This document shows positions 1 through 42,098 of a stretch of 42,098 nucleotides of DNA, one piece after another. Each line of letters opens with the position of its first letter. The first letter of the stretch is position 1. The translations under genes were made by a program, and so were the position numbers. Source of the stretch: a virus. The notes beneath the pieces are model-generated. The model saw nothing but the letters and a program-made list of their open reading frames with translations. It ran no database searches and was not told the DNA's origin. The stretch lies in IMG/VR virus record IMGVR_UViG_3300045135_000709, positions 1 to 42,098 of that record, one strand, 5' to 3'.

Positions 1-97
1 CTTTACATGTATGAGACCAGTGAACAAAATATTTCTTTGCGATTGCTGGATCTAACCAAACGTCTGGTACATCCCAATGTGCTAATACTGCCGCCAT
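1..97 (-). CDS. 5' end of an unidentified protein, cut by the left window edge
   Basis: An ATG at 97-95 opens a frame that stays open to the window edge and encodes 32 residues beginning MAAVLAHWDVPDVW. It starts one base after the stop codon of the upstream 86-residue gene, so the two are probably translated from the same message. I do not recognise the fragment. It does not resemble the start of T4 gp67, gp68 or gp21, which would be expected downstream of gp20 in T4. Confidence 0.6.
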   Translation of the reverse strand, partial: MAAVLAHWDVPDVWLDPAIAKKYFVHWSHTCK

Positions 98-98
98 G

Positions 99-359
99 TT
101 AACCCTCTAAAATCTGTCGTAGTGTACCATCTAGACCTTCGTCTAGTTCTTTTTTGAAAGCAATCACTTCATTGAAATCAAAGCGATATTCGGGATTACC
201 ACCAGTCACACCTGTGAAACTGATAGTGCCGTCTTCGTTATATGTAATTTCAGGATCTGATAGTATCTTACAGTTAAGACGACCATCTTGAACAACGAAA
301 AGAATTTCGTCGGGCGTTTTGCCGATTACATCAGCGGCTTGTTGTAAAGTTAATTCCAT
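99..359 (-). CDS. small hypothetical protein (86 aa)
   Basis: An 86-residue acidic protein, start MELTLQQAADVIGKTPDEIL. I do not recognise a family. The N-terminal 20 or so residues have a helix-turn-helix-like pattern (TLQQAADVIGKTPDEIL), as in small DNA-binding or excisionase-like proteins, but the rest looks like a short beta-rich segment followed by an acidic helix, so no function is assigned. The ATG is preceded by GGAGATGAAAC, giving a good ribosome binding site. It lies directly downstream of a strong terminator (371-398), so it either depends on read-through or has its own unseen promoter. It is followed after one base by the truncated gene at the left edge. Confidence 0.65.
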   Translation of the reverse strand: MELTLQQAADVIGKTPDEILFVVQDGRLNCKILSDPEITYNEDGTISFTGVTGGNPEYRFDFNEVIAFKKELDEGLDGTLRQILEG

Positions 360-370
360 GTTTCATCTCC

Positions 371-398
371 AAAAAAGAGGGGGAGAAGATCTCCCCCT
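371..398 (-). terminator. strong intrinsic (Rho-independent) terminator
   Basis: On the minus strand a perfect 9-bp stem (AGGGGGAGA paired with TCTCCCCCT, plus-strand 390-398 with 378-386) closes a 3-base TCT loop and is followed by CTTTTTT. It starts 13 bases after the stop codon of the 655-residue gene, so it should end the long late transcript through the portal, collagen-like and 655-residue genes. Confidence 0.9.
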
Positions 399-410
399 TT
401 CAATTACTAC

Positions 411-2378
411 TTATGGGTTGCTATAGTTTCGTTCTACCGCTGAGATCACAGACACAGGGTTGTTATCCACCTGTGCGATCGTAGCAGTCTGTTCTACCCA
501 TTGACCAGAGTTCAATCCGATTGCTCGAACGTTAATAGCAACGTTTTCACCCGACACTCGGTCTTTCTGAGTGTTACCGTCATATGCGTATGAGAACACT
601 AACTCGTCACTTGCATTCACCGTTCTTTCAGATCCTGGATAGAGCGTTGGAGTAGCAAGTAATGATACAACACCACCAGAGTTTTCTACTGGAGTACCCG
701 CAGAGTCTACCAACAACGCCGAAGGCGAGTTGATTGGGTGAGTACGAATAATGCCGCCTGCTATTGTTTCATTCACAAGAGTTGGTGTATCGTCCAATGT
801 AATTACAGCAAAGTTGCTCGAATCGAAGATCGAAGTGACACCGTAGATTGTGTTGTTGACAGCCTGAGTAGCACCAACCAATCGGAAGTATGCATCAGTC
901 GCCGCATTTGTAATTGTATTCAAACCATCAGGAGTACCAGTTCTTAACAAAGGTGTGGTAGAGAATCCAGTCAACACAACGTTTGCACTGTCTTTAGTTG
1001 CATCAGATGCCGCCGTACCTACGTTTGCCAACTGAACCGAAGTACCCGTGTATGAACGAGTGTAGTCGTAGTATACGAATGCTTTAGCATTATCACTGTC
1101 AGCCAAGATATCATTAGAGAATGAGATCGTTACTGTTGCAGAGAATGGGAACGACTGTAATGCATTGTTAACCGTGTCACGCAACTGAGTGTTGTTCACG
1201 TCAGCAGGACGAATGTTAATGATTGCGGTACCAGTTTTAGTACCACTTTGATCAAGGTTAGTTGCAAGTTTCGTGGTCAAAGTAGGACCAACGAATGCAA
1301 GCAATTCGTCTTGAAGTTTACCGTTTTTAGCAGTACCCGAAGCAAATTCAATATCAGAATCTTGACGCAACTGATATTGTACCCAAGAATACAATTCTTG
1401 GTTAGACAACTGAGAAACAGTTGGTGAAGTTGCATCGATCTTGATACCAAAGTTGAAAGGACCACCCAACAAGTCTTGAGTGTAGCCAAACGTGTTTGAT
1501 GCTTCATCAGCGGCTAAGTATTCGATCGTAGGACCATCACCTTGCTGAGAATATTTCTGAGTAACAGCAGATGCCGCCGCAATAACAGCATCAGTTACGT
1601 TAGCACCGTCACGATCCTTGATGTTCAAGTCTTCGCCTTCTACAAGCGGGAATCGCTGTGTGTTGTAGGGAAGAGTTGTACCTGCACTAAGACCAATGTC
1701 AGTCGTATCAGTCTGATCAAAAGTCCAAGCAATTGAAGATTGGGGTGCTTCGTATGGAGCCGAACGAATGTACAGACGTAGAATATCACCACGACGATCA
1801 AAGTTCGGAGTCTCATCACCGTTTGAATCTAAGTAAGTCAATACAGCTTGGTTAACTTCACCTGCATACCCATAGTCAAAAGGACCCGCAGTAGACGTAC
1901 CGTCAGCCGAATCAAAGAATGCATAGTAAACTTTATGCTGATTAATTGTCGCTGAGTTTTCTTGAGTAGGTTCACCTTGAATGTTACCCAACGAAATCGT
2001 ACCCAAGTACTCACGCAACAAAGTTGAGTTGTTGGTTGCATATTCACGCCAACCACCAGTACGTAACAATGAACGAGATGAATCGTCAGCGGGTGACCAT
2101 CCAAAACGCCATTCGAACTGTTCGGGCGTAATAGCGATAAGTGGAAAAGGATAAGCGATCAGTTCTTTGTTGTTCGTATCGTTTTTCCACTCTTCTTTTA
2201 AAAATGAGTATAATGCTTGGTGAGTTACACCATCATTAGACAACACCAAATTCGAAGGATCGGGTGATGCCGAATTGTTTCTGATTTTAATTGTTCGAGC
2301 CGCAGTGTCAATATAGATGTTCTGTGAAGAATCAGATGCGGCATCCAACAAGAAATCTGGATCTGTGATGATTGCCAT
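411..2378 (-). CDS. probable virion structural protein (655 aa), marine T4-like type
   Basis: A 655-residue protein starting MAIITDPDFLLDAAS. The first 115 residues carry a compact conserved-looking block (DGVTHQALYSFLKEEWK, then ITPEQFEWRFGW and LLRTGGWREY). I recall this from structural proteins of T4-like cyanophages and related marine phages, but no biochemical function is known to me. The remainder is Thr/Ser/Asn-rich with alternating hydrophobic residues and is probably beta-rich. No signal peptide or membrane segment is visible. Its ATG is preceded by CTAGGAGA, a strong ribosome binding site, and 40 bases upstream is a perfect TATAAATA late promoter (2418-2425). It ends just before a strong terminator. 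A virion or fibre role is inferred from context. Confidence 0.75.
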   Translation of the reverse strand: MAIITDPDFLLDAASDSSQNIYIDTAARTIKIRNNSASPDPSNLVLSNDGVTHQALYSFLKEEWKNDTNNKELIAYPFPLIAITPEQFEWRFGWSPADDSSRSLLRTGGWREYATNNSTLLREYLGTISLGNIQGEPTQENSATINQHKVYYAFFDSADGTSTAGPFDYGYAGEVNQAVLTYLDSNGDETPNFDRRGDILRLYIRSAPYEAPQSSIAWTFDQTDTTDIGLSAGTTLPYNTQRFPLVEGEDLNIKDRDGANVTDAVIAAASAVTQKYSQQGDGPTIEYLAADEASNTFGYTQDLLGGPFNFGIKIDATSPTVSQLSNQELYSWVQYQLRQDSDIEFASGTAKNGKLQDELLAFVGPTLTTKLATNLDQSGTKTGTAIINIRPADVNNTQLRDTVNNALQSFPFSATVTISFSNDILADSDNAKAFVYYDYTRSYTGTSVQLANVGTAASDATKDSANVVLTGFSTTPLLRTGTPDGLNTITNAATDAYFRLVGATQAVNNTIYGVTSIFDSSNFAVITLDDTPTLVNETIAGGIIRTHPINSPSALLVDSAGTPVENSGGVVSLLATPTLYPGSERTVNASDELVFSYAYDGNTQKDRVSGENVAINVRAIGLNSGQWVEQTATIAQVDNNPVSVISAVERNYSNP

Positions 2379-2417
2379 TTGTTATTTTCTCCTAGTAGGA
2401 TGTTGTGTGCGCACAGT

Positions 2418-2425
2418 TATTTATA
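2418..2425 (-). promoter_or_regulatory. late promoter, TATAAATA, for the 655-aa gene
   Basis: The minus strand reads TATAAATA exactly, the T4 late -10 element. It lies in the short gap between the collagen-like gene and the 655-residue gene, about 40 bases before that gene's ATG. Confidence 0.75.
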
Positions 2426-2426
2426 A

Positions 2427-3524
2427 TTAAGAGTATGTCAAACTCAATCGATCATCCCAAACTTTTGTAAATTCGGCAGTTCCATCTGCCCAAATAATTT
2501 CGTAATCATCACCAGATTGTTGATCAACTCGTTTAATACGCCATTTAGCCTCAGATGTAGCAGTACCCGGTAATGCTTCACCGATATAAATGTAGTTTCC
2601 TACAGTATCAATCAATCTGTTATATTGTACTTCCAAATCTGCTTTCAACCTGTCTAATATGTTTACAAAAGATTCAACAATAAATTTCTTCTTTGTTGGA
2701 TCGTATATCAAAATACTATCACCAACAATCGAAGAAAGTCTCGTTTTATCAACGTCTGCATTATCAAGTATCTTATACGAACCACCACCGCCAAGAGACG
2801 CTAATGATTTCTGAACATTTGCTAATGTTCTTTCCACATTCTGATTGACGACTGTTGTGTTTTCTGTCAATCGTTCGTTAAACTGTTTTACTGCTTCTTC
2901 AAACTCGGTGCGATAGTCTTTACCGTCATCACCTTTGGGACCTTGAGGACCTACTTCGCCTCGTTCGCCTTTGTCCCCTTTATCTCCTTTGTCACCTTTG
3001 GGTCCTTTCTCGCCCCTAGGTCCTGTATCGCCCTTGGGTCCAGCTGGTCCCACAGGACCGGGCAATCCATCAGCACCCTGTAAACCATCAGCTCCCCGTA
3101 AACCCTGAAGCCCTCTTTCACCTCTCTCACCACGAGGTCCTTGAATGCCTTGATCGCCTTTCTCACCCTTGTCACCCTTGGGACCTATCTCCCCTTTGTC
3201 ACCTTTCGGTCCTTCAGGTCCTGCAATTCCTGCATCGCCTTTTTCTCCCTTTGGACCTTGTGGACCGACATCGCCTGTATCTCCCTTATCGCCCTTGGGT
3301 CCAGTCTCGCCTCGTTCACCCTTCTCACCTTTATCGCCTTTAACTCCTTTGTCGCCTTTTGGACCTTTTTCTCCACGAGCACCTTGAGGACCACGAGCAC
3401 CTTCTGGTCCTTCTTTCATACTCAGTTCTTCAAGACGTGCTTCAATAATCTCTTTTTGTTTCTTTAACTGTTCTTTCGTGTAGGCAAGAGCAAAAGCAGT
3501 CGATATTGTATCAATCTTGTTCAT
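2427..3524 (-). CDS. collagen-like fibre protein with 55 uninterrupted Gly-X-Y triplets
   Basis: A 365-residue protein in three parts. Residues 1-38 are a helical, Lys/Glu-rich head ([18 protein letters not shown]), probably coiled coil. Residues 39-203 are 55 perfect Gly-X-Y triplets with no interruption. Residues 204-365 begin with a second helical stretch ([16 protein letters not shown]) and end in a small probable beta domain that could be a trimerisation or receptor-facing tip. Proline is mostly at X (GPK, GPQ) and only once at Y (GLP, residues 153-155). Lysine fills Y in 22 triplets, often in KGD or KGE pairs, which are known to stabilise collagen helices by interchain salt bridges. The ATG overlaps the 3' end of the portal gene by 14 bases. 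Phage collagen-like proteins are usually fibres. Here the attachment point, head or tail, is unknown. Confidence 0.93.
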
Positions 3525-5202
3525 TGAGTTTAGCCATATACCTTGTCAATTCTTCAACTAATTCATCTTCATGTGATGGTATGTACTTCTCTTGTTTTGG
3601 TTTTTCTTCTGGTTTTGGCTTTTCTTCTTGCTTCGGCTGATCGGGTACTACCTGAACAGGAACTGGTTTTGGTTCGGGTGGTTGTGCCGCCGCCGCTTTT
3701 TCCTCTTCGTCAGGTATCTCACCCGAATCTTCTTCTTTCTTAATCTGCTTCTTCATATCTTCAATTTCTTCATCGCTGAATTGAAGAACGTTCTTCATTA
3801 CCCATTCTTTGCTGAAATACTCACCAACGTACTGAGTCGCATCGTTAAGAAGTGCCATACGATTTTGAAATATCTCTGCGTCTTTCAGTTCAGTGAAATG
3901 GTTATCTTTCAGATAGTCAACGTAGATATCATCTTTCCACTCTTCCCAATCTTGAACGGTGATGATGTTCTTTAGAATAAGTTGCTTCTTGAGAATACCC
4001 AAAAATACTTGAGAGAATCTTCTACGAAGTCTATCAATGAACTTCTGAAACTTCACTTCGTCTCGTGAAATCTCAGTTGATCGACCAAGAGAGAAGTTTG
4101 CTTCTTGTTCGAGACGATTCACTGGGACATTGAGTGATCGATACAATCGTTTTTGGAAATAAATTATATCATCGATCTGTCCCAGATTCTCGCCACCCGG
4201 CAGTGTTGAGATCTCTGTACCACGACCATTCTCACGTCGAGGCAACCAAAAGTCTTCAAGCATTGACATGTGCTTACGGTCGTCTTTCAGTTGTCCTGTG
4301 TTCGCATCGTAGACAAGTTTGTTACGATACTTGGTCATGATATCTTTCATATACTGATCAGCCTTACCACGAGGTAAGTTACCCACATCAATATAGAATA
4401 TACGTCTTTCAGGTGCACGTGCAAGTCGATAGATGACCAATGAGTCTTCCATCATGCGCAACTGATTGATTGGTTTTAATGCTTTGTGTAAATGAGATAC
4501 GACTTTCTTTTTAGACTCATCAAGCAAACCGGATGTTACGTAACTAACAGCATCAGTCGATATCTTGACACCCGTGACACCACTTGCTCCAGGTTTCTCT
4601 TCGAAGATATAGTATTCGTCGACTGTGTCAACCGTTTTAACACCAGTTTTAGGATCTTTCTTGTACTTGACATCCTTTACTTTACGAATTTTAGCGGCAT
4701 CGATATTACGAATCTCTTGAATACCCGCTTTTACATTCGACTCATTAACAAGCAAGTGGTGGACAATACGACCATCAATATACCAAGACTTGAACATCTC
4801 ATACGCCAAGTCATTGAACTTGAGCATACCAACAATGTTTTCAAACTCTTCTTGTATACTCTCTTTAATCTTATCAGGTGCTTCAATTTCGTCTAACTTA
4901 AGTTCGACTGACGATTCAAGTTCAGAAGTTACAATTGCTTCGTTTACAATTTCATCGATCGCCATATCGACTTCGGTGTTCATAGAAACACCACGATAAC
5001 GCATGATAAGTTCTGCGTTGTCTTTTGACTGATCTTCACCTATGTTTACATACTGACCATAATGACCTGCGCCAGTATTAATATAGCCCGCACCGTCTAC
5101 ATCAGTAGGCGGCACGACAGACGGAAGCATTTTTTTAGCCTCTTTTTTAGTCGCTCTTTTTAATTCAAAACCAAATAATTTTAAAATGCTTTCGTCTGCC
5201 AT
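3511..5202 (-). CDS. gp20: portal vertex protein of the head (T4 gp20 family)
   Basis: Recognised as the T4 gp20 portal: the dodecameric ring at one head vertex through which DNA is packaged and to which the neck joins. At 563 residues it is a little longer than T4 gp20 (524). The N-terminal region ([20 protein letters not shown], then [14 protein letters not shown]-like sequence) and the core block around residues 325-395 ([38 protein letters not shown]) are family hallmarks. The extra length lies in a low-complexity Pro/Glu/Lys/Gln tail at about residues 489-537, ahead of a final acidic helix. It follows gp19 across a 59-base gap holding a hairpin and a weak late-promoter-like sequence. The start has AGGA just upstream. 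The 3' end overlaps the collagen-like gene. Confidence 0.97.
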
Positions 5203-5222
5203 ATGGATTCCTACAGTAATTT

Positions 5223-5249
5223 AACAAGGGAGTCTCTCGACTCCCTGTT
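5223..5249 (-). terminator. hairpin between gp19 and gp20, possible weak terminator
   Basis: The minus strand has a 7-bp stem AGGGAGT / ACTCCCT around a 6-base loop CGAGAG, extended by AAC/GTT pairs with one bulge. It follows the gp19 stop codon but only a weak T tract (TGTTAAATT) comes after it, so it may be a partial terminator or an RNA-processing or stability element that lowers gp20 relative to the abundant tube protein. Confidence 0.5.
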
Positions 5250-5256
5250 ATTTAGT
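5249..5256 (-). promoter_or_regulatory. weak late-promoter-like octamer (ACTAAATA) ahead of gp20
   Basis: ACTAAATA on the minus strand differs from TATAAATA at the first two positions. It lies about 47 bases upstream of the gp20 ATG, in the only sizeable gap of this cluster. Less certain than the exact matches. Confidence 0.35.
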
Positions 5257-5261
5257 ACCGC

Positions 5262-5789
5262 TTATGAAGTGGTGTTTGATTCCCAATATTGATATTCAAA
5301 CGTCACATCGAACGTTTCTACTTCACCCGCTTGGTCATACGACAAAGCGATTTCAGTAACAATACTTGGATATGCACCACGGAAGTTGTAACGCTTAATT
5401 ACTGATTCGTCACGATCTAACTGATCAACAATCAAGTCGACTTGATAGTCAGCAGGATTGACCAAACCAGTGTTAGCAGAATGAGCATTGATACCATTCA
5501 TCCAACGCTCCATAGCGTCACGTACTTCAAAGCCAGTGTCGTTCAAGATCGTAACCGTCCATGGATCGAACGAGCGATCACCCGCTACTTTCAAAATGCG
5601 ACCCCGAAAAGGTACTTCGAGGTTCGCAATGTTTGAAGCAGGCAAGTTTGCCGCACGACACATGAATGACGATAACTCTGCATCTCCGCCAGCATAACCA
5701 GGAAAGTTGAGAGTAACCTTGAACAGGTTTGCACGAGCGCCACCGCCACGCAGTTTTGCTTTAAAATCATCGACTCCTAAAATAGCCAT
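5262..5789 (-). CDS. gp19: tail tube protein (T4 gp19 family)
   Basis: A 175-residue protein, close to the 163 residues of T4 gp19, that polymerises as stacked hexameric rings to form the inner tail tube. The N-terminal block (NLFKVTLNFPGYAGG, then FMCRAANLPASNI, PFRGRILKVAGDRSFDPWTV) is typical of T4-like tubes, as is the helix ERWMNGINAH that follows. It sits between sheath (gp18, 13 bases upstream) and portal (gp20), exactly as in T4. GGAG lies ahead of the ATG. It presumably shares the gp18 late promoter at 7636-7643. A hairpin follows its stop codon. Confidence 0.93.
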   Translation of the reverse strand: MAILGVDDFKAKLRGGGARANLFKVTLNFPGYAGGDAELSSFMCRAANLPASNIANLEVPFRGRILKVAGDRSFDPWTVTILNDTGFEVRDAMERWMNGINAHSANTGLVNPADYQVDLIVDQLDRDESVIKRYNFRGAYPSIVTEIALSYDQAGEVETFDVTFEYQYWESNTTS

Positions 5790-5802
5790 TTGTCATCTCT
5801 CC

Positions 5803-7575
5803 TTATGCTAGACCAACTACTTCGTCAAAGTCTACGCCAGTTCGAACTGCTACGAAACTTAGAGTCACGTAGTTGATTGAACGTGCGGGCTTGACGTAAA
5901 TATCAGCCACAAATTGGTTTGTATCAATGATCTGAGACGTGTTGTTTGTTTCGTCACAAACTACACGGAAGTCAGTGATACCTCTTCTGCCCTGAATTTC
6001 ACGTAAGAATGGCTCAACAATGTTAACGAACTCGGAACGAGTAAACTCATCGTTGAATTCAAACATAACTTGCTGTGCCGCCGCTTTGATTGCTCGCTCC
6101 ATCACTAAGAACAAACGACGAACGTTGATTCGGTCGAATGCTGAAGGACGAGTCAATCGAGTTTTATCACCGTAAAGCAATACACCCTGTCCAGGAATGT
6201 TTGCAATCGGGTTGATACCTACTTTGTACAACTTATCTCTTTGAGACTTAGTTGGACTCCATGCTAACGAAGACGTTCCAAAGTATTGTCCTCTTCGATT
6301 ACCCGCAGGTGAGAACCAAGGTGCGGCAACAAAGTCAGTTGCACCCATGATACCCGCAGTAGAAGACGCCGCTGGAATGAACACGTACTTGTCATTGTAC
6401 TTATCGTAGACTTTTAGATAGTTGTTGTCCACAATCAGATACGAAGATGAAGGTAGAGTCGCCGCAAATGTGGTCAAGTTATCCACAATGTCAGTCGTAT
6501 TGTTAATATTAACAACATCATCTCTGGCAGGTGATGCTACCACAACACAGTCTTTTCGGAAAGAACGAGCAGTCGTTTCTAGATCATCGATAATGTCTTT
6601 CTGATCTGCCGCAGAACCAAGTCCAGGAGCAATCAAGAAATCTACCTGAATCTGATCTTCATCTTCGTACTGATCAAAACCAATGATGTATTCTTGTTTC
6701 GTTAATGCACCCGATGGTTGAGTACCACCATTGAACGCTGTCGTAGTAACCGTTCGAGTAACTTCCCAACCTTTAAAGTTGCTTGCAGTATTGGTCGTCG
6801 GATATTTTGAACCCGCACTTGCCGCCCAAACGTATGATGAGCGTCTGTTCAATACATCAAGAATGAAGTTAGTAGAACCGTTTTCTGTCTTAGCATCAGT
6901 TGCAAGTGAAACGTAGGGGAATGTTTCAAGAACATTTCCTGGAGTTCCTGTGAAGTTACCGTCTTCATCAATGATGATTACGTGCGCTTCGTCGTATGCC
7001 AAAGCCGCACTGTCTGCACGTTCTGATACATAAGTAGAAGTTCCTGGTGCACCATCAAAGTTTGACGCATAAGTCCAACCATCAAATGCTGTATCACTTG
7101 CAGAAGCGGGGCAGATAGAAATCTTTAATGAGTTGCCTGCTTCACCTGGATATTTTGCAATAAATCGGTGAGTGTTTGCAAGACCTGATTGAGATGCGTT
7201 CCAATCAGCCTCGTTCTCAACCAATTGTACTCCACCAGTTGTTGCACCTTCTAAGGTGAAAGAAGCGGCGTCTGAATCGATTGCATTTCTGTGCTTAGTC
7301 GTACTTACACCACGAGTCACATAAAGACTGCCAGTGTACTTAAGAAATTGTGCCGCAGACAAAAAGTCTACGTTGTTGCTGTCGGCAACAAGCGTTGGTG
7401 ATCCAAAGTTTGCAACAAGTTCTGCTTCGTTTCCTACCAGAACGGGTTGATTCGCTGGACCCCAGTTAAAATCACCTACCATTGCTCCAGTTGAAGAAGT
7501 AACCGCAGGCACAATACCTGAGAGGTCGACTTCTCGAACTATAACAGCGGGTGACTCGGATGGTAATAGTGCCAT
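5803..7575 (-). CDS. gp18: contractile tail sheath protein (T4 gp18 family)
   Basis: A 590-residue sheath subunit (T4 gp18 is 659). The start is ALLPSESPAVIVREVDLSGI, followed by SSTGAMVGDFNWGPANQPVLV, the standard sheath opening. The C-terminal 140 residues (GVLLYGDKT, INVRRLFLVMERAIKAAAQQ, then FVADIYVKPARSINYVTLSF) form the conserved sheath domain that carries the strand exchanged between subunits. The middle, about residues 100-330, is the variable outer domain. The gene has its own exact late promoter (7636-7643) and AGGA before the ATG, fitting high expression with gp19. It is separated from gp17 by the inserted oxygenase gene. Confidence 0.97.
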   Translation of the reverse strand: MALLPSESPAVIVREVDLSGIVPAVTSSTGAMVGDFNWGPANQPVLVGNEAELVANFGSPTLVADSNNVDFLSAAQFLKYTGSLYVTRGVSTTKHRNAIDSDAASFTLEGATTGGVQLVENEADWNASQSGLANTHRFIAKYPGEAGNSLKISICPASASDTAFDGWTYASNFDGAPGTSTYVSERADSAALAYDEAHVIIIDEDGNFTGTPGNVLETFPYVSLATDAKTENGSTNFILDVLNRRSSYVWAASAGSKYPTTNTASNFKGWEVTRTVTTTAFNGGTQPSGALTKQEYIIGFDQYEDEDQIQVDFLIAPGLGSAADQKDIIDDLETTARSFRKDCVVVASPARDDVVNINNTTDIVDNLTTFAATLPSSSYLIVDNNYLKVYDKYNDKYVFIPAASSTAGIMGATDFVAAPWFSPAGNRRGQYFGTSSLAWSPTKSQRDKLYKVGINPIANIPGQGVLLYGDKTRLTRPSAFDRINVRRLFLVMERAIKAAAQQVMFEFNDEFTRSEFVNIVEPFLREIQGRRGITDFRVVCDETNNTSQIIDTNQFVADIYVKPARSINYVTLSFVAVRTGVDFDEVVGLA

Positions 7576-7635
7576 AGTCGTGTCCTTTTTTCGTTAACAT
7601 GAATAAGATATCATAATACGAATATTCAATACGTT

Positions 7636-7643
7636 TATTTATA
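7636..7643 (-). promoter_or_regulatory. late promoter, TATAAATA, for gp18
   Basis: An exact TATAAATA on the minus strand in the 80-base gap upstream of the sheath gene, about 61 bases before its ATG. Just downstream are two CGTATT copies flanking a GAATATTC palindrome; their role, if any, is unknown. Confidence 0.75.
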
Positions 7644-7655
7644 ACTTATTGATTT

Positions 7656-8201
7656 TCAAACATACCAGCTAACGAGAACGATACGATGACCTTGCTCTAC
7701 TTGTGATACTCCATGACGTGTGGCATTGTCATAGATTAAACTTTCACCGGGTTTTAATTTTGGAGTACATGGAATTTCTGACTTTCTGTGTACCGAACCT
7801 GTTCTTTGAATATAACTACCTTCAATTGCAGGCAAATCATAGTGTTTGTCCCACACCAAAGTTTCTCCGCCTATCAGATCTTTTTCTTCGATCAATGTGA
7901 TTACTGTCTTAGTTACTCTACTTACGTTGTCGGTGTGTACACGAGTCCAAGAATAAGGAACATATTTTAAGAAGTAATGTGTTTGATTAGTGTATCCATA
8001 TCGATCTTTCATATATCGATCAATCGAAACAGTCGCCGCATTCTCTTTTTTATTTTTTGAATCGACGTTTAATTTTTCGACATAAAATAAAGAATAGTCT
8101 TGCTGTGCATAATTTACAGGAAGATTGTTGTAAAGATCCCAAGCAGACTGCAATTGCTCTGCATTTAGTATTTTTCTTTTATAGAAGTTCTTGTATTGCA
8201 T
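7656..8201 (-). CDS. 2OG-Fe(II) oxygenase (prolyl 4-hydroxylase-like fold)
   Basis: A 181-residue 2-oxoglutarate- and Fe(II)-dependent dioxygenase. The full facial triad is visible: H89-x-D91 in RVHTDNVS and H163 in TRHGVSQVEQGHR, with R173 ten residues later to bind the 2OG carboxylate. The spacing and the tail GHRIVLVSWYV are characteristic of the P4H-like 2OG-FeII_Oxy_3 group. There is no signal peptide, so it acts in the cytoplasm. Its ATG overlaps the gp17 stop (TAATG), placing it in the packaging operon, between genes 17 and 18 that are adjacent in T4. Its substrate is unknown. Related genes are common in marine T4-like phages. Peptidyl side chains of a virion protein are one possibility, nucleic acid or small molecules others. 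Confidence 0.9.
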   Translation of the reverse strand: MQYKNFYKRKILNAEQLQSAWDLYNNLPVNYAQQDYSLFYVEKLNVDSKNKKENAATVSIDRYMKDRYGYTNQTHYFLKYVPYSWTRVHTDNVSRVTKTVITLIEEKDLIGGETLVWDKHYDLPAIEGSYIQRTGSVHRKSEIPCTPKLKPGESLIYDNATRHGVSQVEQGHRIVLVSWYV

Positions 8202-9805
8202 TAGTAATAATGCTCCTGCTCGAAAGGTATATGCCAGCTTCTGTCCTTTAATTCATCTTCCATCTCCAACATATCAATAAAATCACTTGCATCATCTACG
8301 AAGCCAAAAGGCACAATGTCTTCTTCAATCTCTTGCATACGTTGTTGAAACATAAGTTCTTTGAGATTGATATCTGTCATGTCTGCAAAATAAGAACTCG
8401 TTGCAAAGAAGCCAAACATAACCAGATTCATCATGAGATCATCATGGTTGCCTTCACTGGCTTCATACGATTGACCCTTTGCAACAAAAGTGGATATCTC
8501 AAGAATAGTATTCTCGTCATAGATTTCGAGTTTACCTTCTTCGATAATATCCTTGATACCTGAGCAACCTAGTCTTTTTGTTTTACGGTTAATCTCGATG
8601 CCCATCTTATTTTTAGAAGCAGACTCTACGTGCATATTTTCATATTCAAGATCAAGATACAGACCATTACAAACTAATGTACCTTGATCATTTGACTCAA
8701 TTACAACATATGCTTGATTGTAGACAGTCGCATACTTATATATAATATTAGGAAAGAGCAAGGGAGATATAGTGTTGCACCGATATACAGCAACCTGTTG
8801 GAAAGGTCTCGTGCTAAGATCGATTACTGTAAAAGTAGAATAATCCTGTCCTCTTCCCTTCGATACATCAACAGTCATGATGTATTCATGGTCCTCTTGT
8901 GTCTCTTTGTACACGAGTAGGTAACCATTCTCTAGTATTTTTATAGGGTTTAATGCACGAAGTGACAGTAGTGTTGATGCATTGATCAGTGTGTCGCCTG
9001 TACCGAAGAACGTGTTACCAAACTCTTGGTCGAACTGCAATTGAGATGTGTTCGCAATTGTTTGTTGTTTCCATTTCTCATCACGACCGGGAACATCCCA
9101 CCAGTTTACTGTAAATGGCTTATATTCATTAGTTCCCTGTACAGCACCTTCCCATATCTTATGAAAGATATTACCTATTCCATTTGCCGTAGAAGTAATA
9201 ATAACCTTCGTATCTTTACCCGAAGAAATAACAGGGTATGTTGAAGTATAGAATTCAGAGGCTCTTTCAACAAAAGCAAACTCATCCAAAAAAAGTAAGT
9301 TAACAGACATACCACGTATAGAACTGCCAGAAGTGGAAGCGGCAATAATGCGAGAGTTATTACTAAACTCAATACTACCTTTGTTGAGTATTTTGCAACC
9401 AGGTTGGAGAAAGAACGGAAGGTTCTCAAGTGCCAGTGTAACACGGGCGAGCATTTCTCTTGCGGTCGATCCTTTGTTCGCAAGAATCGTAATTGTTTTT
9501 TCAGGGTGGAAAATAGCGTACCATAAAAGATAAACAACAGAAGAGATAGACTTACCACTTTGTCGACAAGCAAGGACAACACTGAATCGATGCGAGTTGA
9601 AATGCTTGAACATTTCTTCTTGATATGGGTATAGATCAAAATTAACAAGTCCTTTATCAAGATTAATAATCTTTACAAAATGACGAGCAAAATACGCAGG
9701 ATCATTCATGCACTTAATGTATTCAGAAACTTGTTCAGAGGTAAATTGTTCTTGAACGCCATCTGCCTTGACGTTCACATTACCCATATAATGTTTGCTA
9801 CTCAT
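8201..9805 (-). CDS. gp17: terminase large subunit, ATPase and nuclease (T4 gp17 family)
   Basis: The DNA-packaging motor, 534 residues (T4 gp17 is 610; the N terminus is shorter here). It pumps DNA through the portal and cuts concatemers. The ATPase domain shows Walker A CRQSGKS (80-86), Walker B LLFLDEF (170-176, with D174 and catalytic E175) and a coupling motif ITSTANG (203-209). The RNase H-like nuclease domain shows D313 (TVDVSKG), E370 (VIESNDQG) and D455 or D456 (NHDDLM), with spacing matching the T4 triad D401-E458-D542. No intein or frameshift interrupts it. The ATG overlaps the gp16 stop and the stop overlaps the oxygenase ATG, so the three are translationally coupled. Confidence 0.98.
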   Translation of the reverse strand: MSSKHYMGNVNVKADGVQEQFTSEQVSEYIKCMNDPAYFARHFVKIINLDKGLVNFDLYPYQEEMFKHFNSHRFSVVLACRQSGKSISSVVYLLWYAIFHPEKTITILANKGSTAREMLARVTLALENLPFFLQPGCKILNKGSIEFSNNSRIIAASTSGSSIRGMSVNLLFLDEFAFVERASEFYTSTYPVISSGKDTKVIITSTANGIGNIFHKIWEGAVQGTNEYKPFTVNWWDVPGRDEKWKQQTIANTSQLQFDQEFGNTFFGTGDTLINASTLLSLRALNPIKILENGYLLVYKETQEDHEYIMTVDVSKGRGQDYSTFTVIDLSTRPFQQVAVYRCNTISPLLFPNIIYKYATVYNQAYVVIESNDQGTLVCNGLYLDLEYENMHVESASKNKMGIEINRKTKRLGCSGIKDIIEEGKLEIYDENTILEISTFVAKGQSYEASEGNHDDLMMNLVMFGFFATSSYFADMTDINLKELMFQQRMQEIEEDIVPFGFVDDASDFIDMLEMEDELKDRSWHIPFEQEHYY

Positions 9806-10151
9806 CAGATATTATTTCTTTCTCTTTTTCGCTTATCAATAGTTTCTGTAACTCAGACGTGCTCCCAATAAAAACATTGTTGTTCGTAATCGCTTTCTGT
9901 TCTTCTTTCTTATTTTTATCTGTTGTGACTTCTTTAGTAATTTTATTTAGCTCCATCAACTTGTCATTGACATCAGCAATACCTTTGATCATATTAGACA
10001 GAACTTCGAAAGCACGAGGATGTTCAGACTCTCGTGCAACTTCGATCATCAGATCAAGAGACTCTCTACCTTTTTCGATCAACTCATAATAAGTTGATCT
10101 TGAGTATTCATAGTCGTCTTTGACGTTTTTGTTTTCGTTATCATCACTCAT
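9798..10151 (-). CDS. gp16: terminase small subunit (T4 gp16 family)
   Basis: A 117-residue, highly charged helical protein directly upstream of and overlapping gp17, the canonical position of the small terminase. The central block (SRSTYYELIEKGRESLDLMI, then EHPRAFEVLSNMIKGIADVNDKLMELNK) matches the T4-like coiled-coil oligomerisation domain that forms a ring and regulates gp17. It is shorter than T4 gp16 (164 residues), with little N-terminal DNA-binding extension. The Lys/Glu-rich linker (TTDKNKKEEQK) leads to a C-terminal peptide likely to contact gp17. Identification rests on the helical core and gene order. Confidence 0.88.
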   Translation of the reverse strand: MSDDNENKNVKDDYEYSRSTYYELIEKGRESLDLMIEVARESEHPRAFEVLSNMIKGIADVNDKLMELNKITKEVTTDKNKKEEQKAITNNNVFIGSTSELQKLLISEKEKEIISDE

Positions 10152-10152
10152 A

Positions 10153-13100
10153 TTATATACTTTCTATTGATATAGATGCGGAGAAGAACACACTGTTAGA
10201 GATCGACGTTCCTGTGGGTCCAGTTATAGTTGCAGTGACTGTCATAGTCGCACTTGTTGTACTTCCTGGAGGACCTTCTGTAAATACGGTTTCAATATAC
10301 CACAGTCGATCTTGATCTAAAGTTAATGGTGTGTCATAAGAACCAGAAACTGTTTCATAATCACCGTCTTCTGCAATAGTAATAGTAACATATGCTTCAA
10401 ATTCGGCTGGATCGAATGTTCCTGTAATCCAATCGCCAACCTTGGTGAACGCTCCTTGATTTGGTTGCGTTGGATCATCTGCCCAAATTTCACCATTTGA
10501 TCTGAACTCTAAAGACGCTCTCGCTCTTCCACGTAATGCAACGAAAAACTCTACACTGTTATCAGGTATTTCGTTGGTTAACGTGTATGGTAAAGTTGTG
10601 ATGTTCTGTATCGTAACGACTTCGGACGCAAGACTTGTTGTTGATAACTCTGCATCATAAAGTATCCATGTATAACCACCGTTATCAGTGCTTGGTTCTT
10701 CAACGGTTTGTACAGTAAACGTACCATTGTTGCTCGATACAGACACTGATCCAAATGCTTCACTAGTGGGTGAGAACCAACCCCATTGAGAATCAGGTGC
10801 GAACGTAAGAACTACAGGATTGGGTGAGCTTTGCGAAGCGGCTTGACTCATGGTAACACCACCGCTTCCAATACTTACGATTGTTCCATTGATACCCAAA
10901 TTCGCTTGAGCAGACATACCAAGATTCAACCCTGCTGTGCTAGACATAGGTATGAAAGTCGAACCAGAAGTTACACTAGTTGCGGTTACTGGTACGAATC
11001 CTGCGGGTCTATAATAGTACGTTCCGTTAGTTATGTTTGTACCGCTTACAGTAAATGTAATTAAATCACCTTCATTGGGTGTTGTATTGTCTGCGGTCAA
11101 GGTAAATGTTGGAGCTAATACTGCGGGATCTTCGATAGTCACACTTACAGATCCAATGGTCAGTGTTGGTGAACCAGACGCATAATCACCTAATGTTACC
11201 GTTGCAGTCACTGTGCGATCTGCTTCGTTGATACCATTATCACCTAAAGTTGGGAACGCATAGATCACTAAGCCAGTAGCAGAGGATACGCTAATAGTTG
11301 CTTGAGATTCTGAATACTGACTCGCACCATCTCCTGACAGTTCGATATACAACGTTTCGTTTTGGTTTGTGTTAACAGGATCAACACCAATGTACAAGTT
11401 TGCTTCTTCAGTAATGGTTGTTACAGTTGCCGCACCTGCAAGACCGTCGTATGCATTAACTGTGTATTCAGGTACAGACTCAGTTCCGATTGAAACTGTT
11501 GAAGATGTAGCCACAGTGACAAGTGATGAGTTACCAACAACCACCCTAAACTGATCAGCAATATCACGAATATAATCTTCTCTAACAACAAGATCGAATG
11601 AGCCTGTACCGCTTGTTACGGTAAACGAACCTCTACTCGTACTTGTTGCAAAGCCTGAAGTGAAGTCAAATGACGTGAGATTTCCTGAAACTTGTTGTAC
11701 ATAGTAGTTGTATGTACCATCTGCTTCGTTCGTTCCTGCGGTGAATGTAAACGTAACTGTTCGTTGAGCCAACGTACCATCTTCGATGACAGTTGTCTTG
11801 TCTGGAACAACAGTAGATGCGACTACAGAAGTTCCGAGAATAGATCCGAACGCCGAAGCAAGTTCAGTTCCACCTGTCGCCGCATCATAGATATACGCTT
11901 CGTAGTATTCTGTATCCGTATCACCGTTCGTTGCATATGTCAATGAGAAACTACCCGTTCCACCCGAAATCACAATCTCTTGTCGTGATCCATCTCTAGG
12001 TGGTGTCGTAGTCCAATCAGCATCCGAAGTTGGAGTTGGTGGTGCATTAGCAATATACAAATAAACCGAACCATCAGGAATGTTTGTTCCTGAAACAGAA
12101 TAGGTGACACCATCACCTTCGTTACCAACAGAAGGATCAATTTCTAATACGTAAACTGCCGCTTCGTCTGTAATATCAAACGTATCATTGACAGTTAATG
12201 GCAAGGCATCGTCTGTTACCGTGATTGTTATTGTTGTCGGACCTTGATATGTGTCGTTGGCTGTAGTCGGAACAGTCAATACTGTGCTAGTGCTAGTTAA
12301 TTCAATTTGACCTGAGGTCGCAGAAATACGACTATCGCTGGTCAAAGTCCAATCGAGAATCTTACCTACATCATCCGGATCGCAAGTGATTGTGGCGACA
12401 ATATCTTCGCCTTCAACGATGTTAGCGGCACTTACAGCCAGAGCAGGCGCTACGTTGCCTACATTGAGTTCGAAAGAATCGATATCAACACCTTCTGAGT
12501 TTCGTAAACGAAAAACAAATGTTTCTGTTCCTTCTGTCCATCCATCAACTCTTGGAGTCAGATCAATTGATCCTGTTGTGAGTGCACTCGTAACGATTTC
12601 AATACCATTAACTTCATTAGTCGTCAATGTTGTTGATATGTCAATCTCACTTGGATTCCATCTATTTGGTAAGACCTGTGTGAAGTCAGAATCGAACGCC
12701 GCTGTTGGTGAACCAGTAGAAGCCGTTGAATCAAAATACCAATACAGTTTTGTATCACCATAGTATTCTGCATTCGTGCTCGTAAACGTTATTGAAGTTG
12801 TTTGACCTTCATTTATATTGAAAGAAGGGTTTGCAGTAATTGACCACGAAGGTACGACATCTCCTATCAAAATTGTTGCTTCGTCTAAAATTCGTCCAGA
12901 TTTATCCTCAAGATATAGTTTAAAAGATTCATTGCCTTCTAAAGGATCAGTTTCGGCATCGATATTAGGGATCAATATGATATAGTTTTCACTATTGTTG
13001 ATTTCTAAATACTGTTTATTGTTTGAATCATACAATGGTGTCAATGCACTAAAATCTGAATCGGACGTTGTTAGATGTTCACCATACCAATATACGGCAT

Positions 13101-13848
13101 CAGTTCCGCCATTTCTAACATTGGTTCCCTGAACGTACATAGCAAGAGGTGTGCCTTCTGCTACAGTGAATGGACCCCCAAAACTGTAAGTCGGAGTTGT
13201 ATATTGTTCAATCACATCATTTACAGTAACAATGTTAGCTTCAACTTCATCGACAAGGAATACTTCACCACCTAGATACATGCCAGCGGGGTGTGTGAAC
13301 AGTTTGAACACATCTTTCCAACGAGAGATAGAAATGCCTACTCGAACAAGTAACGCAAACGTTTGATAGAGTTTATCGTCGGTCAAATATCGAAGGGAGT
13401 CCGCACCGATACGTGATTCAACATCACCAACAATAAAGATATTTTCTTTGGGATATAGAACTTCTACGTCTTCACCATAGAACGAACGGAAGAACCACTC
13501 GATAGCAAACTTGGTGCCCTTAGATCGAAACAAGATATTCGAGAAGTTTGCGGCGGCTCTTAGTTCTGTGTCATTAGAACCAAAACCTTTAAAGTAGGCT
13601 TCACCTAGAAGTAACTCATCTTCAATGTATGTGAGTAGTTCGATATCAGTTTCGTTAATGTCACGAGCCGCAAACAAGTGATGAAGAAGCTCGGTGCCTG
13701 TTTCACCTTCTTGAAACTCATAGTATCTTTCAAGTAATGCTATGAACTTAGGGTAATACTCAGCGAAGTGTTCAGGCAAGACACTTTCAACCTGCATCTC
13801 TCGCAGGTTGAGTTTGCGTCTTCTTTTGTTATTAAACTGATTATGCAT
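10153..13848 (-). CDS. large virion protein: conserved N-terminal domain plus Calx-beta/Ig-like repeats (1231 aa)
   Basis: The first 210 or so residues are globular and conserved-looking (PEHFAEYYPKFIALLERYYE, RSKGTKFAIEWFFRSFYGED, YPKENIFIVGD). I associate this with baseplate or tail-attached proteins of marine T4-like phages. The remaining thousand residues are a chain of about eight beta modules whose starts show a recurring acidic-Gly motif (TVAEGTPL, NINEGQTT, NIVEGEDI, GNEGDGVT, TPNEGDLI), typical of Calx-beta or related immunoglobulin-like folds. Such modules often extend fibres or bind surface carbohydrate. There is no T4 counterpart at this position: it sits between gp15 and gp16, which are neighbours in T4. 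Its stop is one base before the gp16 start. A tail-fibre or baseplate-anchored adhesin is the best inference. Confidence 0.8.
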   Translation of the reverse strand: MHNQFNNKRRRKLNLREMQVESVLPEHFAEYYPKFIALLERYYEFQEGETGTELLHHLFAARDINETDIELLTYIEDELLLGEAYFKGFGSNDTELRAAANFSNILFRSKGTKFAIEWFFRSFYGEDVEVLYPKENIFIVGDVESRIGADSLRYLTDDKLYQTFALLVRVGISISRWKDVFKLFTHPAGMYLGGEVFLVDEVEANIVTVNDVIEQYTTPTYSFGGPFTVAEGTPLAMYVQGTNVRNGGTDAVYWYGEHLTTSDSDFSALTPLYDSNNKQYLEINNSENYIILIPNIDAETDPLEGNESFKLYLEDKSGRILDEATILIGDVVPSWSITANPSFNINEGQTTSITFTSTNAEYYGDTKLYWYFDSTASTGSPTAAFDSDFTQVLPNRWNPSEIDISTTLTTNEVNGIEIVTSALTTGSIDLTPRVDGWTEGTETFVFRLRNSEGVDIDSFELNVGNVAPALAVSAANIVEGEDIVATITCDPDDVGKILDWTLTSDSRISATSGQIELTSTSTVLTVPTTANDTYQGPTTITITVTDDALPLTVNDTFDITDEAAVYVLEIDPSVGNEGDGVTYSVSGTNIPDGSVYLYIANAPPTPTSDADWTTTPPRDGSRQEIVISGGTGSFSLTYATNGDTDTEYYEAYIYDAATGGTELASAFGSILGTSVVASTVVPDKTTVIEDGTLAQRTVTFTFTAGTNEADGTYNYYVQQVSGNLTSFDFTSGFATSTSRGSFTVTSGTGSFDLVVREDYIRDIADQFRVVVGNSSLVTVATSSTVSIGTESVPEYTVNAYDGLAGAATVTTITEEANLYIGVDPVNTNQNETLYIELSGDGASQYSESQATISVSSATGLVIYAFPTLGDNGINEADRTVTATVTLGDYASGSPTLTIGSVSVTIEDPAVLAPTFTLTADNTTPNEGDLITFTVSGTNITNGTYYYRPAGFVPVTATSVTSGSTFIPMSSTAGLNLGMSAQANLGINGTIVSIGSGGVTMSQAASQSSPNPVVLTFAPDSQWGWFSPTSEAFGSVSVSSNNGTFTVQTVEEPSTDNGGYTWILYDAELSTTSLASEVVTIQNITTLPYTLTNEIPDNSVEFFVALRGRARASLEFRSNGEIWADDPTQPNQGAFTKVGDWITGTFDPAEFEAYVTITIAEDGDYETVSGSYDTPLTLDQDRLWYIETVFTEGPPGSTTSATMTVTATITGPTGTSISNSVFFSASISIESI

Positions 13849-13851
13849 CTA

Positions 13852-15357
13852 TTATACACCAGACGAGATTTTCATCGTCCCATTATCATTCCATAACTGG
13901 CCAGCATTGACTGGATCTACTGTAGGTAAGTTGTCGATTATCACAACCGTGTTAGGACCAACAGAGTTGGTAATGTTCAACGCACCCGTCTTAGTATCTA
14001 TATATGCATTCGATCCATCGTGTCTAATATCTAGATCTTCATCAGCACCTAACGAAAATGTGTTTGTGTCCGATGCTATCACCAATTTATTATTGGCAGG
14101 ATTGTATCTAAGAGATGATACTGTGTTGACACCGTCACCACCCGAGACGGCGCTTCCCATATGCAAATAGTAAGTTGCATCATCCGACACAGTTATTACG
14201 CTAACATTGGTGGCGGTCGTTGCAGTGACAGCGTCGACGTTTGTAATTGATGAACCATCACCTGCAAAGAATGTCGCATTGAATGTTTCTGTCGAGGCAT
14301 CATAAGAAAGACCTGCCGATGCTGAAACACTGTCTCGACCTGTTGTGGTCTCTTTGAGCATGACATAGTTAGTGCCTGTCGCCAATTTCGAAGTCGTTTT
14401 TTTAGACCATTCAGCGCCACCAAAAAGATAAATGTCAGTTTCATTCGCTCCACCAGAGATAACATTGGTGACAGGATTGAATAAAAAGTTTCCGTCGGTG
14501 TTTGTGCTGTCTGCACCTGTAGCGGTTGGTCTAAATGATACGTAATAATTTTGATCTTGTGTACCAAGTGTTGCTTCGACAAGTGTAGCGGTTGTTGCAT
14601 CAGCAGTAATGTTTGTCAGAAGACTACCATCACCCGCAAAGAATCCTGCTGTTAAAAGATTTTCATTCGGATTGTATGTGAAGTTAGCATCAGTCGAAAC
14701 ACTGTCAACACCAGGAGAGTTCGATACAAACGTTGGGAAGTATACCGCATCTGTGTTTACTTGAATAGTTTGTATTTTCTTGGCGACATCTGATATAATA
14801 GAATGATATGCACTGTCTGCTCGAACAGCGTTCTCGGCTTGATTAGCAAATTCAGATATGATTGCAAAACGTGCATGATCAGCACTGTCTGATTTCTCGG
14901 CAAACGGTACGTTGAATAATCCTGATCCGTCGCCGTTGATAACACCAAGAACATAGAGATCGCTGTCAACTGTTAGTTCACCGTCAACTGCTACACCACA
15001 TCCGTAACCTGATCTTGTCGGTGCGGAGTCACGAAGACATTTCAAAGAAGTCCCGACACCAATCAATGATTCAAGATATTCTTGAGTGATGAGTGTTGAA
15101 AGATCTGTTACTTCGTTTCCTAATCCATCAATGAATGATCCTGTGACAGTTAGATTTCCAGTGACCTTAGAACCATCATCAGTGTCATCGATGTTTCGGT
15201 TGCGTAGTAATAAAATGTCTTCTATTGCAACTCTTTTTGTAATCAAAGAACTTATGTCATTAACGACCAGTTGATCTGAGTCGGTAATAGCATTAGTGAT
15301 GGGTAGCGAAGCTGGGCTATCCATCAATAAGAGTTGTGAAATTTTTACGTCTGCCAT
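13852..15357 (-). CDS. tail-fibre-like virion protein with GDG repeats (501 aa)
   Basis: A 501-residue protein starting MADVKISQLL. It contains three copies of a phage-fibre motif around Gly-Asp-Gly-Ser: INGDGSGLFNV (140-150), FFAGDGSLLTNI (239-250) and FFAGDGSSITNV (363-374). Each follows a segment ending in an NFxYNP-like strand. The C terminus (DLDIRHDGSNAYIDTKTG, then VNAGQLWNDNGTMKISSG) is also frequent in marine phage tail proteins. An alanine-rich run near 155-195 (AEKSDSADHARFA, ANQAENAVRADSA) is probably helical coiled coil. No catalytic motif is visible. It lies between gp15 and the 1231-residue gene, has a weak late-promoter-like sequence ahead and is likely a fibre or fibre-associated subunit. 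Confidence 0.75.
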   Translation of the reverse strand: MADVKISQLLLMDSPASLPITNAITDSDQLVVNDISSLITKRVAIEDILLLRNRNIDDTDDGSKVTGNLTVTGSFIDGLGNEVTDLSTLITQEYLESLIGVGTSLKCLRDSAPTRSGYGCGVAVDGELTVDSDLYVLGVINGDGSGLFNVPFAEKSDSADHARFAIISEFANQAENAVRADSAYHSIISDVAKKIQTIQVNTDAVYFPTFVSNSPGVDSVSTDANFTYNPNENLLTAGFFAGDGSLLTNITADATTATLVEATLGTQDQNYYVSFRPTATGADSTNTDGNFLFNPVTNVISGGANETDIYLFGGAEWSKKTTSKLATGTNYVMLKETTTGRDSVSASAGLSYDASTETFNATFFAGDGSSITNVDAVTATTATNVSVITVSDDATYYLHMGSAVSGGDGVNTVSSLRYNPANNKLVIASDTNTFSLGADEDLDIRHDGSNAYIDTKTGALNITNSVGPNTVVIIDNLPTVDPVNAGQLWNDNGTMKISSGV

Positions 15358-15385
15358 AGTTCTATGTCTCAGGTTTTTATTTGGT

Positions 15386-15393
15386 TATTTAGC
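15386..15393 (-). promoter_or_regulatory. weak late-promoter-like octamer (GCTAAATA)
   Basis: GCTAAATA overlaps the gp15 stop codon and lies about 29 bases ahead of the 501-residue gene. It matches the octamer ahead of gp20 in its CTAAATA core, but not the exact TATAAATA consensus. Confidence 0.35.
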
Positions 15394-16672
15394 TGTAAGT
15401 TACGTTTAGATTCACGGTTGCTGTCTCACTTGAACCAGTCTCAGAAGAAACACGATACACAAATGAGTCAAGTCCAGTATAAGGAGCATTCGGTATGTAC
15501 TCGAATAATCCAGTTGATGCATTCAAAACATTGACAGTTCCGTTCGAAGGTTGTCCTCCTGCCGCAACCGAATAAGTTACAGGACTTGCCTCGGGATTAT
15601 CATTTGCACCAACGTTTATTGTGATAGCTGGTTCTAATGCCGAGTATGTTGCCACAACGGTGTCGTTTACTAGATCACTTACAGGAGAAACTGTAACATT
15701 TATCGCAATATCTTTTCCTAGTACATTGACATTGAATGTATCAGAACCGTTAAAGTCGGCATTTGGTGTGTATGTCCAAGTGCCTTTGGCGTCAATGCGA
15801 CCATATTGATTCGTCGTTACCTCAGTAAGCGTTGCTGTTGCAGAACCGTTAGTAGGATTTGAAACGGTAAACTCTGTCGGTTCACTTGGAAGATTGAGAA
15901 CTTCAAATGTCGAAACGGTAACAGATGTATCTTCAGCCGTCACAGCCGTAGTTGAAATTGCATCGAATGCCGTGTCACCAATCAACGTAGAGTACAATAC
16001 GGTGTTATCGTCAAAGTCATAGAAGTTGACACTCGTACCGTATATAATAGAAGAACTGGTGTTGATGCTCTTATATAAGTTGATCTTCATATCAAAGTCA
16101 AGTGTATAGATAATTGTTCGGCGTGCTTCTAATGGTGCCTCATAATCATCACTGAATGTTGTGCCAGTCAGAGTGATCGGTGTGTCTTCTAGAATATCAA
16201 AGTCGTCGAGAGGCTTTACTGTCACTGTGTATTGTGGTGTAAAATAAGGCAGTATTTGTTCAACGACTTGCAATGCATCATCTTGTGATTTTGCATAGAT
16301 GTTCAATTGAAATGAAATCAAATAAGGAACGGGTGTGTATACCTTACTACCCGTTCCATCAAACGTTGTAGGATATTTTGTACACGAATTTGTCTTGGGT
16401 AATTGTCTAGCCGCATCATACTGCATCGCCAATATTTCAAACGACATACGAGGTAACTTGACAGCGATTTGACGTTCTGCATCCTCACCGTTGTTCATGG
16501 CGTCAATACGAGCGAGAAAGTCACGACGAGGTGCGTATGATAAAGGCACCTTCACTTGACTTATAACATTGCCACTGGAACTTTTACGAATGATTTTTAT
16601 ATCATTGAACAGAGATCCAAAAACAGCAACTGCTTTTCGTATTCTTTGATGATAGAAATGATCACCTAGCAT
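15389..16672 (-). CDS. gp15: tail sheath stabiliser and completion protein (T4 gp15 family) with C-terminal cadherin/VCBS-like domains
   Basis: The N-terminal 215 or so residues match the T4 gp15 family, the hexamer capping the tail tube and sheath and joining tail to head: start LGDHFYHQRIRKAVAVFGSLFNDI, KVPLSYAPRRDFLARI, then the conserved PRMSFEI and YDFDMK-like strands (YTLDFDMKINLYK). T4 gp15 is 272 residues; this one is 427. The extra C-terminal part holds two beta modules of VCBS/cadherin-like type: NGSATATLTE with GTWTYTPNADFNGSDTFNV, then SNGTVNVLNASTGLFEYIPN with YTGLDSFVYRV. These would project from the neck and may decorate the virion. Gene order 13-14-15 supports the call. The ATG overlaps the gp14 stop (TAATG). 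Confidence 0.88.
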   Translation of the reverse strand: MLGDHFYHQRIRKAVAVFGSLFNDIKIIRKSSSGNVISQVKVPLSYAPRRDFLARIDAMNNGEDAERQIAVKLPRMSFEILAMQYDAARQLPKTNSCTKYPTTFDGTGSKVYTPVPYLISFQLNIYAKSQDDALQVVEQILPYFTPQYTVTVKPLDDFDILEDTPITLTGTTFSDDYEAPLEARRTIIYTLDFDMKINLYKSINTSSSIIYGTSVNFYDFDDNTVLYSTLIGDTAFDAISTTAVTAEDTSVTVSTFEVLNLPSEPTEFTVSNPTNGSATATLTEVTTNQYGRIDAKGTWTYTPNADFNGSDTFNVNVLGKDIAINVTVSPVSDLVNDTVVATYSALEPAITINVGANDNPEASPVTYSVAAGGQPSNGTVNVLNASTGLFEYIPNAPYTGLDSFVYRVSSETGSSETATVNLNVTYS

Positions 16673-17565
16673 TATGGATCTCCAAACGGATTAGATTCGC
16701 TAAAGTCGATGAAGTCAATATCACCACCCTGATCCACAGTATCGAAATCATCGTTCTGTGCACCATCTTGCAAGTCTTCATCGACGGATGTTGGTGTACC
16801 CGATGCCAAAGAATTTGCACCTACCACTTGACTACCTGCAACAAACGTAGTATAATTGCCATTAGTGGCTCCACTATGCGAAACATAGACTTTAATAGCA
16901 TTCGAAACCGAAGCATCAATATCAACCACTTCAGCACTGATTACATTAGTACCAATCGTCTGGGATACAGTTTCACCAATCTCAAAATCACCAGAGATTG
17001 AACTGAATGTAAGTATAGTTTGGTACGCATGGTAACCTTCAACATTATCAACGATCTGTCTTCCTGTGTCAAAGTCTTCATCATTATAATCAAACAATTC
17101 GCATCGCATCTTAAATACAGGTAGATTCTTTAACTGATAGAATGGTGATTCATCTTCTACTTTTGTGATCTCAAAGATAGAACCAGACAATTTCAAAAAG
17201 ATAAGATCGCCTTCTCGTGGACGATAGAATGGTTCTTCTTCAGAGTTCTCGAACATACCAACACGATCTTTCCATCGTCTACGTGAAACAATGAATGTTG
17301 CCGCATCTCGAATCTCTACACCAAACTTAGTAAACAGATCACCTTCACCATCAAAGCCTTCTACATTCTCAATGTACATTTCAATCTGATAAGCATTATC
17401 AAATCGTGACACATTGTCATCATCAAAGATGGTGTCTCTGTTGACTATTTCTCTAGGAATATAATAAACGTCCTGACCATAGATCTTCAAAGATTCGATA
17501 ATCAAATCTTCATAAAGATTCTGTTCAGACTTGACGCCTTGTGTAAAGTAGAGATTCGTAGCCAT
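16672..17565 (-). CDS. gp14: neck protein (T4 gp14 family)
   Basis: A 297-residue homologue of T4 gp14 (256 residues), one of the two neck proteins that complete the head and accept the tail. The family signature is the N-terminal half: LYFTQGVKSEQNLYEDLIIE, DVYYIPREIVNRDTIFDDD, then FTKFGVEIRDAATFIVSRRR and REGDLIFLKLSGSIFEI. The C terminus is acidic and low in complexity (DEDLQDGAQNDDFDTVDQGG, ending in SESNPFGDP). It lies 3 bases after gp13 and overlaps gp15 by one base, forming the tight 13-14-15 unit expected for T4-like phages. Confidence 0.94.
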   Translation of the reverse strand: MATNLYFTQGVKSEQNLYEDLIIESLKIYGQDVYYIPREIVNRDTIFDDDNVSRFDNAYQIEMYIENVEGFDGEGDLFTKFGVEIRDAATFIVSRRRWKDRVGMFENSEEEPFYRPREGDLIFLKLSGSIFEITKVEDESPFYQLKNLPVFKMRCELFDYNDEDFDTGRQIVDNVEGYHAYQTILTFSSISGDFEIGETVSQTIGTNVISAEVVDIDASVSNAIKVYVSHSGATNGNYTTFVAGSQVVGANSLASGTPTSVDEDLQDGAQNDDFDTVDQGGDIDFIDFSESNPFGDP

Positions 17566-17568
17566 TTA

Positions 17569-18330
17569 TTATCCCATGAAGAAGTCAGGTGGGAATTCAT
17601 TCTCGTTCCTGAGTTTCTCTTCTAATCTTTCGAGTTCTGCTGTAGCATCTTCATAGTATTGTCGACCGTTCATTGTGACACCACCGGGCAATTGCATACC
17701 TTCGAATTTCATCATGTTCATACCCCATTGTTGTTTGATCAACTGTGTGGTATAATCTTTGACGAATTTGTCGTTGTATACTTTAACATGAGAATCCGGA
17801 TCAACAATTGTCAGTACTTCTAAGATAACATAATCACCTTCGTCTAGATTTCCCATGACATTAGGCGCCCAATCACCAAAGATATACAGACGATCTTGAT
17901 GTCTTGAAAACGTAACTCTTGGTTCACCTTCAAGAATCTCATCGAGAAACTCTAGGTACTGTTGCATCTGGTAGTAGTATGACATACCACCTGCAAAGTT
18001 CATGAAGTCGCCCATGCTGTTCAACATCATTTGATATCGAATGTCAAACATGTTAACTTCAGAAAATGTTTTATTGAAAGGATATACTTTCGTTACATAC
18101 AAAACATTTGAGTTAATGGGTATGTATTCGTTTGCTACATCGCTTGCTGTTATCTGGTGTTTTATGTACGTGCGATATGTTGCATCCGCATGATACTCTT
18201 GATATAATTGAAGAGCATCATCGACTTTATCTTCTATCTGATCGTCGTCAACGTTAATTTCCAATACAGGAGCGCCCAAACGTCTTAAGCAAAAATCTAT
18301 CAATTCTTGTCTAGATGAAGGCGTTGCCAT
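17569..18330 (-). CDS. gp13: neck protein (T4 gp13 family)
   Basis: A 253-residue head-completion protein (T4 gp13 is 309). The signature N terminus SRQELIDFCLRRLGAPVLEI, followed by NVDDDQIEDKVDDALQLYQE and the aromatic patch in the middle (MNFAGGMSYYYQMQQYLEF), are typical of the family. So is the C-terminal stretch FVKDYTTQLIKQQWGMNMMK. It works with gp14 to seal filled heads and connect them to tails. Its ATG is preceded by GGAGAA and a CATAAATA late promoter (18355-18362) that overlaps the protease stop codon, so the 13-14-15 unit has its own promoter. Confidence 0.95.
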   Translation of the reverse strand: MATPSSRQELIDFCLRRLGAPVLEINVDDDQIEDKVDDALQLYQEYHADATYRTYIKHQITASDVANEYIPINSNVLYVTKVYPFNKTFSEVNMFDIRYQMMLNSMGDFMNFAGGMSYYYQMQQYLEFLDEILEGEPRVTFSRHQDRLYIFGDWAPNVMGNLDEGDYVILEVLTIVDPDSHVKVYNDKFVKDYTTQLIKQQWGMNMMKFEGMQLPGGVTMNGRQYYEDATAELERLEEKLRNENEFPPDFFMG

Positions 18331-18354
18331 TTATAATTCTCCGAAGTTTTCTTT

Positions 18355-18362
18355 TATTTATG
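18355..18362 (-). promoter_or_regulatory. late promoter, CATAAATA, for gp13-14-15
   Basis: CATAAATA on the minus strand, one base from the T4 consensus and fitting the NATAAATA pattern in this window. Its TAA is the stop codon of the protease gene; the gp13 ATG follows 25 bases later. Confidence 0.65.
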
Positions 18363-20226
18363 CTCTTGTGCGATACGTTCTGGCAGATCTTGTGCGAGGA
18401 TATAAAGAACCTGAACTCGTTCTAGGTCCATAAAAGTTCTTCGTTTCTATTCTACCAGTAGATGGTCTGATATCATTTAAATACATCAGAACCTTTGGTG
18501 TCTCGTTTGGTTCAAACGAATAGTTTCTTTGATATGTCACCGGCCAAGCCTGACCTTGATCACCAATCTCATTATCTTCTAAGCCTTTACAGCGAGACGC
18601 CATGTATTCTTTTAGTGCTTGAGGTGACATATCCGGAAATCTTTCAAGTAAACAGGCAAGAAAACCTGTCAGAATCGGAGCGGCAGAAGAAGTGCCATTA
18701 AACTGTCGCATAAAAAAGGTGCCATTTCGATCATCTGTTCTGTCATAATTTACATAAGTTCCGTCATTGGTGGATGCTGTTGATCCATCAGCAAACATAT
18801 ACACATCAACACCTTCGCCACGATTCGTGTAAAAGATAGGCATTTCACCTTTGCCGCCTGTAGTTAACTCATTTTGAGGACTTCCACTCAATGCTCCTAC
18901 TAAAATGGCATCACTGGGAGCAAACGATCTACCGTGATAGTTATAGTCACCAGTTATTCCGACGGCTTTCATAAACGTTTGATTGTACGCTGTTGTACCA
19001 GGATTTTTCAGTAGTTGACCATTATTACCTGCCGATATAACAAAATGAATTCCGTCTGCTATAGCGTCTTCTATATCTGCAATTAAAAAATCGACCACAT
19101 ATCCTTCACATGCCGTGAGAGCAACCGATCTAGATCCAGTTGAACCACTTATTTCATACGATTGTGCTATCTGTGCCGCTTCCATTTCTGCGTTTGACAA
19201 TCGATACGATGTGTTGTTGGGATCACCCCATGATCCAGGAGACACTCTTGGATTTTCTGCATAATATGGCCACCGAGTCGACTCGGATAATGACAATGAA
19301 AAACCAATGCTCATATTCACGATTGTTGGATTTTTACATCCAGTCTCAGGATTTATTGGCTTATTATTATGAAAAGCACGAATGTAATCGATCAATGAAA
19401 AATTTAATGTGAGCGATGTGTTGCCTAATGCTTGATTCAACTGGTTATATGGGCATATGTTATAAACATTTGCACCGATTGCACTGCCTTGTCTGTTACC
19501 TGCCGCTTGAGATGCAACAGACGCACCATGCTCCATTTGACCCGCTAATGAAGCATCCGAATACGTTGATGATCCCCATGGGTCACGATAGGGTGTATAA
19601 TTATAGGAACCTGATAGAAAATATTGATCGCCTAGACCTGGATTATCGCCTCGAACCTCAGCATCATATTGATTCCAATCGATCGAAAAGACTCGTGTAC
19701 CACCCGTTCCGTCTTCGTTGACTGCCATTTCAGGATGAGCAGGATCTATATGACCGTCGACAATCACAATATCAACGTTTTTTCCTGTCTCGTTTTGAGT
19801 TGTGGATCCTGAATATACTTTTTGAGTGTTTACTCCAGTTAAAAAATCAGGATACCAATTGTCTATAATCGCAGAGTTATTCGAGTATGAATTACGCACT
19901 CTCCACAAAGCCCAGTTTCTTGAGTTCGGAGAATCAGGTGTTTGATAAACCATACTCTTATCATAATCGCCTGATCTTGTAAATGACATGGGTTCAAAAT
20001 CACCAACATCACTTACTCTTACAACAGATCTTACTCTTATGTCATTTTTTAAGAGTTGTACCTCTTCTTCTGTAAGAATATAGATGGTACTTCTTGACAT
20101 GGGTTTACGTGCTGAAACGACAACACGTCTTTCAGGAATGTAAACAGTTCCACCTTCGGTTTCCATATCATCATAGAAACCGTCAAGTTCTTCTTTTTTA
20201 TGAAGTGTTACAATGTAATCTTCCAT
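18358..20226 (-). CDS. subtilisin-family (S8) serine protease
   Basis: A 622-residue subtilase with all catalytic motifs: Asp157 (VDIVIVDGHIDPAHPE), His233 (MEHGASVAS), oxyanion Asn401 (HFVISAGNNGQ) and nucleophile Ser513 (NGTSSAAPILTG). The first 75 residues (EDYIVTLHKKEELDGFYDDM through IRVRSVVRV) resemble an I9-type inhibitory propeptide, suggesting autoprocessing. No signal peptide precedes it, so it probably acts in the cytoplasm or rides in the virion. The C-terminal 45 residues are Arg/Ser/Thr-rich. T4 has no subtilase; its prohead protease gp21 is unrelated. Placement between a fibre gene (overlapping TAATG) and gp13 suggests a role in maturing fibre proteins or an entry function. The substrate is unknown. 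Confidence 0.94.
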   Translation of the reverse strand: MEDYIVTLHKKEELDGFYDDMETEGGTVYIPERRVVVSARKPMSRSTIYILTEEEVQLLKNDIRVRSVVRVSDVGDFEPMSFTRSGDYDKSMVYQTPDSPNSRNWALWRVRNSYSNNSAIIDNWYPDFLTGVNTQKVYSGSTTQNETGKNVDIVIVDGHIDPAHPEMAVNEDGTGGTRVFSIDWNQYDAEVRGDNPGLGDQYFLSGSYNYTPYRDPWGSSTYSDASLAGQMEHGASVASQAAGNRQGSAIGANVYNICPYNQLNQALGNTSLTLNFSLIDYIRAFHNNKPINPETGCKNPTIVNMSIGFSLSLSESTRWPYYAENPRVSPGSWGDPNNTSYRLSNAEMEAAQIAQSYEISGSTGSRSVALTACEGYVVDFLIADIEDAIADGIHFVISAGNNGQLLKNPGTTAYNQTFMKAVGITGDYNYHGRSFAPSDAILVGALSGSPQNELTTGGKGEMPIFYTNRGEGVDVYMFADGSTASTNDGTYVNYDRTDDRNGTFFMRQFNGTSSAAPILTGFLACLLERFPDMSPQALKEYMASRCKGLEDNEIGDQGQAWPVTYQRNYSFEPNETPKVLMYLNDIRPSTGRIETKNFYGPRTSSGSLYPRTRSARTYRTRA

Positions 20227-22310
20227 TACGCTTCAAGTTCAACTGCCGTGAGTGTTACGGTAATTGAAGCAGTACCTCCCGACAAGTTCTGAACTCGAAT
20301 TGGAATGACAGCATCACCGTTTTCATTCCAGCCTATAACTCCAGGTGACATACGAATTACTTCAGAACCTGTAGTTACAATTTCTGCGACAACACCCGCA
20401 TCAGGTGCAGGATCATCTGTAATCAAACGAGACGCATCGGCTGTTCTTGCCGCATCGTCAGTGTAGATTCTTACCCATGACGCATGAGAAGTTGCGATCT
20501 TCAACAAAGCATATGTTGGAAATCCATTCACAATATTAGCGTTGGATTGTGCATTACTTGCAAGAGATGGAACAATAACGGATGGACTTGTTCGAGATGA
20601 AAGACCACCTGTTCCACCTGAACTCGTTAGATCTGTGTCATTGACCCATATCGATCCGTTATATTTTAGTACTTGACCTGGAGCAGGTGATGTAATGACA
20701 ACATCAGATAGATCATTAATAGCAGAGGCGCCACCACTCGACACAGTTTGAAACGAGAAGTTACCAGCACCGTCAGTTGTTAGAACCTGACCACTTGTGC
20801 CATCACCCGCAACATCGTCTAGATCGATTAAACTTGTTACACCCGATGCACCAGGAGCAACCGTAACATTCACCCATTGACCTGTACCCGCATCGTATCG
20901 AATATACTGGCCATCATCAACGCTTGTTATTGTAACATCAAAGAGATCGTTGAGTGTACTGCCTGTAACAACAGGTAAATTACCTGCTGTAGAACCATTA
21001 TTACCCCAAAGTAAGAAGCCCGAAGAATCGTAGATAACAAACGATCTTCCTTCGCTGTCTAATAATCGTCCACTACCAGCAACAGAAGGATTTGGTCTAA
21101 GTTGTAAATCACCTTCAACAACTGTCGAGTCAAGATCTGATAAACCATTGGCTACAACATTTTCCAGTACCAACGTGTTCGTGCTAGGATTGTAGGTTAA
21201 ATCTGAAACATCAATATAAGCACTGTCAAATCCACCTGTACCCGCATTTGCGTATGTGAATACAAGATAGTGAGTTGCATCCGAATCTGTGTCTTCGGTT
21301 TTTAATTGATCGATTAATCCTAGTGATTCAGTCTGAATGTCACCTTCCATGACAAGACCATCGGACTGTCGACGGAAAAGTAACTTAACATTATCGTCAC
21401 GAGCAGGAACATCCGTAAGAAACGCTTTGCCAGCAACGGTTGTACTGTCACTAAATGTAGTAATTTCAGTGATCTGAATATTATCTTGTTGAAATACTGC
21501 AAACGAATTTGAACCACTTGCATTTGTCAATTCAAATACATCAGAACGAACAATCAAAGAACCAAGTGTCTTGACTAATTCTTGATCACCAATCGAATCA
21601 TATACAGTCTTGCCACTGATAAAGAGATCTTCAACATCTAAAGTATCAGCGATTACCGAGTCAAACGAAGACAGTTCAATTGCATTGATGCCTTTGTTGA
21701 ACTGCCATGTGTCAGTTGATGCACTATATGTTATTGTTGCATTTGCACCATCGACGGTGATACCTGCTCCGTCAGCCGCCGCCGCATTTGTTGCGCCATC
21801 GGCAATGACAATGTTTTTATCATCGACCGTCAATATAGTCGAGTTGATAGTGGTCTGAGTACCATTAACAATCAAGTCTCCTTGAATGAAAACACCACCC
21901 GAAAACTTGGCACTATCTGCAAAAAGATTTGCTATCGTGATACTCTGTGTTGTTGTGTTACCACGATCGGTTACAGTTTGAAGTGTATCTTGTTCTTCGA
22001 ATGTACCGAGAGACCATCCGACAGAATCTTTTGTTCCGTCAGTAGGATCGCCCTTAAGCACAAGAAAATAAGTTGGATCATTAACGATCTGTTCTAAACT
22101 ATTTGCTTTAAAACTTAAACCGCTAAGAGTCGGTTCTGTTGTAAATCCTCTTGTACCATTTAGATTTGAAAAGAATAGGGCACCGTCAGACTCAGGTAAA
22201 CCGGGGTTAGGCTCGGCTTGATCGAGTGTAATATATTCGTAACGATCCCCTTCTAGTTCCTCATAAGGTCTAGTTTTGACCGCACCTGTGACTGACGTAT
22301 TTAAAGACAT
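20226..22310 (-). CDS. tail-fibre-like virion protein (694 aa)
   Basis: A 694-residue protein starting MSLNTSVTGAVKTRPYEELE. The N-terminal region looks globular (GALFFSNLNGTRGFTTEPTL). Residues about 140-205 carry a beta module (DLIVNGTQTTINSTILTVDD, then KNIVIADGATN) that recurs in the 373-residue protein of this window. Further on are two LIDLDDV/INDLSDV repeats with GQVLTTDGAGNF and GQVLKYNGSIWV, a motif widespread in marine phage tail proteins. The last 120 residues form a separate beta-rich domain ending in TASITVTLTAVELEA. No enzyme motif is visible. The stop overlaps the protease ATG and the ATG is 4 bases after the 132-residue gene, so all three are one operon. Confidence 0.78.
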   Translation of the reverse strand: MSLNTSVTGAVKTRPYEELEGDRYEYITLDQAEPNPGLPESDGALFFSNLNGTRGFTTEPTLSGLSFKANSLEQIVNDPTYFLVLKGDPTDGTKDSVGWSLGTFEEQDTLQTVTDRGNTTTQSITIANLFADSAKFSGGVFIQGDLIVNGTQTTINSTILTVDDKNIVIADGATNAAAADGAGITVDGANATITYSASTDTWQFNKGINAIELSSFDSVIADTLDVEDLFISGKTVYDSIGDQELVKTLGSLIVRSDVFELTNASGSNSFAVFQQDNIQITEITTFSDSTTVAGKAFLTDVPARDDNVKLLFRRQSDGLVMEGDIQTESLGLIDQLKTEDTDSDATHYLVFTYANAGTGGFDSAYIDVSDLTYNPSTNTLVLENVVANGLSDLDSTVVEGDLQLRPNPSVAGSGRLLDSEGRSFVIYDSSGFLLWGNNGSTAGNLPVVTGSTLNDLFDVTITSVDDGQYIRYDAGTGQWVNVTVAPGASGVTSLIDLDDVAGDGTSGQVLTTDGAGNFSFQTVSSGGASAINDLSDVVITSPAPGQVLKYNGSIWVNDTDLTSSGGTGGLSSRTSPSVIVPSLASNAQSNANIVNGFPTYALLKIATSHASWVRIYTDDAARTADASRLITDDPAPDAGVVAEIVTTGSEVIRMSPGVIGWNENGDAVIPIRVQNLSGGTASITVTLTAVELEA

Positions 22311-22314
22311 CTTT

Positions 22315-22713
22315 TTATCCGTTCAACGATTCGAGTAATGACAGTGTCAGCTTTAGGCTATCATCAGTATCTCCTACTCCTGGTGGTCCAGGATCTCGAA
22401 AATCACGTGAGTGTGAATAAGCCAAAATCTGATTTCCTTCTTGAATAATCAATTTGCCCGTCAATGGTGATACAGCATCGTTTGCACGTACAGACGCTTG
22501 ACGAACTAAAGGTGTTTCGATACCAGTTCCTACATCTTTATGAATAAACGAAAACTGAACTGTTCGGTCCGCAGAGTCTGCGTTCGCTATTTGTGCCATC
22601 AAAACGATTGAAGTGACGCCAGCAGGAACAGTGTATACTAACTTTCCTTGAGAAGCATCAGAATCACGTAGCGACCAAGTTCTCGTTTTAAATGCGTTTA
22701 GTGGAGTTGCCAC
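22315..22713 (-). CDS. small probable virion protein (132 aa), GTG start
   Basis: A 132-residue protein that starts with GTG (ATPLNAFKTRTWSLRDSDAS). It appears to be a single beta-sandwich: alternating strands such as GKLVYTVPAGVTSIVLMAQI and TVQFSFIHKDVGTG, then KLIIQEGNQILAYS and KLTLSLLESLNG. Such small proteins occur among tail-fibre genes of marine T4-like phages as accessory or fibre-tip subunits, but I assign no specific function. The GTG is supported by a strong AAGGAGGA about 8 bases upstream (22721-22728), inside the end of the 1603-residue gene, and by a one-base gap to that gene's stop. Confidence 0.72.
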   Translation of the reverse strand: MATPLNAFKTRTWSLRDSDASQGKLVYTVPAGVTSIVLMAQIANADSADRTVQFSFIHKDVGTGIETPLVRQASVRANDAVSPLTGKLIIQEGNQILAYSHSRDFRDPGPPGVGDTDDSLKLTLSLLESLNG

Positions 22714-22714
22714 T

Positions 22715-25700
22715 CTATGATCCTCCTTCCAGAGCTAGAATAAATGGTGTTAATACTGCGAACAATGATCGGTCAAAAGTAACACCCGTAATCGTTCCTT
22801 CTTCACGATTGATTCGCAAATCTTCGCCGATTCTGAAATCGCCTAACTCATCTGTTGCAGTAAAATACACTAATCCGAAGTTTGGTGTATCTGCTTCAGC
22901 CGAATCAAATACAACTTCGTTTTCTTTGATAGGAATACCACCATTTTGTGGTATTGCTGTAAACATGTTTGTTCCTGATCCAACATATTCGAACGTGTGA
23001 CCCGAAGCAGTGATCAATGATCGTTGATGGAAACTACAGTTCTGATACCTTAACAACTGACGATTTAATGGTGGTGAAATCGTTAATTCATATGAGCCAG
23101 TTTCAGGTAAAATAGAGTAGTAGGTGAACAAAGCACCGTATTGTGTCGATGCATTTGCTTCAGTTTCTCTTCTACCACTAGCACCAACTGCTATGAAGTC
23201 GCCGCTTCCGCCAATCGAAGTTCCCCAATGACTTGTTGAACCGTATCTGTCGTTAGCAATGCTTGTATCTTGTGATGTTTTAGGTTCAAGTCTTGCAACA
23301 CGTGTCCAGTCTTTTGCGGCACGTTCTAGAACTGAAACTTCACATGAATCAGAATCACGAGAAGGATTCATACCAACAGAAGCCAAAAGACCTCGCTCGT
23401 TAATGTCGACGTTTGCACCATAGTATACACGATCACGTAACTCTCTTGGTGCCTCAATAACTTCTTCAGTGACCCACTGACCTTCTTCGAATCTGAACAG
23501 TTCAGCAGTACCACTATTCTTCAAAAACACTTGAACTTGAGTATCAGCACCGGTACTTGCAAACGAACCGTTGAATGTGATAGTATTTGACGTAGTACCC
23601 GTGATTAGATAATCACCATCGTTACTGGCTGATCCTAGTATGGTCAAAGTCGAATTCAAAGCAAAGTCTGAATCAAATTTCACATCAGTATCAGTTGTTG
23701 TAATTCTTGCAGGTGAATTTGAGAATGTTACATTGTTAAGATACTGCTTTCTTTGCAGATATGAAGGAACACCTGTTGCAGGATCAGTCAATGCGTTAGA
23801 GAAATATCCTCGAGGAGCATTACCATCACCCATGATGAAGTAGTCACTCGAAGGATTCAATCTCAGACGATAGTCACGTGCAGTCTGATAGTTACTTGTA
23901 GGTATAATTATCTGTGCAAGAATGAAGATATTGTCGATGTTTCTCTGATAGTAATAAATCTTATTAAGAGGACCACTCCATGCAACTATTAAATCTTGAC
24001 CATCTTCACTGATCGAAACTGTGGGCAAACCAACTGGGAATGAAGAACCTTCAGGACAAGTCAGACGTTGTTGTTGAGTCCATGTATTAGATGATGCATC
24101 AGCACGAAGAAATACATAAACAGCACCTTGACCACCGTCGGTCAAATCGTTGTTTGTTCCTGCTACGATTGTCAATGCATCTTCAGACATATCCATCGAC
24201 TGACCGAAATTTCGATCACGATCTGTGACGCCAGGTAATGCTATGAAAGCATCTTGTGACCAAGACTCGCCTGTTCTTCGGAATGTGTAAATCGCACCGT
24301 TATTTCTTGAAGTCACAGTTGCATCAGTTTGATGTTGATTTAATGCAGTAACTGCGATATAATTACCAGTTCCATTAATTACAGCATTGTAACCAAACTC
24401 TTCGTCACCAGACAACGAACCGAATGGCGTTGTGGGCTGAATCAATGCCTGATAAATCCACTGAGGTAAACCACCGATGAAATCTTTCGCATAAACTTCT
24501 GCTTTACCTGCGGCATCAGATGGTTCAGTCACTACGAGATAACCATCATCTTTGCTCATACTGGTCGAATAGCCAAACAATGCGTTATTGACTTTCGTAT
24601 TAACAGCAAACGTTTCTGTCTCATCACTGTTACGTGATGATGCCCAGTCTTGAGTGATTTCATCCGACACATCAAGAACAGTGTAGTAATAGTTGTCAGA
24701 GTCAAATCGAATCGCATCGTTGTAGTTTGGCTTCTTAAAGTCGCCAATGTTTAATGTGTAATCCGCAGAATCTTGTGTTATAATAGTATTGATTCGAATC
24801 AAATCTTCGTTCTGATCATACGTTGCATGTAGACCACCATTGTACAGTGACTTACTACCGCCTCGTGAGACTAGACCATACTTACCAAACGACGAGTTAG
24901 AGTTGGTCAATGAGCACTGACCACCCGTTTCTGTAAGTACCGAGGTCGTCGTTGATACGGTAAACAATGATACTAACTGTGCATAGCCACGATTCAATAA
25001 GTAAACACCGATACCACCCGCATTGAACTGAGTGAATGCGTCAAGTACCATTGAGCGCAGACCTGACACTTTTGAGCCGTCGATACGAAGACCAATACCC
25101 GAAGATGTCAGAGACGTACAGTTCTGAACGTATGGTGATTGTGTAATAAACGGACCGGCTCCAGGTGAGTCTACACGAGGATCAAAGGCTAAACAAGCCG
25201 CACCATCTTGATGATCTCTAAATGTAATCTCTTTGATATAGACTGCGTTGTCTGCCCAGAAAATGTCCGAGTCGACATTCTTAGGACGAATCGTCGTTGA
25301 ACGTAATGCGTCACCAATAATAGATGTCTTGGGTGGCAACTTGATCGGGTTGTTAACAATATAATCACCAGACTTCAAGAAGATTGTTGAGTCAGTTCCC
25401 TGATTACGTGCTACCGCAGAAGCCGAACGAATGATTGTCAGCCGCTGTGACTCATTCAGATTAAATGTTTGGTGTGCGTTGTAAAGTTCGTTGTATATAA
25501 CTTTATAGCCCAACGTAATTAAGTTTGGGAATACCAGTTCGTCGTATCCAGCCGCCAAGCCAGTAGGAACGTTGTACTGATAGATCTCATCACGAGTTGA
25601 GTTGTTGTTGAAGAACTCGCCAAGTGTGTACGTGCCATCTCTTGACTGTTCAATCGCTTTGATAATGATGTCAAGAAGATTCTCTACCTTGGTTTGAATA

Positions 25701-27526
25701 CCTGCATCAACTGAGGTGAGATATGTACCAAGAATAACTTTTAATTGTTCGTATGCCTGAACAGTTGCATCCAGTTCGTTTTGACCCAAAAGATCAATAT
25801 AACCATTATTGAATATCGAGAAGTATGCTCGTTGTGCTGTGTATGTTGCACTGTTACCACCATACTTGATATCGTATGTTAATGCGTCAAGAATATAACC
25901 AACGTCTCGTTTACAGGTTGTCTGATCGTATGTTATATTAGGGAATATCGAATTGGCATATGCAACTGTTTGTGTTACAGCAGTTGACTTGATAGCGTTA
26001 ACATCAGAAGCAACACCACTGAACACTAGTGGTGTACTAGGTATGCTAGTAGGATCACTTGCCTCAATAGATGCTATGATAACATCTATCAGACCATTGA
26101 TTCGTGTACGTTCGGTTGCAGTAGTGACGTACTTCGCAATGATCGTCTTAAGTTCTTCGTATGCCGATGCTGTCGCTACAGTCTCGCCAGAACCTAATAA
26201 CTTGGTGTAGATATCGGCTTGACCGTCTAGATTCTGATCTGGACCATAAAGATCAACACCTTTCCAGTACGAACGTGCTACAGTTTCTGTGCCGTAGTCT
26301 ACATCGAACAATATGTCGTGTGATAATGCATCGACGATATAACCTAAATCACGGACACAAGCATCTTGATTGTATTCGAGAGTGTCGTAATTATTCTCGA
26401 TAAAGGTTATGATCTGAGTTTGTATCTTTCTTCGATTGGCTTGTAATGCTTGTTGTGCGGCACGTTTGTCAAACGTGATACTAGCAGAACCAGTGAAGTT
26501 AATTGGATCACCATCATAATCACCGTAATCACTTGACTGATTGATTAGGTCAGTGATCTCATCAATTCTTTCTTGAATGAAAGTTTTGTCGGCATCAAGC
26601 GTTGCGGCATCTTTAAGAAGTCCGCCAAGATATTCAATAGACTGTATCGTGTATGTTTTTTGTTCTTCAGTAACTTTTGAAGACACTGCACGACGATAAG
26701 ATAAACCAGCAGTTGTACTATTATAGTTTGTATTTAATTGCAAGTCAAGACAAATTGCATCAATAATTAATGCCGTGTCACGTGCACACTTTGCTTGATC
26801 AAAGTTGCCTTCGGGTACAGTAAGACTTGTATTAATGTAATCGATTACCGCAGTCTGAATATCGGCTTTGTTTAACTGTATAAGACCCGATGCAGAGTCT
26901 GCGTCTGTCTGCGCCTCGATCGGTGGATCAGTGAAATACAAAGGTGTAGGATCTTCGTCATAGAAGATACCAATGATCTCTGTGAATCCATTTACGATTC
27001 GCTGAGTTGCTGTTGGGTTTTGCTCTACTAATGGAGCAGAAATCATACCGATTCGTTCTTCGTTGATTGAAGCACGAGTCTGGTATTTTTGCTCGTTGGT
27101 TACTTTGGCGGCATTACCACGACGATAAGATAAGCCAGCAGTAACCGCATTATAGTTTGTTTCAAGTACCATGTCATAACGTACCGCATCCATGATGAGA
27201 TGCAAGTCACGCTCACACACGACTTCATTAAACTTGAACGATTGCTTGGCTGTTACAACTGCTACCGCAGAGTCTAGTGTTCGAAAAGAGTTTAAAAGAG
27301 AACGACCGTCATTACCGTACTGACCTGATTTAGAAACATAATAGACGTTATCGACCTGCTCTGAGCCGATCGTTTCAATCGTCACTTCACCTTCACGATT
27401 GCGTTTTAGAAACGCTTTACCGTCATGAGTGTTGATCGCAATTTCGCCAAAGTCTATCTCATTAAGAGTCGGTGCTCTTCCTGGTATAGAACTTCTCGGG
27501 AGTAAAATGCGTTTTCTTGTCGTCAT
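22715..27526 (-). CDS. giant mosaic tail-fibre-like protein (1603 aa): repeat modules, beta-helix, FG-GAP-like propeller
   Basis: A 1603-residue protein. The N terminus has a phage-tail signature (LNEIDFGEIAINTHDGKAFL). Four diverged modules of about 145 residues follow, each with a Cys-x-Arg-Asp core: VCERDLHLIMDAVRYDM (about 102), CARDTALIIDAICLDL (245), CVRDLGYIVDALSHDI (389), CKRDVGYILDALTYDI (537). Residues about 700-900 look like a right-handed beta-helix (STIFLKSGDYIVNNPIKL, ISGIGLRIDG-type rungs), a fold common in fibre tips and depolymerases. Residues about 985-1450 have FG-GAP/integrin-like propeller blades (DDGYLVVTEPSD, GNYIAVTALNQHQ, GDFIAVGASGRRE). No catalytic residues are recognisable. 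A CATAAATA late promoter lies 26 bases upstream. A long receptor-binding or side-fibre role is inferred. Confidence 0.82.
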   Translation of the reverse strand: MTTRKRILLPRSSIPGRAPTLNEIDFGEIAINTHDGKAFLKRNREGEVTIETIGSEQVDNVYYVSKSGQYGNDGRSLLNSFRTLDSAVAVVTAKQSFKFNEVVCERDLHLIMDAVRYDMVLETNYNAVTAGLSYRRGNAAKVTNEQKYQTRASINEERIGMISAPLVEQNPTATQRIVNGFTEIIGIFYDEDPTPLYFTDPPIEAQTDADSASGLIQLNKADIQTAVIDYINTSLTVPEGNFDQAKCARDTALIIDAICLDLQLNTNYNSTTAGLSYRRAVSSKVTEEQKTYTIQSIEYLGGLLKDAATLDADKTFIQERIDEITDLINQSSDYGDYDGDPINFTGSASITFDKRAAQQALQANRRKIQTQIITFIENNYDTLEYNQDACVRDLGYIVDALSHDILFDVDYGTETVARSYWKGVDLYGPDQNLDGQADIYTKLLGSGETVATASAYEELKTIIAKYVTTATERTRINGLIDVIIASIEASDPTSIPSTPLVFSGVASDVNAIKSTAVTQTVAYANSIFPNITYDQTTCKRDVGYILDALTYDIKYGGNSATYTAQRAYFSIFNNGYIDLLGQNELDATVQAYEQLKVILGTYLTSVDAGIQTKVENLLDIIIKAIEQSRDGTYTLGEFFNNNSTRDEIYQYNVPTGLAAGYDELVFPNLITLGYKVIYNELYNAHQTFNLNESQRLTIIRSASAVARNQGTDSTIFLKSGDYIVNNPIKLPPKTSIIGDALRSTTIRPKNVDSDIFWADNAVYIKEITFRDHQDGAACLAFDPRVDSPGAGPFITQSPYVQNCTSLTSSGIGLRIDGSKVSGLRSMVLDAFTQFNAGGIGVYLLNRGYAQLVSLFTVSTTTSVLTETGGQCSLTNSNSSFGKYGLVSRGGSKSLYNGGLHATYDQNEDLIRINTIITQDSADYTLNIGDFKKPNYNDAIRFDSDNYYYTVLDVSDEITQDWASSRNSDETETFAVNTKVNNALFGYSTSMSKDDGYLVVTEPSDAAGKAEVYAKDFIGGLPQWIYQALIQPTTPFGSLSGDEEFGYNAVINGTGNYIAVTALNQHQTDATVTSRNNGAIYTFRRTGESWSQDAFIALPGVTDRDRNFGQSMDMSEDALTIVAGTNNDLTDGGQGAVYVFLRADASSNTWTQQQRLTCPEGSSFPVGLPTVSISEDGQDLIVAWSGPLNKIYYYQRNIDNIFILAQIIIPTSNYQTARDYRLRLNPSSDYFIMGDGNAPRGYFSNALTDPATGVPSYLQRKQYLNNVTFSNSPARITTTDTDVKFDSDFALNSTLTILGSASNDGDYLITGTTSNTITFNGSFASTGADTQVQVFLKNSGTAELFRFEEGQWVTEEVIEAPRELRDRVYYGANVDINERGLLASVGMNPSRDSDSCEVSVLERAAKDWTRVARLEPKTSQDTSIANDRYGSTSHWGTSIGGSGDFIAVGASGRRETEANASTQYGALFTYYSILPETGSYELTISPPLNRQLLRYQNCSFHQRSLITASGHTFEYVGSGTNMFTAIPQNGGIPIKENEVVFDSAEADTPNFGLVYFTATDELGDFRIGEDLRINREEGTITGVTFDRSLFAVLTPFILALEGGS
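22721..22728 (-). promoter_or_regulatory. strong Shine-Dalgarno fixing the GTG start at 22713
   Basis: AAGGAGGA on the minus strand, about 8 bases before the GTG of the 132-residue gene and inside the final codons of the 1603-residue gene. It decides an otherwise doubtful non-ATG start and couples the two genes. Confidence 0.7.
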
Positions 27527-27551
27527 ATTAATAAACTCTAAAACTTTTTCT

Positions 27552-27559
27552 TATTTATG
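27552..27559 (-). promoter_or_regulatory. late promoter, CATAAATA, for the 1603-aa gene
   Basis: CATAAATA on the minus strand overlaps the stop codon (TAA) of the 373-residue gene and sits 26 bases before the ATG of the 1603-residue gene, the same arrangement as at gp13. Confidence 0.65.
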
Positions 27560-28676
27560 CGTAAATGCCACAGTCGATCAATTCAAACTCAAGAACAGGA
27601 ACATCTAGTTTAGGCGTTCGAATACCTGGATATATGTACCAATATGCAGAGTCTCTTGAAACTGGATTTGCTGGATCGTTCTCATATCGCATGTATGCAA
27701 TAGCCAACGCAGAATCACCTAATGCAAATCCCGCACCATTAGCAAGTTCTGGTGAGTTATAAGGTGTATTGTCTGCGATAACAATCTGTTGATCTTCAAT
27801 CAATAATTGCGTTGTGCTAAGATTGGTTGTTTCACCCTGTACAATCAGATCTTTAGTGACAACAAGATTACCATCAATAGTGGTAGAATCTAACGTTGTG
27901 ATGCCACCAACATCAAAATTATTAATAACACGAAACGAATTGGTATCAGTTTGTGCCTGAAGAACACCACCGTAGGTCAGTTTAACAGAACCGCCCGAAT
28001 CAATCTGTACGAGTGTATTGCCTGAGTTGTCAAATATTTGTAAAGGCGTGCCGTCTGCTTTTAAAATAATATCGCTTGTTCTTACTTTCTCGATAATACC
28101 TTCAGTAGAGACACGAAGAATATTGATCGTTGCTGAATCGGCTAAAAAGTTATCAATTTTCTTATCACTGTCTACAAGTATGGCACTGTTTGCTGTCAGT
28201 GTGCCTTGAGGGTGATTGAGAAGATCGGTAAAATACTTACCGCCGATTACGTCTATTCGTGTTGAGTAACCGCTGTCATTGTTAGCACCAGTTGCAATGT
28301 AAAGACGATCACCGCCGTTACCGAATCCATCAGTAAGATTGTCGGGAAGAAACGAATACGCTAACTCACCCTGCTGTAGATAAACAGGTTCGCCTTGTGT
28401 ACCCGATCTTCGAATAAGAATGTTTGTGTGATAAGAATCACTAGGGTAAGTCTTACCATCAACAACATCAACTTGATATTCGCCTGCAACCCAATTGCCG
28501 CTGGCGCTATCGTATATTAATGCAGTGCCTTCACTTTTCGCCGAAGTGTCGACACCAACAATATTGTCAAAGTCTGCATAAGGTCCTATTACGACTGTGT
28601 CTAGAGGTGTGCCGACGATAACTTTCTTAACGTAAGTTCTATCGCCAACCATTACCTTATAAGTCTTTGTAGCCAT
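27555..28676 (-). CDS. tail-fibre-like virion protein (373 aa)
   Basis: A 373-residue protein starting MATKTYKVMVGDRTYVKKVI. Its middle carries a tail-protein motif (GEPVYLQQGELAYSFLPDNL, GGDRLYIATGANNDS), close to the GELAYS/GELAIN motif that labels many phage fibres. Residues about 265-325 (TIDGNLVVTKDLIVQGETTN, then QQIVIADNTPYN) match the module at 140-205 of the 694-residue protein, so the two genes share a duplicated fibre segment. No enzyme motif is present. It lies 10 bases after the 116-residue gene, and its stop codon overlaps the promoter of the 1603-residue gene. A fibre or fibre-adaptor role is inferred from composition and neighbours. Confidence 0.76.
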   Translation of the reverse strand: MATKTYKVMVGDRTYVKKVIVGTPLDTVVIGPYADFDNIVGVDTSAKSEGTALIYDSASGNWVAGEYQVDVVDGKTYPSDSYHTNILIRRSGTQGEPVYLQQGELAYSFLPDNLTDGFGNGGDRLYIATGANNDSGYSTRIDVIGGKYFTDLLNHPQGTLTANSAILVDSDKKIDNFLADSATINILRVSTEGIIEKVRTSDIILKADGTPLQIFDNSGNTLVQIDSGGSVKLTYGGVLQAQTDTNSFRVINNFDVGGITTLDSTTIDGNLVVTKDLIVQGETTNLSTTQLLIEDQQIVIADNTPYNSPELANGAGFALGDSALAIAYMRYENDPANPVSRDSAYWYIYPGIRTPKLDVPVLEFELIDCGIYA

Positions 28677-28686
28677 GAAAATAACC

Positions 28687-29037
28687 CTATGTTACAGATG
28701 GTGTTACTGTTATTTTCCCCTCTAGAACTCTTTCGACCACGTCAGACACACCATCATTGTGTGTTATTTCTACATCATAAACATATCTTTTACGAGGATT
28801 TAACAGGTCGGTTTGAGCAGACGACAATGCAAGCGTAATTTTTCCATCTGTAGCAGGCGAGAGTACAGCAGTCGAGAAAGTGGTTTTATCACTATCAACT
28901 GCATCGTAACTGGGCGCCAATTTTGCGGCTACGGTATAACCATTTAGATCTTTGGCAGAACGATCGGGATTACACAGATGTACTTCAATAAGCGCATCTG
29001 TGCCTTGATCGATTACCAAATCTTCGTAGTGTGCCAT
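28687..29037 (-). CDS. small probable virion protein with a single beta domain (116 aa)
   Basis: A 116-residue protein (MAHYEDLVIDQGTDALIEVH) that reads as one immunoglobulin-like or BppU-N-like beta domain: DQGTDALIEVHLCN, LNGYTVAAKLAPSY, KITLALSSAQTDLL, KRYVYDVEITHNDG, RVLEGKITVTPSVT. The fold guess comes from this strand pattern, which resembles N-terminal baseplate-attachment domains of phage fibres. I cannot name a family with certainty. It is the first gene after two tandem late-promoter octamers (29056-29074) and is followed by the 373-residue fibre gene, fitting a head role for a fibre operon. Confidence 0.7.
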   Translation of the reverse strand: MAHYEDLVIDQGTDALIEVHLCNPDRSAKDLNGYTVAAKLAPSYDAVDSDKTTFSTAVLSPATDGKITLALSSAQTDLLNPRKRYVYDVEITHNDGVSDVVERVLEGKITVTPSVT

Positions 29038-29055
29038 GTTCTGCTAATTCCATAT

Positions 29056-29063
29056 TATTTATT
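29056..29063 (-). promoter_or_regulatory. second late-promoter-like octamer, AATAAATA
   Basis: AATAAATA on the minus strand, 11 bases downstream of the exact TATAAATA at 29067-29074 and 19 bases ahead of the 116-residue gene. It may be a tandem late promoter or a chance AT-rich match. Confidence 0.4.
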
Positions 29064-29066
29064 GTT

Positions 29067-29074
29067 TATTTATA
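29067..29074 (-). promoter_or_regulatory. late promoter, TATAAATA, for the 116-aa fibre operon
   Basis: An exact T4-type late octamer on the minus strand in the 41-base gap between the oxygenase-like gene and the 116-residue gene, 30 bases before the latter's ATG. Confidence 0.75.
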
Positions 29075-29078
29075 AGAA

Positions 29079-29765
29079 TTATGCTTCAATATCTTCGATA
29101 ATCCAATCTTGAATTCCCATAGATATTTCGTCCATAGACAGAGTAAAGGCAATTGTCATTCGAAGACAGTCAGTTGAGGCGGCGTGATAACACCATGTTT
29201 CTTTTGGTTGTGCATATGGTCCGAAATATCCAGCTTTACATTGCCAACCTTTTTTGTCGGGAATGGTCACAATCTCATTTTTATCCCAGTCCCAATACTT
29301 GAACCAACCGTCGCCCGTTTCACTCCATGTGAAAATAAAGTTGTATGCGGGTGCGTTTGCGTTATTATGCCAAGAGATATAGCCACCTGGAGGATAGACA
29401 GCAAACAAAGCGTTTCTCTTCAAGCAAAACGTTGTTGCTAGTTTTTCAATGACACCTTTCAAGTGTTGATTGATCTCACCACTTACAATCTGTGAATCTG
29501 TACCATCAGAAAACTGAATGTTCTGTGCACTAAAAGAATGTGCAACGATGATCTCCGGAAAACCCTCATGTCTTTCTCTCTGATTCATAATGTGTTTAAA
29601 GTAATCTTCACCCACATATTTTTCACGATCTTGTTCGTTATGATTTCGATGACATGTGAGTTTTACTTTTTTATAGTTCTCACTTTCAATAAACCACTCC
29701 GCCTCTTTAAGTATATCAAGAGCATAATCGTTTAATGGTATGTCTTTCATTCCTGTTCTAATCAT
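29079..29765 (-). CDS. 2OG-oxygenase-like (double-stranded beta-helix) protein with atypical HxN motif
   Basis: A 228-residue protein that looks like a jelly-roll oxygenase: the approach PPGGYISWHNN (H133-N134-N135), a central strand YNFIFTWSETGDGWFKYWD, and a C-terminal WCYHAASTDCLRMTIAFTL with H194 and R202. The order His ... His-8-Arg mirrors 2OG-Fe(II) dioxygenases, but the usual HxD/E is HxN here. I recall similar HTN/HNN variants in proteins of marine T4-like phages, so this is probably a family trait rather than decay. Whether it binds iron is uncertain. Substrate is unknown. It overlaps the glycosyltransferase-like gene by 8 bases, and both lie behind the giant repeat gene, suggesting joint action on a common product. 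Confidence 0.65.
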   Translation of the reverse strand: MIRTGMKDIPLNDYALDILKEAEWFIESENYKKVKLTCHRNHNEQDREKYVGEDYFKHIMNQRERHEGFPEIIVAHSFSAQNIQFSDGTDSQIVSGEINQHLKGVIEKLATTFCLKRNALFAVYPPGGYISWHNNANAPAYNFIFTWSETGDGWFKYWDWDKNEIVTIPDKKGWQCKAGYFGPYAQPKETWCYHAASTDCLRMTIAFTLSMDEISMGIQDWIIEDIEA

Positions 29766-30507
29766 AGACTTCGCTCTTTGCCTTTATGTTTGAATAATGT
29801 CGAACTACAACTGGTTTCTTATTGTGAGGATAAAGATAACCGTTGAAAAAATTCCATCGTGCATCGTCTTCAAATATAGCGACTTTCAGATCTTTATATT
29901 TCGGTTCACGGTTTAACAACCACCATAATGAAAATTGATCCCATCGTTTGAATGAAGCGGGATAGTTTTCTAAGTCTTCAGTACCGTCAGCCTTTCTTGG
30001 CCACCATTCGCCATTATATTGTTTAACAGTCAATACATACCAATCTTCCATAAACTCCTTGACAAGCGGATTTGCCATGTTGTACAAGCAAACTCCTCCG
30101 CAGAGTTCAAAGCCGCCTTTTGATCCGTCCTCTTTAGTTGCTCCCGGAAAGTAAACTTCGGCATAACAATAATGTCTTTCGGGTGGCAGACCTGTAAACA
30201 CCAAATCATTATCACCCAACTCATCAAACACCTTTGCTATATCTTCATGTTCAACTTCACAGTCTGCATCAATATAAAATGTTTGATCGTATGGACTCCT
30301 TGCCATACCATCTAGCTTGGCTCTTTTGTGTGCATTGACAAATTCAACTCTATCCGCACACGACTCTTGACCATCTAAAAATCTTTCTTCTGTGAACAAT
30401 GTCACATGTGCATTCGGATCAAAATATTTGATCGACTCAATTAGATTGATTGCAGATAGAAAGAAAAACTTTTTAGTCGACGCTACAACAACATAACCTT
30501 TAGTCAT
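29758..30507 (-). CDS. glycosyltransferase-like protein (GT-A fold, DxD motif)
   Basis: A 249-residue protein with a GT-A nucleotide-sugar transferase layout: an N-terminal strand-helix (TKGYVVVASTKKFFFLSAIN), a second strand HVTLFTEERF, and the metal-binding DxD (D80-A81-D82) in TFYIDADCEVEHEDI. Downstream are acceptor-side elements FELCGGVCLYNMANPLVKEF and WDQFSLWWLLN. It has no signal peptide or membrane helix, so it is cytoplasmic. The ATG at 30507, with GGGA before it and overlapping the upstream stop (ATGACTAA), is preferred to an in-frame TTG at 30519. The gene is sandwiched between a small unknown protein and an oxygenase-like protein. The target could be a fibre protein, phage DNA or a host polymer. 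Confidence 0.75.
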   Translation of the reverse strand: MTKGYVVVASTKKFFFLSAINLIESIKYFDPNAHVTLFTEERFLDGQESCADRVEFVNAHKRAKLDGMARSPYDQTFYIDADCEVEHEDIAKVFDELGDNDLVFTGLPPERHYCYAEVYFPGATKEDGSKGGFELCGGVCLYNMANPLVKEFMEDWYVLTVKQYNGEWWPRKADGTEDLENYPASFKRWDQFSLWWLLNREPKYKDLKVAIFEDDARWNFFNGYLYPHNKKPVVVRHYSNIKAKSEVYD

Positions 30508-30961
30508 CTTTATTCCCAAATAATCCTAATTCTTCACCAATGATTAATGATACTAATGCACTCACTTCTAACTCATTTTGTGCCCTTCGAATTCTAGTCC
30601 GAAGTGTTTTATTATTAGAATTTTTTACTTCAGGAATTTCCATCGCACGAATTTTGGTAGAAAATAGACTTTCCAATTGAGCAGATTGTTTCTTCTGCTC
30701 ATGCTTAACTTCGTCTTCAAGTCTCTTCTTTTGTTTTTCTTCGTGGCGCTTTTGTGTATATCTATCGATAGTATCTAAACCTATAGCATCAATAACTTCG
30801 TTATATTGAGGATTCATTGATCCATCACGAAGTAATTTTGTAACTGTCAACACGTCTTTTTTTGTTTTACCACCTTCAAGATCAGTAATTCGTATACACT
30901 TTAAAACTGATTTATCGGGTACTTCCCAAAACGCATTATCTAAATAACGATAACTTCTCAT
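30500..30961 (-). CDS. unidentified helical protein (153 aa)
   Basis: A 153-residue basic, largely helical protein starting MRSYRYLDNAFWEVPDKSVL. The first 45 residues look folded (CIRITDLEGGKTKKDVLTV). About residues 65-95 form a strongly charged helix likely to be coiled coil (RYTQKRHEEKQKKRLEDEVK), and the C terminus is another helix ending in EELGLFGNKDD. I do not recognise the family. An upstream in-frame TTG at 30979 is rejected because GAGGAG (30967-30972) is ideally placed for the ATG at 30961. The gene begins 11 bases after the stop of the giant repeat gene, so it may be a chaperone or assembly partner for that fibre, by analogy with fibre-assembly proteins next to fibre genes in T4. 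That is inference only. Confidence 0.72.
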   Translation of the reverse strand: MRSYRYLDNAFWEVPDKSVLKCIRITDLEGGKTKKDVLTVTKLLRDGSMNPQYNEVIDAIGLDTIDRYTQKRHEEKQKKRLEDEVKHEQKKQSAQLESLFSTKIRAMEIPEVKNSNNKTLRTRIRRAQNELEVSALVSLIIGEELGLFGNKDD

Positions 30962-30966
30962 GCTCA

Positions 30967-30972
30967 CTCCTC
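30967..30972 (-). promoter_or_regulatory. Shine-Dalgarno fixing the start at 30961
   Basis: GAGGAG on the minus strand with a 5-base spacer to ATG at 30961, overlapping the last bases of the giant gene. It rules for the 153-residue form over a longer TTG-started one. Confidence 0.7.
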
Positions 30973-33900
30973 TAAGCAACTCTTACATATAATGTCCAGG
31001 TCTCTACTGGTAATGGTGGCGGTCTCAGTTCCTCAATAGCGCCGTATGTTCTATCTATAGCAGTTTCTTTCACGTATTGTGTAGCATATGCTTCACCATC
31101 ATAAGTTAATTCTTCGATATTACCTTCGTACTCACCAGTATAAACGACGTACTCTTCTCTTTGATATGATCCTACATATTCGCTTTCGTAACCACCTTCA
31201 TAAAATCCGACATAGTTACCATCGTACTCGGCGCCGTATGTACCATCATATCCTTCTTCGTCGATACCTTCATAAAATCCTGAATAGTCTTCGAGTGCTT
31301 CGCCGACATATTCACCAACATATGGGTATTCAACTTCACCGCCATATTCACCTTCGTAAGTGGTGAAATCAACTCTTTCATAAAACCCAGTATATTCTCT
31401 TTCAATGTCACCTTCATAAAATCCAGTGTAGGTTTCATCGGATATCGAATCATACGTGCTTGAATAAGTTTCATCGGTTTCAGCACCATACTCACCTGTA
31501 TAATTTTCAAAATCAACTCTCTCATAACCACCACCATATGTCTCGGGTCTTTCGCCGATATAATCACCGATATAGTCTCCTACATAATCTGCTTGATAAT
31601 CAGCAGAGTAGGGTTCTTCATCGACTCCTTCATACAGTCCTTCATATGTTATGTATAAGCGTGAGAGATAATCGCCTGTGTATGAGCCAATGTAATCTGC
31701 TCCTACTTCACCAATATATTCACCGCCGTATGTTTTATCAACGGCTCCACCGTAAGTTCCATCAAATGGTTTTGTAATTTGTCCAGTGTATAGTCTTTCG
31801 TATACTACGGTATAAGGCGTTTCTTGACCAATGCCTATGTAGTCTGCATCGAAACTCTTAGACACGTCTGTGACATATATGCCAGTGTATTCAGAAATGT
31901 ATGGAGTATCTACTTGACGAGTGTAAAGACCTGAGTAATCACCTTCATAAACAGTGTTGTATGCACCAATATAATCTGACTCATATACACCGCTATAGTC
32001 GCCAGTGAATGATACAAAACTTTCTCTTGTATATGAACCAGTGTAATCTGTGGTATATGTACCAACATAGTCACCGCTGAATGAGCTAGAGAATGATTCT
32101 TCTTGTCGAGTGAATCGTGTTTCGAAATCTATTCCAGTATATTGACCCGTATAGTCTTCTGAAATGATTACATCTCTTTCTTTGGTATACTCGCCTTCAT
32201 ATTGACCAGTATAATCGCTTTCATAGAATCCTTCATACGCTCTTATGTATTGACCGGTATAGAAACCAGAATAAGTGCCTTCATACTGACCAGAGTATTG
32301 TGTACTAAAAACTTTATCTACTTGTTGGGTATAGTCTCCTATATAAGTTTGACCGTACGACACAAACGTTGTTACAGTGTTCTGATCAAAATAAACTGGA
32401 TCGCCTTCTTGCAATGTGCTTGCGGTTATTGAGGCACTAGCCCAAGCAAATTGTGTGTATGTACCTCGATCATATCTCGTCGCCGACGCTGAAGTCCATG
32501 TAATTCCGTCAAGTACCATGTTAATAAACGCCGATGAAGGCGTACTGCCATCTCCGTCATTAACGTACAGCCACAATTCCTGAGAACTTGGAACAACTAC
32601 TAATTCTACTGTATCACCACCAAATGTTGGCACAGTTGAAGGTATTAAAAATGCCGCATACTGTGAGATATAGTTAGGAGGTGGCGTCGAAACAAAAACT
32701 TCATCAACAGTGTGAGTTGAGTCGGCATTGACGCTAGTATATGACACCACTCTTTGACTATCATATGATGATTCGTATTGACCAACATAATCAGTTTCAT
32801 AAAAACCTTCATAGAATCCAGTGTATTGCTGTTCGATATCTCTGTCTACGCCAGTTTCATAAGTGCCTTCATATTGAGATGAATATGTGCCAGTAAATTG
32901 TTTTGCAACAAGTCTGTCATATTGACCCGTATAATTTCCGGTGAATGTAACGTCTCTTTCACGTGAATATTCACCAGAGAATGAAGCATCATAAAATCCT
33001 AGATAAGGTGTGCCATATGTTCCAGTAAATGTTTTTTCATAAAAACCTGAAAAGGTTTCTTCAACGGTGGCTTCGAAGAATGCATCGTATGTCTCGCTCT
33101 GAATTCCTGTGAAAGTGCCTACATAAGTTTCTTCGGCGTCAGCATCATATGAACCAGTATATGTTTTAGCAACATCAAAAGATACTTGACCAATGTATTC
33201 CGATGAGTATGGCTTTTCAACTTCTTGTGCATAATCACCAGTATATGATGCTGTATAAGTTCCTTCGAATCCACCTATGTAAGTTTCAGTGTACTGTCCA
33301 GTTCGGCTTCGATCGAACTGACCTTCATATGTGCCAATATAATCACCAGAAAAAGTGCCGGTGTATTCTTCATACTGATTTCTTACGAAACCTGTAGTGT
33401 AAGTTCCATCGAAAGTTCGTTCTACAGTAACAAAGTTAATGCCTTCGTATGACTCAGGATCTTGACGAGTGTAATCACCAATGTAATCTGTACCATAAGT
33501 TTCTTGTACAGTTTCAGTGTATGTTTCTTCGTCCAATCGAGTGTAAATTGTCTGATAGTCTTCTTCAAGAACACCAGTGTAGTCGCCGACATAATCACCA
33601 ATGTATCCTGCGCTGTATTGTCCTACATAATCACCTTCATAAGATGCATCATATTGACCAGTATATTCTTCTTCGATCTGACGACCATAAAAGCCAAGAT
33701 AAGGTTCTTCTATTTGTCCAGTGTAGTCGCCGATATATTCTTCTAATTCACCACGGAAGTATGAACCTACATACTCGGCAAAATCGGCACGTTCGTAATT
33801 GCCGATGTACTGTTCTTCATCTAGACCAACATAATCGCCAATATAAGGTTCTTCAACAACAGAGGCGTATCCACCGATGTATTCTTCTAGCTCTGCGCCT

Positions 33901-36900
33901 AGATATGTGCTACCATATGTTTTATCTACAACACCAATATAATTTGCGGCATAGTCTTCAGACTCAGCAGGTAGACGGGTGCGTGTATAAGTTTCACCTT
34001 CGTAATTTGCTATATAAGTCTCAAGTGTTATGGGTCCTAATTCTTCAGTTTGATACGTGCTTTCATAAACGCTTTCGCCGTATGAGCCTTCATATGTGGC
34101 GAGATATTGTGCTTCATACAATGCTTGGTATTCACTCTGATATAAACCAGTGTACGTTTCGCCGTATGATGATGTGTATTCATCGCCTTCATACGTTGCT
34201 ATGTAACTGCCAACATAAAGTGATTCGTAGTTTGGAACGTAGTTGCCAATGTATGTTGCAAGATAAGTTGCGGCATAACCACTTACATATTGTGTAACAT
34301 ACAGACTCTGATAAACGCCTTCATAGTCAGACGAGTAATCTTCTGAAATGATTCTTCCATAATCGCCTGTGTAAGTTTCAAGGTCAACAGTTTCGTAAAT
34401 ACCTTCGTAATTACTTTCATAGAATCCACTGTACAAGCCTGCATAGTCTTCAGAATCAATACGTCCATACTCACCAACGTAGTTCTCTGAATCGTCACGC
34501 TGATATTGACCGGTGTAGTTTTCTGCTTGATCTCTTACATAAAGTCCTGCATAATCTTCGGATATAATTCTTTCGTAAAGACCTGCATAGTTTTCAAAGT
34601 CTACACGGCCGTATACACCTTGATATGTGGTAAAGTCGGTTCTTTCGTATTCGCCCGAATACGTTTCTTCCTGTGCTCGCTCATACTGACCGATATAACC
34701 TTCGAAGTCCACTCGCTCATATGATCCGGTGTAACCTTCAAAGTCTACACGACCATACTCACCAGAGTAAGTCTGATCTTCCAATCTCTCATAGAAACCT
34801 TGATATGTTTCAGTAATATCTCTTTCATAAAGACCAGTGTAAGTCTCGTCAACTTCTCTCTGATACAATCCTTGGTATGAGGTGAAGTCTACACGACCAT
34901 ATGTGCCTGTGTAATTCTGTTCATCATCTCTTTGATACTGACCTGTATAATTCTCAGCAATACTACGTTCATACAATCCAGCATAATTTTCTAGATCTGC
35001 TCTCTCATAGAAGCCTTCGTAAGCAGTGAAATCAACTCGACCATATTCGCCAGTGTATGTTTCGGGAATATCTCGCTGATACTGACCAACATAATTTTCA
35101 TCTTGACTTCTTTCGTAGAATCCAGTATAATCTTCCTGTATGTCCCTCTGATACTGACCAACATATCCTTCAAAGTCTACACGACCATACTCACCAGAAT
35201 AAGTCTCATCCTGTAATCTTTCATAGAAGCCTGCATAGTCTTCCGGAATATTTCTTTGGTATTGGCCAGTATAACTCTGCTCTTGGTCACGCTCATATAA
35301 ACCAGAATAGTTTGTGAAGTCGACTCGGCTATAAACACCTTGATAAGTTTCAATATCATCACGCTGGTACTGACCAGTGTAGTTTTCAGCGATGTTGCGT
35401 TCGTATTGACCAGTATAGTTTTCTAGATCTGCTCTCTCATATTGACCGACATATCCTTCAAAGTCTACACGACCATATTCGCCAGTATAGGTTTCATCAA
35501 CGGTTCTCTGATAGAAACCTTGATAATCTTCAGGAATGTTACGCTGATATTGACCAGTATAGTTTTCTAGATCTTCACGTTGGTAAAGACCTTCATATGT
35601 GGTAAAGTCAATTCGAGTATACTGACCAGAATAATCTTCTGCGATGTCACGTTCGTAAAGACCAGCATAGTTCTCTGAATCGGTTCGAGTGTATTGACCA
35701 GTGTAGTCTTCGGGAACAACACGACCATATTCACCTGTATATGTTTCAGAAACGATTCTTTCGTAGAAGCCACCGTATGTTTGATCTACATCTCTCTGAT
35801 ACTGACCAGTATATTCTTCAACCTGATCACGAACATACAAGCCAGCATAAGTTTCATCATCAACTCGCTGATAGGATCCGACATAACTTTGATCTTCGGA
35901 TCTTGTGTAAAGACCGTCGTATGATTCGCCCGAAGTTCTTACATAAAGACCAGCATAGTTTTCACTATCAACACGACCGTAGGTGCCGATATAGTTTTCA
36001 TCGATGATTCTTTCATACTGACCAGAGTAGTTTTGGTCATCAACTCTTTGGTACTGACCAGTGTACGACTGCTCTTGATCTCTTGCATAATCACCAACAT
36101 AAGTCTCGTCAATCGCTCTCTGATACTGACCACTATAATTTGTGAAATCAATTCGAGTATAAAGACCATCGTAATTTTCGTTGTCGACTCTCTCATACAA
36201 ACCAGAATAGTTTGTAAAGTCCACACGACCATATGTACCAGTATAAGTTTGGTTTTCTAGTCTGTCGTAAGAGCCAGTGTAAGTTTCTGCTATGTCACGT
36301 TGATACTGACCGGTGTAGGTTTGATCAACTGTACGAGTGTAATTACCAACATAAGTTGTAAAATCAACACGACCGTAAGTACCTTCATAAGTCTGATTTA
36401 CAACACGATCATAAGAACCTTGATACGTTTCGGTGATAGCACGTTCGTACTGACCAGTGTATGATTGATCTTGTACTCTTTCGTATTGTCCAGCGTATGA
36501 AGTGAAGTCTACACGACCGTAGGTGCCTGTGTACAATTCACCATCTGTTCTTTGATACTGACCAGTGTATGATTGATCTTGCAAACGATCATACTGACCG
36601 GTGTATTGTTCTTCCTGAGTTCGAGTGTAAGATCCGATATAACTTTGTTCTTCGGTTCTTTCATAGAAACCAGCGTACAGTTCTTGAGCACTTCTCTCAT
36701 ACTGACCAGTATATGATTGATCTTGTGATCTCTCATAAGAACCTTGATACGTTTCTTCGTTCTGTCCAGTGTAAATGCCAGTGTAGCTTTCAATAACCTG
36801 ACCAGTGTATTGACCTGAATACTGCTCTTGAATTTGACCTGTATACTGACCCGAATATTGCTCTTGAACCTGACCAGTGTATTGACCCGAATAAGTTTCA

Positions 36901-39900
36901 TCCTGACTTCTTTCGTATGTGCCAGCATATGTTTGATCAACGCTTCTTTGATACTGGCTGATATAAGTCTCGTTAATCGCTCGCTCATACTGTCCAGTAT
37001 AAGTCTCGGATTGATCACGACCATATGTACCAGTGTATAGTGCAGTGTCGTTTCGCTCGTATTGACCGATATATGTTACAGGATCAAGACGTTCATATTG
37101 ACCGGTGTATGATTCTCCAACAGTTCTTTCGTACAAACTCGTGTACGTTTGATCTTGAGTACGAACATAATCACCAGAATAGGTTTCACTCTGGCTTCTT
37201 TCGTAAAAGCCCAAATACGTCTCTTGAACTTGACCCGTGTATTGACCAGTGTATTGCTCTAGAACAATACCACCGTAGCTTCCTACGTAAGACTGTTGAA
37301 CTTGTCCGGTATATTGACCAGTGTATGTCTCGTTGATAGCACCTTCATACTGACCGGTATATTGTTCACCCTGTTCTCTTTCATATTGACCAGTATAAGT
37401 TTCGTTGACTTGACCAGTGTAACCACCAATGTAAGATTGGTCTACACTTCTCTCATAGAAACCCGAATAAATTTCATCGATTTGGCCAGTGTATTGACCC
37501 GAATAACTTTCTTGAGGAACACCGGTGTATTGTCCTGTGTATTGTTCAAGATCTTGTCGAGTGTACAATCCAGAGTAAGTTTCTAGATCTGTTCGAGTGT
37601 ATCCACCAGTATAACTTTGACTCTGACCTCTTTCATAAGATCCCTGATAAGTTTCAGTTACTTGGCGTGTATAACCACCAGTGTAAGTTTGATCAATAGA
37701 GCCTGTATACTGACCCGTATATTGTTCTTGTACAGCACCTTCATACTGACCGGTGTATTGTTCAAGAATGTTTCCTGTATATTGACCAGTGTATGCGCCG
37801 TCATAAAATTCGTTTATTTGACCCGCATATTGACCTACATATTGTTCTTGTACTTGACCTGTATATTGACCAGTGTATGTCTCTTGAGGAACACCAGTGT
37901 ATTGTCCTGTATACGAACCTTCATAAGTTTCGTTGACTTGGCCAGTGTATTGACCAGTGTAAGTTTCTCCGACAACACCGGTATATTGTCCCGTATACGA
38001 CTCTTGAGGAACGCCCGTGTATTGACCAATGTATCCACCAACGTATTGTTCTACAAGAACACCTTCATACTGACCAGAATAACTTTCCTCGATGACACCA
38101 GTGTATTGACCAGTGTACGTTTCAGCAACTTGTCCGGTGTACTGACCAGTATATTGACCAGTATATGATCCGTCGTAAGTTGATGTATACTGTTGCAGAT
38201 AAGTTTGGTCTATCGCAGAATCTTGTTGACGAGTATAACTTCCAAGATACGTTCCTTCATATGTCTCAGAGATTGTCTGAGTTTGGGTTCGAGTATACAG
38301 AGCAGAGAAAGAACCGTCATAAAACTCATCTAGTGTTGAATCTTGTTGGCGTGTATAACCGCCTTGATAGATTCCTTCATATGTCTCAGAGAGTGTCTGA
38401 GTTTGGGTTCGAACATAACTACCAATATATGATCCTGTATAGAACTCTGTTAAAGTAGAATCTTGTTGACGTGTATAACCACCAGTGTAGGACGAACTGT
38501 ACGTTTCATTTAATGAAGAATCTTGCTGTCGTTCATATGATCCAGTATATTGTCCTTCATACGTTTCATTTAACGTCGAATCTTGTTGACGTTCATATGA
38601 TCCAGTATATTGACCTTCATATGTCTCGTTGAGAGTTGAATCTTCTTGGCGCTCATAACTACCAGTGTAGAATCCAGTATAAGTTTGATTTAATGTGGAA
38701 TCCTGTAGTCGTGTATATGAGCCAGTGTAAGAACCTTCATATGTTTCATTTAACGTCGAATCTTGTTGACGTGTATAACCACCCTCATACGTTCCTGCAT
38801 ATTGTTCCGAAATAGCCGCATCACGTTGACGAGTATAGCCACCTTCGTAAGTTCCCGCATATTGTTCTGAAATTGCCGCATCTCTTTGGCGTGTATAAGT
38901 GCCAGCATATGTACCTACATATGAACCAAGATAATCTTCAGAAACGCTACCACCGTAGAAACCACTATACGAACCTTCATAGTTTGCAAAATCGACACGA
39001 ACATATGATCCCGTATAGGGCTGATCTTCTGAAGCGGTTCTTTGTTTAACATAAGAGCCTTCGTATTGCTGTGCTACTTGACCCGTATACTGCCCAGTAT
39101 AGCCACCCGCATATGTTCCTTCATATGTTGCGGCGGTATTGTCAAAAAGAACAGTTGCACCTTGTGTTAAAGTGCCGGAGTCTACTGAAGGACTAGTCCA
39201 AGCAAATTGTGTGTATGTACCTCGATCATATCTCGTCGCCGACGCTGAAGTCCAGGTGATACCATCAACAACAACGTTTATAAAGGCACTTGAAAGTGTA
39301 TCACCGTTACCATCATAAACGTACATCCATAACTCCGAAAAACTTGGAACAGCAGTAAAATCTACTGTGTCGCCACCAAAGGTTGGTACAGATGATGGCG
39401 AAATACCCGCCGCATATTGACCAATATAATTCGGAGGTGGTGTAGAAAAGGATACTGGTCCTACAGTATGAGTCGAGTTAGCACTGCCGCCAGTATAAGA
39501 TCCAACGTATTGTTGACTTATCGTCGAATCTTGTTGACGTTCATAAAAACCTTCGTAAAAGCCAGTGTATGTCGAAGAAAACTGACCGGTGTAATCCCCG
39601 ATGTAAGTTTCTTGTACAATGCCAGTATAAGAACCGGTATATGTTCCGGCATATGTCTGAGTTTGTGTTCTAAAATAACCACCAGTGTATATGCCCGCAT
39701 ACTGACCACTGTATTGCTGAATGACATCGCCCGTATATTGACCAATGTAACCACCCGCATAAGTTCCAACATACTGTTGTAAAACGACACCAGTGTATTG
39801 ACCAATGTAGCCACCCGCATAAGTTCCAACGTATTGTTCTGGAACAACACCAGTGTATTGACCAGTATACTGTCCAGTATAACTACCCGCATACGTTTCT

Positions 39901-42098
39901 TGAACATCACCAATGTATTGGCCAGTGTATTGGCCAGTGTAACTACCTTCGTAAGTTTCTTGAGCTTGACCAGTGTACTGACCCGTGTACTGACCAGTGT
40001 ATGAACCTGTGTATGATTCTTGAACTTGTCCAGTGTACTGACCAGTATATTGTCCAGTGTAACCACCGGTGTATGATTCTTGAACTTGTCCAGTGTACTG
40101 ACCCGTGTATTGCCCAGTATAACTTGACGTATAAGTTTCTTGAACTTGTCCCGTGTATTGACCAGTATAGAAACCAGAATACTGGCCTTCGTAAAGTTCT
40201 TGTACAGCACCCGTGTACTGACCAATGTACCCGCCGATGTAAGATCCTGCATAGTTTTCTAAAATAACACCAGTATATTGACCAGTATATTGTCCAGTGT
40301 ATTGTCCGATATAAGTTTCAAGCACTGAGCCAGTGTATTGACCAGTATAGCCACCGGTATAACTTCCCGCATATCCTTCTTGAATTACACCAGTATATTG
40401 TCCGATGTATTGTCCTGTGTAAGACTGGTTGTATGTTGTGCCTGAATATGAACCAGTATAAGTTTCATTTAATGAAGAATCTTGTTGACGTTCATATAAA
40501 CCGGTATAACTTTGATCAACCGAACGAGTGTAGCCACCCGTGTAAGTTTGAGTTTGTTGACGAACGTAACTACCTGCATAAGTTCCTTCATAAGTCTCAT
40601 TTACTGTTCGAGTATATCCACCAGTATACGTTTCGTTTAGTGTGCGGGTGTATCCACCTGTGTATGATTGATCAACTGTTCTTTCGTATTGGCCAGTATA
40701 TTGACCGATGTACGATTGATCGACTGTTCGAGTGTAGCCGCCCGTATATGACTGATCAACAGTTCTTTCATAAGAACCTTGATAAGTTTCTTCTACAGTT
40801 CTACCGTATTGGCCAGTGTAGCCACCAATGTAAGTTTGATCTACTGATCGTACATATGTGCCTTCATACGTTTCATTCTGTAATCGAACATACGAACCCT
40901 GATAGGTTTGATTTTCTGAACGAGTGTATTGGCCTGTGTAACTCTCACCTACAACGCCTTCATAAACGCCTGAGTATTGCTCTTGAACTTGACCGGTGTA
41001 AACACCTGTGTATGTTTCTTGAGGAACACCAGTATATTGACCAATGTATGATTCGGTATTGCTACCCTCGTATGTGCCTTCATACGTTTGATTTTGTGAT
41101 CTTTCATAACCACCGGTATATGTTTGAGTCTCTTGACGCTCATATTGACCAGTATAGGCTTCGTTAATCTGACCTGTGTATTGACCTGTATAGGTTTCTT
41201 GATCAGTTCTAGTGTACTGACCAGTGTATGACTCGTTGATTTGACCAACATATCCGCCAGTATAAGTCTGATCCTGTAAACGAACATATTGACCTGTGTA
41301 AGACTGATCAACAGATCTTTCATAAGAACCTGTGTATGACTCTCCTTCGGTTCGAACGTAACTTCCTTCGTAAGTTTGATTCTGTGATCTCTCGTATGAG
41401 CCGATGTAACTCTGTTCGATTTGCCCAGTGTAAAGACCGGAGTAACCTTCAAGAACAATACCCGTGTATTGACCGGTGTAAGGTTGAGCAACTTGACCTG
41501 TATAAGAGCCTGTGTAAGTTTCGTTGACCTGTCCGCTGTAAACCGAGATATAGTTTTCAGAAATTTGACCAATATAACTGCCAATGTAATTTTCGTCAAC
41601 ACCGCCTGAATAAACGCCAGTGTAACTTTCATTGATCTGTGATACATACTGTCCTGTGTATGGCTGATCTATTTGACCTGTATATTGACCAGTGTATTGC
41701 TCAATGATTTGACCAGTGTATTGACCAGTATATTGTTCTGTCTGCTGGCGCTCATAACTACCAGTGTACGTCTGAGTTTGCTGTCGCTCATAAGTACCTT
41801 GATATGTTTGTGTTTCTTGTCTTTCATAGAAACCTTCATAAGTTTCTGCTTGATCACGACCATAATCACCTGCATAATTCTCGGTAACCTGACCAGTATA
41901 CTGTCCTGTATACGCTTCATTGATCTGACCAACATAAGAACCTTGGTAGACTTCTTCGTCTTGGCCGGTATAGAATCCTAAATAAGTTTCTTGAACATTA
42001 CCGGTATAACTTCCACTGTATGTTTCATTAATTTGTCCTTGATACTGACCAGTATAAGTCTGATCGACCTGACCTGTGTATTGACCAAGATAACTTTC
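30972..42098 (-). CDS. giant Tyr/Gly-repeat protein, 5'-truncated by the window (at least 3,708 aa)
   Basis: The frame ending with the stop at 30972-30974 stays open to the right edge. I read the part above 40325 codon by codon and found no stop and no ATG, GTG or TTG, so the true start lies outside. The GTG at 40325 is an internal valine (YTGSVLETY). Almost the whole product is built of Tyr-x-Gly-x-Tyr-x-(Gly/Arg) units of 12 residues, with 20-residue variants. The N-terminal part seen is Thr/Gln-rich and mostly neutral (ETYTGQYTGQVQ), the middle is charged (ENYAGLYERDIA) and the C-terminal quarter is acidic and irregular (EEYIGDYTGQIEEPY). Two globular inserts of about 120 residues interrupt it. 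No cysteine was seen. The last residues (RPPPLPVETWTLYVRVA) are non-repeat. It heads a run of small modification-type genes. Family unknown to me; a fibrous virion or secreted adhesin is inferred. Confidence 0.93.
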   Translation of the reverse strand, partial: ESYLGQYTGQVDQTYTGQYQGQINETYSGSYTGNVQETYLGFYTGQDEEVYQGSYVGQINEAYTGQYTGQVTENYAGDYGRDQAETYEGFYERQETQTYQGTYERQQTQTYTGSYERQQTEQYTGQYTGQIIEQYTGQYTGQIDQPYTGQYVSQINESYTGVYSGGVDENYIGSYIGQISENYISVYSGQVNETYTGSYTGQVAQPYTGQYTGIVLEGYSGLYTGQIEQSYIGSYERSQNQTYEGSYVRTEGESYTGSYERSVDQSYTGQYVRLQDQTYTGGYVGQINESYTGQYTRTDQETYTGQYTGQINEAYTGQYERQETQTYTGGYERSQNQTYEGTYEGSNTESYIGQYTGVPQETYTGVYTGQVQEQYSGVYEGVVGESYTGQYTRSENQTYQGSYVRLQNETYEGTYVRSVDQTYIGGYTGQYGRTVEETYQGSYERTVDQSYTGGYTRTVDQSYIGQYTGQYERTVDQSYTGGYTRTLNETYTGGYTRTVNETYEGTYAGSYVRQQTQTYTGGYTRSVDQSYTGLYERQQDSSLNETYTGSYSGTTYNQSYTGQYIGQYTGVIQEGYAGSYTGGYTGQYTGSVLETYIGQYTGQYTGQYTGVILENYAGSYIGGYIGQYTGAVQELYEGQYSGFYTGQYTGQVQETYTSSYTGQYTGQYTGQVQESYTGGYTGQYTGQYTGQVQESYTGSYTGQYTGQYTGQAQETYEGSYTGQYTGQYIGDVQETYAGSYTGQYTGQYTGVVPEQYVGTYAGGYIGQYTGVVLQQYVGTYAGGYIGQYTGDVIQQYSGQYAGIYTGGYFRTQTQTYAGTYTGSYTGIVQETYIGDYTGQFSSTYTGFYEGFYERQQDSTISQQYVGSYTGGSANSTHTVGPVSFSTPPPNYIGQYAAGISPSSVPTFGGDTVDFTAVPSFSELWMYVYDGNGDTLSSAFINVVVDGITWTSASATRYDRGTYTQFAWTSPSVDSGTLTQGATVLFDNTAATYEGTYAGGYTGQYTGQVAQQYEGSYVKQRTASEDQPYTGSYVRVDFANYEGSYSGFYGGSVSEDYLGSYVGTYAGTYTRQRDAAISEQYAGTYEGGYTRQRDAAISEQYAGTYEGGYTRQQDSTLNETYEGSYTGSYTRLQDSTLNQTYTGFYTGSYERQEDSTLNETYEGQYTGSYERQQDSTLNETYEGQYTGSYERQQDSSLNETYSSSYTGGYTRQQDSTLTEFYTGSYIGSYVRTQTQTLSETYEGIYQGGYTRQQDSTLDEFYDGSFSALYTRTQTQTISETYEGTYLGSYTRQQDSAIDQTYLQQYTSTYDGSYTGQYTGQYTGQVAETYTGQYTGVIEESYSGQYEGVLVEQYVGGYIGQYTGVPQESYTGQYTGVVGETYTGQYTGQVNETYEGSYTGQYTGVPQETYTGQYTGQVQEQYVGQYAGQINEFYDGAYTGQYTGNILEQYTGQYEGAVQEQYTGQYTGSIDQTYTGGYTRQVTETYQGSYERGQSQSYTGGYTRTDLETYSGLYTRQDLEQYTGQYTGVPQESYSGQYTGQIDEIYSGFYERSVDQSYIGGYTGQVNETYTGQYEREQGEQYTGQYEGAINETYTGQYTGQVQQSYVGSYGGIVLEQYTGQYTGQVQETYLGFYERSQSETYSGDYVRTQDQTYTSLYERTVGESYTGQYERLDPVTYIGQYERNDTALYTGTYGRDQSETYTGQYERAINETYISQYQRSVDQTYAGTYERSQDETYSGQYTGQVQEQYSGQYTGQIQEQYSGQYTGQVIESYTGIYTGQNEETYQGSYERSQDQSYTGQYERSAQELYAGFYERTEEQSYIGSYTRTQEEQYTGQYDRLQDQSYTGQYQRTDGELYTGTYGRVDFTSYAGQYERVQDQSYTGQYERAITETYQGSYDRVVNQTYEGTYGRVDFTTYVGNYTRTVDQTYTGQYQRDIAETYTGSYDRLENQTYTGTYGRVDFTNYSGLYERVDNENYDGLYTRIDFTNYSGQYQRAIDETYVGDYARDQEQSYTGQYQRVDDQNYSGQYERIIDENYIGTYGRVDSENYAGLYVRTSGESYDGLYTRSEDQSYVGSYQRVDDETYAGLYVRDQVEEYTGQYQRDVDQTYGGFYERIVSETYTGEYGRVVPEDYTGQYTRTDSENYAGLYERDIAEDYSGQYTRIDFTTYEGLYQREDLENYTGQYQRNIPEDYQGFYQRTVDETYTGEYGRVDFEGYVGQYERADLENYTGQYERNIAENYTGQYQRDDIETYQGVYSRVDFTNYSGLYERDQEQSYTGQYQRNIPEDYAGFYERLQDETYSGEYGRVDFEGYVGQYQRDIQEDYTGFYERSQDENYVGQYQRDIPETYTGEYGRVDFTAYEGFYERADLENYAGLYERSIAENYTGQYQRDDEQNYTGTYGRVDFTSYQGLYQREVDETYTGLYERDITETYQGFYERLEDQTYSGEYGRVDFEGYTGSYERVDFEGYIGQYERAQEETYSGEYERTDFTTYQGVYGRVDFENYAGLYERIISEDYAGLYVRDQAENYTGQYQRDDSENYVGEYGRIDSEDYAGLYSGFYESNYEGIYETVDLETYTGDYGRIISEDYSSDYEGVYQSLYVTQYVSGYAATYLATYIGNYVPNYESLYVGSYIATYEGDEYTSSYGETYTGLYQSEYQALYEAQYLATYEGSYGESVYESTYQTEELGPITLETYIANYEGETYTRTRLPAESEDYAANYIGVVDKTYGSTYLGAELEEYIGGYASVVEEPYIGDYVGLDEEQYIGNYERADFAEYVGSYFRGELEEYIGDYTGQIEEPYLGFYGRQIEEEYTGQYDASYEGDYVGQYSAGYIGDYVGDYTGVLEEDYQTIYTRLDEETYTETVQETYGTDYIGDYTRQDPESYEGINFVTVERTFDGTYTTGFVRNQYEEYTGTFSGDYIGTYEGQFDRSRTGQYTETYIGGFEGTYTASYTGDYAQEVEKPYSSEYIGQVSFDVAKTYTGSYDADAEETYVGTFTGIQSETYDAFFEATVEETFSGFYEKTFTGTYGTPYLGFYDASFSGEYSRERDVTFTGNYTGQYDRLVAKQFTGTYSSQYEGTYETGVDRDIEQQYTGFYEGFYETDYVGQYESSYDSQRVVSYTSVNADSTHTVDEVFVSTPPPNYISQYAAFLIPSTVPTFGGDTVELVVVPSSQELWLYVNDGDGSTPSSAFINMVLDGITWTSASATRYDRGTYTQFAWASASITASTLQEGDPVYFDQNTVTTFVSYGQTYIGDYTQQVDKVFSTQYSGQYEGTYSGFYTGQYIRAYEGFYESDYTGQYEGEYTKERDVIISEDYTGQYTGIDFETRFTRQEESFSSSFSGDYVGTYTTDYTGSYTRESFVSFTGDYSGVYESDYIGAYNTVYEGDYSGLYTRQVDTPYISEYTGIYVTDVSKSFDADYIGIGQETPYTVVYERLYTGQITKPFDGTYGGAVDKTYGGEYIGEVGADYIGSYTGDYLSRLYITYEGLYEGVDEEPYSADYQADYVGDYIGDYIGERPETYGGGYERVDFENYTGEYGAETDETYSSTYDSISDETYTGFYEGDIEREYTGFYERVDFTTYEGEYGGEVEYPYVGEYVGEALEDYSGFYEGIDEEGYDGTYGAEYDGNYVGFYEGGYESEYVGSYQREEYVVYTGEYEGNIEELTYDGEAYATQYVKETAIDRTYGAIEELRPPPLPVETWTLYVRVA
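32365..32740 (-). repeat. embedded globular domain, copy 2 (C-terminal side), within the giant gene
   Basis: About 120 residues without the Tyr/Gly repeat: STHTVDEVFVSTPPPNYISQ, VPTFGGDTVELVVVPSSQEL, then DGITWTSASATRYDRGTYTQ. It matches copy 1 at 39131-39491 closely, including a 57-bp perfect DNA match (32442-32498). Trp-rich and beta-like. Family unknown. Confidence 0.85.
34450..35615 (-). repeat. 144-bp super-repeat marked by GRVDF
   Basis: Every fourth 12-residue unit carries Gly-Arg-Val-Asp-Phe or a close variant. The DNA marker begins at 34597, 34741, 34885, 35029, 35173, 35317, 35461 and 35605, exactly 144 bp apart, with a diverged copy in register at 34453. Another 144-bp run occurs with markers at 36227, 36371 and 36515. 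Confidence 0.9.
34450..37700 (-). repeat. 36-bp tandem coding repeat (12-aa YxGxYxR units)
   Basis: About 90 tandem 36-bp units encode 12-residue repeats such as ENYTGQYERNIA and QTYEGTYGRVDF. The register is strict at least from 34453 to 36515, where marker positions differ by exact multiples of 36 with no indel. Codons vary freely (Tyr TAT/TAC, Gly GGT/GGC/GGA) while Tyr, Gly and Arg positions are held. Confidence 0.92.
38221..38940 (-). repeat. 60-bp tandem coding repeat (20-aa units with RQQDSTLNET)
   Basis: Twelve in-register 60-bp units encode 20-residue repeats of the type TYEGQYTGSYERQQDSTLNE. In the part at 38221-38460 units alternate between RQQDST and RTQTQT forms, giving a 120-bp dimer with long near-identical stretches. 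Confidence 0.92.
39131..39491 (-). repeat. embedded globular domain, copy 1 (N-terminal side), within the giant gene
   Basis: About 120 residues: STHTVGPVSFSTPPPNYIGQ, VPTFGGDTVDFTAVPSFSEL, then DGITWTSASATRYDRGTYTQ. It shares a 57-bp perfect DNA match (39198-39254) with copy 2. It separates the QQDST array from the YTGQ array. Confidence 0.85.
39721..40440 (-). repeat. 60-bp tandem coding repeat (20-aa YTGQ-rich units)
   Basis: About twelve in-register 60-bp units encode 20-residue repeats such as QVQESYTGSYTGQYTGQYTG. Two adjacent units at 39741-39840 are nearly identical, pointing to recent duplication. The 20-residue unit is the 12-residue unit plus two YTGQ tetrapeptides. Confidence 0.9.

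Follow-up and report, generated by a model that had tools for sequence, protein, structure and literature searches.

The cassette and its genomic setting

IMGVR_UViG_3300045135_000709 is a 42 kb uncultured virus contig, and the stretch analysed, referred to here as the window, covers its full 42,098 nucleotides. The portal, tail sheath, tail tube and terminase genes around the cassette match those of T4-like phages. The large terminase shares 74% identity with that of Phage C48C1 (Kyanoviridae) and ~47% with those of cyanophages. A cyanophage origin was considered and set aside, as psbA was absent from 17/17 long related records. The cassette lies on the minus strand and is followed by the first features of the next unit:

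30972..42098, minus strand: giant [Y/F]-x-x-x repeat protein, C-terminal part (frame open to the window edge; tetrad statistics)
30500..30961, minus strand: small, a charged protein of 153 aa (ribosome-binding site and conservation in all loci)
29758..30507, minus strand: GT, 249 aa, predicted GT-A glycosyltransferase, glycogenin/GT8-like (motifs and structure model)
29079..29765, minus strand: OX, 228 aa, predicted double-stranded beta-helix, prolyl-4-hydroxylase-like (motifs and structure model)
29067..29074, minus strand: putative T4-type late promoter, TATAAATA, between OX and p116 (sequence)
28687..29037, minus strand: p116, L-shaped-tail-fibre-assembly-like (PHROG phrog_1084 and phrog_3304, 2.4e-22 and 1.1e-09)

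The tight coupling of small, GT and OX directly behind the repeat gene, claimed in an earlier note on this DNA, was confirmed. An AGGAG motif was located 5 nt upstream of the small ATG (30961). The GT ATG (30507) falls within small by 8 nt, and an overlap of equal length joins OX to GT, so that the three genes are translationally coupled. Further fibre genes were found downstream of the cassette at 27555-28676 and 22715-27526. At a distance from these, a tail-fibre/collagen-like protein with 18-nt tandem repeats (2427-3524, minus strand) adjoins the portal gene, an unusual place.

The giant repeat protein

The repeat gene ends with a stop codon at 30972-30974 and its 5′ end lies beyond the window. 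It had been listed as a smaller gene with a GTG start at 40325; this start is unsupported, the frame running on to the window edge to give at least 3,708 codons. The estimate of 'thousands' of Thr, Ser and Tyr side chains was too high for one chain, as the first-listed 3,117 codons contain 502 Tyr, 384 Thr and 219 Ser. In relatives, a non-repeat N-terminal domain was found further upstream in the protein, and the conserved C-terminus, ETWTLYVRVA, is a motif common to them. Many genomes carry two tandem repeat genes.

Tyr or Phe at a spacing of four residues exceeded composition shuffles (z>5) in 75/78 non-redundant loci. Seven loci with a weak tetrad signal corresponded to short repeat-family members, a 6-residue variant (L047) or a cut contig (L051). 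In the variant (L047:3-4466), the aromatic period is 6 (YIDNVN-type) instead of 4, and small, GT and OX still adjoin. The unit in the window is mostly Y-[T/E/S]-G-[Q/S/T], chiefly Y-T-G-Q, and among relatives [Y/F]-[T/A/V/S]-[G/R]-[N/D]; the tetrapeptide repeats are nearly free of Lys. The first position is divided 58/42 between Tyr and Phe, with ~90% Phe in some relatives. The fourth is mostly Asn/Asp family-wide; these residues are rare in the window, where Q/S/T dominate. Because Phe takes the first position in many relatives, Tyr appears dispensable there, which weakens the idea of a strictly tyrosine-directed modification. An N-glycosylation sequon (N-Y-T) was dropped as an explanation, since the window repeats have Gln at the position concerned. 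With every repeat position variable, no universal acceptor residue is apparent. Judged solely by its position and neighbours, the repeat protein is probably a tail fibre.

Structure predictions for GT and OX

The GT model had a pLDDT of 95.7. By VIA-align its best match was glycogenin (Z 17.1, 193 residues, 3.8 Å, 19% identity), followed by LgtC (14.6), UGGT (14.5) and the PBCV-1 capsid GT (14.1). Residues D81-A-D83, D191-Q192 and H238 were invariant in 43 sequences and are read by us, independently of superposition, as the probable GT8 metal/catalytic motifs. The model strongly supports a retaining GT-A fold like that of glycogenin and LgtC. The Pfam GT8 profile (PF01501) matched neither the window protein (E<=1) nor any of the 43 members (E<=0.1), so GT is termed GT8-like rather than a member of GT8. 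It resembles glycogenin in its DxD motif, predicted fold and best structural match, and differs in escaping the Pfam model and in its low identity. The earlier description of a DxD glycosyltransferase-like protein was upheld by the invariant D81-A-D83 and the glycogenin-type fold prediction. Glycogenin itself glucosylates tyrosine.

For OX (pLDDT 94.0), the best VIA-align matches were bacterial P4H and PHD2 (Z 10.9, ~154 residues, rmsd 3.3-3.6 Å), and viral collagen prolyl hydroxylase scored Z 10.1. The model strongly supports a prolyl-hydroxylase-like double-stranded beta-helix. H133, N135, H194 and R202 were invariant in 45 sequences. R202, 8 residues past H194, corresponds to the Arg/Lys that follows the second His in 2OG oxygenases, and H133, H194 and R202 fall at the expected strand positions of the predicted secondary structure. 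The canonical HxD/E...H iron triad was not found: wherever the motif was read, all distinct sequences have Asn in place of its Asp. For this reason OX lacks a defining feature of canonical 2OG oxygenases, and with the Asp ligand missing in all members it may be inactive. OX thus shares its predicted fold, two His and Arg positions with bacterial P4H, PHD2 and the Chlorella virus vCPH, but differs from prolyl 4-hydroxylases in having HxN rather than HxD and in showing no match to them at the sequence level. Of the oxygenase fold first proposed, the double-stranded beta-helix was retained in the prediction, whereas the metal site departs from the expected one. The phage genomes also carry OX paralogues at other sites (L184:18234-18917, L184:40112-40801, L205-L216), all with H-x-N; a tail-tube gene neighbours one of them and a NifU-like gene another in C48C1.

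Searches of Pfam, PHROG and NCBIfam returned no usable family for small, GT or OX. A profile search of PDB sequences returned nothing for GT and OX and chance-level matches only for small.

The small protein and repeat composition

The small protein, which looks helical from its sequence, is conserved across dozens of diverged relatives. When distances in repeat composition were compared with divergence, the correlation was highest for small (r 0.66), followed by GT (0.47), OX (0.42) and p116 (0.33). In a partial-Mantel test, GT divergence explained no extra repeat composition once small was accounted for, although common descent and the adjacency of the genes confound such correlations. Within that limit, the values fit a helper that reads the repeats, and small is a putative repeat-specific chaperone or adaptor.

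Linkage across relatives

Searches of IMG/VR with GT, OX and small gave 234 testable loci carrying the same block, of which 78 were non-redundant (GT <90% identity). Dozens of diverged relatives conserve GT and OX as well as small. Linkage was scored over all loci with GT; contig ends apart, none lacked small, OX or a repeat-family gene upstream. Read by eye, the weakest loci had short repeat members, another repeat period, intervening genes or truncated contigs. The reverse search, queried with the repeat protein's N-terminal domain alone, the part without repeats (7-sequence alignment), gave 80 loci. Wherever a contig continued beyond the repeat gene it carried small, GT and OX, the only exceptions being contigs that end within this block. 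The conservation of linkage in related phages that the earlier note had proposed as a check was thus seen in both directions. Contig ends aside, there were no relatives with the three genes and without the repeat gene, the case that the note had named in advance as refuting its proposal. In the sequences compared, then, the repeat gene, small, GT and OX always occur together and in one order. The p373 gene downstream is missing or changed in many loci, the repeat gene never.

C48C1 was the only one of 50,697 phage records to match any of the four genes. A scan of genome contigs placed the cassette in a single MAG contig, JAAXIF010000028.1 (L182, L183). This 142 kb contig was assigned to a Sphingobacteriales bin; it has the complete cassette with two repeat genes and a second OX, and is probably a mis-binned phage contig.

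Late promoters and the extent of the operon

The window contains three copies of TATAAATA, roughly the number expected by chance; all are intergenic and on the coding strand, and one lies between OX and p116. Across relatives, [T/C]ATAAATA was found between OX and p116 in 74/76 non-redundant loci. The cassette interior is depleted of this motif, with any site in just 10/76 loci. The late promoter after OX together with the depleted interior indicates that the repeat gene, small, GT and OX form their own late operon, and by these sequence signals p116 opens the next transcription unit. p116 is not restricted to the cassette, being present in 41 phage records that include pelagiphages and cyanophages. 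In five isolates with p116 in place, the region around it held no repeat gene, small, GT or OX. The earlier view that the link rests only on gene order has therefore been superseded by two-way co-occurrence, late-promoter bounds and joint absence in relatives that keep p116.

Proposed function and alternatives

Since the repeat protein is never encoded apart from small, GT and OX, hydroxylation and glycosylation of the fibre by the phages themselves is probable. In our judgement the balance tips slightly towards an operon that makes a repetitive fibre-like virion protein and modifies it in both ways. In such a scheme, small would bind the repeat chain and keep it soluble or present it, and OX would hydroxylate side chains along the repeats; the Asn and Asp that mostly fill the fourth repeat position across the family are classic targets of such enzymes. 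GT would then add sugar from a nucleotide-sugar donor to native Thr, Ser or Tyr or to the new hydroxyls, and the outcome would be a fibre of variable length bearing both hydroxyls and sugars. For the fibre-modification cassette as first proposed, the conserved linkage, late-promoter bounds and predicted folds speak in favour, while HxN in OX and the non-obligatory Tyr count against it.

An enzyme that merely shares the fibre operon could act elsewhere. GT might modify the O-chain, a polysaccharide of the host surface, with the exclusion of rival phages as one possible purpose. No glycosyltransferase family is commoner in pelagimyophages than GT8, which lies in their host-recognition cluster and has been so interpreted (PMC7029224), and LPS-acting GT8 enzymes such as LgtC match the GT model. 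We nevertheless regard this as unlikely, given that searches from either side pair GT strictly with one virion-type gene, and given the late-operon position; the cassette is also devoid of other LPS genes, and OX and small would be left unexplained. It is likewise improbable that the enzymes modify another virion protein, such as a neighbouring tail fibre or baseplate component, with the repeat protein a mere operon partner. The further fibre genes downstream and the OX paralogue by a tail-tube gene would suit this arrangement, but the downstream genes vary (p373) where the repeat gene is constant, and a late promoter separates OX from them.

Other alternatives concern the chemistry. The Asn in place of the HxD Asp in every motif read would be accounted for if OX were a catalytically dead double-stranded beta-helix serving in binding or folding, with GT the sole enzyme. 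We give this little credence: the cassette proteins keep both His and the presumed 2-oxoglutarate-binding Arg without variation, and human AspH provides a precedent, functioning with two His ligands only. Pairs of a TET-like oxygenase and a glycosyltransferase are known in phages and C48C1 encodes a DNA methyltransferase, so that OX and GT could in principle be a DNA hypermodification pair (methylcytosine hydroxylase and DNA glycosyltransferase). This is very improbable, however, for a late fibre operon that contains no methyltransferase and whose top fold matches are protein hydroxylases and glycogenin-type glycosyltransferases.

Comparison with described systems

Among characterised systems, the closest analogue of the operon is in mimivirus, where the lysyl hydroxylase/glucosyltransferase L230 occurs with viral collagens and R707 is a glycogenin-like glycosyltransferase (PMC9614988; also PMC9546862). 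As with L230, the phage operon is predicted to supply a virus-encoded hydroxylase and glycosyltransferase for a long repetitive viral protein. In L230, however, the domains are fused, the substrate is Gly-X-Y collagen, the target is Lys and the virus is eukaryotic, whereas the phage operon has separate genes, tetrapeptide repeats almost without Lys and an extra helper protein.

Within phages, GT8 genes in the corresponding region of pelagimyophages were assigned to host O-chain modification (PMC7029224), and for the 2OG oxygenases of cyanophages a connection with DNA repair or 2OG levels has been drawn (PMC3037559). The host recognition cluster of HTVC008M occupies the same genome position and has fibres and a p116 homologue, and its group has GT8s or 2OG oxygenases, but the repeat protein, small, GT and OX of the cassette phages are absent from it. 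The OX profile recognised none of the annotated HTVC008M oxygenases. The pelagiphages HTVC008M (L297:21443-23682) and Mosig (L298:24740-28595) each have, between fibre and neck genes, four genes with an annotation as 2OG-type oxygenase or phytanoyl-CoA dioxygenase, and from these clusters oxygenases near fibres may be general.

The open-access literature contained no account of such a fibre cassette or of C48C1 and no precedent for a hydroxylated and glycosylated phage fibre; subscription journals were outside the scope of this search. We tentatively suggest that the operon is of an undescribed kind, combining a tetrapeptide fibre, an oxygenase with a non-canonical His-x-Asn iron site, glycogenin-like addition of sugars to Tyr/Thr or new hydroxyls, and a repeat-reading helper. 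That all of this holds, with the fibre hydroxylated and glycosylated and the cassette widespread in uncultured aquatic T4-like phages, is a joint proposition we rate clearly below even chances. If true, widespread phages of this type would carry a dedicated system for hydroxylating and glycosylating their own giant fibre, and host recognition and virion hiding in them would read differently. The fibre would represent a new class of repetitive glycoprotein, OX would offer a concrete oxygenase with a His-x-Asn site for study, and a role in host LPS modification would have to be ascribed to phage GT8 genes with caution.

Follow-up and report, generated by a model that had tools for sequence, protein, structure and literature searches.

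The window, by which we mean the whole 42,098-base virus contig analyzed here, carries on its minus strand a single open frame of 3,708 codons (30972–42098) that is cut at the contig edge, the gene start lying outside the record. The other window genes form a T4-like virion module: portal, tube, sheath, terminase, neck, tail fibers, and fiber-assembly genes. An earlier note, made from the letters alone, had described a single giant Tyr-Gly frame, open at the edge, in a T4-like phage; the length of the frame and its T4-like neighbors bear this out. The principal features are:

30972–42098, minus strand: 5′-truncated giant Tyr-Gly repeat protein, 3,708 residues in the window, an open frame with period 4/12
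34308–37835, minus strand: run of 98 successive 12-residue units that contains no indel (residues 1422–2597)
30500–30961, minus strand: conserved YLDNAFWE protein, a candidate assembly factor whose gene comes next downstream in almost every locus
29758–30519, minus strand: hypothetical protein in the place of CDS0203 of phage C48C1, by position alone
29079–29765, minus strand: hypothetical protein in the place of C48C1 CDS0204, by position alone
28687–29037, minus strand: L-shaped tail fiber assembly family protein (phrog_1084/phrog_3304), in the same position in C48C1
22715–27526, minus strand: tail fiber protein of 1,603 aa (phrog_17885, E 2.7e-82)

Elsewhere in the window, a 2OG-Fe(II) oxygenase-like gene (7656–8201; phrog_61, E 4e-8) lies within the structural module, between the sheath and large terminase genes; its product may modify virion proteins. 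A collagen-like tail fiber gene with 18-base (Gly-X-Y) tandem repeats occupies 2427–3524 and adjoins a gene for a 655-aa protein (411–2378) that has no PHROG match.

The giant frame is built on a 4-residue step, [Tyr/Phe]-x-[Gly/Arg]-x, in agreement with the alternating Tyr/Gly pattern reported previously. Steps are grouped mostly into 12-mers and also into 20-mers, the latter at about residues 560–840 and ∼1040–1320. Tyr-Tyr spacing is a multiple of 4 in 95.2% of cases (200 shuffles: mean 18.7%, maximum 22.8%), and Tyr recurs at lag 12 in 80%. Among the 3,708 residues are 603 Tyr, 492 Gly, 2 His, and 2 Met. Tyr codons are split 61/39 between TAT and TAC, identical to the other window genes, and overall codon usage is close to theirs; such ordinary usage points to an old, protein-selected array rather than to recent slippage. 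PDB sequence matches of the array were set aside as apparently low complexity, judged by names and matched regions alone.

Relatives of the Array Protein

The frame belongs to a large unnamed family, comprising phage C48C1 and over 100 IMG/VR loci. The earlier note knew of no described phage family of this kind, and this is borne out: The window array had no match in Pfam or PHROG, and a literature search returned no description of such a family and named neither C48C1 nor its accession. The protein is not unique, however, having counterparts in one annotated phage and many IMG/VR contigs.

C48C1 (labeled Kyanoviridae; 156 kb) is the only phage with a relative among 50,697 phage records. Between C48C1 and the window the terminases are 74% identical; the next-best matches reach about 47%. 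The relative, CDS0201 (OQ984149, WJE88074; 3,347 aa), is annotated “hypothetical protein.” It is alike in its N-terminal modules, its Tyr/Gly/Arg array, its ETYTLYVRVA end, and the same downstream gene order, and differs in its Arg-rich units, at least six insert domains, and an array identity of about 26%. No psbA is annotated in C48C1, so a cyanobacterial host is not supported, and an N-terminal domain scan of genome contigs found no relative and hence no host clue. The C48C1 record also holds a phage tRNA-Tyr gene (OQ984149 55335–55418, L148) and, elsewhere, tRNAs for Thr, Asn, Asp, Ser, Ala, and Leu; several residues served by these tRNAs are abundant in its array, and the tRNAs may aid translation of the giant gene.

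Two sets of apparent matches in named phages were rejected. Vibrio phage matches of the C48C1 protein cover a nonrepeat insert, not the array; the region concerned (L018:22489–23127, a C48C1 insert domain region) matches virion structural proteins of ∼253-kb Vibrio phages, and the shared module is possibly carbohydrate-binding. A “structural protein” of Synechococcus phage S-RIM2 shares a 4-residue x-T-G-N step through its VTGN/LTGN repeats; it has neither the N-terminal modules nor the TLYVR end, and we dismissed this as chance-type similarity of VTGN low complexity.

The IMG/VR search with the N-terminal domain of relatives yielded 55 loci, and that with the YLDNAFWE gene 202, of which 80 were kept. 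Nearly all loci carry a Tyr/Gly-array ORF that ends in a form of ETYTLYVR and directly precedes the YLDNAFWE gene (at most 250 nt upstream in 49 of 55 checked loci). In family members the array follows an N-terminal domain of three modules and is itself followed by the C-terminal strand “ETYTLYVR”; the window has the 4-residue aromatic lattice, the end in the form VETWTLYVRVA, and the YLDNAFWE gene directly downstream. The proteins range in length from 368 to over 3,700 residues, and two tandem paralogues are frequent. Tandem array genes (L027, L028, L029, L032, L077, L099–L101, L105, L112, L126, L131, L139) differ in N-terminal domains and arm lengths, possibly giving two fibers of different reach. 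In L075 (2–6277) FG-GAP (beta-propeller-like) repeats take the place of most of the array (Pfam E 1.8e-36). At L095:2676–6200 and L114:6410–9923 the array ORF is split by a stop or frameshift that is either an assembly error or real, near relatives being intact.

On the evidence of substitutions, the array is under purifying selection in relatives, far from the dN/dS near 1 that the earlier note had associated with relaxed selection. Omega, estimated in pairs drawn entirely from relatives of the window, was about 0.10 for the array in two moderately diverged pairs (L009/L011 and L139/L131), as low as for the N-terminal domain; in closer pairs it was 0.20–0.34, an estimate that is coarse because substitutions are few.

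Base Domain and C-Terminal Strand

The N-terminal domain is absent from the window contig and present in complete relatives. An alignment of 45 such domains divides into three modules, with homology between modules 2 and 3 (probability 94.8%, E 5e-8); module 1 aligns with module 3 at 87–89%. In an AlphaFold2 model of the short member L036 (437 aa), the N-terminal modules are mostly at pLDDT 90–98, each with a predicted beta-beta-alpha-beta-beta fold, and the array is below 50. The C-terminal strand (residues 413–435), which lies 100+ residues past the modules, returns to pLDDT 93–96. Modules 1 and 2 each close with a hairpin of their last two strands, and it is exactly between the corresponding strands of module 3 that the array falls.

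Because the C-terminal strand is folded confidently although it stands beyond the array, the array appears to be inserted in the last module. The most natural reading of the strand is as the closing strand of module 3, its presumptive pairing partner there being assigned from module homology. The strand is conserved family-wide although up to thousands of residues away, and comparison with module 2 (hhalign, P 0.01) is no more than suggestive of homology. Neither a PHROG search nor Foldseek against PDB and BFVD (E ≤ 0.001; a three-module query with a disordered loop) found a match for the N-terminal domain. If both array ends sit on one module, the array must return.

Mirror Relationships along the Array

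Nonrepeat inserts mark where the array could turn. In 42 members, whose arrays span 419 to 3,064 residues, the distance of the main insert from the array midpoint was at most 0.1 in 74%, where 26% would be expected; 20,000 random placements yielded no value as extreme, and the tendency holds in 6 of 9 clusters. No Pfam match above cut-off was obtained for insert domains except FG-GAP in L075, PHROG tail matches were weak, and a scan for relatives of the window insert domain found none.

Close relatives differ by indels placed at mirror positions. L027 and L028 are 97–98% identical: Between the copies of one paralogue there are two indels of 60 residues, the first 268 residues after the array start and the second 264 before its end; between those of the other, two of 32 residues lie 194 from the start and 196 from the end. 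Similar mirror pairs occur among L099/L100/L101 and in L130/L135, L123/L135, L098/L123, and L105/L131, and between L023 and L133 the two halves gain 332+20 and 112+240 residues, 352 each. Altogether there are 17 mirror-matched indel pairs (2,000 random placements: mean 1.7, maximum 6), a count that depends on an indel size cut (8 aa) and a tolerance (40) fixed after a first look and in which many relatives are mutually related, so that the events are not independent.

Residue content is complementary between the two halves, or arms. At one mirror offset, correlations between arms averaged −0.38 for Gly, −0.33 for Tyr/Phe, and −0.28 for Arg/Lys over the 41 members long enough to test, unselected for signal; at other offsets they are near 0. 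When all axes were scanned de novo, the best one agreed with this register (start+end+9 to 13) for about 24 of the 41. Pooled in-register pairs from these 24, set against same-phase controls, gave 0.10× for Arg-Arg, 0.35× for Gly-Gly, and 1.73× for Gly-Arg; the 24 having been picked by the scan, these ratios are partly circular, which the 41-member correlation is not. In the 60-residue blocks of L027 the pairing rule is visible by eye, with arm 1 YTRARSSAYAGN set against arm 2 YEGAFARAYNGA read backwards. Reversed residue order on the same strand cannot arise from DNA palindromes or unit duplication and so points to selection at the protein level.

The signal is uneven across the family. About 15 of the 41 members gave no mirror signal in the axis scan, including the window's nearest clade (L009, L060). 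In some of them (L112, L113, L099) several inserts shift the axis, which would account for the miss; in L009 and L060 the reason would be that they contain little Arg. The support from these two is a midpoint insert and a symmetric acid profile: Acidic residues thin out from either end of the array toward its middle (in L060, 24% at one end, 4% at the center, and 23% at the other end), so that the charge gradient is mirror-symmetric. At the family register, Arg is seldom opposite Gly in the C48C1-like clade. Mirror composition compared at a coarse scale gave a weak signal (acid 0.06 versus −0.17, P = 0.017; other classes mixed); it was the fine-scale correlation over 41 members that brought the signal out.

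The window has a mirror of its own. The axis scan returned a single axis at i+j = 1856 (0-based), that is residue ∼929, the center of the insert at residues 872–990, with a score of −4.12 (best of 40 block shuffles, −2.06). One step off, at register 1857, 24 of 25 arm 1 Arg stand opposite an arm 2 Gly (controls: mean 45%, maximum 88%), with a P value that holds for the chosen axis and does not account for the choice itself. About this axis 20-mer stretches face 20-mer stretches, and 12-mer stretches face 12-mer stretches. The resulting division of the frame is:

39486–42098, minus strand: proposed arm 1, tip-proximal part (residues 1–871), predicted to pair with ∼991–1857 about the axis i+j = 1856/1857
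39129–39485, minus strand: proposed tip domain, nonrepetitive, no database match (residues 872–990; mirror axis at residue ∼929)
36525–39128, minus strand: proposed arm 2, with its partner inside the window (residues 991–1858)
31050–36524, minus strand: proposed arm 2, basal part (residues 1859–3683); partner extrapolated to ∼1,840 arm 1 residues beyond the contig end
32349–32729, minus strand: second insert domain (residues 3124–3250), 67% identical to the tip domain
30972–31049, minus strand: C-terminal strand “...VETWTLYVRVA*”, conserved family-wide and proposed to complete module 3

With the axis at residue ∼929, the window would hold all of arm 2, the tip domain, and 871 tip-proximal arm 1 residues. 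Absent from it, we predict, are about 1,840 arm 1 residues, or some 130 fewer should the second insert lack a counterpart, together with an N-terminal domain of ∼405 aa, the size seen in L009 and L060; the predicted full length is about 5,800–5,950 residues. If extended beta, such a fiber would reach the extreme length of the order of 0.6–0.9 μm (several hundred nanometers).

A Proposed Out-and-Back Fiber and Its Alternatives

We propose, at a probability of about 0.7, that the protein is a giant out-and-back fiber with paired antiparallel arms, most likely a tail fiber for host recognition. The family, the order of base, array, and C-terminal strand, the midpoint insert, the mirror indels, the cross-arm complementarity, and the window's axis come from computation; beta structure, a trimeric state, virion location, receptor binding, and a chaperone role for the YLDNAFWE protein are inferred. 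The three-module N-terminal domain would form the base, with the Tyr/Gly array inserted in the last hairpin of module 3. The array would leave the base as arm 1, pass through a nonrepetitive tip domain at its midpoint, and come back as arm 2; module 3 would then be completed by the conserved C-terminal strand (ETYTLYVR-A). The arms would run antiparallel and in register over their full length, with Tyr columns opposite Tyr columns and Arg of one arm opposite Gly (or another non-Arg residue) of the other. Since the arms would pair, fiber length could change only by equal gain or loss in both at the same height. The analogy of T4 gp37 suggests a homotrimer, with six antiparallel strands in all and putative receptor binding by the tip domain; folding may be helped by the adjacent YLDNAFWE protein, a candidate chaperone.

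The closest parallel is the C-terminal receptor-binding part of T4 gp37, the needle by which that phage recognizes its host. Its collar D10 is formed by residues 811–881 and 1010–1026, and its stem and tip D11 (882–1009) is an insertion (PMC6957217); the tip has been described as a six-stranded antiparallel needle (PMC7291167), and a Gly-Phe contact, G921-F970, joins strands of different subunits (PMC6957217). The likeness lies in a long stem and mid-insertion tip inside a domain completed by a short C-terminal piece, and in outgoing and returning strands, with G921 and F970 at mirror positions by our own arithmetic. A stem-and-tip insertion of this type is seen in relatives, through the module alignment, the L036 AlphaFold2 model, and the mirror evidence; the window lacks the base domain. 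The insertion spans 128 residues in gp37, about 100 to more than 3,600 in the family, and ∼5,500 as predicted for the window, so we propose the same working principle, by analogy, at up to about 40 times the length. There are also differences. The gp37 needle coordinates iron through histidines, for which the window protein has no counterpart (2 His in 3,708 residues), a Tyr/Gly/Arg lattice standing instead. For the gp37 collar fold, common to gp12, gp10, and gp11, a Foldseek search of PDB and BFVD with the three-module base domain and its disordered loop returned no match at E ≤ 0.001. Searches for a fiber-family sequence match gave none in PHROG or Pfam for the array and none in PHROG for the N-terminal domain. 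The working principle would be that of gp37, but the lack of the histidines, and of any sequence or fold link in these searches, keeps us from classing the family with it.

The architecture could be right and its place different, in a head fiber, a whisker, or another nonreceptor fiber. Gene order can do no more than suggest a location, which leaves some room for this; the giant gene nonetheless stands between baseplate/tail fiber genes and fiber-assembly genes, in a region resembling what is termed the host recognition cluster in pelagimyophages (PMC7029224), and we consider another location unlikely.

The same mirror statistics would be expected of an antiparallel homodimer in which the arrays of two chains lie head-to-tail, with the tip on the two-fold axis and a base domain at each end, and the C-terminal strand could then be domain-swapped. 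Such an assembly would place the attachment domain at both fiber ends, and the known precedent, gp37, goes out and back within a trimer (PMC6957217); we regard it as quite unlikely.

The earlier note had suggested a beta fiber or solenoid. A beta fiber remains probable; a one-way beta solenoid of 12-residue coils, lengthened by unit duplication, now appears very unlikely, two antiparallel arms and a tip domain being a better explanation of the array. The unbroken 12-residue register over 98 units does suit a solenoid, and AlphaFold2 draws 14 units as a continuous all-strand model (pLDDT ∼80) whose weak Foldseek matches are mostly beta solenoids. Those matches reach a best E of 1.5e-3, none at E ≤ 0.001, with TM at most 0.33, and since AlphaFold2 draws confident but unrealistic solenoids for repeats (PMC11795689), we give the model no weight. 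A one-way coil also leaves the midpoint inserts, mirror indels, and cross-arm complementarity unexplained, as it does 12-mers and 20-mers side by side.

A disordered Tyr/Gly/Arg low-complexity protein of the FUS-like sticker-spacer kind, condensing or gluing virions or host material, would fit the composition and the L036 array's pLDDT below 50, but is hardly credible, for a disordered chain needs no 4-residue lattice (95%), no 98 indel-free units, no mirror register, and no equal-arm indels.

The out-and-back fiber may, we think with somewhat better than even confidence, represent a new fiber class: thousand-residue antiparallel arms held in exact register, with a pairing rule written in the sequence (Tyr opposite Tyr; Arg opposite Gly and almost never opposite Arg) and RNA-stem-like evolution in which paired mirror indels tune the length of a host-recognition fiber by tens to hundreds of nanometers. 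The family is widespread in environmental T4-like phages, and the one annotated copy found is a “hypothetical protein.” If the reading is true, the window protein would be among the largest proposed phage fiber proteins, and its compensating indels and residue complementarity would let sequence alone reveal partners thousands of residues apart. Phages would have a simple way to tune fiber length, and the design of long beta fibers would gain testable pairing rules.
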